Part shown: in pieces, positions 1-64,000 of the stretch | Layout of the letters: every line of letters begins with the position of its first letter | How positions within the stretch are numbered: position 1 is the stretch's first letter | Assembly: GCF_900155985.1 (NCBI RefSeq) | Contig: NZ_FTMA01000003.1 | Span: 124,001 to 188,000 of the forward strand | Length of the DNA: 64,000 nt | Source of the DNA: Maribacter ulvicola | Lineage (GTDB): Bacteria > Bacteroidota > Bacteroidia > Flavobacteriales > Flavobacteriaceae | Direction: 5' to 3' | Translations under genes and position numbers: made by a program | The notes under the pieces: model-generated | Seen by the model: only the letters and a program-made list of their open reading frames with translations | Database searches by the model: none | Told to the model about the DNA's origin: nothing

Positions 1-160
1 GAGTAAAATATTTTATAATCCGATTTTCGATATCTTTAGAAATCATTGATGGTTCCTCTTTTAATTAATACAAGTGAAATTTGCAATACCCTAACTTTTT
101 TTAATTATTTTTTCATAATCATATAATTTTTACCGTTTATTTGTTAAATAATCATTTATT

Positions 161-742
161 ATGGATGCTGAAGAAAATAGAAGATTAATCGAAAAACTAA
201 TTTCTGGGGAAGAAAAAGCCTACATTTTGCTTTTAGAAAAATATCATAAACAGTTAAATGCATATGCGGTCACTTTAACTCATGACCAATCGATAGCTCA
301 AGATATCGTGCAAAATGTTTTTCTAAAGACTTGGAAGTCAAGAAAAAAACTTAACCCAGAATTCTCCATCCGTAATTTTCTTTACAAATGCGTTTATAAT
401 GAATTTCTAAATTCTTATCAGAAAAATAAGAGCGTTGTTTTATTAAATCAAAAGTATATTGAATACTCTCATGAAGTTGCCATTGAAATGGATGACAACA
501 TGATGAGTAGAATGATGGAAATTGTAAATAGAGAAATAAAAAAGTTACCACCTAAATGCCAAAAAGTATTTATTCTGAGTAAAAAAGAGGGTCTCACTAA
601 TAGTGAAATTGCAGAATATTTAGACGTTTCTATTAAAACAGTAGAAGCACAAATAACAAAGGCATTTAGAATATTAAAGAATAAATTGGGCGACAAATAT
701 GAAACTATTTTGATGATTATTTTTAACAAGAGAATAGTTTAG
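161..742 (+). CDS. ECF-type RNA polymerase sigma factor
   Basis: This 193-residue protein has the two-domain layout of extracytoplasmic-function sigma-70 factors. A sigma-2 region spans about residues 18-90 (with AQDIVQNVFLKTWK). A sigma-4 helix-turn-helix spans about 125-175, with LPPKCQKVF and SEIAEYLDVSIKTVEAQ as the recognition segment. Such factors in Bacteroidota usually sit beside a FecR anti-sigma gene and a SusC gene. Here susC lies close by, but no fecR is present and a convergent deoR gene intervenes. It therefore looks like an orphan sigma factor that may or may not control the sus genes. The ATG at 161 gives a full-length family protein. Its stop is 4 bases from the stop of the convergent deoR gene. 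The 160 bases upstream hold no gene I can recognise. Confidence 0.88.
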   Translation: MDAEENRRLIEKLISGEEKAYILLLEKYHKQLNAYAVTLTHDQSIAQDIVQNVFLKTWKSRKKLNPEFSIRNFLYKCVYNEFLNSYQKNKSVVLLNQKYIEYSHEVAIEMDDNMMSRMMEIVNREIKKLPPKCQKVFILSKKEGLTNSEIAEYLDVSIKTVEAQITKAFRILKNKLGDKYETILMIIFNKRIV

Positions 743-746
743 AATA

Positions 747-1502
747 CTATACCAAATTTACCCCATTACTTTTGTAAGGTTTTAAGATTTCCGCATCTGG
801 ATCTAGCTCAGTCACCAAGTCGGTCAATGTATTAATCTCACAAATTTTATAACGATTTACTGTATTTAATTTTTTACTAATTGTTAAAGCAATTAATCGT
901 TTAGATGAATTTATCATAGCTTTTTTCATCTGTGCGATTTCCCAATCAGTCTCAGTTATCCCTTTTTCATAATCTAAATATCCAGTACCTAAAAAACAGA
1001 TATCTACAGTAATATCCGTTAAGCTATTTATAGAAACCCCACCAGTTACCAACTGAGACTCCTTTGACAACTTACCTCCTATTAAATAAACTTCGTGGTG
1101 ATTTGACATATTGTTCAAAAGTTCAACTGCCATGGGTAAACTAGGAGTGAAAAAAGTTAAATCCATTTTTCTTGGAATAAGTTTTGCAAGCTCAAGATTA
1201 GTTGAACCACCACTAATCATCACTACATCACCATTTTGAAGAAGTGAAACTCCCTTTCTGGCAATTTTTACTTTGCTATCTTGTTCAAATATCTCCTTTG
1301 ATCGATCTGAGTAGGTATTGAATCCATTAGAAATAGCACCTCCATGTACTTTACGTAATTTGCTTAATTCATCAAGTTCTTTAATATCTCTTCTAACTGT
1401 ATCCATAGATACAGTTAAGATGTTTGCTAAATCTGTTAGCAATACCCTATTATGTAATTGAACTTCCTCTAAAATTATTTGGTGCCTATCACTTTTTTGC
1501 AA
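747..1502 (-). CDS. DeoR-family transcriptional regulator
   Basis: The 251-residue protein has an N-terminal DeoR winged helix-turn-helix (about residues 4-57, with VSMDTVRRDIKEL and the signature KVHGGAI). A C-terminal DeoRC effector domain follows, with GDVVMISGGSTNLELAK and DICFLGTGYLDYEKGIT. Family members sense phosphorylated sugars and usually repress adjacent sugar catabolic genes. It is divergent from susC-susD-symporter-murQ, and the shared 200-base upstream region contains an inverted repeat that could be its operator. A ligand in the MurNAc-6-P pathway is an inference from this neighbourhood. Confidence 0.88.
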   Translation of the reverse strand: MQKSDRHQIILEEVQLHNRVLLTDLANILTVSMDTVRRDIKELDELSKLRKVHGGAISNGFNTYSDRSKEIFEQDSKVKIARKGVSLLQNGDVVMISGGSTNLELAKLIPRKMDLTFFTPSLPMAVELLNNMSNHHEVYLIGGKLSKESQLVTGGVSINSLTDITVDICFLGTGYLDYEKGITETDWEIAQMKKAMINSSKRLIALTISKKLNTVNRYKICEINTLTDLVTELDPDAEILKPYKSNGVNLV

Positions 1503-1557
1503 AATATTTTTCTTTAAAACTATTACAAGGATATCAAATTAATAATAAACAACTAGC

Positions 1558-1580
1558 ATTTGCAACAAAATACTGCAAAT
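1558..1580. promoter_or_regulatory. Inverted repeat, candidate DeoR operator
   Basis: A perfect inverted repeat, ATTTGCA-N9-TGCAAAT, lies in the divergent deoR/susC intergenic region. A related sequence, ATTGCAAAAC, recurs near 1644 and overlaps the putative -33 element of susC. Its position fits a repressor site for the adjacent DeoR protein. That assignment is inferred from location and symmetry only. Confidence 0.4.
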
Positions 1581-1644
1581 CATATACTTGATTTTAGAAT
1601 ACAATAAATATTTCGAGAATACATTGCTTAATTGCTATAAAATA

Positions 1645-1675
1645 TTGCAAAACATGAAATATTCTGCTACGTTTG
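1645..1675 (+). promoter_or_regulatory. Bacteroidetes-type promoter of susC
   Basis: TTG at 1645-1647 is followed after 20 bases by TACGTTTG at 1668-1675. This matches the flavobacterial consensus TTG-N17-23-TAnnTTTG. The predicted transcript start is a few bases downstream, giving a leader of roughly 20 bases before the susC ATG at 1704. Confidence 0.6.
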
Positions 1676-1703
1676 TTAGCACAACAAGCTAAAACTTTTT
1701 ATT

Positions 1704-4700
1704 ATGACGAAAACCTATCATGTTCTCTCGGTGCTGTTGCTGACACTATTTTCCCTCGGCACATATGCACAATCCTCAACAGTATCAGGTACTATTATTG
1801 CCGAAGACGGTCTACCCTTACCAGGTGCTACAATTCTATTGAAAGGAACTTCTACCGGAGCTTCTACCGATTTCGATGGTAATTTCAGCATCCAATTAAC
1901 TGATGCTACAAACCAGACTTTAGTAATTAGCTACATCGGATACAAAACTGAAGAAGTAATTTTAACTGATATGAACCAAGTTATCAACGTAACTTTATTA
2001 GAAGATTCAAATGCTTTAGATGAAGTTGTACTTGTGGGATCTTCTGTCACCCAATCAAGGAAAAAACTTGGTAACGCAATAACTACTGTTAAGTCGGTAG
2101 AATTGGTTAAAGCTGCACCTGTCAATATTACTAGTTCTCTACAAGGTAAAGTACCTGGCGCCCAAATAACACAAAACTCCGGTGATCCAGCAGGTGGCTT
2201 TTCCATAAGGTTAAGAGGTCCTAGTACAATTAAAGGTTCGTCAGAACCACTTTATGTAGTTGATGGTGTTATCACCAGTAACCTTACAACCAACGTAACC
2301 AACCTAAATGTTGATGCCGGTGATGCATCACCAGGTCAAAACAGAATGGTTGATATCAATCCTAATGATATTGAAAACGTGAATATCCTTAATGGTGCCG
2401 CTGCAGCAGCAATTTATGGTTCTCGAGCATCTAACGGTGTTGTTGTTATTACAACCAAAAAAGGCGGAATTTATGAAGATGGACCTGAATTTAATTTCAA
2501 ATCTACTTTTAGTGTTAATACGATACGTAAGAAATTGGATTTAAACCTTATTGGTGAAGAATTTGAAACTGTACCTAATAGCGCATTATCTGGTAGACTA
2601 TGGCCAATTTTCGGTTTCGACGCTAATGACAATAATGTCTTAACAACATATAGAAATTTATCTACGGACAAGTTCGAAACTACCAGATACGATTATCAAG
2701 ATGAAATATTTCAAACTGGATTTGGCAGCGACAATTATTTCTCTGCAAAAGGTGGAAATGAAAAAATGGGCTATATGGCTTCTATTGGTTATTTAAGCAA
2801 TGAAGGTATTATTAAGAATACTAAGTTTGATAGATTTTCTGCAAGAGTTAATTTCAATCATAGAGTAACAGATTGGATGTCATATGACCTTGGTCTATAT
2901 TATGCCAACAGTAAATCTGATGAAAAACCAGATGGCAATGTTTTTTGGAGTCCGATAAACTCAATTAACATAACCAACAATACTTTTGACATTACCCAAA
3001 GAGATACGAATGGCAATTTAATGGCGGTTGAAGATACAAGAGTAAATCCGTTAACAATCATTGAAAGTTTCGATATTACACAGGATGTTCACCACTTTAT
3101 TCCAAATCTACATTTGAAAATAAAACCGTTGGAGAAACTGACAATTGATCAAATTATCGGTGTTGATACTTATAACCAAAAAGGACATATAAGCATACCT
3201 GTTTATCCATATGAAAATGTAAACCCTGCATATTATAATGATGGTTATTTAGGAGATGCTGAAGCAAAAGTGTTTAATTGGAACTATGATATCAATATGG
3301 CATATAATACTGATATTACCGATAAATTAAACTCTGTAACGACTGCAGGTTATAGCTTTCAGTCTAGTGAATTATCCTTTGAGGGAACACAAGGTAGAGG
3401 CTTAGATGACAATAATCAACCTACTATTCCATTACAAACACAACCTATTGATACAAATTTGGACATCTACGGATTCTTCCTTCAAGAAACGCTATCATAT
3501 GATAATAAACTATTCTTAACCTTAGCCGGAAGAATTGATGGTGCCACAAATTTTGATGTTGATGAAAGGTCTAATTTTTATCCTAAAATTTCAGGGTCTT
3601 ATGTACTTTCAAACGAGCCATTTTTTAATACAGAGAGCTTTTTAAATTCTGCTAGATTAAGAGCTTCTTATGGTGAAGCAGGTAACTTAACGGCAATTAG
3701 CCCTTATGAAAGATTTGGCAGCTACACCTCTAATGATTATTTAGGTTCATCCACCTTACAACAAAATACAAGATTAGGAAATGAAGGTTTAACTCCTGAA
3801 CGTACAAAGGAATTTGAAATAGGAACCGATTTAAGCTTCTTTAATAACAGAGCATCAGTATTATTCACTTATTATCGTCAAAACATAGAAGATTTAATAG
3901 TAAGTCGTGTCCTTGCCCCTTCTCTTGGTGGATCTTCAAGAACTGAAAATGTTGGTACAATGCGTAACAATGGTATTGAAATCTACGCGAAAGTTGCCCC
4001 AATAAAAACTGATGACCTTACATGGAATTTAAATTTCAATTTTAGTAGTAATAGAAATAAAGTTCTAAGTACTGTTGGTGGTGATATTACTATTGAAAGT
4101 GTAACTGGTGCCCCACCTATTGTAAAAGAAGGGGAAGCTTTAGGTGTATTCTACGGAACGTATTATGCTACAGATGATAACGGTGATTTACTTTTAACCG
4201 GAGCTTCTACAGATGGTAGTCCAGTTGGAGTTCCACAACAAGAAAGAGGTAATTTAGAAACAGGAACACCAATGCGTGATGCAGATGGTCAACCTACAGG
4301 TGATATTTTAAGAAAAGTTATTGGTGATCCTAATCCAGATTACATCCTAGGTGTTGGTACAGATTTGGCATACAAAAATTTCAATTTTAGTATGCTTTGG
4401 GAAGCTGTGCAAGGTTTTGATGTTTTTGATGCTGACAAGAGAACTAGACAAGGTGTAGGCGTTGGTCAATTGGCCGCCCAAGAGCTTACTGGTGACCTTG
4501 CCAGAGGTTACATTGCCGGTATTTACCCTATTGAAGAATTCAGAATAGAAGACGGTTCATTCGTTAAGCTTCGTGAAGTTTCTTTAGGCTATGAGTTTCC
4601 TTCATTGTTCAATTCTAGTCTAGAAAATGTAAAATTATCATTGATTGGCCGTAACCTTGTTTCATTTGATAAATTCTTTAGCTACGACCCAGAAACAAAT

Positions 4701-4793
4701 GCTGGTGGGCAATCCAACTTATTGCGTTCGGTAAACTTCGGAAATGTTCCTATTCCTATGACAATTTCTTTATCATTAAGCGCTAACTTCTAA
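1704..4793 (+). CDS. SusC/RagA-family TonB-linked outer membrane protein
   Basis: This 1029-residue outer-membrane transporter starts with a signal peptide (about residues 1-22, ending in TYAQ). A carboxypeptidase-regulatory-like beta-sandwich follows (GTIIAEDGLPLPGATILLKG, about 29-105). Then come the TonB plug (AAAAAIYGSRASNGVVVITT near 235-250) and a long beta-barrel ending in a terminal aromatic residue. Together with the SusD lipoprotein encoded 10 bases downstream it would import a glycan or oligosaccharide using TonB energy. The first ATG after the consensus promoter is chosen as start. The downstream symporter and murQ point to a MurNAc-containing substrate. The substrate cannot be read from the barrel itself. 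Confidence 0.95.
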   Translation: MTKTYHVLSVLLLTLFSLGTYAQSSTVSGTIIAEDGLPLPGATILLKGTSTGASTDFDGNFSIQLTDATNQTLVISYIGYKTEEVILTDMNQVINVTLLEDSNALDEVVLVGSSVTQSRKKLGNAITTVKSVELVKAAPVNITSSLQGKVPGAQITQNSGDPAGGFSIRLRGPSTIKGSSEPLYVVDGVITSNLTTNVTNLNVDAGDASPGQNRMVDINPNDIENVNILNGAAAAAIYGSRASNGVVVITTKKGGIYEDGPEFNFKSTFSVNTIRKKLDLNLIGEEFETVPNSALSGRLWPIFGFDANDNNVLTTYRNLSTDKFETTRYDYQDEIFQTGFGSDNYFSAKGGNEKMGYMASIGYLSNEGIIKNTKFDRFSARVNFNHRVTDWMSYDLGLYYANSKSDEKPDGNVFWSPINSINITNNTFDITQRDTNGNLMAVEDTRVNPLTIIESFDITQDVHHFIPNLHLKIKPLEKLTIDQIIGVDTYNQKGHISIPVYPYENVNPAYYNDGYLGDAEAKVFNWNYDINMAYNTDITDKLNSVTTAGYSFQSSELSFEGTQGRGLDDNNQPTIPLQTQPIDTNLDIYGFFLQETLSYDNKLFLTLAGRIDGATNFDVDERSNFYPKISGSYVLSNEPFFNTESFLNSARLRASYGEAGNLTAISPYERFGSYTSNDYLGSSTLQQNTRLGNEGLTPERTKEFEIGTDLSFFNNRASVLFTYYRQNIEDLIVSRVLAPSLGGSSRTENVGTMRNNGIEIYAKVAPIKTDDLTWNLNFNFSSNRNKVLSTVGGDITIESVTGAPPIVKEGEALGVFYGTYYATDDNGDLLLTGASTDGSPVGVPQQERGNLETGTPMRDADGQPTGDILRKVIGDPNPDYILGVGTDLAYKNFNFSMLWEAVQGFDVFDADKRTRQGVGVGQLAAQELTGDLARGYIAGIYPIEEFRIEDGSFVKLREVSLGYEFPSLFNSSLENVKLSLIGRNLVSFDKFFSYDPETNAGGQSNLLRSVNFGNVPIPMTISLSLSANF

Positions 4794-4803
4794 AAAGACA
4801 GAT

Positions 4804-6108
4804 ATGAAAAATGTAATAAAAACAATAGCGATCGCATTGCTTATAACCACATCGTCTTGTGATACGGAATATTTAGATCCTAACTCCACATTAGAGCCAG
4901 ATGTAGTTGAAAATGTAGACAACTTGGTTCGTTTAATTAATGGTGTTCAACAGAGATGGAGCACAGAAAGAACGGGTCTCATATACACCACTACTCAGAT
5001 TTCAGGTTTAAATACCGATGAACTAAGGTTGTTAAATCCTGGAAATTTAGGCGAAAACGAAATCCTGCTTGGAGGCGACAATGTTAGTGGTAGTAATGAA
5101 CTATTAATCAATACATGGACAAATGCTTTATTAACCCGAAAGGAAGCCACGACAGTGATAGATGCCTCTGATAATGTAAGTGACAATGCTTCTGTTTCGG
5201 GTTCTTTAAAAGCATATGCACTATTTTATAGAGCATTAGCTCATGGTACTTTAATTCAATACTTTGAAAGTATACCTTTAGAAATTGTTGAAAACGCACC
5301 ATTTATAGAACGTTCTGCTGTTTTAGAAGATGTCATAGCAGACTTGAACGAAGCTAAAGGATATATAAATGCTGGCTTGGATACATCGGTTACATCAGAA
5401 ATTTTCACTTCAGTAGAAATTGAAAACTCAGTCAATGCATTATTAGCACGATTTAACTTAATGGCAGGTAATTACGACGCCGCAATTACCGCTGCAAATA
5501 GTGTTGACCTTTCTGTAAAATCTACATGGGAATATGATGCATCAATCCCTAATCCGCTAGCCTTCTGGTTTGGTTCTCAAAATGTTACCCAAGCCAAAGA
5601 TGTAACTTTTGGTTTACCAGCCGAATTATTGCCTGATGAAAACGATGAACGAATTCCATTTTATATAACGGCTGAAGATTTGGAAGCAGAAAATCCAAAT
5701 TATCAAGTAGTAGGGTTTTGGAGTGATAACTTAAATGAAATTCCAGTTTACTTACCTGGCGAAATCATTTTAATAAAAGCTGAAGCTTATGCGCGATCTA
5801 ACCAATTGACCGATGCCGTTTCTGAACTTAATACCGTGCTAACCAAAAATACTGATACCGATATTTATGGAATTGGTGCCAATTTGCCCGCATATGAGGG
5901 TACAATTGAACAATCAGCGATACTAGACGAAATATACAAGAACAGAAGGGTAGAATTATACTTAACCGGACTTTCATTAGAGGATAGTAGAAGGTTTGAA
6001 AGACCAGGTGCATTTGAAGCAGATGCTGAAAGAAACCGTGACTATTACCCTTATCCAAATTCTGAAAGAGATAATAACACCAGTACCCCTGCAAATCCAA
6101 CTTCTTAG
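4804..6108 (+). CDS. SusD/RagB-family surface glycan-binding lipoprotein
   Basis: The 434-residue protein carries a lipoprotein signal ending at Cys19 (ITTSSCD). The SusD fold then follows with tetratricopeptide-like helices: ALFYRALAHGTLIQYF in the N-terminal half, and EIILIKAEAYARSNQLTDAV followed by IYKNRRVELYLTGLSLEDSRR near the end. Family members lie on the outer surface and hand glycans to the SusC partner encoded immediately upstream. At 434 residues it is shorter than many SusD proteins, which fits a small ligand. It is co-transcribed with susC. A strong hairpin follows before the symporter gene. Confidence 0.93.
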   Translation: MKNVIKTIAIALLITTSSCDTEYLDPNSTLEPDVVENVDNLVRLINGVQQRWSTERTGLIYTTTQISGLNTDELRLLNPGNLGENEILLGGDNVSGSNELLINTWTNALLTRKEATTVIDASDNVSDNASVSGSLKAYALFYRALAHGTLIQYFESIPLEIVENAPFIERSAVLEDVIADLNEAKGYINAGLDTSVTSEIFTSVEIENSVNALLARFNLMAGNYDAAITAANSVDLSVKSTWEYDASIPNPLAFWFGSQNVTQAKDVTFGLPAELLPDENDERIPFYITAEDLEAENPNYQVVGFWSDNLNEIPVYLPGEIILIKAEAYARSNQLTDAVSELNTVLTKNTDTDIYGIGANLPAYEGTIEQSAILDEIYKNRRVELYLTGLSLEDSRRFERPGAFEADAERNRDYYPYPNSERDNNTSTPANPTS

Positions 6109-6132
6109 TAAGTTTAAATTATTTATAAATTA

Positions 6133-6164
6133 AAATTGGGACAGTGATTATACTGTCCCAATTT
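6133..6164 (+). terminator. Hairpin between susD and the symporter gene
   Basis: A 13-bp perfect inverted repeat has arms at 6133-6145 (AAATTGGGACAGT) and 6152-6164, with a 6-base loop. It sits 24 bases after the susD stop. The 3' arm ends in a modest run of T, so it may terminate or attenuate transcription, lowering symporter and murQ expression relative to susCD. It could also stabilise the susCD mRNA. Confidence 0.55.
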
Positions 6165-6182
6165 ATTAAATCGCATTACGTA

Positions 6183-7631
6183 TTGAACCCTACATCAATA
6201 ATTATTATAATCGCTCTTTATTTTGGTTTATTAATGGTGATATCTTTTTTCACATCCAAAAAAAATAGCGACGATACATTTTTCACTGGTGACAGAAAAT
6301 CTCCTTGGTACTTAGTTGCTTTCGGTATGGTAGGCGCAGGACTGTCCGGAGTTACTTTTGTTTCCTTACCTGGCATGGTAGCCAACAACAACTTTTATTT
6401 TTATCAATTTATACTCGGTAATATTGTTGGTTATTTTTTTATCGCTTTCGTACTTACACCATTATACTACAAACTTCAACTTGTATCCATTTACACCTTT
6501 CTCAAAGTAAGGTTTGGTCATCACACTTACAAAACTGGCTCCTTATTTTTTCTAGTATCACAATCTTTTGGAGCTGCTTTAAGACTAATGCTTGCTGCAA
6601 AAATTCTTCAATATGCGGTATTCGACTACTTCAATGTGCCTTTCTACTTAACTATTATTATCATTTTAATCCTTGTTTGGCTATACACCAATAAATCAGG
6701 CATAAAAACTATTGTATGGACAGATACCATGCAAACCATTTTCTTAATACTTGGCGCTTCTATCACAATATATGTAATAACCGATACTTTAAATTTCAGT
6801 TTTTCTGAATCGATCCAAAATATTATCGATCACGAATATTTTAAGGTATTTAATTGGGAAGCTACTTCTGGCAATAACTTTTACAAACAATTTATCGCAG
6901 GTATTTTAGTTGCCATTGCAATGATTGGTCTGGACCAAAATATGATGCAAAAAACGCTTACCTGTAAGAATGTTTGGGATGCTCAAAAAAATACATTGAC
7001 GTACAGTATTATTTTAGCATTGACCCAATTTTTATTTATGGGCCTAGGTGTTCTTATGTATATATATGCAAATGAAATGGGTATTAAGTTGCAAATAGCC
7101 GAGAACGGCACATTTTTAAATACAGATAACCTCTTCCCTAACTTAGCTTTAAACCACTTAGGAACCTTGGCTGGGATATTCTTTATACTTGGAATAATAG
7201 CAGCATCTTTTTCAAGTGTAGATTCTGCATTAACAGCCTTAACAACATCGTTTACGTATGACTTTCTTGATATCAGCAATAAATCAAGCAAAACGAAAAA
7301 GAAACTAAAAAACCTGGTTATTATAATGTTCTCCGTTACAATTTTCGTGATAATACTTGCCTTCTCTCACAGTAAAGGAGATGTAATATCATTGATTTTT
7401 AAAGTAGCAGGTTATACCTATGGTCCCTTATTAGGCTTATATCTATTAGGGATGTTTTCTAAAATAAAATTAAAGGATAAATGCGTTCCTGTAATTTGTT
7501 TATCCACACCTATTATCACCTACTTTTTAGGTCAATTTTCCATATCTGCTTTCAATTTTGATTTCGGATTCATAAATATTGCCATAAATGCAAGCCTTAC
7601 GGTAGTCGGCTTAATACTTATAAAAAAATAA
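6183..7631 (+). CDS. Sodium/solute symporter (SSS family)
   Basis: This is a polytopic inner-membrane protein with about 13 hydrophobic segments and the SSS-family N-terminal pattern DDTFFTGDRKSPWYLVAFGM followed by GAGLSGVTFVSLPG. It would carry the sugar from periplasm to cytoplasm with Na+. The reading frame is open from a GTG at 6144, but that codon lies inside the 6133-6164 hairpin. The TTG at 6183 (followed by NPTSIIIIIALYFG) gives the usual family N-terminus just before the first membrane helix, so I prefer it. murQ begins 4 bases after its stop. In Tannerella a MurNAc transporter is likewise encoded beside murQ, but of what family here functionally is inference. Confidence 0.87.
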   Translation: MNPTSIIIIIALYFGLLMVISFFTSKKNSDDTFFTGDRKSPWYLVAFGMVGAGLSGVTFVSLPGMVANNNFYFYQFILGNIVGYFFIAFVLTPLYYKLQLVSIYTFLKVRFGHHTYKTGSLFFLVSQSFGAALRLMLAAKILQYAVFDYFNVPFYLTIIIILILVWLYTNKSGIKTIVWTDTMQTIFLILGASITIYVITDTLNFSFSESIQNIIDHEYFKVFNWEATSGNNFYKQFIAGILVAIAMIGLDQNMMQKTLTCKNVWDAQKNTLTYSIILALTQFLFMGLGVLMYIYANEMGIKLQIAENGTFLNTDNLFPNLALNHLGTLAGIFFILGIIAASFSSVDSALTALTTSFTYDFLDISNKSSKTKKKLKNLVIIMFSVTIFVIILAFSHSKGDVISLIFKVAGYTYGPLLGLYLLGMFSKIKLKDKCVPVICLSTPIITYFLGQFSISAFNFDFGFINIAINASLTVVGLILIKK

Positions 7632-7635
7632 CACC

Positions 7636-8451
7636 ATGAACGCATATAAACCAACAACCGAACAGTCATCTCGTTATGATAACCTGGAACAAATGAATGT
7701 TAACCAATTGTTGGTTAACATGAATAAAGAAGACAAATTGGTTCCCTTGGCTTTAGAAAAAGCCATCCCTTCAATTCAGAATTTTGTTGAGCAAACATTA
7801 ATTAGAATGAAAAAAGGTGGAAGACTGTTTTACATTGGAGCTGGTACTAGCGGCAGACTTGGGGTTTTAGATGCTTCTGAATGCCCGCCAACTTTTGGAG
7901 TATCCGACGATTGGATTATAGGCTTAATCGCCGGTGGGGACATAGCATTAAGAAAAGCAGTTGAAAACGCAGAGGACAACGAAAATATGGCTTGGAAAGA
8001 CCTTGAACAGTTTAAAATTAATGAAAATGATGTGCTTCTTGGGGTAGCAGCTTCAGGCACTACCCCATATGTACTAGGAGGATTAAAATGTGCTAATGAA
8101 AACAACATCCTTACCGGAAGCATTTCGTGCAATGAAAATTCGTTAATATCAAAAGAAGCTGTTTGTGCAATTGAATTAATCGTAGGTCCAGAATTTGTTA
8201 CTGGCAGCACTAGAATGAAAGCGGGCACAGCTCAAAAATTAGCTTTGAATATGATTTCCACATCCATAATGATCCACCTGGGCAGAGTTAAAGGAAATAA
8301 GATGGTAGATATGCAACTATCCAATAAAAAGCTAGTAGACCGTGGTACTAAAATGATAATGGAAACACTAGAAATATCGGAAAATCTTGCCAAATCATTA
8401 TTGCTTAAACATGGTAGTGTTAGAAAATCTATTGAGTACTATAATCAATAA
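7636..8451 (+). CDS. murQ: N-acetylmuramic acid 6-phosphate etherase
   Basis: MurQ cleaves the lactyl ether of MurNAc-6-phosphate to give GlcNAc-6-phosphate and D-lactate in the cytoplasm. The 271-residue protein has one SIS sugar-isomerase domain. It shows the family signature GAGTSGRLGVLDASECPPTF, with a glutamate at residue 82, and AVENAED, with a glutamate at residue 113. These align with the two catalytic glutamates of E. coli MurQ. A second SIS motif, GVAASGTTPYV, and FVTGSTRMKAGTAQK are also intact. It is somewhat shorter than the 298-residue E. coli enzyme, mainly at the C-terminus. It is the last gene of the susCD-symporter operon. A kinase to make MurNAc-6-P is not in the window. 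Confidence 0.95.
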   Translation: MNAYKPTTEQSSRYDNLEQMNVNQLLVNMNKEDKLVPLALEKAIPSIQNFVEQTLIRMKKGGRLFYIGAGTSGRLGVLDASECPPTFGVSDDWIIGLIAGGDIALRKAVENAEDNENMAWKDLEQFKINENDVLLGVAASGTTPYVLGGLKCANENNILTGSISCNENSLISKEAVCAIELIVGPEFVTGSTRMKAGTAQKLALNMISTSIMIHLGRVKGNKMVDMQLSNKKLVDRGTKMIMETLEISENLAKSLLLKHGSVRKSIEYYNQ

Positions 8452-8645
8452 ATCAAGTACTCAAAAGAATTAAAATAGACCAAAAATTCCATACTTAGGC
8501 ACATTAAAGGCGAATATTAAATTTTTACTTAACCTTACTGCAATTATAGAAATGTCGGGGCTTATTGCCCCTCAAAGCTTAGGTCCCTTTTTAAAATATA
8601 GGTTCTACACTTACGATATCAAAAATAGACACCGGCAACAAGTCA

Positions 8646-9182
8646 TCAACCATGTATCGTCTCCTCTTTACCATAATTCTGAATCACCTCCGCTTCAAAT
8701 TCAACTAACTCTTTCCAGCGTTTGTCGACATCAACATCTTGCCCATATTTACGGGCAAAGCCAATAAATGTGGTATAATGACCAGCTTCACTAATCATTA
8801 AATCACGATAAAACTTAGCTAATTCCGGATCTTGAATTTCTTCTGAAAGTAATTTAAATCGCTCACAACTACGTGCCTCGATCATGGCAGAAAATAAAAG
8901 CCGGTCTACCATTGACTGTAGCCGGTTGCCTCCTTTATTCATAAACTTATACAACTCATTTACATAACTGTCCTTACGTTCTCTTCCCAGTGTGTAACCG
9001 CGTTCTTTTATAATATCATGCACCATTTGAAAATGCACTAATTCTTCTTGCGCTAAAAGAAGCAAATCGGTCACCAAATCTGGGTATTCAGAATTTAAGG
9101 TGATTATGGTTATGGCATTAGTTGCCGCTTTCTGTTCGCACCATGCGTGATCCGTTAGAATCTCCTCTAGATTTTTCTCCAC
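8646..9182 (-). CDS. miaE: tRNA-(ms2io6A37) hydroxylase, MiaE-like, 5' end frameshifted
   Basis: The product is a MiaE-family ferritin-like di-iron monooxygenase that hydroxylates the isopentenyl group of modified adenosine 37 in tRNA. Iron-ligand motifs are present: EELVHF, MIEARSCERF and SEAGHYTTF. The open frame begins only at a GTG at 9182 (MEKNLEEILTDHAWCEQKA), lacking about 15 residues usual for the family. The missing start, MLHLKLATDP, is encoded at 9216-9187 but in another frame. This fits a deletion of about 11 bases between that segment and ATTGTGGAG. Either the gene is translated from the GTG as a slightly short but possibly active enzyme, or it is a recent pseudogene, or the assembly has an error there. 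Confidence 0.82.
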   Translation of the reverse strand: MEKNLEEILTDHAWCEQKAATNAITIITLNSEYPDLVTDLLLLAQEELVHFQMVHDIIKERGYTLGRERKDSYVNELYKFMNKGGNRLQSMVDRLLFSAMIEARSCERFKLLSEEIQDPELAKFYRDLMISEAGHYTTFIGFARKYGQDVDVDKRWKELVEFEAEVIQNYGKEETIHG

Positions 9183-9382
9183 AATGTGGATCAGTAGCTA
9201 ATTTTAGATGTAGCATGATATTCGTTTTTTGTAAAAGTAGGTGTCAGTTCTAAAAATACAACCATTAAAGTCTCATATAATTTTTAAATATGAAGCGTAA
9301 GCATACTATTAAATCCTAAAATCGACTATAACAAAAAGCTAAACTGCGTTAATAGTATATTAATCATTTACACACTATACAA

Positions 9383-12300
9383 CTACATATTTCTTCTGTA
9401 CTGCCCTCCCACTTCAAACATAGCATGTGTAATTTGACCTAAAGAACAATATTTAGTGGTTTCCATCAATTGTTGAAACGTATTCTCATTTTTCAAGGCG
9501 ATATCTTGTAATGCTTTTAAGGACTCTTCAGCAACAATAGCATTTCTAAGCTGTAAATCTTCAAGATTGTTTATTTGTACCTTCTTTTCATCTTCTGTTG
9601 CACGAATAACTTCATCTGGTATTACAGTGGGCGAACCTTTTGAGGACAAAAAGGTGTTCACTCCTATGATCGGCAGTTCTCCCGTATGTTTCTTCGTTTC
9701 ATAATACAGGCTTTCTTCTTGAATTTTGCTACGCTGGTACATGCTTTCCATAGCTCCAAGCACTCCGCCACGATCGGTAATTCTATCAAACTCTACCATA
9801 ACAGCTTCTTCCACCAAATGGGTTAGTTCTTCGGTTATAAAAGACCCTTGCATAGGGTTCTCATTTTTAGCCAACCCTAGCTCTTTATTGATGATCAATT
9901 GTATTGCCATAGCTCTTCTTACGGAATGTTCTGTTGGCGTGGTAATTGCTTCGTCATATGCATTGGTATGTAATGAATTGCAATTATCATAAATAGCGTA
10001 AAGCGCTTGTAGTGTTGTTCTAATATCATTAAAATCGATTTCCTGCGCATGTAAAGAACGACCCGATGTTTGTATATGATATTTCAGCTTTTGTGAACGT
10101 TCATTCCCCCCATATTTCAATTTCATGGCTTTTGCCCAAATTCTTCTTGCCACCCTACCAATCACGGCATATTCAGGGTCAAGTCCGTTACTAAAGAAAA
10201 AGGAAAGGTTAGGCGCAAATTCATCAATATGCATACCTCTAGAAAGGTAATATTCTACAAAAGTAAAGCCATTGGCAAGTGTAAATGCTAGTTGACTTAT
10301 AGGGTTTGCACCTGCTTCGGCAATATGGTACCCAGATATGGAAACCGAATAAAAATTACGAACCTTCTGATCTATAAAATACTGTTGCACATCACCCATT
10401 AAACGCAGTGAAAATTCCGTAGAAAAAATACAAGTATTCTGTGCCTGATCTTCTTTTAAAATATCTGCTTGTACCGTGCCTCTAACTTTAGACAAAGCAT
10501 CTGACTTAAGTTCAGCATATACATCTGCCTTTAAAACCTGATCACCGGTTACCCCTAACAGAAATAATCCAAGACCATCATTACCCTCTGGCAATTCGCC
10601 TGCATATGTTGGGCGCTTGGCACCTAACTTCTTATAGATGGCGTCAATTTTTTTATTTATTTCACCTTCTAATCCGTTGGCTTTAATATATTTTTCACAT
10701 TGCTGATCTATAGCGGCGTTCATAAAAAATGCGGCAATAGTAGCTGCGGGACCGTTAATGGTCATGGAAACCGATGTCGTTGGCGCACATAAATCGAACC
10801 CAGAATATAGTTTCTTTGCATCATCTAAACAGCAAATACTTACTCCGGAGTTTCCAATTTTTCCATAAATATCCGGTCGGTCATCCGGGTCTTCTCCATA
10901 TAATGTTACCGAATCAAAAGCCGTAGATAAGCGCGCTGCCGGCAATCCTTTTGAAACATAATGAAAACGCTTATTCGTTCTTTCAGGTCCGCCCTCGCCC
11001 GCAAACATTCTGGTTGGATCCTCCCCTTGTCTTTTAAACGGAAATACACCAGCCGTAAAAGGAAATTCCCCCGGTACATTTTCTTGTAAAGACCATTTTA
11101 AAATATCTCCCCAACCCTCATACTTAGGTAAAATTACCTTAGGAATTGCTGTCTGCGATAACGATTTGGTCGTTGTTTCTACCGTCACTTCTTTACCTCT
11201 AATTACATAGGTAAAAAAATTACCCTCGTAATTTGCCTTCTTTTCATTCCACTCATCAATTATCTTTTGATTATGCGGATCAAGGTCTAATCGCAATTCT
11301 TCCTTCGCGGCTTCAATAGCTTTTAATACATCTTCCTCGTCTTTTAGTATTTCAGCTGATTCGTTAAGGCTAAAAAGTTTTTGGGCAACTGTTTTTTGAT
11401 GTTCAGTCCTTTCGTTGTAATCGCGAATAATATCTGATATTTCAGAAAGATATCTAGTTCGTTTTGGTGGGATGATGTAAATCTTCTCAGACATTTCTCT
11501 AGAACTTTCAAAACTTGACTTTAAGCCCTCTGCACCGGTCTTTTCTACCAAAGCATCTATAACTGCCCGGTATAACTGATTCATTCCTTGATCATTAAAT
11601 TGGGAAGCAATAGTCCCATAAGCCGGAAGCTCTTCTGCTGGAGTATTCCACAATAGATGATTACGCTGGTACTGTTTTTTTACATCTCGCAATGCATCTA
11701 ATGCACCGCGTTTATCAAACTTGTTAAGTGCAATTAAATCGGCAAAATCAAGCATGTCAATTTTTTCTAATTGCGTAGCCGCTCCATATTCCGGCGTCAT
11801 CACATATAACGACACATCTGAATGTTCGGTAATCTCAGTGTCTGACTGCCCAATACCCGAGGTTTCCAAAATAATTAAATCAAAACCAGCAGCCTTGGTA
11901 ATATCTACGGCATCTTTTACGTATTTTGACAAGGCCAAATTAGACTGGCGTGTTGCCAATGAACGCATATATACCCTATCGTTAAAAATAGCGTTCATAC
12001 GTATTCGATCACCTAATAATGCTCCACCAGTTTTTCGTTTAGATGGGTCCACGGAAATAACCGCAATCTTTTTATCTTCAAAATCGGTAAGAAAACGACG
12101 TACCAATTCATCTACCAATGATGATTTACCAGAGCCACCTGTCCCCGTAATACCTAGTACAGGAGCAACCGTTTTTGTTTCCACCTTTTTTCTAATGCTG
12201 TTTAAAACCGCTTCATGTTCTTTTGGAAAGTTCTCCGCAGACGAAATCAATCTTGCAATATCTGTATAACCAAGCTTCTCAAGATTATAGAATTCACTAT

Positions 12301-12772
12301 TCAGCTGTGCTCCTACCGGAAAATCGCTTTTCTGTATCAGGTCATTGATCATACCTTGCAGTCCCATTTCACGACCATCATCTGGAGAATAAATGCTCTC
12401 AATACCATAGGCATGTAATTCAGCTATCTCTTCTGGAAGAATGGTACCACCACCACCGCCAAACAACTTAATTTGAGATGCTCCTCTATCTTGCAACAAA
12501 TCATACATGTATTTAAAATACTCTACATGTCCGCCTTGGTAAGAGGTAATAGCAATTGCCTGCACATCTTCCTGAATAGCACAATCTACAATTTCCTGTA
12601 CAGAACGGTTATGACCTAAATGAATAACCTCACAACCCGTAGATTGTATAATTCTACGCATAATATTTATAGCGGCATCGTGTCCATCAAAAAGGGAAGC
12701 CGCGGTAACAATACGTATATGGTTTACCGGTCTATATGGAGTTTGTATGCTATCGTTCATTTCTCTACTCAT
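9383..12772 (-). CDS. icmF: Fused B12-dependent acyl-CoA mutase with G-protein chaperone (IcmF)
   Basis: The 1129-residue protein contains all parts of IcmF in one chain. A cobalamin-binding Rossmann domain comes first (about residues 18-150; [11 protein letters not shown] and [12 protein letters not shown]). A MeaI-type GTPase follows (P-loop [14 protein letters not shown] near 211), then a linker. The acyl-CoA mutase TIM barrel runs from about 555 to 1080 ([23 protein letters not shown]). IcmF interconverts isobutyryl- and n-butyryl-CoA, or related branched acyl-CoAs; the GTPase protects and reloads the cofactor. Separate methylmalonyl-CoA mutase lacks this G-domain insertion, so the fused type is clear. 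The exact acyl substrate is not decidable here. The start is MSREMNDS; the second Met, four codons on, is an alternative. Confidence 0.94.
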
Positions 12773-13082
12773 TTATATTTTTAATAACCTGTATTTTTTC
12801 TTGCATGATGTATAAATCATGCTTCCATAAATCCTACTTCAATACAGTACAGCTTTTATAAATATTGATGTTGCAACAACAATTTTTAGCTGATACGAAA
12901 ATAGCCATTTTAATTAGCACTATTTAAGTTTTCTTCAATAAGACACTGAAAATCTGGATTATTCATAAAATTTAATCTAAAATTTATCGAATTGATATTT
13001 TTAAACTCATGTCTTCTTTTCCCATACTCATTACTTCACATAAAAAAGGTTAGATTTACGCCGCTATTTCATTGCTATACTC
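12773..13082. other. Divergent intergenic region icmF / BtuF-like gene
   Basis: The 310 bases between the divergently transcribed icmF and the binding-protein-like gene are AT-rich and contain no gene. I see no cobalamin riboswitch: no convincing B12 box or long paired leader. The only symmetrical element is the inverted repeat at 12803-12822. Promoters for both neighbours must lie here, but no exact TAnnTTTG box was found. Confidence 0.6.
12803..12822. promoter_or_regulatory. Inverted repeat upstream of icmF
   Basis: GCATGAT-N6-ATCATGC is a perfect 7-bp inverted repeat about 30-50 bases upstream of the icmF start. This spacing suits a transcription-factor operator. The binding protein is unknown. 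Confidence 0.3.
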
Positions 13083-13826
13083 ATGATTTATACCGATCAA
13101 TTAGGAAATAAAGTTGCAATTCATCGCAGGCCTAGTAGAATAGTTTCTGTTGTTCCTTCCATCACAGAATTATTGTTCGATTTAGGGTTGGGCGATAAAG
13201 TAGTGGGGTGTACCAAGTTCTGCGTACACCCTAATAAACCCTATCTCTTAAAAAATATGATTGGTGGCACAAAGGATTTGAATTTAGATAAAATTCTACA
13301 ATTAAATCCTGATTTAATCCTAGCTAATAAAGAGGAAAACATCAAAGAGCAAATAGAATATTTAAATACATCTGCTCCCGTATGGATAAGTGATGTCAAA
13401 ACATTTGATGATAGTCTAAAAATGATTGCCCAAATTGGTTCAATTACAGCTAGTAGTTTTCAAGCAAAAGAAATTATCGATCAATTAAACCTAATCTTAA
13501 AGCCTAAAGCACCGACAAAAACAGTTGTGTATCTTATTTGGAAAGACCCGTATATGACCGTTGGTGGCGACACCTATATCAATGACATTCTAAACCGATG
13601 TGGATATATAAATGTATTTGCAGACCAAAACCGCTACCCTATAGTAAGCTTACAAGAAATTGAAGCTATTGATCCAGATGTGGTATTACTATCATCTGAG
13701 CCCTATCCATTTAAAGAAGAGCATCTACAGACCATTCAGCGTACTCTAAAAAACACAAAAATAGAATTAGTGGACGGAGAATTCTTTTCTTGGTATGGCT
13801 CCAGAAAATTACATATTGCCCTCTAA
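13083..13826 (+). CDS. Helical-backbone metal/cobalamin-binding protein-like (BtuF family), no signal peptide
   Basis: The 247-residue protein matches the class III substrate-binding fold of BtuF/FhuD-type ABC transporter receptors. An N-terminal lobe shows RIVSVVPSITELLFDLGLGD and VVGCTKFCVHP. A long connecting helix follows, then a second lobe (VVYLIWKDPYMTVGGDTYIN; AIDPDVVLLSSEPYPF). BtuF binds vitamin B12 in the periplasm. This protein, however, begins directly with MIYTDQLGNKV and has no signal peptide or lipobox, and no upstream in-frame start would add one. No permease or ATPase gene is adjacent. Its position divergent from the B12 enzyme IcmF suggests a link to cobalamin, but a cytoplasmic role is unexplained. 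Confidence 0.75.
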   Translation: MIYTDQLGNKVAIHRRPSRIVSVVPSITELLFDLGLGDKVVGCTKFCVHPNKPYLLKNMIGGTKDLNLDKILQLNPDLILANKEENIKEQIEYLNTSAPVWISDVKTFDDSLKMIAQIGSITASSFQAKEIIDQLNLILKPKAPTKTVVYLIWKDPYMTVGGDTYINDILNRCGYINVFADQNRYPIVSLQEIEAIDPDVVLLSSEPYPFKEEHLQTIQRTLKNTKIELVDGEFFSWYGSRKLHIAL

Positions 13827-13974
13827 AACACCTAAACTATAGTTTTTACTGATACAGCTAAAATAATAGAGGTTATTTATAGTTATCCACTTTAAAGTAC
13901 CGTATTATACAGGTAATAAAAAATAGCCATTCTACATTGTAGCTTTCGTAAAAACTTATGATGGTAATTTATGG

Positions 13975-13982
13975 TAACTTTG
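13975..13982 (+). promoter_or_regulatory. Possible -7 box of the capsule phosphatase gene
   Basis: TAACTTTG matches the TAnnTTTG consensus 44 bases before the ATG at 14026. No TTG lies at the usual spacing upstream, so only half of the promoter consensus is met. A short direct repeat, ATGGTAA, partly overlaps it. Confidence 0.3.
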
Positions 13983-14025
13983 GTACACAATAAATCTTCA
14001 GATAACTAAAATAGCATTTTAATTT

Positions 14026-14766
14026 ATGTTCAGCTTTTTCTCTAAAAAACATTTCTTAATTGACCATTTAGATGGCTTTATAGATATTCATAATCACATT
14101 TTACCAGGTATAGATGATGGAGCAAAGACTGTTGAAGATGCTATTGACCTTATAAAAGGATTTAACGAATTTGGAGTAACCCATTTTATCTGTACTCCAC
14201 ATATTATGGAGAATTATTATCCTAATGATCCCACTACAATTGCTAGTTCGTTATTGCTACTTAATAATGCTTTAAAAATGAGCAATTTAGAGCATATAAA
14301 CGTAGCAGCTGCAGCGGAACATATGATTGATTCTGGTTTTGAAAAAATCCTTAATGACAAACAAATTATGCCATTGGCTAAAAATTACCTGTTAATAGAA
14401 ATGTCTTATTTACAGGCATCTATTAATTTTGATAGTTCGGTCAATAAAATCAAGAGCACGGGTTTATTTCCAATTTTTGCACACCCGGAAAGGTATGCGT
14501 ACCTACATAAAAACCTAAAGGCATATGCAAAATATAAGAACGATGGACTGTTATTCCAGATGAATATGTTATCTATTGGTGACTATTACGGTAAAGAAGT
14601 GAAACAAACTGCTTTATACCTGCTAAAGAACAACCTCATAGATTTTATTGCTAGTGACGTACATAGAATATCACAACTGAATTACCTCAAAAAAATAAGC
14701 ATCAATGAAAAAACATTGATGCTTATTAAGCCTATTATTGAAAAGACTATATATAATTTTAAATAA
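14026..14766 (+). CDS. PHP-family tyrosine-protein phosphatase (CpsB/YwqE type)
   Basis: This 246-residue metal-dependent phosphatase removes phosphate from the tyrosine-rich tail of bacterial polysaccharide co-polymerase kinases. All PHP metal-ligand motifs are visible: DIHNHILPGIDDGA near residue 20-33, CTPHIMENYYP, AAEHMID, FAHPERYAYL near 150, and ASDVHR near 215. It converges with the Wzc-like kinase gene, and the two stop codons are separated by 6 bases, an unusual way to pair kinase and phosphatase. Its last 40 codons contain the minus-strand terminator of the kinase operon. Confidence 0.92.
   Translation: MFSFFSKKHFLIDHLDGFIDIHNHILPGIDDGAKTVEDAIDLIKGFNEFGVTHFICTPHIMENYYPNDPTTIASSLLLLNNALKMSNLEHINVAAAAEHMIDSGFEKILNDKQIMPLAKNYLLIEMSYLQASINFDSSVNKIKSTGLFPIFAHPERYAYLHKNLKAYAKYKNDGLLFQMNMLSIGDYYGKEVKQTALYLLKNNLIDFIASDVHRISQLNYLKKISINEKTLMLIKPIIEKTIYNFK
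14689..14727 (-). terminator. Intrinsic terminator of the minus-strand wzc operon, embedded in the phosphatase gene
   Basis: Arms at 14694-14707 and 14714-14727 form a perfect 14-bp inverted repeat with a six-base homopolymer loop. Read on the minus strand, the stem is followed by seven T (14695-14689), a textbook Rho-independent terminator. It lies about 45 bases past the kinase stop codon and inside the coding sequence of the convergent phosphatase. Confidence 0.75.
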
Positions 14767-14780
14767 GAAAATTTAAAATT
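14755..14780. repeat. AT-only inverted repeat spanning both convergent stop codons
   Basis: AATTTTAAA at 14755-14763 and TTTAAAATT at 14772-14780 form a 9-bp perfect inverted repeat across the 3' ends of the phosphatase and kinase genes. It may help end plus-strand transcription, but with only A/T pairs the stem is weak. Confidence 0.35.
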
Positions 14781-17139
14781 TCCACCACTTTTTACTTGTT
14801 TTACTGTATCCGTAACCGTACTTACCTCCATACCCCAATTCATCTAAGGTAACATCGTTCACCACAAAAGAAACTCCTTTTAATTTACCTTCATCACGAA
14901 GGTTCAAAGGAAACTTCACTGCAGTTTCGTCCGTTACTCCGGCTCTTGTTACATAAATGATATGATTGGCAAAAGGTGCGATCAATAACGTATCACTAAC
15001 TACCATCATTGGTGCTGTATCTACAATAACATAATCGTACATATCAGAAACTTCAGCCAATAAATCTTCTATTTTAGAACTCATTAAAAGCTCAGCAGGG
15101 TTTGGTGGTATCTTTCCTGAATAAATGACATCTATGGTATTATGATGCACTAACATGGGTCTAATGATATCTTTAACTTGGATAGTATCATCTAACAAGA
15201 ATTCTGTTAACCCGGCGTCTTTATTTCTAGAAGGTGTTTTTAGTTTATCTACAGAATCACCTGAAAAGAACGAGTATAATTTGGGGTTTCTAATATCTGC
15301 ACCTACCAACAAAACCTTTTTATCGGTACTGGCCAATATCATGGAAAGATTAGAAGAAACAAAGGTTTTTCCTTCCCCGGGTGTACTAGAGGTAACATAA
15401 ACAACATTGTTCTTATTTCTATCGGTAGCGTGTTTTGTTTTAATCAGAAAATCTAAGTTTGTTCGTATTATTCGTAAAGCTTCTGCTAAAACAGATCGGT
15501 CATCATTTATAATAATCTTACTATCTTTTTTTGAGAGCCTTGGCAATTCGCCCAAAACAGGAACATCTTGTGTTAAAGACTCTAAACTATGCTTGTTATG
15601 AATCTTAGTATCTAATTGATCCTTTGCAAAAATAACTCCAAATGGCAATAACAAACCTAGCATTAAAGCTGCCAGATAGGTAATAGCTTTTTTAGGTTTC
15701 ACGGGAGTAGGACTTGAAATAAAAGCTTTATCTATAATATTTGATTTAGGTGCCGCAGAAGCAAAGGCAATCTGTGACTCCTCTCTTTTTTGTAATAAAT
15801 ACAGATAGAGTGATTCTGTAGTTTCTTGTTTTCGGGTAATATTCCTTAGTTCTCGTTGATTTTCTGGAGCAGAATAAATAGTTCCCTGTATACGGCCTAG
15901 TTGATTTTGTAGCGTACTAACGTTCATACCCACATTACGTTCCATAGTACTTAAACTTGATTGCATGGTACTTCTAATACCATCTAATTGTTCATCAAGG
16001 TTAACGATCATCGGGTTTCTTTCATCTGCACTTTTTAATAAACGTTTTCGTTCAGCAACAAGTGTATTGTACTGTACCGTAGCCTGACTTAAAGCACCGC
16101 TCCCTACATCAACTACGGGCATTTCATCATAACCGGTTTCATTATTTACATATTCTTTTAGACCGCTTACCATTTGTAATTGCACTTTGGCATTTTCAAG
16201 ATTCTGACGACTGCCTGCACTTACTTGAACTGCCGCTCCTACTTCTAAACCTGAACCGGTCATTCCTTTTTGGGTAAGTAATTCTTGGGCGTCTTGATCT
16301 ACATCGGAAAGCGTTCCAGAAATCAATTGAATTCGGTTATTAATAAAATCAGAGGTGGTGTCTGCAATACGTCGTTTCTCGTCTACCGCATTTCTATTGT
16401 ACACTTCAATTAATTTATCAATGATATCCCTTGCCTTTTCTGGTATGGCACTCACCATAGACACATCTAAAATATTAGAATATTCTTCGGTGACCGAAAT
16501 TGAAACGGCAGCTTTTAAGGCTCTGGCCACATTTTCTACAGAATTAATAGATACATGATAATCCTTTCCTATTAAAGCTTTGACATCTTTTACGTTTGGT
16601 GTTATTACCATATCGCCTATAGGAGTGTTAATACCATTTCCAAAAGAATATACTTTTGCCGGATCCCCTTCATTCTCCGTAAAACTGAACGTTGTTGGCG
16701 ATGAAAACGTAATAAAGAAACTGTATTTTGAATTATGAACAATAGAATCTGCAGCAATAAAATTAATTTTTATTGGCGGGTTTCCATATACTTCAGAATT
16801 TATGACATTTCCTAAGGCACTGATCTGGATGTTGGTTTCTAATTCTTTGACTACTTCAATAAAATTAGACCGGGAACCCAGAATCTCAATTTCGTCTTCT
16901 ACCTGCTTGGAGGTACCTCCCATAATATCCAAATCTTGAAAAACACCAAGTTCACTACCTGCATTTTTTTCTTGAACAATTTGAATCTGAGATTGTACAT
17001 TATATTCAGGAATGGTATACCTTATATTAAAATAAGCAAAAATAAGGGCCAGCACACCACATATTATAAACCACTTCCAATGTTTGGCATACGTGGCAAT
17101 AACATTTTTTATATCTTCTTTCTTTTCGGAAAAACTCAT
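14773..17139 (-). CDS. Polysaccharide co-polymerase / tyrosine autokinase (Wzc-like)
   Basis: The 788-residue inner-membrane protein controls chain length and export of capsule or exopolysaccharide. A Wzz domain follows the first membrane segment (about residues 20-40). The long periplasmic part includes coiled-coil-like stretches. A second membrane segment lies near 490-510 (YLAALMLGLLLPFG). A cytoplasmic BY-kinase domain completes it, with Walker A TPGEGKTFVSSN near 586, Walker A' VGADIRNP and Walker B YVIVDTAPM. The tail GYGGKYGYGYSK is tyrosine-rich but short, with four Tyr as likely phosphorylation sites. It lies downstream of the Wza-like gene in the same minus-strand operon, and its presumed phosphatase is encoded convergently. 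Confidence 0.94.
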   Translation of the reverse strand: MSFSEKKEDIKNVIATYAKHWKWFIICGVLALIFAYFNIRYTIPEYNVQSQIQIVQEKNAGSELGVFQDLDIMGGTSKQVEDEIEILGSRSNFIEVVKELETNIQISALGNVINSEVYGNPPIKINFIAADSIVHNSKYSFFITFSSPTTFSFTENEGDPAKVYSFGNGINTPIGDMVITPNVKDVKALIGKDYHVSINSVENVARALKAAVSISVTEEYSNILDVSMVSAIPEKARDIIDKLIEVYNRNAVDEKRRIADTTSDFINNRIQLISGTLSDVDQDAQELLTQKGMTGSGLEVGAAVQVSAGSRQNLENAKVQLQMVSGLKEYVNNETGYDEMPVVDVGSGALSQATVQYNTLVAERKRLLKSADERNPMIVNLDEQLDGIRSTMQSSLSTMERNVGMNVSTLQNQLGRIQGTIYSAPENQRELRNITRKQETTESLYLYLLQKREESQIAFASAAPKSNIIDKAFISSPTPVKPKKAITYLAALMLGLLLPFGVIFAKDQLDTKIHNKHSLESLTQDVPVLGELPRLSKKDSKIIINDDRSVLAEALRIIRTNLDFLIKTKHATDRNKNNVVYVTSSTPGEGKTFVSSNLSMILASTDKKVLLVGADIRNPKLYSFFSGDSVDKLKTPSRNKDAGLTEFLLDDTIQVKDIIRPMLVHHNTIDVIYSGKIPPNPAELLMSSKIEDLLAEVSDMYDYVIVDTAPMMVVSDTLLIAPFANHIIYVTRAGVTDETAVKFPLNLRDEGKLKGVSFVVNDVTLDELGYGGKYGYGYSKTSKKWWKF

Positions 17140-17171
17140 AGTAAATTATAGAATTGGGTAAGTAATCAAAT

Positions 17172-17981
17172 CTAGTTTCTTGTAAGAATAATTACAGCTG
17201 TGGTAATAATTAAAGAGGCAATAGATACCGTTAAACCTGCCCTACCATCTAATGTAGACTGGGTTACCGCAGATTTATTTGGCTCAACATAAACCACATC
17301 ATTTTGTGTTAAATAATACTCTGGTGAGTTTAACGCCTCTTTACTAGTCAGATCAATTCGGGTATATACCTTGGTACCGTTAAAATCCCTAATAACCAAA
17401 ACATTATCACGTCTACCTTTTATACCTAGGTCATTAGCAAGGCCAATAGCTTCTAATACTGTTATTTGCTCGCCATTAACCTGATAGGTTCCTGGTTGAT
17501 TTACCTCTCCTAAAACCGTAACCGTAAAATTTCTTAAACGTAAATTTATAATGGGATTCTTTAAATAAGGCTGTAATTTTTCTTTTAACAACTCTTTGGT
17601 TTCCTCTGGTGTAAGGCCTACTATTTTTATAGCCCCTAGAACAGGAAAATCAATTTCACCATTTTTATCCACAATATAATCCAATTCTCTTGGCTGACTA
17701 TAACCGCCTTCACCTCCAGCACTAGAAAACAAATTAAAAGGAATACTTGCAGCTGGATCTAATGTAGACACATTAATACCAATAACATCATCTACTTTAA
17801 ATGTATTGGTATGAGAATTATCACTGACTATGGTTTCATAATTAGATGCATCTTGAAAATAAACAACATCTTTTGGAGAAGCACAAGAAATAACAAATGC
17901 TCCAATTACAAAACAGGATACTAATTTACCAACAGTAGTTCTCAATGTATTCATTTTTTTTATAGTGTTTATATACTTCAA
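17172..17981 (-). CDS. Wza-like outer membrane polysaccharide export lipoprotein
   Basis: The 269-residue protein has a lipoprotein signal ending at Cys33 (FVISCAS). A poly-export domain follows (FKVDDVIGINVSTLDP; DYIVDKNGEIDFPVLG; LKEKLQPYLKNP), then a SLBB-like segment (VTVLGEVNQPGTYQV). A C-terminal hydrophobic helix (SIASLIITTAVIILT) resembles the membrane-crossing helix of Wza-type channels. It would form the outer-membrane exit pore working with the Wzc-like protein encoded 32 bases downstream. The internal Met at codon 10 is an alternative start. Confidence 0.92.
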   Translation of the reverse strand: MKYINTIKKMNTLRTTVGKLVSCFVIGAFVISCASPKDVVYFQDASNYETIVSDNSHTNTFKVDDVIGINVSTLDPAASIPFNLFSSAGGEGGYSQPRELDYIVDKNGEIDFPVLGAIKIVGLTPEETKELLKEKLQPYLKNPIINLRLRNFTVTVLGEVNQPGTYQVNGEQITVLEAIGLANDLGIKGRRDNVLVIRDFNGTKVYTRIDLTSKEALNSPEYYLTQNDVVYVEPNKSAVTQSTLDGRAGLTVSIASLIITTAVIILTRN

Positions 17982-17996
17982 TTTATATGAAGTGGA

Positions 17997-19934
17997 TTAG
18001 GGTTGAACAATTTTTAACTTAGAAATAGTGTGGTCGTTAGACTTGGCATCAGGTTTATCCAGTTCACAAAGATCAGAATTTTTAGAAACATATTCAGGAA
18101 CTATATCCTTCATTAATTTAACGGTGTTCCCACTAAAAAACATATTTGTAATACATAGCTCATCAATTTTAGAACGGACTTTAGCATAATCTACATCACG
18201 CACCTTACTGATTTTTATTTTTTGATGGTAGGTAGGCAATGTATTCTCCCCATTGGCCAACAACTCCTCATATAATTTCTCTCCTGGTCGTAGACCGGTA
18301 ATTTTTATATCAATATCTTCTGGGTAGCGAAGTCCAGATAGCTTAATCATATTCTTAGCTAAGTCATAAATTTTAACAGACTCTCCCATATCAAATATGA
18401 ATATTTCACCGCCTTCTCCCATAGCTCCAGCCTCCAAAACCAATTGTGAAGCTTCTGGTATGGTCATAAAATAACGTGTAATATCTTTATGAGTCAATGT
18501 TAACGGTCCTCCTTTTTCAATTTGCTTTCTAAATAAGGGGATAACCGACCCATTAGAACCTAATACATTTCCAAAACGAGTAGTAATAAATTTTGTTTTA
18601 TTCTCTTTCTGCATACAGCTAATATACATTTCTGCTATACGCTTGGTGGCTCCCATAACATTGGTAGGGTTCACAGCTTTATCGGTAGAAACAAAGACAA
18701 ATTTCTCAACACCATGTATCAAAGACAGGTCTGCTACATTTTTTGTCCCTCCAATATTAATTTTAATGGCTTCATAGGAGTTGTATTCCATTAAAGGAAC
18801 ATGTTTATAGGCAGCTGCATGAAAAACTACATTAGGCCTGTGCTCACTAAACAAAGCGTTCATTCTATTCTTATCACGAATATCGGATACAATTGGAATA
18901 AAATTATGGAATCCGTTTTGTTTTAATTCTTGCTGAAGATCATACAATGCCGATTCCGCCGAGTCTATAACGATCAATGAATTATAGGAGTAATTACAGA
19001 TCTGCCTAACAATTTCACTACCTATAGACCCTGCACCACCTGTTACCATAATGGTTTTGTTCATCAGCTCCATAGCAATTTTACTGTTTTTTATAGAAAT
19101 AGGTGCCCTATCCAGTAAGTCTTCGATCTGTACTTGCTTTATTTGCGATACTTTTAATTCCCCATTGATCCAATCTTCAATAGGCGGCACTATTTTAACG
19201 ACAATAGGCAAGTCCACCAATCCCTCAACGGTTTTTCTTAATTTAACCGAATTGATATTCTGTATAGAGAAAATGATTTCAGAAATATTGTTCTTCACTA
19301 TAAAAGCTTCTGTCAAAGTCTTTCTTGCAAATACGGGTATTCCGTTGATATTTTTTCCTATTTTCTTGGCATCACGATCTATATACCCAATTACCTTGTA
19401 CCTACTCTTTGTATTATTATTGATTGCACTGTGCGTAAGAACACCTGAATCTCCTGCTCCGTAGATCAAAATATTTTTGGTAACCTTAATAGAGCTATTC
19501 ATTTTGTTGTAGAATGATTTAAAAACAAAACGTGAAGCGGCAAGACCTATAAAAGTAATCAAACTATTGATGATGATGATTGACAATGGAATAGTAAACT
19601 GGCTTAGTATATCTAATTGCCTATTGACCAGTACTACAAAAATAACCAGTATACTAAAAAAGCAGACCGCATTAAATATATTGTATACATCCCTTACTCC
19701 TGTATGTCTTACTACCCCTTTATAAGAACCTACTATTAAAAAAGCAATTAACGAAGCTGTGGCTATTAGCGGAACTTGAACAAAAAAATTATGAACATCA
19801 AAATCCAAGGTTAAATTGAATCGAATAAAATAAGATAGCATAAAAGAAAAAACTACCGTGATCAAGTCTATACACAACACAAGCCATTTAGAGGCATAGC
19901 GTTGCGCACTATAATTTAGGTATTTCTGTATCAT
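17997..19934 (-). CDS. Membrane-bound nucleotide-sugar 4,6-dehydratase (WbpM/PglF/CapD type)
   Basis: The 645-residue protein begins with four hydrophobic segments (about residues 15-140). A CoA-binding-like Rossmann region follows (LIYGAGDSGVLTH near 158), then an extended SDR catalytic domain with NAD motif VTGGAGSIGSEIV near 296. Homologues convert UDP-GlcNAc to UDP-4-keto-6-deoxy-GlcNAc, the first step to bacillosamine, QuiNAc or FucNAc sugars. The gene overlaps the upstream aminotransferase gene by 4 bases, which fits making a 4-amino-4,6-dideoxy sugar together. The acetyltransferase expected for full diNAcBac synthesis is not recognised nearby. Confidence 0.93.
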   Translation of the reverse strand: MIQKYLNYSAQRYASKWLVLCIDLITVVFSFMLSYFIRFNLTLDFDVHNFFVQVPLIATASLIAFLIVGSYKGVVRHTGVRDVYNIFNAVCFFSILVIFVVLVNRQLDILSQFTIPLSIIIINSLITFIGLAASRFVFKSFYNKMNSSIKVTKNILIYGAGDSGVLTHSAINNNTKSRYKVIGYIDRDAKKIGKNINGIPVFARKTLTEAFIVKNNISEIIFSIQNINSVKLRKTVEGLVDLPIVVKIVPPIEDWINGELKVSQIKQVQIEDLLDRAPISIKNSKIAMELMNKTIMVTGGAGSIGSEIVRQICNYSYNSLIVIDSAESALYDLQQELKQNGFHNFIPIVSDIRDKNRMNALFSEHRPNVVFHAAAYKHVPLMEYNSYEAIKINIGGTKNVADLSLIHGVEKFVFVSTDKAVNPTNVMGATKRIAEMYISCMQKENKTKFITTRFGNVLGSNGSVIPLFRKQIEKGGPLTLTHKDITRYFMTIPEASQLVLEAGAMGEGGEIFIFDMGESVKIYDLAKNMIKLSGLRYPEDIDIKITGLRPGEKLYEELLANGENTLPTYHQKIKISKVRDVDYAKVRSKIDELCITNMFFSGNTVKLMKDIVPEYVSKNSDLCELDKPDAKSNDHTISKLKIVQP

Positions 19935-21067
19935 GATAAAACGGTTTTGATGGTTATTACAACACGTTCCAAATCTTCATTAGATAAATTGGAGCCACTA
20001 GGCAAACACAGACCTCTTTCAAATAATGATGCTGAGGTGCCGTCTACAAAATGCTTAGCAGTACTAAATATGGGTTGTAAGTGCAATGGTTTCCATAACG
20101 GTCTAGACTCAACATTCTCATTTAGAAGGGCTAACCTAAGTTTTTCTCTTATTTCAAAAGATGGTGTTAAGATACAACTTAACCATCTATTGGAGAAATA
20201 ACCGTTTGGCTCATTTAAAAATTCAATTTCTTCAAATTGACCTAATTGTTCTTTATAATAGTGATGGTTACTTCTACGTGCCTTCACCCGGTCGTCCAAA
20301 ACTTCCATTTGTCCGCGACCTATACCTGCAAGCACATTGCTCATTCTATAATTATATCCAATATTAGAATGTTGGTAATGCGGGGCTTCATCTCTGGCCT
20401 GTGTTGCTAAAAACACCGCTTTTTCAGCATAGGTTCTGTTTTTGGAAACCAAGGCACCACCACCAGAGGTGGTAATAATTTTATTGCCATTAAATGACAA
20501 TATACCTATATCGCCAAAAGTTCCACAGGGCATTTCATGATAAGAGCTTCCTAAAGCTTCGGCACTATCTTCTAATACAGGTATTTGAAATTCATCTGCA
20601 ATAGCTTTAATTTCAGTAACCTTATACGGCATACCATACAGGTGTACGGCAATAATCGCTTTTGGTTTCTTTCCTTCTTTGATTCCACTTTCAATGGCTT
20701 TTCTCAATAATTCAGGAGACATATTCCAAGTATCCAATTCACTATCAACAAATACCGGCTGTGCTCCTAAATATGAAATGGGATTTGCAGATGCAGAGAA
20801 TGTAAAGCTCTGACAAATAACATCGTCTCCTTTCCCTACTCCCAATAACTCCAGTCCCAAATGTATGGCTGCCGTACCAGAACTCAAAGCGGCTACATGA
20901 ACCGTATTCCCCAACTCCTCTTTTATGGCCTGTTCAAAAGCATTAACGTTTGGCCCTAGCGGGGCGATCCAATTAGTATCAAAAGCTTCTTTTACGTAGT
21001 CTTGTTCTGTGCCTCCCATATGCGGAGAGGAAAGCCATATTTTAGTAGGTGTAGAAACGGTTTTCAA
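19931..21067 (-). CDS. DegT/DnrJ/EryC1/StrS-family sugar aminotransferase (PglE-like)
   Basis: The 378-residue PLP enzyme has the family features. PHMGGTEQDYVKEAF lies at the N-terminus. Substrate-pocket SFTFSASANPISYLGAQP is followed by the PLP-ring aspartate in EDSAEALG. The Schiff-base lysine is in FNGNKIITTSGGG near residue 193. It would transaminate the 4-keto-6-deoxy sugar made by the dehydratase whose gene overlaps it by four bases. It is the first gene of the minus-strand export operon. PglE-like UDP-4-amino-4,6-dideoxy-GlcNAc formation is the best guess; the exact stereochemistry cannot be told. Confidence 0.92.
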   Translation of the reverse strand: MKTVSTPTKIWLSSPHMGGTEQDYVKEAFDTNWIAPLGPNVNAFEQAIKEELGNTVHVAALSSGTAAIHLGLELLGVGKGDDVICQSFTFSASANPISYLGAQPVFVDSELDTWNMSPELLRKAIESGIKEGKKPKAIIAVHLYGMPYKVTEIKAIADEFQIPVLEDSAEALGSSYHEMPCGTFGDIGILSFNGNKIITTSGGGALVSKNRTYAEKAVFLATQARDEAPHYQHSNIGYNYRMSNVLAGIGRGQMEVLDDRVKARRSNHHYYKEQLGQFEEIEFLNEPNGYFSNRWLSCILTPSFEIREKLRLALLNENVESRPLWKPLHLQPIFSTAKHFVDGTSASLFERGLCLPSGSNLSNEDLERVVITIKTVLS

Positions 21068-21087
21068 TAGTTGTCAATTTAGGATTA

Positions 21088-21095
21088 CAAATATA
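21088..21095 (-). promoter_or_regulatory. Possible -7 box for the minus-strand polysaccharide operon
   Basis: On the minus strand 21095-21088 reads TATATTTG, matching TAnnTTTG, 21 bases before the aminotransferase ATG. No TTG is present at the expected upstream spacing, so this is a half-match only. Confidence 0.3.
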
Positions 21096-21307
21096 AAGTT
21101 CAAAATTAACTATACATTTCTTCATTGCTCTGATTTAATAGTATATTTCGTTTAATCCTTACAAATTATCGGTTAAATGATATGCTATTCCCCATTTAAC
21201 CTATCTACCCGCTTTTTCACCGTGTATTTCACGAGTTCATCTAAAATATATTTCCTAATGGACCGTTATTTTCTAATCTTTGTCTTTTTAATTCCTAAAA
21301 ATTAGTA

Positions 21308-22705
21308 ATGAAAAGTATTACAAAAATTTGTTGCATCGGTGCTGGTTATGTTGGTGGCCCTACCATGTCGGTTATTGCCAAACAATGTCCGGAAATACAG
21401 GTTACTGTGGTTGACATCAATAAAGACCGTATTGACCAATGGAATACCAATGACCTAGATACACTACCTATATATGAACCTGGACTAAAAGAAATTGTAG
21501 CCGAACGGCGCGGTAAAAACCTATTTTTCTCCACTGAGGTAGATAAAGCGATCGACGAAGCTCAAATGATATTTATCTCTGTAAACACCCCAACCAAAAC
21601 CTACGGTAAAGGAAAAGGGCAAGCTGCAGATTTAAAATTTATAGAACTTTGTGCGCGTAACATTGCCAAAGTAGCCAAAGATGACAAGATAGTTGTTGAA
21701 AAATCAACGCTTCCTGTAAGAACTGCACAAGCCATTCAAAATATATTGGACAACACCGGTAATTCGGTAAACTTCGAGATTTTATCAAACCCGGAGTTTT
21801 TAGCGGAAGGTACTGCTATTGAAGACCTAATACATGCAGACCGCGTGCTCATTGGTGGTAATGACACCCCAAGTGGCCAAGCTGCAAAAGACGCACTTAG
21901 CGCTGTTTATGAACATTGGCTACCAAAGGAACGTATTTTACAGACCAATGTGTGGTCATCGGAATTATCTAAATTGGTTGCCAATGCATTTTTGGCACAA
22001 CGTGTTTCTTCCATAAACACCATATCTGCATTATGTGAAAAAACAGACGCCAATATCCAAGAAATTTCCAGGGCAATAGGTTTTGATAGTCGCATTGGCC
22101 CTAAATTTTTAAATGCATCTGTTGGTTTTGGGGGATCATGCTTTCAAAAAGACATCTTAAACCTGGTTTATATTGCCCGCTCATATGGGTTAAATGAAGT
22201 TGCAGATTACTGGGAGCAGGTCATTATCGCCAACGACTATCAAAAAAGCCGCTTTGCGGAGAATATTATCTCTAGTCTGTACAACACTATTTCGGGCAAA
22301 AAGATCATTATATATGGCTGGGCGTTCAAAAAAGACACGAATGACACCAGAGAATCTGCTGCCATTGCCGTTGCAGATGCCTTATTGGAAGAACGGGCAG
22401 AAATTATAGTCTATGACCCTAAAGTTTCAGAAGAACGTATTTACGCAGATTTAGATTACCTAAATACCAGGTCTCCAGAAGAAAACAGAAGATTATTAAA
22501 AGTAACCAATACCCCTATTGAGGTTACTAAAGAAGCTCATGCCATTGCTATTTTAACCGAATGGGACGAATTTAAAACCTACGATTGGAAAACCATTTAT
22601 GAGCAAATGCTAAAACCCGCTTTTGTATTTGATGGCAGACGTCTTTTAGATAGCGCTACTATGGAAACCATTGGCTTTAACTATTATAAAATAGGACAAT
22701 CATGA
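21308..22705 (+). CDS. ugd: UDP-glucose 6-dehydrogenase (animal-like type)
   Basis: This 465-residue enzyme oxidises UDP-glucose to UDP-glucuronate with two NAD+. The NAD motif [17 protein letters not shown] is at the N-terminus. The central region has [16 protein letters not shown], and the catalytic cysteine is residue 278 in [10 protein letters not shown]. The C-terminal UDP-binding domain shows [14 protein letters not shown] and FDGRRLLD. The protein follows the animal UGDH pattern ([30 protein letters not shown]) rather than the shorter bacterial Ugd pattern. It overlaps the following epimerase gene by 4 bases, giving UDP-GlcA then UDP-GalA. Confidence 0.95.
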
Positions 22706-23727
22706 AAATTTTAGTAACCGGTGCTGCCGGTTTTATTGGGTTTTTTGTTGCTAAAAGTTTAGTAAACAAAGGCCATGAAGTAGTAGGTTTGGACAATATT
22801 AATGACTACTACGATGTTAACCTTAAATACGCAAGGTTAAACGAACTAGGCATTCAAAGGGAAGGTGCCCAAGCATTTAACCAATTAACCGAAAGCACCA
22901 CCCATTCCGCTTTTTCATTCATAAGATTGGGTCTTGAAGACCGTGAACACCTACCAAAACTGTTTACAGCACAAAAGTTTGATGTGGTCTGTAATCTAGC
23001 GGCTCAGGCCGGTGTTCGCTATAGCTTAGAGAATCCTGAAGCCTATGTGGATAGCAATGTAGTGGGTTTTCTAAATATTTTAGAATGCTGCCGTAACTAC
23101 AAGATCAAGCATTTGGTTTATGCCAGTAGCTCTAGTGTATATGGATTGAACGAAAAAATACCGTTTGAAACTACGGATGCCGTTGATCACCCGGTAAGTT
23201 TATATGCGGCCACCAAGAAGAGTAACGAATTAATGGCACATTCCTATAGCCATTTATACGGATTTAAAACTACCGGATTACGATTCTTTACGGTCTATGG
23301 CCCTTGGGGCAGACCAGATATGGCCATGTTTTTATTTACAGATGCCATTGTTAACGACAAACCTATAAAGGTGTTTAATAACGGAAAGCTTGAACGCGAT
23401 TTCACTTATATAGATGATATTACGGAAGGCGTAGTGCGTATTATACAAAAACCGGTCACGGAACAGCTTAAAGAGAAAGGTGATTTTAAAATCTATAATA
23501 TTGGTAATAGCAAATCTGTAAAATTAATGGATTTCATAACCGCTATAGAAGAAAGTTTAGACACTGTAGCTAAAAAAGACATGTACCCTATGCAACCTGG
23601 TGATGTTGAAAAAACTTGGGCCAATGTAGATGACCTAATAGCAGATTATGATTACCGCCCCAATACCCCTATTAAAGAAGGTGTGCAACAATTTGTGGAG
23701 TGGTATAAAGCTTTTTACAAATCATAA
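22702..23727 (+). CDS. UDP-glucuronate 4-epimerase-like SDR
   Basis: The 341-residue extended SDR has the NAD motif [32 protein letters not shown] and the catalytic YAATKKSNE. Family members epimerise UDP-glucuronate to UDP-galacturonate. NDYYD and the upstream overlap with UDP-glucose dehydrogenase support this substrate. Its product is a likely donor for uronate residues in the polymer made by this locus. Confidence 0.9.
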
Positions 23728-23816
23728 ATATATAATACACATAAGGAACCCCCGCATAATTTATTTTACAACTTGAAATAAATTTTGTTTCACTGTATAA
23801 CATGAATTAACTCCAA

Positions 23817-25250
23817 ATGCTTTTCAATTCCTTAGATTTTGCAATTTTCCTACCGGTGACTTTTATGTTATACTGGTTTATTGTTCAGAAGAACTTAAAA
23901 CTTCAGAATGTATTAATTGTTTGTGCCAGTTATCTATTTTACGGCTGGTGGGATTGGCGATTTTTATCATTAATTATATTTAGCACTTTTGTAGATTATA
24001 CGATTGGCTATTTACTAAAGCAAGAACAAAATTCCATAAAACGGAAGATTTATTTATGGATTAGCATCACAATTAATTTAGGCTTTTTAGGTTTTTTTAA
24101 ATATTATAACTTTTTTATTGAAAGTTTTACAGAAGCATTCATATTTTTTGGAAAAGAAATACAACCCAACACTTTAGATATAATTCTTCCTGTAGGCATT
24201 AGTTTTTATACATTTCAAACGCTCAGTTACACTATTGACGTCTACAAAAGGAAACTTGAACCTACCACTGATTTTATAGCTTTTGCGGCATTTGTCAGCT
24301 TCTTTCCTCAGTTAGTCGCCGGTCCAATAGAAAGAGCTACCAATCTTTTACCTCAATTTTACCAAAAACGTAATTTCAATTATCCTTTGGCAGTTTTAGG
24401 TTTAAGGCAAATTCTGTGGGGCTTATTTAAGAAAGTAGTTATCGCAGATAATTGCGCAAAATATGCCAATATCATATTTAATGATTACGCCAGTTACGAC
24501 ACAAGCTCATTAATTTTAGGGGCTCTATTTTTTACTTTTCAAATTTATGGAGATTTCAGCGGTTATTCAGATATAGCCATAGGTACATCGCGCTTATTTG
24601 GATTTAATCTCATGCAAAATTTTGCATTCCCATATTTTTCAAGGGATATTGCAGAATTTTGGAGAAGGTGGCATATCTCACTTTCTACTTGGTTTAGAGA
24701 TTATTTATACATCCCTTTAGGAGGTAGCAAAGGTGGTACGAAAATGAAAATTCGGAACACCTTTATTATATTTTTAGTCAGCGGTTTTTGGCATGGAGCA
24801 AACTGGACATTTATATTTTGGGGATTTTTAAATGCACTATATTTTCTACCCTTACTATTACGCAATAAAAATCGAAAAAACACAAATGATGTTGCAGAAG
24901 GAAGATGGCTCCCTAATTTCAAAGAAATTATTCAAATATTTTTTACTTTTTGGTTAACTGTTTTTGCATGGATTTTCTTTAGAGCAGATTCTATATCACA
25001 TGCTTTTAATTATATCTCTAAGCTTTTAACAAGTGATAACTATGCAAAAAATTTATCCATTCCTTCAGAACTATATTATTTAATTCTTTTTTTCTTAAGT
25101 ATAGAATGGCTTGGAAGATCATCAAAATTTGCAATAGAAAGGTTACAATTTATGCATAAAACTTTCAGGTGGGTATTTTATTTAAGCATAATCCTTCTCT
25201 TATTTAAGTTTGCAGGTCAAGAACAAGAGTTTATTTATTTTCAATTTTAA
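23817..25250 (+). CDS. MBOAT-family O-acyltransferase, copy 1 (AlgI-like)
   Basis: The 477-residue inner-membrane protein has about ten hydrophobic segments. It carries the MBOAT signatures FFPQLVAGPIERA, FWRRWHISLSTWFRDYLYIP and the invariant-histidine motif SGFWHGANWTF. AlgI-type proteins move acyl groups, usually acetyl, across the membrane for polysaccharide O-acetylation. It is followed after 3 bases by an SGNH-like partner gene. A closely similar gene with its own, different partner lies at 42761, so the locus has two acylation cassettes. Confidence 0.93.
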   Translation: MLFNSLDFAIFLPVTFMLYWFIVQKNLKLQNVLIVCASYLFYGWWDWRFLSLIIFSTFVDYTIGYLLKQEQNSIKRKIYLWISITINLGFLGFFKYYNFFIESFTEAFIFFGKEIQPNTLDIILPVGISFYTFQTLSYTIDVYKRKLEPTTDFIAFAAFVSFFPQLVAGPIERATNLLPQFYQKRNFNYPLAVLGLRQILWGLFKKVVIADNCAKYANIIFNDYASYDTSSLILGALFFTFQIYGDFSGYSDIAIGTSRLFGFNLMQNFAFPYFSRDIAEFWRRWHISLSTWFRDYLYIPLGGSKGGTKMKIRNTFIIFLVSGFWHGANWTFIFWGFLNALYFLPLLLRNKNRKNTNDVAEGRWLPNFKEIIQIFFTFWLTVFAWIFFRADSISHAFNYISKLLTSDNYAKNLSIPSELYYLILFFLSIEWLGRSSKFAIERLQFMHKTFRWVFYLSIILLLFKFAGQEQEFIYFQF

Positions 25251-25253
25251 AAA

Positions 25254-26171
25254 ATGAAATTATTTCTTAAAAACATATTTTTATTTTGTCTTGTTAGTTT
25301 GCTTTTTGGTGAAATAGTATGTCGTTTTTCATATGTTACCTCTGACATTCCTAGCAGGATTATAGATAAAAACAATATTCAAAAATATAACCCTAATCAA
25401 ACTGGAAAATGGATTGGCAACAGTCATAGTTGGCACATAAATAAAGATGGATGGCCGGGATCATTACCAAAATCAAGAAAAAACCTAATCACCATTATAG
25501 GAGATTCTTATGTAGAAAATTTCATGAATCCAGATTCCTGTCGCCAATCGGTATTTTTAAAAAAGATGCTACCTACTTACAATTTCTATGAGGCATCCCG
25601 GTCTGGAGTTTCATTTATTGAAGCAATGAGCATAGCATCAGTTTTAGACTCACTGCAGCCACTACAACAATTAATATACATACACGATGCCGACTTATTA
25701 GAAAGTGTGGTTCAGATAAAAAAAATGCCGGATATTACACAATATGACAGTGAAAACATAAAGATTATTCCAGGTATTCTAAAATCCCCAGGTTTAAAAA
25801 AGATTTTATATAATTGGAAGCTTATCTATTACTTATACACCAATTATTCTTTTGGTATAAAACACAAAAATGATGCAAAGCCAAAAAAGGAGAATATAAA
25901 AAACAAATCTTTAACCTTAAAAGATAGAGAAGAGCTTAAAAAGCTATTATCCTATGTAAACAGAACTTTTAACAAAAGCAATATTTCACTAGTATACAGA
26001 CCTAATGGTAATCCTGAAATTTTAAAATTACTGACTAATTTTGATTTTAAAATAATTTTGCTAGTTGATCATAAAGAAAAAGAGTGGTCCTTTGAACATG
26101 ACCCGCATTGGACATGTACCGGACACGAAGAAGCGGCAGAGCAAGTATCTTTAAAATTATCTCGAAAGTAA
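25254..26171 (+). CDS. SGNH-like (AlgX/AlgJ-type) acetyltransferase partner of MBOAT 1
   Basis: The 305-residue protein starts with a hydrophobic signal anchor (about residues 5-22), so it should act in the periplasm. It shows the SGNH block-I motif GDSYVENF near residue 83 and a block-V-like DPHWTCTGHEEAA near the C-terminus, giving Ser and Asp-His of a catalytic triad. It probably transfers acetyl delivered by the upstream MBOAT onto the polysaccharide. The middle of the protein is lysine-rich and not recognisable. AlgX-like assignment rests on these motifs and the 3-base spacing to the MBOAT gene. Confidence 0.7.
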   Translation: MKLFLKNIFLFCLVSLLFGEIVCRFSYVTSDIPSRIIDKNNIQKYNPNQTGKWIGNSHSWHINKDGWPGSLPKSRKNLITIIGDSYVENFMNPDSCRQSVFLKKMLPTYNFYEASRSGVSFIEAMSIASVLDSLQPLQQLIYIHDADLLESVVQIKKMPDITQYDSENIKIIPGILKSPGLKKILYNWKLIYYLYTNYSFGIKHKNDAKPKKENIKNKSLTLKDREELKKLLSYVNRTFNKSNISLVYRPNGNPEILKLLTNFDFKIILLVDHKEKEWSFEHDPHWTCTGHEEAAEQVSLKLSRK

Positions 26172-26322
26172 AAAAGAGTTTCAACCTTAAATCATTTTTA
26201 TTAATATATATCTAAAATAATAAAAAGCTAAATTACACTTCTCGAAAATTCTGGTGTATTTACATAATAACAAAACAAATTTTCAGTTTAATTATACCTA
26301 TATGCAATCTCAAAACACATAA

Positions 26323-27315
26323 ATGAATCTATACAATCTCAATTCAAACTTTCATATTCTAGTCACTGGTGGTGCCGGCTTTATAGGATCCAACCTTTGT
26401 AACGCTTTATTACAAAATGGCAACCAAGTTACCTGTTTAGATAACTTTGCCACTGGTAAACGCGAAAATATTGCGCCTTTGGTAGAAAATCCAAAATTCA
26501 CTTTAATAGAAGGTGATATAAGAAATTTAGCCGACTGCCAAAAAGCGTGCGAGGGTGTAGATTATATTTTGCATCAAGCCGCCTTAGGATCTGTACCAAG
26601 ATCTATTAACGACCCCATTACCAGCAATGACGTTAATGTTTCCGGATTTTTAAATATATTGGTCGCCGCACGAGACGCCAAAGCAAAACGCTTTATTTAT
26701 GCCGCAAGTTCATCTACTTATGGCGATTCTACCAACATGCCCAAAGTAGAGGATATAATTGGTAAACCCCTCTCCCCTTACGCCATTACAAAATATGTTA
26801 ATGAGTTATATGCAGATGTGTTCAGTAAAACCTATGGCATAGAAACTATCGGTTTACGTTATTTTAATGTTTTTGGCCGTAAACAAGATCCAAACGGTGC
26901 CTATGCGGCCGTTATTCCAAAATTTGTGATGCAGTTAATGCAACACCAATCTCCGGTAATTAATGGCGATGGATCTTTTTCAAGAGATTTCACCTATATT
27001 GATAACGTTATTCAAATGAACGTGCGTGCTATGGTTACCGACAACCAAAATGCATTGAATACCGTATATAATACCGCCTTTGGGGAACGTACCAATTTAA
27101 AGGAACTAACCGCACTGCTAAAGGAATATTTAGGGGCATACGACCCTAAAATTAAAGAAGTAGAAAACGTGTACGGTCCTACCAGAGCTGGCGATGTACC
27201 ACATTCCCTAGCATCGGTTGACAAGGCAAAGGAACTACTAGGTTACGATCCTAAATATGACATTAAAACCGGACTTAAAGAAGCGGTGAAATGGTATTGG
27301 GAGCATTTGAAGTAA
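26323..27315 (+). CDS. UDP-N-acetylglucosamine 4-epimerase-like SDR (WbpP/TviC type)
   Basis: The 330-residue extended SDR has VTGGAGFIGSNLCNALL near residue 14, DNFATGKRENI, the serine/threonine segment AASSSTYGD and the catalytic YAITK. These match WbpP/TviC enzymes, which interconvert UDP-GlcNAc and UDP-GalNAc or the corresponding uronates. It is followed by a TviB/WbpA-like dehydrogenase, giving a UDP-GalNAcA route. The first ATG gives about ten residues before the Rossmann strand. Confidence 0.9.
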   Translation: MNLYNLNSNFHILVTGGAGFIGSNLCNALLQNGNQVTCLDNFATGKRENIAPLVENPKFTLIEGDIRNLADCQKACEGVDYILHQAALGSVPRSINDPITSNDVNVSGFLNILVAARDAKAKRFIYAASSSTYGDSTNMPKVEDIIGKPLSPYAITKYVNELYADVFSKTYGIETIGLRYFNVFGRKQDPNGAYAAVIPKFVMQLMQHQSPVINGDGSFSRDFTYIDNVIQMNVRAMVTDNQNALNTVYNTAFGERTNLKELTALLKEYLGAYDPKIKEVENVYGPTRAGDVPHSLASVDKAKELLGYDPKYDIKTGLKEAVKWYWEHLK

Positions 27316-27413
27316 ATTTTAGGAGTTAGGAGTTAAAAAAACAATATAAAAAGTTGCTTAACGCAAAGATTTAATAATTTAAGGTTATGTACCATAACCG
27401 AAGTAACAAGAGT

Positions 27414-28694
27414 ATGAAAGACATAAAAATTGCCATTATTGGTTTAGGTTACGTAGGCCTACCTTTAGCCCGTTTATTTGCCACCAAATACCCTGTAATT
27501 GGTTTTGATATTAATCAAGGCCGTATAGATGAACTTCGTAAAGGTCATGACAGCACCTTAGAAGTTGAAGATGCTATTCTTCAAAATGTACTACAAGAAT
27601 CTCCAAAAATGGAAACGGGTCTTTACTGCTCCAATCAATTGGAAGATATTGCTGATTGTAATTATTATATTGTAACGGTACCAACACCTGTAGACAGTAC
27701 CAACAGACCTATATTAACACCACTTTATAAAGCAAGCGAAACCGTTGGGCAAGTACTAAAGAAAGGAGATACGGTCGTTTATGAATCTACGGTATACCCA
27801 GGTGTTACCGAAGATGAATGTATACCGGTTTTAGAAAAAATAAGTAGCCTGGTATTTAATGAAGATTTCTTTGCCGGGTATTCTCCAGAACGTATTAACC
27901 CGGGTGACAAAGAGCATACGGTAGAAAAGATCCTAAAAGTTACTTCTGGTTCAACACCAGAGGTGGGCAAAAAAGTAGATGCGCTTTATGCCTCTGTTAT
28001 TACAGCAGGTACGCACCTAGCCCCTACTATTAAAGTAGCCGAGGCTGCCAAGGTCATTGAAAATTCGCAACGCGATATTAATATTGCCTTTGTCAATGAA
28101 TTGGCAAAAATTTTCAATCTTATGGGCATTGACACCCACCAAGTATTGGAAGCCGCAGGTACCAAATGGAACTTTCTCCCTTTTAAACCCGGTTTGGTTG
28201 GCGGGCATTGTATAGGTGTAGATCCGTATTATTTAGCACAAAAAGCCCAAGAATTTGGCTACCACCCAGAAATTATCTTGGCCGGTAGACGTATGAACGA
28301 TACCATGGGTAAATATGTATCCTCAGAAGTGGTAAAACTTATGGTACAAAAAGACATTAAAATAAAAGGCAGTAATATCTTGGTCTTAGGGATCACCTTT
28401 AAAGAAAATTGCCCCGATGTTAGAAATACCAAAGCGGTTGATGTCATTAACAATTTGGCAAGTTATGGATCTCATGTTACCGTATATGACCCTTGGGCAT
28501 CTCCTAAAGAAGTGGCGCATGAATACAACCTAAAGGTAACCAATGAATTACCACAACAAAAATTTGATGCTATTGTTTTAACCGTGGCACATAAAGAATT
28601 TCTAACCTTAAAGCTACAAAGTTTATTAGCTGGAACAGGAGTCATTTATGATGTTAAAGGTATTTTGACCGAAGGCGTTGATGGTAGATTATAA
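27414..28694 (+). CDS. UDP-N-acetyl-hexosamine 6-dehydrogenase (WbpO/TviB/WecC family)
   Basis: The enzyme oxidises C6 of a UDP-N-acetylhexosamine to a uronic acid. It has NAD motif IAIIGLGYVGLPLARLFA, the central SPERINPGD, the catalytic cysteine in GGHCIGVDPYYLA (about residue 266) and C-terminal FKENCPDVRNTKAVDV. The frame is open from an ATG at 27387, but the ATG at 27414 gives the usual N-terminus directly before the Rossmann fold. With the preceding epimerase the product is probably UDP-GalNAcA. A strong terminator follows. Confidence 0.91.
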   Translation: MKDIKIAIIGLGYVGLPLARLFATKYPVIGFDINQGRIDELRKGHDSTLEVEDAILQNVLQESPKMETGLYCSNQLEDIADCNYYIVTVPTPVDSTNRPILTPLYKASETVGQVLKKGDTVVYESTVYPGVTEDECIPVLEKISSLVFNEDFFAGYSPERINPGDKEHTVEKILKVTSGSTPEVGKKVDALYASVITAGTHLAPTIKVAEAAKVIENSQRDINIAFVNELAKIFNLMGIDTHQVLEAAGTKWNFLPFKPGLVGGHCIGVDPYYLAQKAQEFGYHPEIILAGRRMNDTMGKYVSSEVVKLMVQKDIKIKGSNILVLGITFKENCPDVRNTKAVDVINNLASYGSHVTVYDPWASPKEVAHEYNLKVTNELPQQKFDAIVLTVAHKEFLTLKLQSLLAGTGVIYDVKGILTEGVDGRL

Positions 28695-28765
28695 GCCAAA
28701 TAGCTTGTTCTAGTGCAATTGCCTTTAACTATTGTCATAGTATTACACTTGTTTTGACAAAAACT

Positions 28766-28797
28766 AAACCTGACCAACGTATTATTGGTCAGGTTTT
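28766..28797 (+). terminator. Rho-independent terminator after the UDP-sugar dehydrogenase gene
   Basis: A perfect 12-bp stem (28766-28777 with 28785-28796, core CCTGACCAA) with a seven-base loop is followed by a T run. It ends the sugar-precursor transcription unit and separates it from the flippase-led unit. Confidence 0.8.
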
Positions 28798-28890
28798 AAC
28801 TTCCAATCAAAATGAAAAGACTTATACTAGTATTTTATTTTAAAAAGAGGACCATGATTTCAAAATAATGAATTCCATCAATTACGTATC

Positions 28891-30426
28891 ATGTCACGTC
28901 TAGCAAAAACCATTAAAAACGCCAAAGTAGGGCTGTTTTTCCATGTACTGTTTATCGCATCACAATTTATTTCAAGAAAAATTTTCTTAGATGGATTGGG
29001 AGATGAATTTATGGGTATTGTTTCTACCCTTGGCAGTTTCTTAACTTTTATCAATTTGGCTGACCTTGGCATAGGAACCGCCATAGGATATACCTTATAC
29101 AAACCTTTACATAAAAATGACCATAAAGAAATAAACCACATTATTCAATTTTTTGGTCACATTTATAAGAAAATAGGTTTTTTCATACTTACCGGGAGCA
29201 TACTTCTTTCATTATTTTTCCCTTTCATTTTCAACGATGTTACTATTAATTTATGGCTCGTTTATCTAACGTTTTTTGGATTATTAACGGCCTCCTTACT
29301 TGGCTACTTCTTCAATTACCATATGATCCTTCTTCAAGCGGATCAGAAGGACTATATCGTTGCCAAGTACTATCAATCTTTTAATATTTCTAAGATTTTA
29401 CTACAAGCCATATCAGTATACTATTTACAAAGTTTTGTATTGTGGATATCCTTAGAGGTGTTAACTGGCTTAATTTATACGGTATTCATACGAAAAAAAA
29501 TAGCCAAAGAGTATCCATGGCTTGTACTGTCTACCACAGTTACCAAAGGTGAGCGTAAATTTGAAAGCTATACCTCTTTAGTCACTAAGATTAAGCAGAT
29601 CAGTATTCACAAAATAGGGGAATTTTTAGCTAGTGGCTTAGATAACATCTTAATTTTCTTTTTTTTGAGTGCAGAACTGGTGGCTTATTTTGCCAATTAT
29701 CAATTGGTATTGGTCAATTTAGGCACATTGGTTACTAAGGTCTTTGCCGGATCTAAAGCCAGCGTTGGTAATTTAGTAGCCGAAAATAATCCCCAAAGCA
29801 TAAAACAGGTATTTTGGGAAATGATGGTGTTACGCTACTTCATTGGTGGGTTTGGCGCCATTAACATTTTTTATCTAATTAATCCGTTTATAGGCCTTTG
29901 GTTAGGCGAAAAATATACGCTCTCTGAAAATACCATCATCATCTTTGCTGCCATTTTTTTTCTTAGACAAATTGTGCAGCCTACAGAGGTTTTTAAACAA
30001 GCGTATGGACTTTATGACGATGTTTGGGCGCCTATAGTAAAAAGCGGAATCAATCTTACCTTATCTATTATATTGGTTCAACAGTTAGGCATTTCAGGCT
30101 TATTAATAGGCACCTTTATAAGCGTTTTAAGTATAGAGGGCATTTGGCGGCCCTATTACGTTTATAAACGTGGATTTAAAAATAGCCATAAGCAATACCT
30201 TAGTGGTGTCATAAAACTACTCTTAACATTTGCATTAAACGTTATAATTACAATTTATATATTATCTCTAATTAATTTGGAACCAATTAGCTTTATGCAA
30301 TGGTCATTAAACGCTTTAGTGGTAAGCTTAGTTAGTGGTATTGGATTTGGGTTTTTACTTTATATCAGTAATTCTTATTGTAGAGATGTTATACAAAGAT
30401 TAAGATTATCCATCCTAAAAAAATAA
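28891..30426 (+). CDS. Wzx-like polysaccharide flippase (MOP superfamily)
   Basis: The 511-residue protein has about 12-14 hydrophobic helices in the MATE/PST arrangement, with the N-terminal pattern FISRKIFLDGLGDEFMGIVS and TFINLADLGIGTAIGYTLY typical of oligosaccharide flippases. It would turn the undecaprenyl-linked repeat unit to the periplasmic face for Wzy-dependent polymerisation. It opens a new transcription unit after the terminator at 28766 and is followed by a glycosyltransferase gene after three bases. Confidence 0.9.
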   Translation: MSRLAKTIKNAKVGLFFHVLFIASQFISRKIFLDGLGDEFMGIVSTLGSFLTFINLADLGIGTAIGYTLYKPLHKNDHKEINHIIQFFGHIYKKIGFFILTGSILLSLFFPFIFNDVTINLWLVYLTFFGLLTASLLGYFFNYHMILLQADQKDYIVAKYYQSFNISKILLQAISVYYLQSFVLWISLEVLTGLIYTVFIRKKIAKEYPWLVLSTTVTKGERKFESYTSLVTKIKQISIHKIGEFLASGLDNILIFFFLSAELVAYFANYQLVLVNLGTLVTKVFAGSKASVGNLVAENNPQSIKQVFWEMMVLRYFIGGFGAINIFYLINPFIGLWLGEKYTLSENTIIIFAAIFFLRQIVQPTEVFKQAYGLYDDVWAPIVKSGINLTLSIILVQQLGISGLLIGTFISVLSIEGIWRPYYVYKRGFKNSHKQYLSGVIKLLLTFALNVIITIYILSLINLEPISFMQWSLNALVVSLVSGIGFGFLLYISNSYCRDVIQRLRLSILKK

Positions 30427-30429
30427 ATT

Positions 30430-31332
30430 ATGTTCAGCATACTAACTACTACTTATAACTCCGAAGAGTTGATTCATCGTGTTTATGAGTCTTTACTTTC
30501 ACAAACTTATAAAGAATTCGAATGGATTATTTCTGACGACGGAAGCACTGATAATACAGAACAACTTGTTGAAAAATGGCAACAAACCAGTCAATTTCCT
30601 ATTATTTACCATAAAATGGAAAAAAATCAAGGCAAAGCATATGCCATAAATAGCGGAATTACGCTTTGTACACAACCTATCACTATTAATGCTGACGCTG
30701 ATGACACCTTCGTCTCCAATACCCTATACGATTTAAAATTAATTTGGGACACGATTAATAATAGTACAAATCCAAATAAAATTGGAGCAGTATGGACACT
30801 AGTACAAGATGAAAGCGGTAAACTAATTGGGGAAAAATGGCCTAAAAATTTCTGGCAGGTGAGTTTTCAAGAACGGGTATTAGATCGAAAAGAAAATATA
30901 GCTGGTGAAAAATGGCACAGCTGGCGTACAGAAGTATTATTAAAACACAAAAAATACACCAACACCAATTCTCGGATAAGTCCGAGTATTAGCTGGAATA
31001 GAATCAATAAACATTATGATTTCCTTTGCGTGAATCTTATTCATCGCACCTATTTCTCTAATCCAACTGGAATTACTCAACAAAAAAAAACCAAATTAAA
31101 AGTGCTAAAAAGAATATATTACAGTGCATATTATGAATTAGCCACTCCCACTATAAGTCAAATTTTACGATCAAATTACTATCGCAATATGAGTTATTCT
31201 TATTTTAGAGCTCGTTTAAAATATAAAGACGAAGACGCAAAACTATCTGGTACAAAGCTTTTTTCTGTTACTTTAATTTTTCTTTTTAAACTTCCTTTAA
31301 AGATACTTGAGAAAGCCCGTTCATCATCTTAA
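30430..31332 (+). CDS. Family 2 glycosyltransferase
   Basis: The 300-residue cytoplasmic enzyme has the GT2 (GT-A) N-terminus FSILTTTYNSEELIHRVYES and EWIISDDGSTDNT. A DxD-like NADADDTF near residue 88 should bind nucleotide-sugar and metal. The basic C-terminus lacks clear membrane helices. It adds one sugar to the repeat unit; donor and linkage are unknown. It shares an operon with the flippase gene. Confidence 0.87.
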   Translation: MFSILTTTYNSEELIHRVYESLLSQTYKEFEWIISDDGSTDNTEQLVEKWQQTSQFPIIYHKMEKNQGKAYAINSGITLCTQPITINADADDTFVSNTLYDLKLIWDTINNSTNPNKIGAVWTLVQDESGKLIGEKWPKNFWQVSFQERVLDRKENIAGEKWHSWRTEVLLKHKKYTNTNSRISPSISWNRINKHYDFLCVNLIHRTYFSNPTGITQQKKTKLKVLKRIYYSAYYELATPTISQILRSNYYRNMSYSYFRARLKYKDEDAKLSGTKLFSVTLIFLFKLPLKILEKARSSS

Positions 31333-31356
31333 TTAAATCTGTTTTTTTTAATTAAG

Positions 31357-32475
31357 ATGATGAACAAAAGAGAAGTATTGAGATTAAGTTTTATCATTAT
31401 TTTATTGGTTGCAACTACGTTTTATGGTATAATGATAGGTAAATATCAAGTATTCCCATACCAAGTATTAAAGCACCTATAGGATAATACAGTATTTAAA
31501 CCAGACAATCCATTAGAAAATGTTCACTATGTCGAATCTGAATTAAATGAATTGGAAACGACAACTTCTACAAAAAATGATTCCTTAGGCGGCGCATTCA
31601 AAGAGTTATTATTTAAAAATTAAATATTGGAAGAATTGGTACCCAATTCCATCGATACGGTAAATGACAAGAATTTTATTGAGTTGCACAATTTAAAAAA
31701 ATTAGAACAATTTAACATAATTCAAAAGCATAATATCAATTCAACAGGCTACAAATTTCATCTCACAAAATCTAATAACCGTTTAGTGTTATATCATCAG
31801 GGACATAGTGGGGATTTCTTGATTGGAAAAAAAACTATCGCTTATTTTTTAAATAAAGGATTTACTATTTATTCATTTGCAATGCCCTTAAAAGAAAGAA
31901 ACAATAGACCTATCATTGAAATACCAAAAATTGGAAAAATACATCTATTAAATTGTTAAGAATTTGAATATTTAGCGAACCCGTTACACTATTTTATAGT
32001 TCCTGTAATTACCATGTTAAACTATGCTGAAACCAAAAAATTCAATGATATTTCAATAATAGGTGTAAGTGGCGGTGGCTGAACAACCACTTTGGCGGCA
32101 GCTTTAGATTTGAGAATTGATAACAGCTATCCTGTTGCAGGCAGTTTTCCTATGTTTGTTAGATACCAAGAAAGTTCTCATAACTATGGATATTTTGAGC
32201 AAATTTATTCTGAACTTTATACGAAAATAAACTATTTAGACCTCTACATCCTAGGTTCAACTAGACCTAACCGATCACAAACACAAATAACCAATACATA
32301 TGACCCTTGCTGTTATGGTGGCAATGGTTATTTACAATATGATGAATTTATTAAGAAAAAGGTGGAAACGTTTAACAATGGTCGTTTCAATATTTTATCT
32401 GATTCTACGCATACCAAACATGAATTATCTCCGTGGGCTTTAGTACAGATTTGGAAGCGTTTAGATTCCAAATAA
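31357..32475 (+). pseudogene. Alpha/beta-hydrolase pseudogene with four in-frame stop codons
   Basis: One continuous frame from the ATG at 31357 to the TAA at 32473 reads as a single protein of about 372 codons. It is broken by TAG at 31480, TAA at 31621, TAA at 31957 and TGA at 32080, with no frameshift. The pieces fit one alpha/beta hydrolase. They run in order through a hydrophobic N-terminal segment, LVLYHQGHSGDF, a GVSGGG nucleophile elbow directly before the TGA, and SDSTHTKHELSPW near the end. The TGA probably replaces a tryptophan codon. It follows the GT2 gene by 24 bases, so it was likely once part of the polysaccharide locus, perhaps a deacylase. Recoding of all four stops is very unlikely. 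Confidence 0.72.
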
Positions 32476-33015
32476 AACAAAAAACAGATCTTAGATAAAT
32501 AAGTGGTAAAACTATACGTTTTAAAAGGTCACCTGTACATATAAACTGAAATTCCTTCAAGAAAAAAGGACTCAATAAATTTTTCTCTTAAATTATTGTC
32601 TTATAGCGGATACCATCAAAATCTCTGAGAAATTATTTTTATAGCGTCAACTTAAGAATCTATAGCATCATAATTATTGGTAAACTCAAAAAAAATGTTA
32701 ACGAAATAAGTATTTCATCGAGTTTTCAAGGAAATAGATGCAGTTCATCGATTAAAAACATCCGATCAACAGATAAGTAACGTAACCAAAGGGTTATTTA
32801 TAACAATCTAATTTTTTACAATCAATAATTACCTTTAATCGATCAATGCGTTTCTAAGAAATAATTCATGATTTACAACGTTAAACACCTAGTACCCAAA
32901 TCATATAACACATTTCAACGAATAAAATTAACATTACATCGACTATTTAAAATATTAGATTATTATTGTAACCCAAAGTGCAATAATTTTAATTCAAAAA
33001 GAAAATTACCTACTT
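32476..33015. other. 540-base AT-rich intergenic region
   Basis: No open frame, RNA gene or terminator was recognised between the hydrolase pseudogene and the lyase-like gene. ATCGA recurs four times (near 32718, 32747, 32838 and 32939), twice as TTCATCGA. It should contain the promoter of the lyase-like gene, though no exact TAnnTTTG box is present. Confidence 0.5.
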
Positions 33016-34755
33016 ATGTCAAAGTTTTTTAGTTTCACCGTTAAACTGACCCTGTCAAGTTTTGCCCTTTCCCTACTCTTCTCTTGCAGTAAAGATGCCG
33101 ACCTTTTATCTGAATACGTTATTACTAAAGAGGACAACTTACAAAGTATAGCCTTATTGGCAGATGATAGCTTTTATATGGCACCTGGCCAAAACTCCAT
33201 CTTAATGGATGTTTTAAATAATGACAGTTTTAGCAACCCTGCCAATGTAACTATTGTAGAGACCTCAACACCTAGTAATGGCAACGTAACTATTAATAAC
33301 GACAACACCCTTACCTATACACCGGTAAGTGAACCTACTTCAGAAGAAACATCTGCAGAGGAAACTCCCTCACCGGAAGCCACCCCTGTAGCTGAGGACA
33401 CCTTTACCTATACTGCTGAAGTGGTCGATGGAGAATCGGGTACCACCACCAAAGAAGAAGCAACCGTGACCATTACTTCTAGTGATATGGGCGAACTTTT
33501 GGCTTTTCCTGGGGCAGAGGGTTTTGGGAAATACACCACTGGGGGCCGCGGTGGCAAGGTTATTCATGTCAGCAATCTAAATGATGATGGACCTGGAAGT
33601 TTACGCGAAGCGTTAGATGTCAATGGTCCTAGAATAATAGTTTTTGACGTTGGTGGTATTATACAATTAAATGATGAAAAAAGTCTTCAGATTGGTAGCA
33701 CTGATTATACAAAAAACGTTGCGGAGGAAAATATAACTATTGCAGGAGAAACTGCACCTTTCCCTGGAATTACTATTACAGGGGGAGGTATTGAAATATA
33801 CACATCAAATGTTATTATAAGTTATATTACTATAAGACCTGATATAGCAACAATAGAAGCTAATGATGCTATTAGAATACGGAATTGGGGAGTCGGGGGT
33901 TATGACCAAAGGGACATAATAATTGACCATGTTTCAATGTCTCATGGTTCAGACGAGAATTTTAATCCAGATGGTCAAAATATGGATAATACTTTAGAAA
34001 GGGTTACACTTCAAAATTGTTTAATTGGAGAAAACACACAGCAAGGTAAAGCTATTTTAAGAGGTTCTTTTGTTTTTGATTTATCCATGCTGAACAATTA
34101 TATTACCGAATGTGATACTAGGAATCCTTTAGTAGGGTATGGTGCAAATGGCGAAAACCTAGAATTTATAAATAATATCATTTATGGTTATGAATCAGGA
34201 GCGGAATTAAGTAGAGGAAACCATGTAGATTTGATTTCAAATGTATATGAATCATTTAATAGCGACCCTAGTCGATACAATGTAATTACATGGGATAGTC
34301 AGGGATACGGCAATCCTGAAGGTAGTGGTGCGCTTTTTGTTAATGGAAACTTTATTAGTGGTCCAAAAGAACAGGGGGCTAATGATTATAATTCTCAACT
34401 TCAAAAATTTAACGCAAGTAATAGGGTAATTACTAATAGCCTTATTACATCTTGGGAGACTGAGAAAAAAAGTATCGAAAATAAAGTATTATCAACTGTT
34501 GGAAACAGTATATTTCGAGATGAATTAGATCGTCATTGGATAGATACATATTACAAAAAAAATGGAATTTTCGGTTATACAACTCCACCATTTAAAAGTG
34601 CATCCTTGAGATTATCAGATTACGATACAGATAGAGATGGTATGGCAGATGATTGGGAAAGAAATTATTTCGGAAATTTATCCGCTTCAGCAACCGGAGA
34701 TCATAATAATGATGGGTATACAAATATAGAAATGTTTCTTTTTTCATTAAAATAA
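33016..34755 (+). CDS. Secreted pectate-lyase-like lipoprotein (PL1-type beta-helix)
   Basis: The 579-residue protein starts with a lipobox (SLLFSC, Cys24), so it should sit in the outer membrane. An Ig/cadherin-like repeat follows at about residues 45-155 (LNNDSF; TLTYTPVSEP; a low-complexity Glu/Thr/Pro stretch). From about 163 a pectate-lyase-type right-handed beta-helix begins (FPGAEGFGKYTTGGRGG, NDDGPGSLREAL, DHVSMSHGSDENF). Near the C-terminus YDTDRDGMADDWE resembles a calcium-binding loop. PL1 enzymes cleave polygalacturonate by beta-elimination. Inside a locus that makes uronic-acid donors, a role in trimming or releasing the cell's own polymer is likely. A terminator follows. Confidence 0.85.
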   Translation: MSKFFSFTVKLTLSSFALSLLFSCSKDADLLSEYVITKEDNLQSIALLADDSFYMAPGQNSILMDVLNNDSFSNPANVTIVETSTPSNGNVTINNDNTLTYTPVSEPTSEETSAEETPSPEATPVAEDTFTYTAEVVDGESGTTTKEEATVTITSSDMGELLAFPGAEGFGKYTTGGRGGKVIHVSNLNDDGPGSLREALDVNGPRIIVFDVGGIIQLNDEKSLQIGSTDYTKNVAEENITIAGETAPFPGITITGGGIEIYTSNVIISYITIRPDIATIEANDAIRIRNWGVGGYDQRDIIIDHVSMSHGSDENFNPDGQNMDNTLERVTLQNCLIGENTQQGKAILRGSFVFDLSMLNNYITECDTRNPLVGYGANGENLEFINNIIYGYESGAELSRGNHVDLISNVYESFNSDPSRYNVITWDSQGYGNPEGSGALFVNGNFISGPKEQGANDYNSQLQKFNASNRVITNSLITSWETEKKSIENKVLSTVGNSIFRDELDRHWIDTYYKKNGIFGYTTPPFKSASLRLSDYDTDRDGMADDWERNYFGNLSASATGDHNNDGYTNIEMFLFSLK

Positions 34756-34779
34756 CTATTATAACTTATAGTTCGCACA

Positions 34780-34809
34780 AAAAACCAAGATATTAAACTC
34801 TTGGTTTTT
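34780..34809 (+). terminator. Rho-independent terminator after the lyase-like gene
   Basis: An 11-bp stem (AAAAACCAAGA at 34780-34790 with its complement at 34799-34809) and an 8-base loop lead directly into a run of T. It ends transcription 25 bases after the lyase-like stop codon. Confidence 0.75.
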
Positions 34810-34901
34810 TTGTTTGTATGATTAAGCATACATTTTATCTAAAACTTAGATTAAAACACCTTTATATTCTTTAATTTCACAGCAAAGTAAAATCAGTCTT
34901 C

Positions 34902-36071
34902 GTGTTATTAAAAATTTTAAGGTATACGACTCTATTTTTAATTATGCTCAATGTACCTGGTTGGGTATTGGCAAAAATAAGTCCCGTATATTCTAGCTAT
35001 CTTAGTTATCTCTCTTATGGTTTGATGATTTTTTATTTTTTTATTTCAAAAAAGTGGTCTGTTAATAAATGGCTATTATTACTAGGGGTACTATATTTTG
35101 GCATAAGTAGTTTATCCGGTCAACTTTATATGCCTACCGAAATAGGTTTTATTATCATAATCATTAAATATTTTGTCGTAATTATTGGTGGTTATGCCAT
35201 AGTACAAGACACTTCTAAAAAAGATTTTTTTTTCTTTTTGTTATTGGGTGCATCAACGGTTTTTCTTCAAATCTTCATATTTTTTGATCCATTAAAAGAT
35301 GGTGGGCGGTATAGTGGATTTTACTTAAATCCTAATGGATTGGGTTTTATATGTATGATGGGATATGGGCTAACTTATGGTCTTTGCAACAAATGGAAAA
35401 CCATTGGTCAAATTACCTTTACTATTGTAGGTTTTTTAACATTTTCGAGAACATTTATTCTCGTTTGGTTATTTATGAATCTGTTTTCTATACGTTTGTC
35501 ATTAAAAAATCTACGCGTTTTAGCAGTTGGCATAGGCCTATTTGTTGGTTTATTGACATTTAATGCATTTCTACCCAAATCTAATCCACGTTTAATGGCT
35601 ATGAGTAATATTTTGGAAGGTAAATCTAATAAAACTAACAAATTAGAAGAGGGCGGGCGTACTGAAACTTGGGCGTTATTTTATCCTGCTTTGATGGACA
35701 AACCATTATTTGGCAATGGCTATGATGCTTTTGGTGGTGGTGGCGTTGCTGGTGCAGTTGGGGCGCATAATGCTTATTTGAAAATTATAGGGGATGCTGG
35801 AATTTTTACTCTACTAATTTTTTTAATTATGTTTTTTGATTTATTATTAAAAACTTCAAGAGTATTTCTAAAACAACCGCATCTTGCCCTTATGACGTTT
35901 GCCTTATGCTTATTTTTATTGACTAATCATAATTTTTTTGATTCTGGTTATGTTTTATTCTTCACTATGTGGTTACAGTATCAAACAACAATTGCAACAA
36001 AAGAAAGACTAAACAGCCCAAAAATGTCGTTAATAAAGAATAAGTATAAACCTGCTTCTTTAAAATCCTAA
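34902..36071 (+). CDS. Wzy-like O-antigen/capsule polymerase (O-antigen ligase family)
   Basis: The 389-residue protein has about ten hydrophobic segments. A larger loop in the second half contains the family-typical EEGGRTETWALFYPAL and GNGYDAF...GAVGAHNAYLKI. It would polymerise repeat units in the periplasm. GTG at 34902 is the only reasonable start. The alternative, a WaaL-type ligase, is less likely beside Wzx, Wza and Wzc genes. Confidence 0.82.
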   Translation: MLLKILRYTTLFLIMLNVPGWVLAKISPVYSSYLSYLSYGLMIFYFFISKKWSVNKWLLLLGVLYFGISSLSGQLYMPTEIGFIIIIIKYFVVIIGGYAIVQDTSKKDFFFFLLLGASTVFLQIFIFFDPLKDGGRYSGFYLNPNGLGFICMMGYGLTYGLCNKWKTIGQITFTIVGFLTFSRTFILVWLFMNLFSIRLSLKNLRVLAVGIGLFVGLLTFNAFLPKSNPRLMAMSNILEGKSNKTNKLEEGGRTETWALFYPALMDKPLFGNGYDAFGGGGVAGAVGAHNAYLKIIGDAGIFTLLIFLIMFFDLLLKTSRVFLKQPHLALMTFALCLFLLTNHNFFDSGYVLFFTMWLQYQTTIATKERLNSPKMSLIKNKYKPASLKS

Positions 36072-36193
36072 ATAACACTACCCACTTATTTAATCTTAAA
36101 GTATTAGATAAAAAAGAAATGTTTAGCAATTAATAATGTTAATACAGGTTTATAAATAATGGTAAATTTAGTAGTAATCGCAAATAATTTCCA

Positions 36194-37300
36194 ATGAAAA
36201 TAGTTTTTATAATCTATGGTCTACAGGCAGGTGGGGCAGAACGAGCCGTAACCGGTTTGGCTAACTATTGGGCAGAAACACATAATGTTTCAATTATCAC
36301 ATTAGTAAACACTAAATCATTCTACCCTTTAAATTCTAAAATTAAAAGGTACTTTTGTTTAGAACAACCTAAAGAGAAGACAACCATACTTCAAAGTTTA
36401 AAGGATGTATTCTTACGCCTAAAAAAACTAAAGTACTTCCTTAAAAAAGAAAATCCAGATGTAGTACTAAGCTTCATGATGAAAACTAATATTTACTCAA
36501 CATGGGTAGCTAAATCACTAAAAATTCCTTGTATTGTAAGTGAACGTGCGAATCACGATTTTGATAAGCTTCCTAGAATGCAGGAACGACTTAGAGATTT
36601 TAGTTATCGCTATATTTCTAAATTAGTAGTACAAACTGAAGGAAATAAAAATTACTATCAAAAAACTGTAGAATTAAGTAAAATTAAAGTTATTCCAAAT
36701 GGTGTTGCCGATACTTTACAAAACCAAAGGAATACTCAAACTCTGAAAAATTGCACAAAAGAGAAGATCATCCTAAATGTAGGTGCTTTTAGAAATGGTA
36801 AAGCTCAAGATATACTTATAAAATCTTTTGCTAAAATCAAAGCCCCAGACTGGCGTTTAATTTTTTTAGGACAGGGACCCAACCTTGAAAAAATTAAAAA
36901 CTTGGTAATAAAATTAGGTATATCGAATCGTGTAGAATTTGCAGGCGCAAAACAAAATGTTGCATTCTTTTACCAACAAGCATCCCTATTTGTGTTTACA
37001 TCAGAACATGAAGGATTTCCAAATGCACTATTAGAAGCCTTATATTTTGGTCTTCCATGTATTTCTACAAACTGTCCACACGGTCCTGCTGACCTCATTA
37101 AAAACGGACAAAATGGATATTTAGTGCCCGTAGGAAATCAAGAACAATTAACTAGGAAGATTATAGAACTAATTGAAGATTCTGAATTAAGAAAACGTTT
37201 TAGCGCAGAAGCGATAGTCAACAGTCGAAAATATGAGATGGAAACAATTGCCAACCAATGGATGAATTTAATTAAATCAGTGGTAGTTATAGAAAGCTAA
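36194..37300 (+). CDS. GT4-family glycosyltransferase
   Basis: The 368-residue GT-B enzyme has the N-terminal phosphate-loop-like GLQAGGAERAVTGLANYW. The C-terminal nucleotide-sugar site shows NVGAFRNGKAQDILIKSF and SEHEGFPNALLEALYFGLP (the E-x7-E signature). It adds one residue of the repeat unit. The NCPHGPADLI segment is typical of GT4 enzymes using UDP-hexose or UDP-HexNAc, but the donor is not known. Confidence 0.9.
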   Translation: MKIVFIIYGLQAGGAERAVTGLANYWAETHNVSIITLVNTKSFYPLNSKIKRYFCLEQPKEKTTILQSLKDVFLRLKKLKYFLKKENPDVVLSFMMKTNIYSTWVAKSLKIPCIVSERANHDFDKLPRMQERLRDFSYRYISKLVVQTEGNKNYYQKTVELSKIKVIPNGVADTLQNQRNTQTLKNCTKEKIILNVGAFRNGKAQDILIKSFAKIKAPDWRLIFLGQGPNLEKIKNLVIKLGISNRVEFAGAKQNVAFFYQQASLFVFTSEHEGFPNALLEALYFGLPCISTNCPHGPADLIKNGQNGYLVPVGNQEQLTRKIIELIEDSELRKRFSAEAIVNSRKYEMETIANQWMNLIKSVVVIES

Positions 37301-37402
37301 TAGGTATTTAATTATATTTAAAATTACACAATCCTTCGCTATTCCTAGCGTTATGATTTCAACGAATTAAGCTTTAATAAAAAAACAGAATAAATATTGT
37401 CT

Positions 37403-39253
37403 ATGTGCGGAATCTACGGAACAACCCTTCCTTATCATAAAGAGCAAGTACAAAAAAAATTGGAACGCACTGGCTTTAGAGGTCCTGATCAAATGGGCAT
37501 ATCATGCTATACAACTAGCCACAAACCTATTACCTTTGGTCATAACAGACTGTCAATCATAGATTTGGATGTTCGCTCTAACCAACCCTTTACTTATGAA
37601 AACCAGATTCATTTGGTTTTTAATGGAGAAATTTATAATTTCAAAAGTCTTCGCGAAACTTTATCCAATAAAGGTCATAATTTTCATACCAGTAGCGATA
37701 CCGAAGTAATTTGTGCCGCCTACCTTGAATATGGGGAACAATGTGTAAACCATTTTAACGGCATGTTCGCGTTTGTGATTTATGATGAAACAAAGCAAAT
37801 TTTGTTTGGTGCCAAAGACCGTTTAGGTCAAAAACCACTTTACTACCAGCTTAGTGAAAAAGGATTTGAATTTGCCAGTCAAATCTCTTCTATACAAATG
37901 TTTAATGAAAACTTATCCATTTCCGCTTTAGCAATTCAGAAATATCTAGCTTGGAATTCTGTACCCCATCCTTATTCTATTTTTAACGAAATCAAGAAAC
38001 TAGATGATGGCCATTGTTTCACTTATGACCTTCAAGCCAAAGCATTTAACGATTGGCCCTATTGGGATATCGCTTCCCCCATCGTAGAACGCTATTCTGG
38101 CACCTTTGATGAAGCCAAGATTGATTTAGAAGAGCTCTTAACGGATGCCGTTCAACAACGAATGGTTGCCGACGTTCCGTTAGGCGTATTCCTTTCAGGT
38201 GGGGTAGACTCCTCACTCATAGCTGCATTGGCCGCAAAAGACACAGAACAGAAAGTAAAGACTTTTTCTGTAAAATTCAATGAAAAAGGTTTTGACGAAA
38301 GTATTTATGCCCAAAAAGTTGCTGACCACTTAAAGACGGAACATACTGTAATTGAATGCGATTATCGAGAAGGTATAGATTTGATTAGTAATTTTAATCA
38401 TTTTTATGATGAACCCTTTGCAGATGCCTCGGCCATCCCCTCTATGCTCTTGGCTAAACACACCAAAAAAAAGGTTACTGTCGCATTGTCTGGTGATGGT
38501 GCCGATGAAGCATTTTTAGGCTATCATAGATATAATAGGATTGACAAAATGAGTAAGATTTTTAAAATCCCTTATTTTAATAGACTATTGGCAGCACAAT
38601 TAATGAAACTTTCACCAATAACTAGGCATAAAACTATTGCTGAAATATTAAAGTCTAAAAACGAAGACTATGCATATTTATCCTCACTATATCGACCAAA
38701 AGAAATTTGGCTAATACCAGAGGAAAAACCATATGATTTTAAAGAACTTCACTATTTAACACATAGCAAAAAAGGGCTACACGAAAGAGCTGGAGATATT
38801 GATTTAAAGACCTATTTAAGTTGGGATATCAATACCAAGGTAGATCGAGCTACTATGGCCTTTTCCCTAGAAGCACGTTCGCCATTTCTAGATTATAGAG
38901 TTGTAGAGTTTGCTCAAAGCTTACCCTCGGATTTTAAGTATCAACCTACAAACCAAAAACGGATACTTAAAGCTTTACTATATGACCATGTACCACAAGA
39001 TTATTTTGACAGACCAAAATCTGGGTTTACTATGCCGTTCGAGGTATGGTTTAGAAATGATTTAAAAGATATGATTCTTACAGAACTTGCCCCGAATGAA
39101 TTAAAAAACATTCCTGGTATAATTCCAAAAGAAGTGACAAAAATGATTCATGAACATATGAACGGTACTTGGAACCACTATCCTATGATTTGGAAATTAT
39201 TAGTATTAAAACAATGGTTGGTAAAAAATGGAAAAGGTATAGCACTAAGGTAA
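37403..39253 (+). CDS. Asparagine-synthase-like glutamine amidotransferase (WbpS-like candidate)
   Basis: The protein begins MCGIYG. Cys2, exposed after Met removal, is the glutaminase nucleophile, which fixes the start at ATG 37403 rather than the in-frame TTG six bases earlier. A class II amidotransferase domain (about residues 2-200; RGPDQMG, HNRLSIIDL, VFNGEIYN) is followed by an ATP-pyrophosphatase synthase domain with FLSGGVDSSLIAAL near 265 and SGDGADEAFLGYHRY. AsnB makes asparagine. In polysaccharide loci such proteins (WbpS in Pseudomonas) amidate uronic acids. The setting among glycosyltransferases, with a UDP-GalNAcA route in the locus, favours the latter role by inference. Confidence 0.9.
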   Translation: MCGIYGTTLPYHKEQVQKKLERTGFRGPDQMGISCYTTSHKPITFGHNRLSIIDLDVRSNQPFTYENQIHLVFNGEIYNFKSLRETLSNKGHNFHTSSDTEVICAAYLEYGEQCVNHFNGMFAFVIYDETKQILFGAKDRLGQKPLYYQLSEKGFEFASQISSIQMFNENLSISALAIQKYLAWNSVPHPYSIFNEIKKLDDGHCFTYDLQAKAFNDWPYWDIASPIVERYSGTFDEAKIDLEELLTDAVQQRMVADVPLGVFLSGGVDSSLIAALAAKDTEQKVKTFSVKFNEKGFDESIYAQKVADHLKTEHTVIECDYREGIDLISNFNHFYDEPFADASAIPSMLLAKHTKKKVTVALSGDGADEAFLGYHRYNRIDKMSKIFKIPYFNRLLAAQLMKLSPITRHKTIAEILKSKNEDYAYLSSLYRPKEIWLIPEEKPYDFKELHYLTHSKKGLHERAGDIDLKTYLSWDINTKVDRATMAFSLEARSPFLDYRVVEFAQSLPSDFKYQPTNQKRILKALLYDHVPQDYFDRPKSGFTMPFEVWFRNDLKDMILTELAPNELKNIPGIIPKEVTKMIHEHMNGTWNHYPMIWKLLVLKQWLVKNGKGIALR

Positions 39254-39308
39254 ATCTATATAAAAAGTTTATTCAATTCTACAAAAGCCCTCCTAAAAAC
39301 TTAAATCT

Positions 39309-40388
39309 TTGGCACATAAAAAAATAAAAATACTATTCATAATTCCAAACTTGAGTCCCGGAGGTGCAGAACGAATTATGTCCTATTTGGCTTCTAATAT
39401 TGATGTGAATAGTTTTGATTCCGAAATGATTGTACTTTGCAAACAAAGAGGTGAAGCATTTGATCTGGAAAATCTAAAGGTTACATATTTAAAAAATGAA
39501 AGAGTACTTTATGCTATTCCAGATTTAATAAAAATAATTTACACCAAAAAACCAAACATTGTTTTTGGAACTTTATCGCATGTAAATTTAGTTTTAGGGT
39601 ATATTTCTATTTTTTTTCCTAAAGTTACATTTATTGCGCGACAAACTTCTATTACTTCAGTCTATAATGCTCTAAATGTTAAGAAGAAATTTGATTTATT
39701 TTCTATTTTTTTGAAACAAGCATTTAAAAATTTAGATTTTATTGTTTGCCAATCTCAAGACATGTTAAATGATTGTATTAAACTCTTTGACCTGCAAAAA
39801 CAACAACTTAAGGTATTATCTAACCCGATTACAGATAAATTTTTAGTAAAAAATGTAAAAACAAAATTTGAAAAACAAAGTAACTATCATTTCATTACTG
39901 TAGGTAGATTTGTTAACGTAAAGGGACATGAAAGAATCTTACGTATATTGTCAAAATTCAAAAAACCGTTTACTTATACTCTTGTTGGCAATGGTCCTTT
40001 AAAAGACACTTTATTTGAATTAGCTAATAATTTAGGTATATCAGAAAAGATAATCCATATTCCATATACTAAAGATGTTGCTCATTTTTTAAGCAATAGC
40101 GATTATTTCTTACAAGGCTCATTATCAGAAGGTTTTCCAAATGCTTTGCTAGAAAGCTGTGCAGTGGGCACACCTGTTTTAGCATTTGATGTTCCCGGAG
40201 GCACAAAGGAAATTGTAAAAAATGGCGTAAATGGATTTCTGGTTGATAACGAAGATGAATTTTTATATCAATTGAACAATCTCACTCCATTAAATCCAGA
40301 CAAGGTTTCAAATTCTGTTTACAAAAAGTTCGATAAAGCGATAATTTTAAAAGAATATGAAACGTTTTTTAAGAACAGCCTTACATAA
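39309..40388 (+). CDS. GT4-family glycosyltransferase
   Basis: The 359-residue GT-B enzyme has IIPNLSPGGAERIMSYLA near the N-terminus, TVGRFVNVKGHERILRIL and the donor-site SLSEGFPNALLESCAVGTP. TTG at 39309 is the start, as no ATG or GTG lies close to the first Rossmann strand. It runs directly into the next glycosyltransferase gene, whose start lies within ten bases of its stop. Confidence 0.88.
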   Translation: MAHKKIKILFIIPNLSPGGAERIMSYLASNIDVNSFDSEMIVLCKQRGEAFDLENLKVTYLKNERVLYAIPDLIKIIYTKKPNIVFGTLSHVNLVLGYISIFFPKVTFIARQTSITSVYNALNVKKKFDLFSIFLKQAFKNLDFIVCQSQDMLNDCIKLFDLQKQQLKVLSNPITDKFLVKNVKTKFEKQSNYHFITVGRFVNVKGHERILRILSKFKKPFTYTLVGNGPLKDTLFELANNLGISEKIIHIPYTKDVAHFLSNSDYFLQGSLSEGFPNALLESCAVGTPVLAFDVPGGTKEIVKNGVNGFLVDNEDEFLYQLNNLTPLNPDKVSNSVYKKFDKAIILKEYETFFKNSLT

Positions 40389-40394
40389 TTGTTA

Positions 40395-41552
40395 ATGACC
40401 AAAAGACAAACTAAAATAACAATTTTAATATATTCTTTAGCAGGTGGTGGTGCGGAACGTGTGGTTTCTTACCTACTACCCTATCTAAAAATCAAGGGTA
40501 TTGAAGTACATTTGGTATTAATGAACACTACTATTAGTTATGATATACCTAAAGACATTCCCATTCACTATATTGAAACATCTCAAGGAGATGAACATGG
40601 GCTTTTTAAGCTCATAAAACTACCTTGGTTGGCGTATAAATATGCCAGGTTATTAAAGAAATTAAAAATTACACATTCTTTTGCCTTATTAACCCGTCCT
40701 AGTTATATAAATATACTCTCGCAATACTTTACCAAAAAAACATATAAAATTAGTATTAGTGAGCGCTCTTACCCTAGCATGCAGTACGGTTATAATAATG
40801 TACAGTCGAAAATCAATAATTTTTTAATCAAACGTCTCTACCCAAAAGCGGACCAGATTATTTGTAATTCTCATGGTAATGCTAATGATCTTGTTAAAAA
40901 TTATGGCATAAATGCTTCAAAAATTGAGGTTGTTCATAACCCCATAAATATTGAGAATATAAATGATGTTGAACCCGATGGTGCTATCTTTAAAAAAAAC
41001 AACTTCAATATTATAACGGTAGGCAGAATGGATGCTGGCAAGAATCATGAGTTACTGATAACTGCCATTGTAGATGTCCCTCAGGTTCATTTATTTATTC
41101 TTGGTGACGGAGTTTTAAAAGAACATTTAAAAATACTTGTTGCAACTAAAGGACTGAAAGAAAGGGTACACTTTTTGGGATTTGACAATAACCCTTTTCG
41201 TTTTTTAAAAAAAGCAGACCTTTTTATATTTGGTTCAAATCATGAAGGTTTTCCAAATGTGTTACTAGAGGCCATGGCATGTGGGCTACCCCTATTAACG
41301 ACCAACTGCAAATCTGGACCGGACGAAATTATGAAGCTACCACAAAAAGAAGTGACCACAACGGATATTATGATTACAGATTATGGTATTCTTACCCCTG
41401 TTGGCAATAGTGATCTTTTACAAAAAGGCCTCTCCTATTGCATAGCACATCCAGAATATCTAAAAAATTGTAGAACCAAAGTAAAAGAGCGTATACAAGA
41501 TTTTAAAAGAGAACCAATTTTAGAAGCGTACACCAAAGAAATACTATCGTAA
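40395..41552 (+). CDS. GT4-family glycosyltransferase
   Basis: This GT-B enzyme shows YSLAGGGAERVVSYLLPYL, TVGRMDAGKNHELLITAI and the donor-binding SNHEGFPNVLLEAMACGLP with NCKSGPDEI. The frame is open from a TTG at 40389. The ATG at 40395 two codons later (MTKRQTK) is the likelier start. It resembles the enzyme encoded at 36194, in keeping with a series of related transferases building the repeat unit. Confidence 0.88.
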   Translation: MTKRQTKITILIYSLAGGGAERVVSYLLPYLKIKGIEVHLVLMNTTISYDIPKDIPIHYIETSQGDEHGLFKLIKLPWLAYKYARLLKKLKITHSFALLTRPSYINILSQYFTKKTYKISISERSYPSMQYGYNNVQSKINNFLIKRLYPKADQIICNSHGNANDLVKNYGINASKIEVVHNPINIENINDVEPDGAIFKKNNFNIITVGRMDAGKNHELLITAIVDVPQVHLFILGDGVLKEHLKILVATKGLKERVHFLGFDNNPFRFLKKADLFIFGSNHEGFPNVLLEAMACGLPLLTTNCKSGPDEIMKLPQKEVTTTDIMITDYGILTPVGNSDLLQKGLSYCIAHPEYLKNCRTKVKERIQDFKREPILEAYTKEILS

Positions 41553-41559
41553 TAAGTAT

Positions 41560-42759
41560 ATGAAGGAAGCACAATCCCCAAAAAACAAAAAAAAGGTAAT
41601 ACGTACCGCCGCATTATCCGGGTCACTATATGTATTACTAGAAGACCAATTGCGTTTTTTAAACCAATACTATGATATATTGGCCATTGGCTCTGATTCA
41701 GATAACTATTTTATTGAAAGGTTAAAACAAAGAGAGGGCGTACGCAGCAAAGAAATTAATATAGAAAGAAAAATAAGCATTGTAAAAGACCTTGTTTCTT
41801 TATACCGCCTTTATATACTTTTTAGGAAAGAAAAACCATTTATGGTACATAGCATTACCCCAAAGGCAGGTTTATTGACGATGATAGCCGGGTATTTTGC
41901 AAGAGTACCAGCAAGAGTGCACACCTTTACCGGGTTAATTTTTCCTACCCAAACCGGTATGATGAAGACCATTTTAATTTTTTTCGATAAGCTAATCTGT
42001 AGGTTTGCCACCAACCTATACCCAGAAGGCAATGGGGTTAAAAATGATCTATTAGCGTATAAGATCACCAAAAAGCCCTTAAAAGTGATAGCTAATGGTA
42101 ATGTTAACGGTATTGATTTAGTAAAGTTTAACAAGACCCTATTTACCACAACCGAAAATCAACTATTACGTAAGAAAATAGGCGTTTCTGAAAAAGATGT
42201 TGTTCTCCTATACATAGGTAGGTTGGTAAACGACAAAGGCGTTAACGAACTGGCCCAGGCCTTTACTAAGATTTCAGCTTCACATAACCATGTAAAACTG
42301 GTTATGGTGGGTTCTGATAAAGGTGAAACAGATTTGTTACCTGAAGATACTTGGAACATTATAAATACTAACGATGCCATACATTACGTAGGGCACCAAA
42401 ATGATGTTAGACCGTATTTGGCAATGTCAGATATTTTTGTATTCCCTAGTTATAGAGAAGGATTCCCCAATGTAGTCTTAGAAGCAGGTGCCATGGGGTT
42501 ACCCGCTATTGTTACCGATATCAATGGTTCTAATGAAATTATCGAAAATAATATTAATGGAATTATTATACCATCAAAAGATACCCAAGCTTTATTGAAT
42601 GCAATGCAATTATGTATTAAAAATCCAGAATTTCTTATAAAACTTTCAAAATGTGCTAGAGATAAGATTACTTCACGATTTGATCGTAATTTCGTCTGGA
42701 CTGAAATTCTTGACGAATATCGATTGATTGAGCGTAATTTGAGTAAAAACAATATCTAA
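41560..42759 (+). CDS. GT4-family glycosyltransferase (PglA-like)
   Basis: The 399-residue GT-B enzyme has the pattern seen in PglA-like transferases that add the second sugar next to undecaprenyl-diphosphate-linked bacillosamine. It shows VHSITPKAGLLTMIAGYFA, RVHTFTGLIFPTQTG and the donor-site SYREGFPNVVLEAGAMGLP. A similar order (dehydratase, aminotransferase, PglC-like transferase, PglA-like transferase) elsewhere in this locus supports acting early in repeat assembly. The next gene starts one base after its stop. Confidence 0.87.
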   Translation: MKEAQSPKNKKKVIRTAALSGSLYVLLEDQLRFLNQYYDILAIGSDSDNYFIERLKQREGVRSKEINIERKISIVKDLVSLYRLYILFRKEKPFMVHSITPKAGLLTMIAGYFARVPARVHTFTGLIFPTQTGMMKTILIFFDKLICRFATNLYPEGNGVKNDLLAYKITKKPLKVIANGNVNGIDLVKFNKTLFTTTENQLLRKKIGVSEKDVVLLYIGRLVNDKGVNELAQAFTKISASHNHVKLVMVGSDKGETDLLPEDTWNIINTNDAIHYVGHQNDVRPYLAMSDIFVFPSYREGFPNVVLEAGAMGLPAIVTDINGSNEIIENNINGIIIPSKDTQALLNAMQLCIKNPEFLIKLSKCARDKITSRFDRNFVWTEILDEYRLIERNLSKNNI

Positions 42760-42760
42760 T

Positions 42761-44209
42761 ATGCTATTTAATTCTTTAGATTTTGCGATTTTTCTTCCAA
42801 TAGTGTTTCTACTTTACTGGTTTGCAGTTCAGAAGAATTTAACACTACAGAATCTTCTAATTGTGACAGCTAGCTATATATTTTATGGTTGGTGGGATTG
42901 GCGTTTTTTAAGCTTAATCCTTTTTAGCACAATAATAGATTTTTCTGTAGGTAAGGCACTTGGAAAAACCACAAAAATTAATAAAAGAAAAACACTTCTA
43001 TGGATAAGTATTATAGTTAATCTAGGTTTTCTTGGTTTTTTTAAATATTACAATTTTTTTATTGAGAATTTCATAGAAGCTTTTACTTTTTTTGGTAGTG
43101 ATATTAGAATTAGTTCATTAAACATTATACTACCAGTTGGAATCAGTTTTTATACTTTTCAAACTTTAAGCTATACAATAGACATATATAGGGGGAAATT
43201 AGAGCCTACTAAAGATTTCATTGCATTTACCGCCTTTGTTAGCTTTTTCCCTCAATTGGTAGCTGGACCAATAGAACGTGCAACACTTCTATTACCCCAA
43301 TTCTATGTTAAGCGAAAATTTGATTACAATAAAGCAATTGATGGAATGCGCCAAATTCTTTGGGGTTTATTCAAAAAAGTTGTAATAGCAGATAATTGTG
43401 CACTATTAGCCAACGAAGTTTTCAATAATTCTCATGACCTCAATGCAAGCACCCTATTTCTAGGGGCACTTTTCTTTACCTTTCAAATTTATGGAGATTT
43501 TTCAGGATACTCCGATATAGCTATTGGTATCTCTAGATTGTTTGGATTTAACCTAATGAAGAACTTTGCTTTTCCATATTTTTCTAGGGATATTGCTGAA
43601 TTTTGGAGAAGGTGGCACATATCACTTTCAACTTGGTTTAGAGATTACCTATACATTCCTCTTGGAGGAAGTCGTGGAAGTTTAGGTTCAAAGGTTAGAA
43701 ATACCTTCATTATATTTATAGTAAGTGGATTTTGGCATGGCGCCAATTGGACTTTTGTCATTTGGGGTCTTTTAAATGCATTATATTTCTTGCCGTTACT
43801 ACTCACGAAAAATAATAGAAATAATATAGAAATAATAGGGTTTGATCGTTCTTGGCCATCTTTTAAAGAAGTATTATCTATGTTTCTAACTTTTTTTATG
43901 ACAGTTCTCGCATGGATTTTCTTTAGAGCCGAAAGTGTACGTCACGCTATGAGTTATATACTTGGTATATTTTCTGAAACTATAATAGATAAACCCATTT
44001 TTTCTAATATGATGTCTTTTTATAAAGCTATCGGTCTCCTTTTGATTTTTATAATTATAGAATGGTTTGGTAGAAGGGGAGAATATGCAATATCAGAAAT
44101 GAAATGGGCCAAAACAAAAACACTTAGATGGGTATTCTATATATTCTTGATTTTATTACTTCTAGTGTTCGCTGGTAAATCTCAAGACTTTATTTACTTC
44201 CAATTTTAA
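42761..44209 (+). CDS. MBOAT-family O-acyltransferase, copy 2 (AlgI-like)
   Basis: The 482-residue membrane protein shares long blocks with the copy at 23817, from MLFNSLDFAIFLP at the start through FFPQLVAGPIERAT, FWRRWHISLSTWFRDYLYIP and SGFWHGANWTF to DFIYFQF at the end. All catalytic motifs, including the invariant histidine, are intact. The sequences diverge in the last third, so this is an old duplication or separate acquisition rather than a recent copy. It is followed after 9 bases by its own periplasmic partner gene and probably acylates a different position or sugar. Confidence 0.92.
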   Translation: MLFNSLDFAIFLPIVFLLYWFAVQKNLTLQNLLIVTASYIFYGWWDWRFLSLILFSTIIDFSVGKALGKTTKINKRKTLLWISIIVNLGFLGFFKYYNFFIENFIEAFTFFGSDIRISSLNIILPVGISFYTFQTLSYTIDIYRGKLEPTKDFIAFTAFVSFFPQLVAGPIERATLLLPQFYVKRKFDYNKAIDGMRQILWGLFKKVVIADNCALLANEVFNNSHDLNASTLFLGALFFTFQIYGDFSGYSDIAIGISRLFGFNLMKNFAFPYFSRDIAEFWRRWHISLSTWFRDYLYIPLGGSRGSLGSKVRNTFIIFIVSGFWHGANWTFVIWGLLNALYFLPLLLTKNNRNNIEIIGFDRSWPSFKEVLSMFLTFFMTVLAWIFFRAESVRHAMSYILGIFSETIIDKPIFSNMMSFYKAIGLLLIFIIIEWFGRRGEYAISEMKWAKTKTLRWVFYIFLILLLLVFAGKSQDFIYFQF

Positions 44210-44218
44210 AATTAGAGT

Positions 44219-45175
44219 ATGAAAAAGTTTATAACAACAGTTATCGTCTTTGGAATTATATCATTAATAACTCTTTATACATTAGATTATTTAGTATCCA
44301 CTGGTCTTCGAAAATCCAAATCTGATACGTATAATACAATTAATAAAATAGTTGATGGAACCTTAAATGCCGATATAATTATTAATGGAAGCTCAAAAGC
44401 TTTAGTGCAAGTATCTCCAAAAATTTTAGATACTATCTTAAATCAAAATTCCTACAATTTAGGAATGGACGGGAACGAATTTATACCACAACTATTACAA
44501 TATGAACTGTATAAAAAGTACAACCCTAAACCTAAATTAATAATACAAATAGTAGGAAACGACTTTTTACAAAAAAAAGAAGAATTGATTGGATATATGC
44601 GTTTTGCCCCTTATTTAAAGTTAAATGGAGTTTCTGCCATGACCGAACAATATAAGGGGTTTTCGTTTATCGATTACCATCTACCATTTTATCGATATTC
44701 CGGTTATTTTGGATTAATAATGGATGGTCTTCTCAGTAACTTTGGAATTCACAGACAAATTGATTTAAAATATAAAGGCTATCAAGAAAAAGATTATATC
44801 TGGGATAATAGTTTTGATAAATTCAAAGCTTCTAACCCCAATGGAATTCAGATTAAGATGAATAATTCTTCTAAAGAAAAATTTAACCAATATATTGAGA
44901 GTTTAGTTCAAGATAATATTCATATTATTATGGTTTATCCGCCGACTTATTTACCTTCCCAAGATTTAATTCGGAATAAAAAAGAGGTAATTAATTTTTA
45001 TAAAGCTGTGGCCAAGAATAATAATGTTCTTTTTTTAGATTATTCTTCTAATTTCATTTCTAATGAAAAAAAATATTTCTACAATTCACAACACCTCAAT
45101 AAAAATGGTGCTGAAAGATTTACGAAACTACTAGCTGAAGATATAAAGAGTACAGACATATTGAACAAGAAGTAG
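44219..45175 (+). CDS. SGNH-like periplasmic protein, partner of MBOAT 2
   Basis: The 318-residue protein has one N-terminal membrane anchor (about residues 5-27) and a periplasmic domain. INGSSKALVQVSP near residue 60 resembles an SGNH block I with Ser in GSS. FYNSQHLNKNGAERF near 293 supplies the block-V histidine. It shares no obvious sequence with the other MBOAT partner at 25254, so the two cassettes use different transferases. Function as polysaccharide O-acyltransferase is inferred from the adjacent MBOAT gene and these two motifs. Confidence 0.65.
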   Translation: MKKFITTVIVFGIISLITLYTLDYLVSTGLRKSKSDTYNTINKIVDGTLNADIIINGSSKALVQVSPKILDTILNQNSYNLGMDGNEFIPQLLQYELYKKYNPKPKLIIQIVGNDFLQKKEELIGYMRFAPYLKLNGVSAMTEQYKGFSFIDYHLPFYRYSGYFGLIMDGLLSNFGIHRQIDLKYKGYQEKDYIWDNSFDKFKASNPNGIQIKMNNSSKEKFNQYIESLVQDNIHIIMVYPPTYLPSQDLIRNKKEVINFYKAVAKNNNVLFLDYSSNFISNEKKYFYNSQHLNKNGAERFTKLLAEDIKSTDILNKK

Positions 45176-45296
45176 TGGATCGAGCATCTTAAGTATAGCC
45201 CTTTCACAACTAACAAGATCATTTCAGTAGTTTGACTTTAAAATATGATATTCTTCGAATTCTACCTTTTTTTAAATAAGTTTTTGGTTCCTTTAT

Positions 45297-46379
45297 ATGA
45301 TGCATAATACAATCATAGGCTTTGGGTCTATATTTCACAAACAAGCTATTGATGGCATAGAAAATACTTCTAATGCTCACTTCCTTGGCGCGCATGAATT
45401 ATTCTATGCTGGACGCTATGCTATAAAATATGTAATTCACGGTATCCTAGAACATCAACATATCAACGCTATTTGGATACCAAATTATTATTGTCCGTTC
45501 GTTAAAAACTGGCTTGAACAAGAATTTGAGTCTATAACCTATTATGACATTGACCCGTTTGATGCCACTTCTAAAATAGATTGGTCTTTATTTACAGCAA
45601 ATGATATAGTAATCGCTAATAATTATTGGGGGCTAAAAGAGCACCAAATACCTAATGGAGAACGGCCCATTGTTATTGAAGATCATTCTCATGGTTGGCT
45701 CTCTAAAGGTTGTATGGACAGCCAAGCAGATTTTTGTATAGCATCATTACGAAAAACACTACCCATACCCCTTGGCGGCATTGCCTGGAAACCGGTTAAA
45801 AGCAAATGTAGCATTCCGCTGAAACCACTAGAAAAAAACAACATAGCCATTGAAACAAACCCTATGCTACAATCATGGGCGCTGATCGATAGTGCAATGG
45901 AAACCAAAGCTACCTGTAACAAAGAAGAAGAAAAAAGCGTCTTTTTACAACAATATAGCCAGGGAGAAGTACTACTTAGAAATACCCAAGAAATAGTACC
46001 ACTGTTAGCTGAACATGAAACCGTAATACGTAACGCTCTTTTTAAAGATTTTAACGCCTATAAAAAAACTCATTTAGCATATATACTACAGGCCATACAC
46101 CCTTCACAAGCGTTTAAAATAATTAACGAGGAAAGTAAAACACCTTTTGGCCTTCTGTTAGCCTTTAAAGAACGGGAGTTATTTAAGGATTTTAAACAGT
46201 TTTTAATTACCCACATGATTTACCCGGCAGAACTGTGGCCACAAAATAACATAGCCCAAGACTATAAATTTTTAGTAAACATTCATATCGATTTTAGGTA
46301 CAACACAAAGGATCTAGAATTTATGGCCGATACTATTAACCGTTGGACATTACAACGATCTTCATTACAAATAGAATAA
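45297..46379 (+). CDS. DegT-like PLP-dependent protein of unknown function
   Basis: The 360-residue protein resembles a divergent DegT/AHBA-type aminotransferase. IVIEDHSHG would supply the PLP-ring aspartate, and FCIASLRKTLPIPLGG offers a lysine in the place of the Schiff-base lysine. The N-terminal substrate region (GRYAIKYVIHGIL, IWIPNYYCP) also fits the fold. I cannot name the substrate. It lies between the second acylation cassette and the initiating transferase gene, so it may add or process an amino group on the polymer, or it may have lost activity. Confidence 0.6.
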   Translation: MMHNTIIGFGSIFHKQAIDGIENTSNAHFLGAHELFYAGRYAIKYVIHGILEHQHINAIWIPNYYCPFVKNWLEQEFESITYYDIDPFDATSKIDWSLFTANDIVIANNYWGLKEHQIPNGERPIVIEDHSHGWLSKGCMDSQADFCIASLRKTLPIPLGGIAWKPVKSKCSIPLKPLEKNNIAIETNPMLQSWALIDSAMETKATCNKEEEKSVFLQQYSQGEVLLRNTQEIVPLLAEHETVIRNALFKDFNAYKKTHLAYILQAIHPSQAFKIINEESKTPFGLLLAFKERELFKDFKQFLITHMIYPAELWPQNNIAQDYKFLVNIHIDFRYNTKDLEFMADTINRWTLQRSSLQIE

Positions 46380-46487
46380 CAATGGTAAATTAGAAACTCT
46401 CTATTTTTAAAACATCCTTGTTTTTGTATACGTATAATAATGGTTTAAATTAGCCGTTTTTGATTAGGTACCAATACCATCCCCAAA

Positions 46488-47138
46488 ATGATATATAAAA
46501 AATATTTTAAACGCCCTTTAGATTTTATATTAGCTCTTTTTGGTCTGCTAGTCTTTTCTCCTATTATAGTGATAACCATTATAATACTAGCTATTAGCTT
46601 TAAGGAAAATCCTATTTTCACCCAAAGAAGACCCGGTAAAAATGAGAAATTATTTTCTGTCTTTAAGTTAAAGACCATGAACAGCAAAAAAGATGCTGAC
46701 GGAAACTTACTTTCAGATACAGAACGTTTAACTCCTCTAGGTATTTTTATACGCAAAACCTCAATAGATGAACTACCACAACTTGTGAATGTTCTTATTG
46801 GCGATATGAGCCTAATTGGACCAAGGCCTTTATTAATACGCTACTTACCCTACCATACAGAAAGGGAAAAAAAGCGTTTTTTAATTCGCCCGGGGATCAC
46901 GGGTCTGGCACAAATATCTGGCAGGAATTTTATTAGTTGGGAAGATCGCTTTGAGAAAGATGTGCAATATTATGAAAATTTGACCTTTGCTACCGATTTA
47001 AAAATATTCTGGCAGACTTTAATGAAGGTAGTTTCGTCAGATGATATTGAAGTGAACCCCCAAGGTAACCCAGGTATGGAATTTTTAGATGTGGAGCGAA
47101 GTTCATGGGAACAGTTTAAACATCTTAAAAAAAGTTAA
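46488..47138 (+). CDS. Initiating sugar-phosphate transferase (PglC-type polyprenyl phosphohexose transferase)
   Basis: The 216-residue monotopic membrane enzyme has one hydrophobic re-entrant segment (about residues 12-36). The catalytic Asp94-Glu95 pair is in TSIDELPQL, and MSLIGPRPLL and RPGITGLAQISGR are family signatures. It transfers a sugar-1-phosphate to undecaprenyl phosphate to begin each repeat unit. The short form, lacking the extra membrane domain of WbaP, is that of PglC, whose donor is UDP-diacetylbacillosamine. This agrees with the dehydratase-aminotransferase pair in the locus. Confidence 0.92.
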   Translation: MIYKKYFKRPLDFILALFGLLVFSPIIVITIIILAISFKENPIFTQRRPGKNEKLFSVFKLKTMNSKKDADGNLLSDTERLTPLGIFIRKTSIDELPQLVNVLIGDMSLIGPRPLLIRYLPYHTEREKKRFLIRPGITGLAQISGRNFISWEDRFEKDVQYYENLTFATDLKIFWQTLMKVVSSDDIEVNPQGNPGMEFLDVERSSWEQFKHLKKS

Positions 47139-47140
47139 TT

Positions 47141-48274
47141 ATGAAGATTGTTTTTATCGTAATGCGTTTTGGTAAGGATGGATTGTCCACCAATATTTTG
47201 GAACTTACCCGAGGGCTCATAAACAAAGGCCATGATATACACATTATTACCAGTGGTTTTAAAAGTATAGGAACCACCAATACCGTTTTTTTTGAAGAAT
47301 TAAAATCAGAATTCAACGCGCTAGGTGTTCATTTACATTATTTTAAGGAACCCACAGGCAATCCTCTAAAAAAAACATTGTTGTCACTTGCTAGCCTTAC
47401 CAGAATAAGTAGGTTACTTATGACATTGAACGCAGATGTAATTCATTGCCATTCTCCAAACCTTACTTTTATACCTTGGATCTTAAAGCGTAAATATGTC
47501 TCTACCGTTCACGCAGATACCATTACACCAAATGCGAGATATAAGCACCCTACCCTATTAATTGCAGTAAGCCAAGGTTCTAAAGAATTTACGGAAAAAG
47601 TAATGCATTCACCACCTAAAACCATACGCATGGTTTACCATGGTATTTCTGATCGCTTTGCCCAACCAATTTCAAAAGATAGCATCAACCAATTAAAGTT
47701 AGATCATAACATACCTACCGATAAATTGATCGTTGGTTTTGTAGGTAGAATTTCAGAAATGAAAGGTACCGATGTTTTGGTGGAAGCGATTGGTTCTTTT
47801 CTTTCGCCAGAAATTAGAAGTAATATGCACCTTGTATTATTAGGTGATTATTTAAACAAAGACAAGGAGAAATGGCTTGATGATATGCTTCTAGAACAGC
47901 AACTTAAAGATAAGGTCACAATAGTTTCTTTTCAAGACCCAAAACCTTTCTATCAACTGTTCGATGTTTTTGTACTGCCATCACGTTCCGATACTTTTGG
48001 ATTGGTAGCTGTAGAAGCCATGATGAGCGGTTGCTGTACCATTAGGGCCAATTCTAACGGTGCCTATGACCAAATTGATGACGGCGTAAACGGCATGATA
48101 TTTAAAATGGAAGATGCTGCCGAATTAGGCCAGAAATTAGAACAAGTGCTTTTAGACGAAAACCTACGAAATACATTTGCCATAAGAGGAAAAGAAAAAG
48201 CTTTAAAGCATTTCACAAACCGCCAAATGATCGATAATACATTGACGGTTTATGAGGAACTCATGAGCTTATAA
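47141..48274 (+). CDS. GT4-family glycosyltransferase
   Basis: The 377-residue GT-B enzyme shows MRFGKDGLSTNILELTRGL, VIHCHSPNLTF, VGFVGRISEMKGTDVLVEAI and donor-site SRSDTFGLVAVEAMMSGC. It follows the initiating transferase after 2 bases and is the last plus-strand gene of the polysaccharide locus. The bases after its stop are shared with the convergent GNAT-like gene. Confidence 0.9.
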   Translation: MKIVFIVMRFGKDGLSTNILELTRGLINKGHDIHIITSGFKSIGTTNTVFFEELKSEFNALGVHLHYFKEPTGNPLKKTLLSLASLTRISRLLMTLNADVIHCHSPNLTFIPWILKRKYVSTVHADTITPNARYKHPTLLIAVSQGSKEFTEKVMHSPPKTIRMVYHGISDRFAQPISKDSINQLKLDHNIPTDKLIVGFVGRISEMKGTDVLVEAIGSFLSPEIRSNMHLVLLGDYLNKDKEKWLDDMLLEQQLKDKVTIVSFQDPKPFYQLFDVFVLPSRSDTFGLVAVEAMMSGCCTIRANSNGAYDQIDDGVNGMIFKMEDAAELGQKLEQVLLDENLRNTFAIRGKEKALKHFTNRQMIDNTLTVYEELMSL

Positions 48275-48301
48275 CCCCTACACCTATAGCTATTTTTACT
48301 A

Positions 48302-49396
48302 TTATTTTGGTGCTCTATAACTTGGAAAAAAACCTTCCTTAATATTTTCTAAGGCATGCTCTTTATCCATATTCAGGAGTTCTAAGAATTCTAGATATTT
48401 TGAAGGCATAACAATTTTTCTACCCGTGTAAAAATCTATATCATCATCAAAAGGGAAGTATTTTTTCTTGTACAAATAGAGGTTATCTTCTTTACCGTTA
48501 GCTAAGCCACCACCAATCATATAATATTGTAAGCCCGCTTCATTAGCCCATTTTATTGCACTAATTTTTAAATACTCATTAGGTCTTAATTTAAAGTGAT
48601 CCGCGTCTGTACCGCCTAAAAAGGAATACATGGTAGCTTCAGAGATTAGAAAAAGCTCGGTCGATATTGGTAAACCATCTTTATACACCAACCCAATAGC
48701 ACATTTGTCTTCATTATTCTTCCAAAAATCTAGAAAATACGACAGAGGATGGTAAAAAGAATCTACCGCATCCCTCCTATCCATAGTACCAATATAAACG
48801 TCATAAAATTCTTGAACTTGTTTTTCTGTAATATCTTTATAGAACAATTGAAACTCCAAACCAATTTTCTCAGCTTTACGAAACTGATTTCTTGTATTTG
48901 ATTTTAAATTAGACCAAAAAAGTTCCCAATTGGTTATGTCTCCCTTTACATTATAAAGGGTATGCAACGCTTCTCCGGAATAGTGCCTGTAATTTTCAAA
49001 AAAATTGAATCGCAAAAACTCAGATACTACCTTATTGTTCTTGTACCAAGTATCTATAAGCTCCCAAATTTTTTCAATGTCCTCTTCAGAAATTCCTTTT
49101 ACGAAAAAAGGACCATTATACCCCCAAGGACTACTGACATCATAAAAACCGGTTTGCTCATCACCAATAACAATTTTTCTAAGCACAAATGGCATTACTG
49201 CCATAACCTGGCCGTCTACTGAATTTAGTATAAAAAATTGTAATTGTTCATTATCGTCTTGTGTACTATTTAAAAGCTCATAAGCATAATAACCACTCTC
49301 ACAGCCTATTTTTTGTAATGCTTCTTTATATAGATCAATATGTTGATCCTGTTCAAATGAATAATTTTGTAATGTAAAAGTCTCTATAGACTGCAT
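48302..49396 (-). CDS. FemAB/GNAT-type acyl- or aminoacyltransferase-like protein
   Basis: About 364 residues from the ATG at 49396. The frame stays open back to another ATG at 49483, but the extra 29 residues look unlike the family start. The protein has two GNAT-like halves, as in FemAB and the acetyltransferase family associated with polysaccharide loci. One is FYDVSSPWGYNGPFF; the other is LKSNTRNQFRKAEKIGLEF followed by ELFLISEATMYSFLGGTD and YKKKYFPFDDDIDF. Such proteins move acetyl or aminoacyl groups to sugars or peptides. Facing the locus, it may decorate the polymer, including N-acetylation of the 4-amino sugar. That is a guess. Confidence 0.72.
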   Translation of the reverse strand: MQSIETFTLQNYSFEQDQHIDLYKEALQKIGCESGYYAYELLNSTQDDNEQLQFFILNSVDGQVMAVMPFVLRKIVIGDEQTGFYDVSSPWGYNGPFFVKGISEEDIEKIWELIDTWYKNNKVVSEFLRFNFFENYRHYSGEALHTLYNVKGDITNWELFWSNLKSNTRNQFRKAEKIGLEFQLFYKDITEKQVQEFYDVYIGTMDRRDAVDSFYHPLSYFLDFWKNNEDKCAIGLVYKDGLPISTELFLISEATMYSFLGGTDADHFKLRPNEYLKISAIKWANEAGLQYYMIGGGLANGKEDNLYLYKKKYFPFDDDIDFYTGRKIVMPSKYLEFLELLNMDKEHALENIKEGFFPSYRAPK

Positions 49397-50048
49397 GTTA
49401 TAATGTTTTGTAAAATAGAACGTCAATATTAATAAAGAATTGTTTGCTATCTCCCGTAAAAAAAAGTTTTTAATACGACCCAAATAGCTATCAGTAATAC
49501 AACGAATTATTAAAGATAATAGTGCAAAACTAGGATATACATTACTAAAAATAAAATAACCGACACAAAACCTTAGATCTAAAAATGAAAAAATAGACTA
49601 AAAGAAAAAAATGATTTAAACCTCTAAAACCCACGGTGAAAAACAGCCTGTAATCCTTTTTTTTGTTTGACAATGGTAGCACCTATAAAAACCCAAAAGT
49701 ACATGGCATTTTAAAATATGATGATTTGTAATGTTCTGCATCACCACAATGCTTTTTTTACACACTTTATAAATGACTTTATAAGAGCAACATAGCTTTT
49801 ATTTTGTACTGCTTTTTTGCTTAATTTTCAAAAAAAATTAAAAAGACGTTGAAGAACCTAGTTCTTTATCCTAAAAACATAGCGATTAAAAGAAAAAATT
49901 AAAAAAACTTAAACAATAACAAATTTCATTAGTTAATTTGATTTCCAGATTTTTACGTGAAATACACCGTCAATAGAATTTAATAGTAGTACCGGTTTTA
50001 GCGTAAATGATCCTACCAGAATTGATTTAGTTACTATAATTAATACAT
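49397..50048. other. About 650-base intergenic region between polysaccharide and NRPS/PKS loci
   Basis: AT-rich sequence without a recognisable gene or RNA. On the minus strand 49532-49525 reads TAGTTTTG, a match to the TAnnTTTG -7 box, and could serve the GNAT-like gene, without a TTG at proper spacing. The region marks the boundary between two functional loci. Confidence 0.5.
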
Positions 50049-50909
50049 ATGAAAAACAATTTTAAAGCAACACTGTATTCATTTCTTGTAGGAACCTTTG
50101 GTAATTTTCTGGTATTTCTTCTGCCCAAAAAAGCAAAACGGCTTTCTAAGGATAGAATTACACTCATACATAGAAACAAAAACAGTATGACCATTGCAGA
50201 AAGGCTCATGCGTGGAGCCTTGGTAAAAAAACTGGACCCTATTGATGATCATGATACCATAGCTGAATTAAATAGAAATTTTTGGGTGAATAAATCGGCA
50301 ACGGAATTGTTTACCGAAACTGCAGATGGATTTGAGAAGGATTTTTTACCAAACTGTACTTTCATTTTCGAAAAACTAAAGAAAGAACTTTCAAATACCT
50401 CTGAAAGCTACACCACTTTGGTAGAAATAGGTACTGGCAATGGAGATGTGCTCAACTATCTCAGTGCTGAATTTCCTGAAATTAAACGATGTATTGGCAT
50501 AGATCTGAGTACCGATCAGATAGCAATGAATATTAAAAAATTTGAAAACAATAAAAAATTAGAGTTTATAAGAGCAGATGCCTTTGACTGGGTTAGGGAT
50601 CATGGCGAGAGCCATACCATTTTTGTCTCCTCTAGAGGTGTTTTGGAATATTTCATGGAAAACAGATTACAAGCGTTTTTAAAAGAGATCAATCTATTGG
50701 GCAAAACAATGTTCGTTGCCATAGAGCCAAATGGTGGTGACCATGATTTTGAAACTACGCTCCACTCCCAACTTTACGGAGATGAACCTTCTTTTTCACA
50801 TAACTACCCGCATCTTTTTAGAAACGCCGGCTTTAGTTTATGGCATTCTTCACAGAAACCATGGGGAGGAGAAAGAACGTATCAGACATTTATTGGAGCA
50901 AAAAATTAA
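50049..50909 (+). CDS. Class I SAM-dependent methyltransferase-like protein
   Basis: The 286-residue protein has motif I VEIGTGNGDVLNYLSAE (about residue 130), an acidic ribose-binding strand CIGIDLSTDQIAMN and FIRADAFDW, the usual order of a Rossmann methyltransferase. The N-terminal 30 residues are hydrophobic and basic (YSFLVGTFGNFLVFLLPKK), suggesting membrane association. The substrate is unknown. It is the nearest plus-strand gene upstream of the NRPS/PKS genes, so it may methylate that product, but a 527-base gap separates them and it may be independent. Confidence 0.72.
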   Translation: MKNNFKATLYSFLVGTFGNFLVFLLPKKAKRLSKDRITLIHRNKNSMTIAERLMRGALVKKLDPIDDHDTIAELNRNFWVNKSATELFTETADGFEKDFLPNCTFIFEKLKKELSNTSESYTTLVEIGTGNGDVLNYLSAEFPEIKRCIGIDLSTDQIAMNIKKFENNKKLEFIRADAFDWVRDHGESHTIFVSSRGVLEYFMENRLQAFLKEINLLGKTMFVAIEPNGGDHDFETTLHSQLYGDEPSFSHNYPHLFRNAGFSLWHSSQKPWGGERTYQTFIGAKN

Positions 50910-51436
50910 AAAGTAGGGTCGTAGCATGATCACATTCATTATGAATACCTGCAATTAAGAGCCCTAAGTATGCATGATAACAAACACAGGTATGTTTTCA
51001 TCCATATAAAAATGATAAACGTAACTTGTTCAATAAATATAATTAACTAATAACCAAAACCTTAAAAATTACACATTTCAATAGTACCTAATTTTAAAAG
51101 TTTTTTATTTTTTAAACCAACAGTATAATAGGATTAATTTAATTTTATAAATTTAGTGCAATAACAACGTATAAGGTTAGCATTTTACATGTTTCACTTT
51201 ATTCTAAACGATTAAAAACAACTTGCCTTGTTTTTTAAATCAGTAGGTTCCCTTTTTTAACTTTCCTCTAAAATTCCCCCAGAAAATTTAGAAAAAATCA
51301 GTCATGATTTGACCATAACACTCAGATCCTCTGTCTAATACCATCTTTAACTACACTAAAGACTGCTTGAACACGTTTTTAAATCAGTGATGACTCACAT
51401 ATTTAAAAATGTAACGAATTGTAAAATTGCAAGAAT
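50910..51436. other. 527-base region upstream of the NRPS/PKS genes
   Basis: No gene or RNA was recognised in this AT-rich stretch. The only structured signal is a 13-base direct repeat (see 51232-51388). It should contain the promoter of the biosynthetic operon, but no exact TTG-N-TAnnTTTG arrangement was found. Confidence 0.5.
51232..51388 (+). repeat. 13-base direct repeat before the NRPS/PKS operon
   Basis: TTTTTAAATCAGT occurs at 51232-51244 and again at 51376-51388, 49-61 bases before the ATG at 51437. The second copy lies where an activator site could act. It could equally be chance in AT-rich DNA. Confidence 0.35.
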
Positions 51437-54400
51437 ATGAGTAGCACAAATCAACTTTATCTTCTATTTGAAGAAGCGGCCAGATTATATCCTAATTCCG
51501 TATGCTTAATAAATGATGAAAATATATTCACATATAAAGAGGCCGAACAAAAAATTGCAGCTGTATGCCATGCTATTCTAGATTTGGCTAAAGATGAAAA
51601 GTTTATAGGCGTACCTACCACTAGGGGTATTGAACAGATCATTTTTGTACTTGCCGTTTTAAAAGCAGGTAAAGCATACCTACCTATTGATTTTAAGTAT
51701 CCAAAAAAACGGATTGAAAGTATTATAGCTAATTCAAAACTTGCTTACTGCCTAACTACTGACACGGATGATACCAGTGCCAAAGCAAACGGTCTTACAC
51801 CTATTAAAATTGTTTCTGATAAAGAAACTACGCATCAACATACGACCAGTACTACGACCAACAATTTAGCCACTTACATTCTATACACCTCTGGCTCAAC
51901 GGGCGAGCCCAAAGGGGTTTGTATGGGTGAAAATGCCCTATTAAATCTAATTAACTGGCAGAACAAACACTCCATTAATAAAAATGGCTCCCGAACCTTA
52001 CAATTTGCTCCACTGAGTTTTGATGTTTCTTTTCAAGAGATTATGGCAACCCTTAGCAATGGTGGTACACTTGTACTCATTAATGAAGAACAACGGTTAG
52101 ACATGGTGGCACTAATAAAGCTAATTGAAGAGCAATCTATAAACAGACTTTTTCTTCCGTTTGTAGCATTGCAGGCGCTTGCTGAAGCAGCTCTTAGTAT
52201 AGAGGTTTTTCCATCTAGCTTAAATGAAATTATGACCGCTGGTGAGCAATTGAAAATTACGTCACAGTTAAAAACATTTTTTACAGCATTAGATGGTTGT
52301 ATTTTATATAACCAATATGGCCCCACAGAATGTCATGTAGTCACCCAATTAAAACTAGAAGGCGACCCTGAACATTGGCCAGCCCTTCCTAATATTGGCA
52401 AACCCATTGATCATACGGCTATCTACATTTTAAATGAACATCAGCACATAGAGGAGAATGGTGTTACAGGAGAACTCTGCATTACCGGTAGTTGCCTAGC
52501 AGAAGGCTATTTAGGTAATGAAGAACTTACGAAAGAAAAATTTTCAACCCTAAAAATTTCAGATGCTACTGAAATTAAAATGTATAGAACAGGTGATGTA
52601 GCACGCTTTCTACCTGATGGTAATATTGAGTTTCTTGGTCGTGAAGATGAACAAGTAAAAATTAGCGGCCACAGAATAGAACTTAGCGAAGTGGAAATAG
52701 CACTTAATACATTACCAAATATCACCCAGGCAGTGGTGGTTGCCAGTACCCATTTCTCTGAACAAGCACAACTTATTGCGTACCTGAAAGCTAATGGTGC
52801 CTCTGAGGACAGTCCTAAATTTAGACAGCAAGTTAACGATGCTTTACCAGAGTACATGTTACCTTCTTATTTTATCTGGGTAGATGAATTTCCAAAGACC
52901 ACTAGCGGAAAAGTAGCTAAAAAAGAATTGCCTCTTCCGGAATATAAGAGGCCAACTACGGCACCATTATATAAAAAGCCGACCACTGACACACAAAAGA
53001 ACATAGCCCAAGTTTGGTCTAAAATTTTACGTATTTCAAAAATAGGAATATGGGATAACTTTTTTGAAATGGGAGGCACTTCTCTCCTAGCCCAAAAAAC
53101 CGTACTGACATTAAGACAACAATTTAAGTACGAAATACCAATCATAAAATTGTACCAACACCCAACGATTTTAGAACTATCAAATTTTTTAGCACCGAAA
53201 AAAAGCATACAGAAGAAACAAAACCAAAGGAAACAAAACTATCGATCATCATCTATAGCGGTTATTGGTATGGCCGGTCGATTTCCAGGAGCAAATTCTA
53301 TTCAAGAACTTTGGGAAGTATTAAGGGATGAAAGGGAAACCATAACATTCTTTACGCCAGAAGAACTTGACCCCAGTATTCCAAAAGCTCTTGTTAACGA
53401 TCCTCTATATGTACCTGCCAGAGGCATAATACCTACCGCAAAGGAATTTGACGCTTCTTTTTTCGGTTTAAACATAAAGAATGCCGAGGTAATGGATCCC
53501 CAACAACGTTTGTTCCTAGAAATTGCTTGGGAGGTGTTGGAACAAACAGGGCATTTAACATCTCATTTTGATGGAAAAATTGGTGTGTATGCCGGTACAG
53601 GGATGAATACCTATTATAAAAATAATATTCTACCTCATAAAAAAGTAATGGATAGGGTAGGTAGTTTTCTTGCAGATACGTTTAATGAAAAAGACTATAT
53701 AGCATCAAGAACTGCATACCAATTAAACCTTAAAGGTCCTGCGGTAAGTGTACATGCAGCTTGCTCTACATCTTCACTTGCCATTGCACAAGCTGTAGCG
53801 GCTATTAGAAATGGCCAATGTGATGTTGCTTTAGCTGGCGGATCAAGTGTAACAGCTCCAATTCATATGGGTCATCTATATCAAGAAGGATCAATAATGA
53901 GTCCTGATGGCCATTGCAGGCCTTTTGACGAAAATGCCAAAGGGACCATCTTTAGTGATGGTGCCGGAGTTTTACTATTGAAACGTTTAGAAGACGCAGA
54001 GCAAGATGGCGATACCATCCATGCCTTAATTAGAGGTGTTGGTATAAATAACGATGGTGGTAACAAAGGTAGTTTTACCGCACCAAGCACTGAAGGTCAA
54101 GCAGATGCTATTTCATTGGCGCTTTTTGATGCTAAAGTGAACCCATCTGAAATAAGTTATGTAGAAACACATGGTACTGCAACACCTGTTGGGGATCCTA
54201 TAGAAATTGAAGGTCTAAAAATGGCCTTTGGCGAACAAGAAGAGCATGGGTTTTGTGCCATTGGCTCCATAAAAAGCAATATGGGGCATCTAACAGGAGC
54301 CGCGGGAGTATCGGGTGTTATAAAGACCATTTTAGCATTGAAAAACCAACAAATTCCGGCTTCATTAGGATTTAAAAAACCAAACCCCTCCATTGATTTT

Positions 54401-57400
54401 GAAAACAGTCCCTTTTATGTCAACAACAAATTAAGTCCATGGAATTCTAAAGGCTTAAGGAAAGCCGGAGTCAGCTCTTTTGGAGTTGGAGGTACCAACG
54501 TACATATTATCGTTGAAGAATATGAAAATAAAAAAATAAAATCTAATGCAATAAGGCCCTTACAATTGCTTATGTGGTCCGCAAAATCAGCGCATAGTGC
54601 AATTGGCTATCAAAAAGCGCTTGGTGAATATATAGATCCACTTTCAAACATGAAGCTTTCAGATATTGCACATTCATTAAATAGAACAAGAGCGGAATTT
54701 GCATACAGAAGTTTTGCTATTGCCAATACCCTAGTTGAGGCAAAAGAAATCTTATCATCTGACAACCACAAACAGGTAAAGACAAATGAACTAAAGATAG
54801 ATCCCAGTGAACTGGCTTTTCTATTTCCAGGACAAGGTTCACAATATCTTCAAATGGGGAAATCGCTCTATAAAGAAGAAATAGTTTTTAAAAAAGCGGT
54901 AGACCGGTGCGCCAAAATTTTAAAAAACAATCTGAAATTAGATATTAAAGATATCATATACCCAAAGGACAATTCTGCCCAAGCAGCAGAAAAATTAAAG
55001 GATACCAAGTTTACCCAACCAGCATTATTTGTTGTGGAGTATGCCCTTGCACAATTATGGATGAGTTGGGGCATAAAACCCACTTTACTTTGTGGGCATA
55101 GCATAGGAGAATTCGTAGCTGCCCATTTAGCTGGTATCTTCAGTTTAGAAGATGCTCTACAGCTTATTACCATGCGCGGTAAGTTAGTAAGTGAACTACC
55201 AGGAGGCAGTATGCTTTCTGTCCGTTCAACTATTGATGATATCAAAAATTTAATACCCAATGAACTATCTATTGCAGCTATAAATTCTGATCGTTTAATT
55301 GTAATATCAGGTCCAGACAATGCCATTGAGAATTTCTCAACGGTATTACATAAAAAAGGTATTGCCAATAAACTTTTATTAACTAGTCACGCCTTTCATT
55401 CAACAATGATGGATCCCGTACTAGATGTATTTGAAACTGAAGTAAAAAAAGTAAGCCTTAGTCTTCCGCGTATACCAATTGTTTCAACGGTAACCGGTAC
55501 ATGGCTAACTGATGAAGAAGCTACGAGTTTTACCTATTGGACAAATCATTTGCGAGCAGCCGTGAATTTTTCAGGTGCTATGGAAACTGTTCTAAGGCTA
55601 GAAGATACGGTGTTATTAGAAGTAGGTCCTGGACGTGCCCTTTCTACTTTATCTATGCAAAAGAAAGGTTTAAAACCATTGGCAGCCATAGCAAGTTTAC
55701 CCCTGCCCAAAGAAAATAAAAACGCCCACCACGCTGTATTAGCAGCTTTAGGTGACTTATGGCTCACTGGCATTACTCCTGATTGGGCATCGTTTTATGG
55801 CAATCAAATTAGTAAAAAAGTAGCGTTGCCAGCTTATGTATTTGATCGTAAACCCTGTTGGATAGCACCTGTTACCGTAGAACGAGAAATTAAAACTATA
55901 CAAACAAAACAACAAATAAACACAGCCCGTCAACCTCAAGAAACCAATCACAATACCAAACATACGTTTATGAGAAAGCCCGTAATTCTAAAGAAAATAT
56001 CAGAAATCGTAGAAAATAATTCTGGAATTGAAATTGAAGCTAGTGAATTTAAATTAAGCTTTTTAGAACTTGGGCTAGACTCTCTTGTCTTGACCCAAAT
56101 GGCTATAAATTTAAAAAACGAATTTAATACCCCTATTACTTTCAGGCAATTAAATGATGATCTTGAATCACCAGATTTGTTAGCTGAACATTTAGATAAA
56201 ACTTTACCTAAGGAGTTTTTGGCACCAGCATCACTAGCAGAGCCAACAACTGAGCATGTACAAGCTACCGCCAACCATGCAACATCGTTTAATGCCGCTC
56301 CCCAGAATTTGAATACGATAGCAGCACCAAATCAAAATACCGCATTAGGTCTTATTGCGCAGCAAATACAACTATTAGGTCAACAAATACAGTTAATACA
56401 GACTAGTGGCAATGCTGGTAACCAAGTTATAGCAAAACAACCAAATACCGCTACAGAAATAAATACTCCCGCCACATCTCCCACCCCACGCTCTACCGCT
56501 AATGATATGCTATCCGATGACGAAAAAAAAGAACACCAAAAACCATTTGGAGCTACACCCAGAATAGAAAAACAAACAGACAACCTTAGTAGTTCCCAAA
56601 AAGATTTTTTGGAAAACTTGATTATCAGCTATAACAAAAAAACGGAGAGCAGCAAAGCCTATTCCCAAAAGCATCGCCACCACATGTCTGATCCTAGAGT
56701 GGTTTCGGGTTTTAAACCACTCACCAAAGAATTGGTCTACCCTATTGTTGTAGATAAGTCTCTTGGCAGCCGTCTTTGGGATATTGATGGCAACGAATAT
56801 CTTGATGTATTAAATAGTTTTGGTGCATGCCTTTTTGGCCATCAACCCAATTTTATAAAAGAAGCTATCCATAAACAAGTTGAACTAGGGTTTGAAGTTG
56901 GACCTCAACATCCTTTAGCCGGAGAAGTTTGTGAATTGCTTTGTGAATTTACCGGGCAAGATCGTGCCGCTCTTTGTAACACGGGTTCTGAAGCCGTATT
57001 AGGGGCTATGCGAATTGCGAGAACCGTAACAGGGCGTTCATTAATAGTCGCATTTACTACCTCTTACCATGGTATTAATGATGAAGTTATTGTTAGAGGT
57101 TCTAAAAAATTAAAATCTTTTCCTGCCGCATCTGGTATTTTACCAGAAGCAGTTCAAAATATGTTGATATTGGATTATGGAACAGATGAAAGTTTGGCCA
57201 TTATTAAAGAACGTGCACATGAGATTGCTGCAGTTCTGGTAGAGCCGGTACAAAGCCGTAGACCAGACTTTAGACCTATAGAGTTCTTGAAAGAAGTAAG
57301 AAAAATTACTACGGCATCTGAGTCCGTTTTAATTTTCGATGAAATTATTACAGGTTTTAGAACGCATCCTGGCGGTGCTCAGTCACTTTTTGGAATTAAG

Positions 57401-58093
57401 GCAGATATAGGCACATACGGAAAAGTAATTGGGGGAGGTATTTCTATTGGGGCAATAATAGGAAACAAAAAATGTATGGATGCGCTTGATGGAGGCCATT
57501 GGCAGTATGGTGATGACTCATTCCCAGAAGCAGGAGTCACCTATTTTGCAGGCACGTTTGTACGCCATCCACTTGCTTTGGCTACATGCAAAGCGTCATT
57601 ACTACATATGAAAGAAAAAGGGGAAGCCCTACAAGATGAATTGGCAAGAAAGACCGAACATTTTGCCACTGAAATCAATTCATATTTTGAATTGAAAAAT
57701 CTTCCCATGAAAATAATGTTCTATCGTTCTTTATGGAAATTAAAATTAGAAGAAGAAATACCATATGCGGAATTGTTCTTTGTATTGATGCGTGAAAAAG
57801 GCATCCACATTTGGGATGGTTTTCCATGTTATATGACTGAAGCATACACAGAAGAAGATTTGCTGCATTTAATAAATACCAGTAAAGAATGTATCAATGA
57901 ACTTATATCCGCAGGATTTTTAAAATCTGAACCAAGTCATCGTTCAAATGAAAAAAATCAAAAATCGCTTACAAAAGAATTGAATCAACCACCAGTGCCA
58001 GGTGCTCGGTTAGGTATTGATGAATCAGGCAATCCTGCTTGGTTTATTGAAGATAAAGATAAGACCGGGCAATATGTTCAAATTGATTTGTAA
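51437..58093 (+). CDS. Hybrid NRPS/PKS with aminotransferase: A-PCP-KS-AT-ACP-AMT
   Basis: The 2218-residue megasynthase has these domains. Adenylation, about 10-500 (YTSGSTGEPKGV, NQYGPTE, GREDEQVKISGHRIEL), has specificity residues read as DVQFMAQVV, close to the proline code DVQFIAHVV. PCP has Ser549. Ketosynthase, about 605-1030, has Cys776, His912 and His951. Acyltransferase has Ser1222 in GHSIGE and HAFH at 1318-1321, the malonyl type. ACP has Ser1549 in GLDSL, followed by a Gln-rich helical linker. Class III aminotransferase, about 1680-2140, has PLP Lys1996 in YGKVIGGG. There is no ketoreductase, so the beta-keto thioester should be aminated to a beta-amino acid. The tail PPVPGARLGIDESGNPAW matches the linker that precedes C domains in iturin-type synthases. 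Confidence 0.95.
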   Translation: MSSTNQLYLLFEEAARLYPNSVCLINDENIFTYKEAEQKIAAVCHAILDLAKDEKFIGVPTTRGIEQIIFVLAVLKAGKAYLPIDFKYPKKRIESIIANSKLAYCLTTDTDDTSAKANGLTPIKIVSDKETTHQHTTSTTTNNLATYILYTSGSTGEPKGVCMGENALLNLINWQNKHSINKNGSRTLQFAPLSFDVSFQEIMATLSNGGTLVLINEEQRLDMVALIKLIEEQSINRLFLPFVALQALAEAALSIEVFPSSLNEIMTAGEQLKITSQLKTFFTALDGCILYNQYGPTECHVVTQLKLEGDPEHWPALPNIGKPIDHTAIYILNEHQHIEENGVTGELCITGSCLAEGYLGNEELTKEKFSTLKISDATEIKMYRTGDVARFLPDGNIEFLGREDEQVKISGHRIELSEVEIALNTLPNITQAVVVASTHFSEQAQLIAYLKANGASEDSPKFRQQVNDALPEYMLPSYFIWVDEFPKTTSGKVAKKELPLPEYKRPTTAPLYKKPTTDTQKNIAQVWSKILRISKIGIWDNFFEMGGTSLLAQKTVLTLRQQFKYEIPIIKLYQHPTILELSNFLAPKKSIQKKQNQRKQNYRSSSIAVIGMAGRFPGANSIQELWEVLRDERETITFFTPEELDPSIPKALVNDPLYVPARGIIPTAKEFDASFFGLNIKNAEVMDPQQRLFLEIAWEVLEQTGHLTSHFDGKIGVYAGTGMNTYYKNNILPHKKVMDRVGSFLADTFNEKDYIASRTAYQLNLKGPAVSVHAACSTSSLAIAQAVAAIRNGQCDVALAGGSSVTAPIHMGHLYQEGSIMSPDGHCRPFDENAKGTIFSDGAGVLLLKRLEDAEQDGDTIHALIRGVGINNDGGNKGSFTAPSTEGQADAISLALFDAKVNPSEISYVETHGTATPVGDPIEIEGLKMAFGEQEEHGFCAIGSIKSNMGHLTGAAGVSGVIKTILALKNQQIPASLGFKKPNPSIDFENSPFYVNNKLSPWNSKGLRKAGVSSFGVGGTNVHIIVEEYENKKIKSNAIRPLQLLMWSAKSAHSAIGYQKALGEYIDPLSNMKLSDIAHSLNRTRAEFAYRSFAIANTLVEAKEILSSDNHKQVKTNELKIDPSELAFLFPGQGSQYLQMGKSLYKEEIVFKKAVDRCAKILKNNLKLDIKDIIYPKDNSAQAAEKLKDTKFTQPALFVVEYALAQLWMSWGIKPTLLCGHSIGEFVAAHLAGIFSLEDALQLITMRGKLVSELPGGSMLSVRSTIDDIKNLIPNELSIAAINSDRLIVISGPDNAIENFSTVLHKKGIANKLLLTSHAFHSTMMDPVLDVFETEVKKVSLSLPRIPIVSTVTGTWLTDEEATSFTYWTNHLRAAVNFSGAMETVLRLEDTVLLEVGPGRALSTLSMQKKGLKPLAAIASLPLPKENKNAHHAVLAALGDLWLTGITPDWASFYGNQISKKVALPAYVFDRKPCWIAPVTVEREIKTIQTKQQINTARQPQETNHNTKHTFMRKPVILKKISEIVENNSGIEIEASEFKLSFLELGLDSLVLTQMAINLKNEFNTPITFRQLNDDLESPDLLAEHLDKTLPKEFLAPASLAEPTTEHVQATANHATSFNAAPQNLNTIAAPNQNTALGLIAQQIQLLGQQIQLIQTSGNAGNQVIAKQPNTATEINTPATSPTPRSTANDMLSDDEKKEHQKPFGATPRIEKQTDNLSSSQKDFLENLIISYNKKTESSKAYSQKHRHHMSDPRVVSGFKPLTKELVYPIVVDKSLGSRLWDIDGNEYLDVLNSFGACLFGHQPNFIKEAIHKQVELGFEVGPQHPLAGEVCELLCEFTGQDRAALCNTGSEAVLGAMRIARTVTGRSLIVAFTTSYHGINDEVIVRGSKKLKSFPAASGILPEAVQNMLILDYGTDESLAIIKERAHEIAAVLVEPVQSRRPDFRPIEFLKEVRKITTASESVLIFDEIITGFRTHPGGAQSLFGIKADIGTYGKVIGGGISIGAIIGNKKCMDALDGGHWQYGDDSFPEAGVTYFAGTFVRHPLALATCKASLLHMKEKGEALQDELARKTEHFATEINSYFELKNLPMKIMFYRSLWKLKLEEEIPYAELFFVLMREKGIHIWDGFPCYMTEAYTEEDLLHLINTSKECINELISAGFLKSEPSHRSNEKNQKSLTKELNQPPVPGARLGIDESGNPAWFIEDKDKTGQYVQIDL

Positions 58094-58142
58094 AATATAT
58101 TACAACATCCATTTTTAAGGAAAATCTTATAAGATTAATGAA

Positions 58143-61100
58143 ATGATCAAGAGCATAACTAAACAAAACCGAGCAGTGACTTATAATCCATTTTCAGGAC
58201 CAACTATTGAAAAAGTAATACATACTACCGCTTCGCAGGCAGAAATATGGATTGGTTGTACTTTAGGCGGAGCAGATGCAAATAGAGGGTATAACGAATC
58301 TGTTTCACTTATTTTAAAAGGTATATTAAATAAAAATGCTTTAGAACAAGCTATTCAACACTTAATTAAACGGCACGAAGCACTTCGATCAACTTTTAGT
58401 ACGGATGGTCTGTTTATGATTATCTTCAATGAGATACAAATAGAACCTGTTTATGAAGATTTTTCTAGCTTTTCAACTATAACAAAGAAAAATAAGGTTT
58501 CTGATTATTTATCGGCAGATGCAAATCACATATTTAACCTAGCAGAGGGTCCCTTAATTAAAATTGGTATACTAAAGTTATCTGAATTAGAACATCAGCT
58601 TATCATTACCGCACATCATATTATTTGTGACGGCTGGTCTATGGGTATTATTCTTCAAGATATTGGAGGTTTTTATTCTGCGACCATTACCAACACCCCC
58701 CATACGCTCCCAACAGTAAATGATTTTAGTTCGTATGCCGATCAGCAACAAGAATTTATTGATAGTGAAGATTTTATAACGACCCAAAAATATTGGCTAG
58801 ACCACTATAAAAGTTCAGTTCCAAAAGTTACTTTACCTACTGATTTTCCGCGACCAAAGATCAGAACTTTTAAAAGTAATCGTTTAGATTTCCCAATAAA
58901 TTATGACTTAGTCAATGATTTAAAAAAAGTTGGAATACAATCTAGAGCAAGTTTTGTAGCTACACTTATGACCGCCTTTGAGGTTTTTCTGTATTATCAG
59001 ACAGGTCAGAACGATTTGGTTATAGGTTTATCTGCCGCCGGGCAATCTTTAAGTGGCAAAAATCAATTGGTAGGCCATTGTGTTAGCTTACTTCCATTAC
59101 GTAGTAAAATAACACCAGAAACTCCGTTCAACACTTATTTAAAGCAAAGAAAAGATGAAATATTTGATGCGTATGAGCATCAACAATTTAGCTTTGGTCA
59201 ATTACTTGAAAAACTAAATGTTCAACGAGATCTCTCACGAGTACCACTGGTTCCCGTTACTTTCAATATTGATATGGGTATGGCCAATGATGTAATCTTT
59301 GAGGGATTAACGTATAGGCTAAAAAGTAACCCAAGAGCCTTTGAAACATTTGAACTTTTTTTAAATGCTACTGGAACAGAAGAAGAACTCATCTTAGAAT
59401 GGTCTTATAATGCTTCTCTTTTTAAACCTAAAACTATAGAGCAAATGATGCTCTTGTTTAAAGAGATACTTCACAGTATAATAGAAAACCCAGCTAAGGA
59501 GATTGGCGCTATTTTAAACCTTGACAAAACAAATTTTATACAGCAGAACAGTGTAGAACTATCTTCTACCAAGGTAACGGTTGAAGAAGCGAACGCTTCT
59601 ATAAGTACCAGTTTTACTGATCAAACAGAAAATGAAACTGTTATAGAAGCATTCTTAGCACAGGTAAAAAAATCTCCTAACAATACGGCAATAGTATTTG
59701 GATCTAAAAAGATTACATACCAAGAATTAGATACGTTATCTAACCAGTTCTCAAATTACATTGTCAACACCCATAATGTCATGGTGAATGATATCGTTGG
59801 CATTATGCTTGAGCAAAGCGAATGGGTAATTGTATGTGTTTTAGGAATATTAAAATCTGGAGCGGCATACGTACCTATAGCCCCTAGTTATCCTGAAAAA
59901 AGAAAAAATTATATCATCAGTGATAGTCAATGTAAAATTACAGTTGACGTTGATTTTTTAACCAATTTTATAAAAGTAATAGATCATATTACGCCTAATT
60001 TAAACCCTTCTATTAAGATTCTTCCACAGAGTCTATGTTATGTGATATATACCTCTGGCACCACAGGTAATCCCAAAGGTGTAATGAATGAACATAGAAG
60101 TTTGTTCAACTATTTAGTAAGCAGCTTAAATTATATTGATAAAAACTCAAATACATCTGGGTGTTTTGCACATCTATCCTTATCGTTTGATGCTAGCATA
60201 ACAGAAATTTTTCTACCGTTAATAAGCGGTAAACGTTTGGTTATCACTACTGGTAATGGATTAGATGTTTTTGAAGATAGTAATCTTTTTAAATATGCTC
60301 CCTATGATTTTATTAAGCTGACACCTTCACATATCTCCATATTTACTTCTGTATTAAAGAATATTTCCGATAAGAATATTGCTACTAAATATATTATAGG
60401 AGGTGAAGCTCTTTACGATCATCATATCAATAATTTTAAAAGCTTGGGTATAGATGCTTTAATTGTCAATGAATATGGCCCTACTGAAGCAACAGTAGGT
60501 TGTTGTATTAAAGAAATTCATACTTCATACTCCTCAGACTCAAATGAAAGTATCTCTATAGGTTTACCGATATCCAATACTCAAATGTATATACTGGATG
60601 AAAACCTAGAGGAATTGCCCATAGGCGATATTGGTGAACTCTATATTGCCGGTAAAGGTCTTGCTAGGGGATATTTAAATCGTCCAGAATTAACAAAAGA
60701 ACGATTTGTTACCGATGTGTTCAATAAAGATGAGCGTATGTATCGTTCAGGAGATCGTGCAAAATGGCTCCCCAATGGAGAAATTGCCTTTATGGGGCGC
60801 GTTGACGACCAAGTAAAGATCAGAGGATATCGAATTGAACTAAGTGAAATTGAAAGTGTATTAAATTCTTTGCCAGGCATAAAACAATCGGTGGTAGTAA
60901 CCAGTAAACACCTTGCCGGTGATATTAGTTTAGTTGCTTATTTACAACCAACCAAAGATAAATTTGACTCAAATACGGTAAGAAATCAACTTAAGAAAAT
61001 AATGCCAGAGTTTCAAATTCCCTCAACCATGATGTGGGTAGAGCAATTTTCTTTAACCACTAATGGAAAAATAGACAAAACAAACCTACCGAGTCCAGAA

Positions 61101-64000
61101 TATGTGCGGTCAGATTCTAGTACGTCCTTAAAAACTCCACAAACAACACTTGAAAAAAATATAGCCAGTGTTTGGAGTGAAATGCTTCAAGTACCTGATA
61201 TTACCATTAACGATAATTTTTTTGAAATGGGGGGATCCTCATTATTGGCTCAAAGAGTAATAAGTTTATTGAGAAAAAAATTAAACCAAGAAATACCATT
61301 AATTAAAATATTTCAACATCCTACAATTGCTCAGCTTGCTGAATTTCTAGGTGATGATACAAAGGTAGATCATGAAAACGAAACCATTTCTAAACTAGAA
61401 AAATCAAGTGTTACAGCGGCCATAAGAAATTTTAACGATCAAGAGCCACGCGCTACTGGTAATCTGAATAAGACCACAAAATTAGAAATCCAAACCACAA
61501 AAGCACAATCTGAAATATTGACCGACAGTTTTTTTGGAGGTGATGATGCAAAAAAAGCCTACAATATTTCGCTCTCTTTTAAATTTATAGGCACATTGAA
61601 GTATGATGCTGTAGAGCAGGCCATAGTATCTTTGATCGAACGCCATGAATCATTAAGATCATCATTTAGTGAAGACCTTAATTTTATGCATATCCACACA
61701 GATATACATGTAGATATTTTATTTTATGACATTACAGATCAATCAGAAACCGCGCAGCAAAAGACTAGATTGTCTTTAATTGATAAGGATGTTAATTATC
61801 TTTTCGATTTGGTCAATGGTCCTTTATTAAAATTTGGTTTAATTAAAATAAATGAACATGAACATGAATTGATACTTTTAGTAAATCATGCTGTTTGCGA
61901 TGGTTTAAGTATTAACATTATACTAGAAGAACTAAGTGAACTCTATACTGCTTTTGCTCAAGGTAAGGAACCAAATTTAAACGAACCCGACGCTTTCAGT
62001 GTATTCGCTACTAAAGAAAATGAATATGCAGAAAGCGACGCGTATAATCGTTCGGTAAATTTTTGGTTAAATATGTATAAGGATTCTATTCCAAAACTTG
62101 AATTACCCATAGATTTTCCAAGACCAGAATTACGAACCTATAACAATCACCATTTAGATTTTCAATTAGATAATAGCATCTTAAATGCATTAAAACTTAT
62201 TGGCAATAGTAGTGACTCTAGTATGTTCACTAGTGTAGTTACGACATTAATAGCCGCATTTGAAGTCTTTTTATACCAACAAACAGGTCAAAATGATTTG
62301 GTTTTAGGGCTTACAAGTTCTAGGCGGGCCAATTACGATATGATGCAAATGATTGGTCATTCTGTCAATTTATTACCGCTTCGTAGTAAACTTGACCCAA
62401 AAATAAATTTCAAAACGTATTTAAAACAGCGAAATACGCAGTTATTTGATGCATACGAAAACCAATCAATTAGTTTTGGTCATCTTCTAAGAAAACTCTC
62501 TGTACCAAGAGATGCTACAAGGGTTCCTTTGGTTCCTGTAATTATAAATATTCAGTTAGATGATGATTTGGAAAGTAAACATTCATTTTACGATTTAAAA
62601 ACGGATATAATTTATAATGAAAATACGTATAGGACCTTTGAAATTGAACTTCAGGTATTTATGTCTAATGAAGGTCCTTGTTTTCGTTGGAGGTACAATA
62701 CAACACTCTTTAAACCAGAAACTATAGAACGGATGATGACTTCTTTTAAAGAAGTTTTAAATGATATAATTGCTAATCCAAATTTAGAAATAGGGAGTAT
62801 TATACAGATAGATACTGCTGCTTATTTAGAACTAAACGATACCGCTGCAATTTATCCGCAATTACTGTTACATGAGTTAATTGCACAACAATGCAAAATA
62901 GCCCCTTCAAAAAAAGCGATTAAATTTGGAGAATCTGACATTTCTTACGGGGATCTTGAAAAACAAATTCACCAAATAGCTCATTTTTTAAAACAACAAG
63001 GTGTACAACCTGGAGATTTTGTAGCGGTATCTTTACCACGCTCTATTGAATTAATTACAATTCTACTTGCCATCATGGAAAGTGGAGCAGCGTATCTTCC
63101 TTTAGACCCTAACTATCCTAGCAAAAGACTGGAGTTTATGTTAGAAGATTCTGGATCTAAATACTTAATTACTACAGAAACTTCTGCTCTACATCTAAAT
63201 GTTAACATAACACGTTTATTGGTCTCCTCTATTTTTTCAGATTTGTCAACATATTCGTGTACACCAGTAAATACTAAAAGTAGTAATAACCAAATAGCGT
63301 ATATTTTATACACCTCTGGTTCAACAGGTAAACCAAAAGGGGTTACAGTTACACATAAAAATTTGGTAAATCTATTATACAGTATTTTAGAAAAACCTGG
63401 TGTTCAAAATACGGATAAAGTAATTTCAATAACCTCTATATCTTTTGATATTGCCGGTTTTGAACTTTATGCTTCGTTACTCAAAGGAGCTCAATTGATT
63501 TTAACTGACGAAGAAACATCTAAGGATCCCAGATTATTATTAGAAGTACTAGAAACTGAAGAAATCACCATGATGGAGGCAACACCTGCAACTTGGCAAA
63601 TGTTAATAGACGTAGGTTGGAAAAATCATTTACCGCTAAAAGCTTTTTGTACAGGTGAAGCTTTACCTATGGCTTTAGCAAAAAACATTTTGAGTAAGGT
63701 CAATGAGCTATGGAATCTTTATGGACCTACAGAAACAACCATTTGGTCTTCCATAAAAAAGATCAATAAGACAGATGATGTGGTAACTATTGGAAAACCC
63801 ATAGCCAACACACAATTGTACATAATGAACCAGCAGGAGCTTTTGGTAGCACCTGGGAGAATAGGAGAATTATGTATTGCAGGAGATGGCGTTGCCCAAG
63901 GATATTGGAAACGACAAGAACTCACGAATGAAAAATTCATAAAAAATCCTATTGAAACGGAAATAGGTCCTGTGCTATACCGTACAGGAGATTTGGCTAA
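58143..64000 (+). CDS. Nonribosomal peptide synthetase C-A-PCP-C-A..., cut by window end
   Basis: The frame from ATG 58143 stays open to the window end (over 1950 codons). C domain 1 has HHIICDG at residues 158-164. A domain, about 495-965 (YTSGTTGNPKGV, NEYGPTEATVG, GRVDDQVKIRGYRIEL), has specificity residues read as DATKIGEVG, near the asparagine code DLTK[LI]GEVG. PCP has Ser1033. C domain 2 has NHAVCDG at 1248-1254; the catalytic second His is kept, the first His is Asn. The second A domain is incomplete, running to the A7 motif YRTGDLA, with residues DIFEFTLIW that I cannot assign. It starts 49 bases after the hybrid gene with YNPFSGPTIEK, as C domains following an aminotransferase do, so it is the next module of the same line. 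Confidence 0.95.
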   Translation, partial: MIKSITKQNRAVTYNPFSGPTIEKVIHTTASQAEIWIGCTLGGADANRGYNESVSLILKGILNKNALEQAIQHLIKRHEALRSTFSTDGLFMIIFNEIQIEPVYEDFSSFSTITKKNKVSDYLSADANHIFNLAEGPLIKIGILKLSELEHQLIITAHHIICDGWSMGIILQDIGGFYSATITNTPHTLPTVNDFSSYADQQQEFIDSEDFITTQKYWLDHYKSSVPKVTLPTDFPRPKIRTFKSNRLDFPINYDLVNDLKKVGIQSRASFVATLMTAFEVFLYYQTGQNDLVIGLSAAGQSLSGKNQLVGHCVSLLPLRSKITPETPFNTYLKQRKDEIFDAYEHQQFSFGQLLEKLNVQRDLSRVPLVPVTFNIDMGMANDVIFEGLTYRLKSNPRAFETFELFLNATGTEEELILEWSYNASLFKPKTIEQMMLLFKEILHSIIENPAKEIGAILNLDKTNFIQQNSVELSSTKVTVEEANASISTSFTDQTENETVIEAFLAQVKKSPNNTAIVFGSKKITYQELDTLSNQFSNYIVNTHNVMVNDIVGIMLEQSEWVIVCVLGILKSGAAYVPIAPSYPEKRKNYIISDSQCKITVDVDFLTNFIKVIDHITPNLNPSIKILPQSLCYVIYTSGTTGNPKGVMNEHRSLFNYLVSSLNYIDKNSNTSGCFAHLSLSFDASITEIFLPLISGKRLVITTGNGLDVFEDSNLFKYAPYDFIKLTPSHISIFTSVLKNISDKNIATKYIIGGEALYDHHINNFKSLGIDALIVNEYGPTEATVGCCIKEIHTSYSSDSNESISIGLPISNTQMYILDENLEELPIGDIGELYIAGKGLARGYLNRPELTKERFVTDVFNKDERMYRSGDRAKWLPNGEIAFMGRVDDQVKIRGYRIELSEIESVLNSLPGIKQSVVVTSKHLAGDISLVAYLQPTKDKFDSNTVRNQLKKIMPEFQIPSTMMWVEQFSLTTNGKIDKTNLPSPEYVRSDSSTSLKTPQTTLEKNIASVWSEMLQVPDITINDNFFEMGGSSLLAQRVISLLRKKLNQEIPLIKIFQHPTIAQLAEFLGDDTKVDHENETISKLEKSSVTAAIRNFNDQEPRATGNLNKTTKLEIQTTKAQSEILTDSFFGGDDAKKAYNISLSFKFIGTLKYDAVEQAIVSLIERHESLRSSFSEDLNFMHIHTDIHVDILFYDITDQSETAQQKTRLSLIDKDVNYLFDLVNGPLLKFGLIKINEHEHELILLVNHAVCDGLSINIILEELSELYTAFAQGKEPNLNEPDAFSVFATKENEYAESDAYNRSVNFWLNMYKDSIPKLELPIDFPRPELRTYNNHHLDFQLDNSILNALKLIGNSSDSSMFTSVVTTLIAAFEVFLYQQTGQNDLVLGLTSSRRANYDMMQMIGHSVNLLPLRSKLDPKINFKTYLKQRNTQLFDAYENQSISFGHLLRKLSVPRDATRVPLVPVIINIQLDDDLESKHSFYDLKTDIIYNENTYRTFEIELQVFMSNEGPCFRWRYNTTLFKPETIERMMTSFKEVLNDIIANPNLEIGSIIQIDTAAYLELNDTAAIYPQLLLHELIAQQCKIAPSKKAIKFGESDISYGDLEKQIHQIAHFLKQQGVQPGDFVAVSLPRSIELITILLAIMESGAAYLPLDPNYPSKRLEFMLEDSGSKYLITTETSALHLNVNITRLLVSSIFSDLSTYSCTPVNTKSSNNQIAYILYTSGSTGKPKGVTVTHKNLVNLLYSILEKPGVQNTDKVISITSISFDIAGFELYASLLKGAQLILTDEETSKDPRLLLEVLETEEITMMEATPATWQMLIDVGWKNHLPLKAFCTGEALPMALAKNILSKVNELWNLYGPTETTIWSSIKKINKTDDVVTIGKPIANTQLYIMNQQELLVAPGRIGELCIAGDGVAQGYWKRQELTNEKFIKNPIETEIGPVLYRTGDLA

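Follow-up and report, generated by a model that had tools for sequence, protein, structure and literature searches.

A gene pair of Maribacter ulvicola encodes a PKS–NRPS line that is predicted to be primed by an amino acid and to build a short peptide led by a vicinal diamine, probably for a surface polysaccharide, a reading that as a whole we put at a probability of roughly 0.4. Its two parts differ in strength. The chemistry (amino acid adenylation, extension by malonyl, a transamination that yields a vicinal diamine, condensation and TE release) is likely, judging from domain content and motifs; the polysaccharide role is a tentative conjecture that we draw from gene neighbourhood only. 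The 64,000-base stretch analysed here (the window) comprises bases 124001–188000 of a 347,777-base contig, which runs on past the end of the window.

Gene 1 (51437..58093, + strand; ORF, Pfam and our own HMMs) encodes a protein of 2,218 amino acids (aa) with the order A-PCP-KS-AT-ACP-AMT. Its domains, all on the + strand, are a loading A domain (51467..52912; Pfam, code and pocket search), a loading PCP (53003..53191; Pfam), a ketosynthase (KS) with a C-terminal extension and its Cys-His-His motifs present (53249..54721; Pfam and motifs), an acyltransferase (AT) of the malonyl type bearing GHSIGE and HAFH (54818..55777; Pfam and motifs), an ACP with the motif GLDSL (55979..56191; Pfam, motif and our own HMM) and a class III aminotransferase (AMT) domain of the MycA type, with the PLP lysine in TYGKVIGGG (56642..57886; Pfam and structure-chain search). 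The Pfam matches all exceed the cut-off: AMP-binding at aa 11–359, PP-binding at 523–585, KS at 605–1095, AT at 1128–1447, a second PP-binding stretch and Aminotran_3 at 1768–2125; by our own HMMs, the second carrier lies near aa 1515–1585.

Gene 2 (+ strand; ORF and Pfam) starts at 58143, is cut by the window at 64000 and runs on to 65426, so that the window holds C-A-PCP-C-A and the complete 2,427-aa frame adds PCP-TE. Its first condensation (C) domain carries HHxxxDG (58221..59516, +; Pfam and motif) and is followed by the first extension A domain (59637..61094, +; code and our own HMM) and a PCP (61161..61349, +; Pfam). The second condensation domain reads NHxxxDG, with the second His kept (61473..62852, +; motif and our own HMM), and the second extension A domain extends past the window's end (62865..64000, +; code and pocket search). 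A PPTase frame (65419–66168) overlaps the end of gene 2; as genes 1 and 2 lie on one strand only 49 bases apart, the three look like one operon. The G+C content is 0.381 in gene 1, 0.344 over the window and 0.338 in gene 2. The domain order up to the window's end, which the initial annotation had read from the letters, was recovered by Pfam together with our own HMMs, and its attribution of the line to a flavobacterium also held: the closest named locus is in Maribacter litoralis (AMT 99% identical, loading A domain only 84%).

Relatives were sought by a genome scan, which gave at least 580 at E ≤ 1e-3; only the best 80 loci are counted below, because the scan motifs may be common to other aminotransferases. 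All 80 are from Bacteroidota, at 65–99% identity. The order A-PCP-KS-AT-ACP-AMT is found in 77 of them, the other three being cut by contig ends; a gene 2 relative is present in 74 and a PPTase in 63. Each of the 49 genomes checked has one copy of the line. An AMT of at least 69% identity in a large frame occurs in 12 of 299 genomes of the family, M. ulvicola included, and one at E ≤ 1e-130 in 12 of 296 genomes drawn over the phylum (again with our own; two are only 48–53% identical, and one genome has two copies). The extra C-A-PCP of the window recurs in M. litoralis and Gelidibacter gilvus.

The catalytic residues are conserved throughout. In the 77 relatives whose KS and AMT share a frame, the Cys, His and His motifs of the KS and the GHSxGE and HAFH motifs of the AT are invariant, and the AMT keeps its catalytic lysine in 80 of 80 loci. 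HAFH is a signature that we take to denote malonyl specificity. The gap between AT and ACP spans 44–128 aa (median 59; 77 relatives), too short for a ketoreductase to fit. Among solved structures, that of the MycA domain (6kfm) is nearest to the AMT, at E = 8.8e-110; the family after it scores 2e-44.

The loading domain is an amino-acid A domain above the TIGR01733 cut-off, and its code reads DVQFMAQVV (+K), which we regard as proline-like. Independently of the code, a 161-residue pocket region was compared with chains of known structure, and Gramicidin S synthase 2 (8p5o, E = 1.5e-26) and Tyrocidine synthase 2 (9bfd_B, 1.2e-25), presumably the proline modules GrsB1 and TycB1, stood ahead of the next chain (8.1e-14). 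With the whole domain as query, linear gramicidin synthase A came top by scoring on two domains; per single stretch, Tyrocidine synthase 2 outscored it (298.6 versus 252.3 bits). In Gramicidin S synthase 2 and Tyrocidine synthase 2 these A domains belong to extension modules of a pure NRPS, whereas their pocket-alike in Maribacter is the loading module of a PKS. The first extension A domain has the code DATKIGEVG, which we take to be Asn-like; the Asn assignment comes from that code, the pocket search against solved chains having given no close match. The code of the last A domain, DIFEFTLIW, is atypical, and its pocket lies closest to 4zxh (1.4e-31) and 5u89 (2.4e-27), in our understanding the domains that activate glycine in AB3403 and DhbF. 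In 74 of 77 relatives the loading A domain has no condensation domain in front of it, which should leave the first amine free; the three exceptions are all from Maribacter, and in one of these the domain is only about 250 aa long. Proposed earlier from the letters, a proline-like amino acid starter thus gains support from both code and pocket, malonyl-type extension, absence of a ketoreductase and transamination are all indicated by these motifs and spacings, and an Asn-like next unit agrees with the code.

Two readings would deny the line this chemistry or give it another. One is that it has decayed, or that a dead AMT or KS keeps it from making a diamine: activity is predicted from sequence, and the second condensation domain has NH for HH. 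The frames are open at full length, with KS and AT motifs kept in 77 of 77 and the AMT lysine in 80 of 80 relatives, and we consider decay very improbable. The other, to which we give next to no weight, is a lipopeptide line of the iturin type. Lines with MycA or BamA (mycosubtilin, bacillomycin D) likewise carry a class III AMT domain in a PKS/NRPS; they start from a fatty acid and produce a cyclic lipoheptapeptide. The iturin and mycosubtilin likeness drawn in the initial annotation holds for the AMT, which is of the MycA type, and fails for the line as a whole, in which the loader is an A domain with a Pro-type pocket and no fatty-acyl ligase is present, only two extension modules precede the TE instead of seven amino acid modules, and the AMT is 43% identical to BamA of Bacillus. 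We discarded such a lipopeptide because of loading domain and module count.

In the chemistry that we propose, the loading A domain would adenylate an amino acid, here probably proline, and load it onto the PCP; the KS would add one malonyl unit from the AT-loaded ACP to give a 4-amino-3-oxoacyl thioester; and, with no ketoreductase present, the MycA-type AMT would turn the ketone into an amine. The result would be a C2-extended 3-amino acyl unit, that is, a vicinal diamine, which from Pro would be 3-amino-3-(pyrrolidin-2-yl)propanoyl. The condensation domains would then couple this unit first to an Asn-like residue and next to a Gly-like one, the cluster's PPTase arming the carriers and the TE releasing the peptide. 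For the unmodified linear acid, arithmetic predicts C13H23N5O5, with [M+H]+ at about 330.18, and for Pro-start relatives with the Gly module only, C9H17N3O3, expected at 216.13. A SAM methyltransferase upstream of gene 1 (50049..50909, + strand; Pfam), relatives of which stand beside 25 of the 80 loci, may methylate the product, and the peptide would most likely serve a surface polysaccharide, as a substituent or a linked peptide. Pyrrole-type oxidation of the prolyl starter was rejected, since the commonest Pfam families of neighbouring proteins include no acyl-CoA dehydrogenase.

The starter appears to vary among relatives. Of 75 loci with a readable starter code, 43 begin DVQ or DVH and 37 have exactly DVQFMAQVV; the remaining codes resemble, as we read them, those for Thr, Asn and Val, together with unassigned ones. 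Identity to the window's line is 31–47% for the A domain, 64–77% for the KS and 67–84% for the AMT in the 32 loci with non-Pro starters, and 41–84%, 60–92% and 68–99%, respectively, in the 43 with Pro-like ones. Median A-domain identity is 36% for non-Pro versus 52% for Pro-like starters, with ranges that touch, while the KS medians are 70% versus 65%, from which we infer that loading domains have been swapped while the chassis was kept. Such exchange on a conserved KS–AT–AMT chassis would be a natural version of the engineers' swap and could give many C2-extended 3-amino acids. Among 83 extension A domains, 46 have DILQ(L/I)G(M/V/L)(I/V)W, presumably a Gly-like code. In two Flavobacterium loci a single gene 1 is accompanied by separate C-A-PCP-TE genes, three in one locus and two in the other, which looks as though several terminal modules drew on one donor line. 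In three other Maribacter copies the loading A domain is Thr-like and follows a condensation domain, which is partial in one of them; an A-PCP-TE or C-A-PCP-TE gene lies upstream, and Wza- and Wzc-like genes follow directly downstream.

The conjectured polysaccharide role comes from the setting of the line. A capsule/exopolysaccharide (EPS) locus (14026..48274, no single strand assigned; Pfam) contains CpsB/CapC, Wzc-like and Wza-like proteins, nucleotide-sugar enzymes, MBOATs, GT2, a Wzy-like protein, GT4s, an Asn synthase and a sugar transferase, along with five frames without a telling Pfam match. Downstream, 66268–67059 matches Gly_transf_sug and Caps_synth, a capsule-type glycosyltransferase, so that glycan genes flank the line on both sides. 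Between the capsule locus and the line lies a FemAB/GNAT-like acyltransferase (Acetyltransf_6; 48302..49483, − strand; Pfam), which we dropped as a conserved attaching enzyme, since its relatives stand beside only 2 of the 80 loci; no peptide-to-sugar attaching enzyme conserved with the line was seen.

Searching with 12 capsule-region proteins of the window itself, we found EPS-type ORFs to make up 43 of 587 neighbours, in 29 of 80 loci, compared with 5 of 450, in 2 of 27, in control windows (Fisher P = 7e-7 for ORFs and 0.003 for loci); the controls, 20-kb windows taken at one set position in these genomes, numbered 27 of an intended 40, since 12 did not exist and one was short, and offered more than twice as much non-core sequence. 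The 29 positive loci are not independent, because 19 are from Maribacter (7) or Mucilaginibacter (12), and M. litoralis, nearly the window itself, gives 3 of the 43 ORFs. Other positive loci include those of Arcticiflavibacter, Psychroserpens, Euzebyella, Fibrella, Hymenobacter, Pedobacter and Puia. By this 12-protein search, 51 of the 80 loci have no EPS-type neighbour.

Distances were analysed in 49 genomes. Of the 80 loci, 64 were considered for this (the 16 left out are mostly MAGs or short contigs), and 49 of the first 50 of these were used. A sugar transferase lies within 40 kb of the line in at least 19 of these genomes (3.2 expected), a Wza-type gene (Poly_export) in at least 11 (2.5 expected) and one or the other in at least 20; the observed counts are lower bounds, drawn from 150 of 199 sugar-transferase matches and from part of the Poly_export ones, and the expectations use all matches. 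Among the matches listed, neither gene is within 40 kb in 29 of the 49, Winogradskyella included. At other NRPS loci of the same genomes, a Wza-type gene lies within 23 kb in 2 of 6 genomes, so NRPS genes in general may favour such places; a sugar transferase within 40 kb was found in none of the 6 among the matches listed. Pfam tallies took up to two neighbours per side, of 120–900 aa and not cut by an edge, which gave 240, of which 229 were used; the 11 omitted include six of the penicillin-binding-protein type from Mucilaginibacter, which slightly raises the glycosyltransferase share. Methyltransferases are the commonest family in the first set of nearest neighbours, with 17 of 117, and glycosyltransferase family 2 leads the second, with 28 of 112. 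In the top 25 Pfam families of each set (97 and 99 families in all), the only transporter family is OEP, with two members.

The same line occurs on proteobacterial plasmid records, with AMT identities of 56% in Variovorax and 46–48% in Rhizobium, Sinorhizobium and Ensifer. From 50 plasmid records listed, we chose 11 regions by match score and hoped-for annotation, not by neighbours; four are from Rhizobiaceae and likely share a common history. EPS machinery surrounds the line in 9 of the 11: Variovorax VAI-C, Aliiroseovarius, Rhizobium jaguaris, Ensifer canadensis, Rhizobium SL42, Loktanella, Rhizobium CCGE532, Rhodobacter CZR27 and Jannaschia. In Jannaschia and Loktanella, flippase and sugar transferase genes surround it. 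Variovorax WDL1 has one glycosyltransferase only near the line, and the region around the line in Variovorax RA8 has none. The stretches of Rhodobacter and Paenibacillus end at the ends of their records. Around four other AMT lines (Planktothrix, Nostoc, Bacillus and Paenibacillus), no EPS-type genes were found within 15 kb or to the record's end.

In 10 of the 11 proteobacterial regions a C-PCP is added after the second A domain, with a TE found in five of these; Aliiroseovarius has the plain order A-PCP-KS-AT-ACP-AMT-C-A-PCP-TE. The second A domain has the code DILQxGxIW in 7 of the 11. The alphaproteobacterial lines of Rhizobium SL42, Loktanella, Rhodobacter CZR27, Jannaschia and Aliiroseovarius resemble that of Maribacter in A-PCP, KS-AT-ACP-AMT-C-A-PCP and PPTase, and four of these five have the DILQxGxIW code. 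They differ in that the loading A domain is a separate protein in SL42 and Loktanella, that four of the five have an extra C-PCP(-TE) without an A domain and that their AMTs are 42–48% identical. The last protein of seven proteobacterial lines is a separate C-PCP(-TE) that lacks an A domain, and in five of these the pattern HHxxxDG was not matched; a terminal protein of this kind might pass the chain to an outside amine.

How the peptide is used admits two further readings. The same chemistry could yield a free, secreted small peptide (an inhibitor, signal or antibiotic), the capsule genes merely sharing variable islands with it, and to this we give odds somewhat short of even. EPS loci are accessory hotspots, gene 2 has a TE, many copies (51 of 80 loci) have no EPS genes nearby and other NRPS loci are close to a Wza-type gene in 2 of 6 genomes, all of which would speak for a free peptide. 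Against it, the line is embedded repeatedly in EPS loci of differing gene content in Bacteroidota, Alphaproteobacteria and Betaproteobacteria, none of the four other AMT lines lies beside EPS-type genes, and two OEP members are the sole transporter representatives in the top 25 neighbour families. The peptide might instead be a metallophore, as a vicinal diamine with a carboxylate could bind copper or zinc, and copper oxidase or transport genes lie near the copies of Spirosoma linguale, Variovorax WDL1 and RA8, with a TonB receptor also encoded in the Spirosoma stretch and, in one relative, a TonB-receptor-like gene some 2–3 kb past the PPTase. These genes are only scattered, however, and the 25 leading Pfam families of each neighbour set include neither a TonB receptor nor a metal transporter; we rejected this reading as improbable. 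If the line does feed polysaccharide synthesis, it would join modular peptide synthesis to capsule chemistry and place free amines on a surface polymer. A bolder generalization, which we think rather doubtful, is a recurring PKS–NRPS of EPS machinery in Bacteroidota and Proteobacteria whose variable diamine, mostly joined to Gly and set by loading-domain exchange, decorates or links surface polysaccharide.

We know of no product of this line, which spans two phyla and many environmental genera. The initial annotation had likewise named no described flavobacterial product, in agreement with our keyword search of the literature, which found neither a product of this layout nor a link to EPS and, covering few subscription papers, is weak evidence. 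The line is not unique: the layout recurs widely and was already listed for Pedobacter heparinus C6XWU5, an A-CP-KS-AT-CP-PLP1 protein with the antiSMASH prediction ‘Nrp-Mal-Gly-Pk’ (Milano et al. 2013, PMC3870968, Table 2). The portions of that article available to us report neither an isolated product nor a capsule context for C6XWU5, and the main text of PMC10734526 contains neither ‘exopolysaccharide’ nor ‘aminotransferase’. Gene 1 shares the domain order of the first protein of C6XWU5-type lines, and the Maribacter line differs by an extra Asn-like module; its AMT is followed by an Asn-like code and then by DIFEFTLIW, with the pocket nearest 4zxh and 5u89. The A-PCP-KS-AT-ACP-AMT layout is thus known but orphan, and its capsule setting is the new part.

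Three further features were observed. In 12 of the 80 loci a Cupin_8/JmjC-type protein, a putative hydroxylase, lies between or beside the two genes (two members were checked by Pfam), and in 16 a 266-aa probable membrane protein lies upstream, of which one member was checked and had no Pfam match. The window also encodes, at 9383–12772, a fused methylmalonyl-CoA mutase with B12-binding and MeaB domains.
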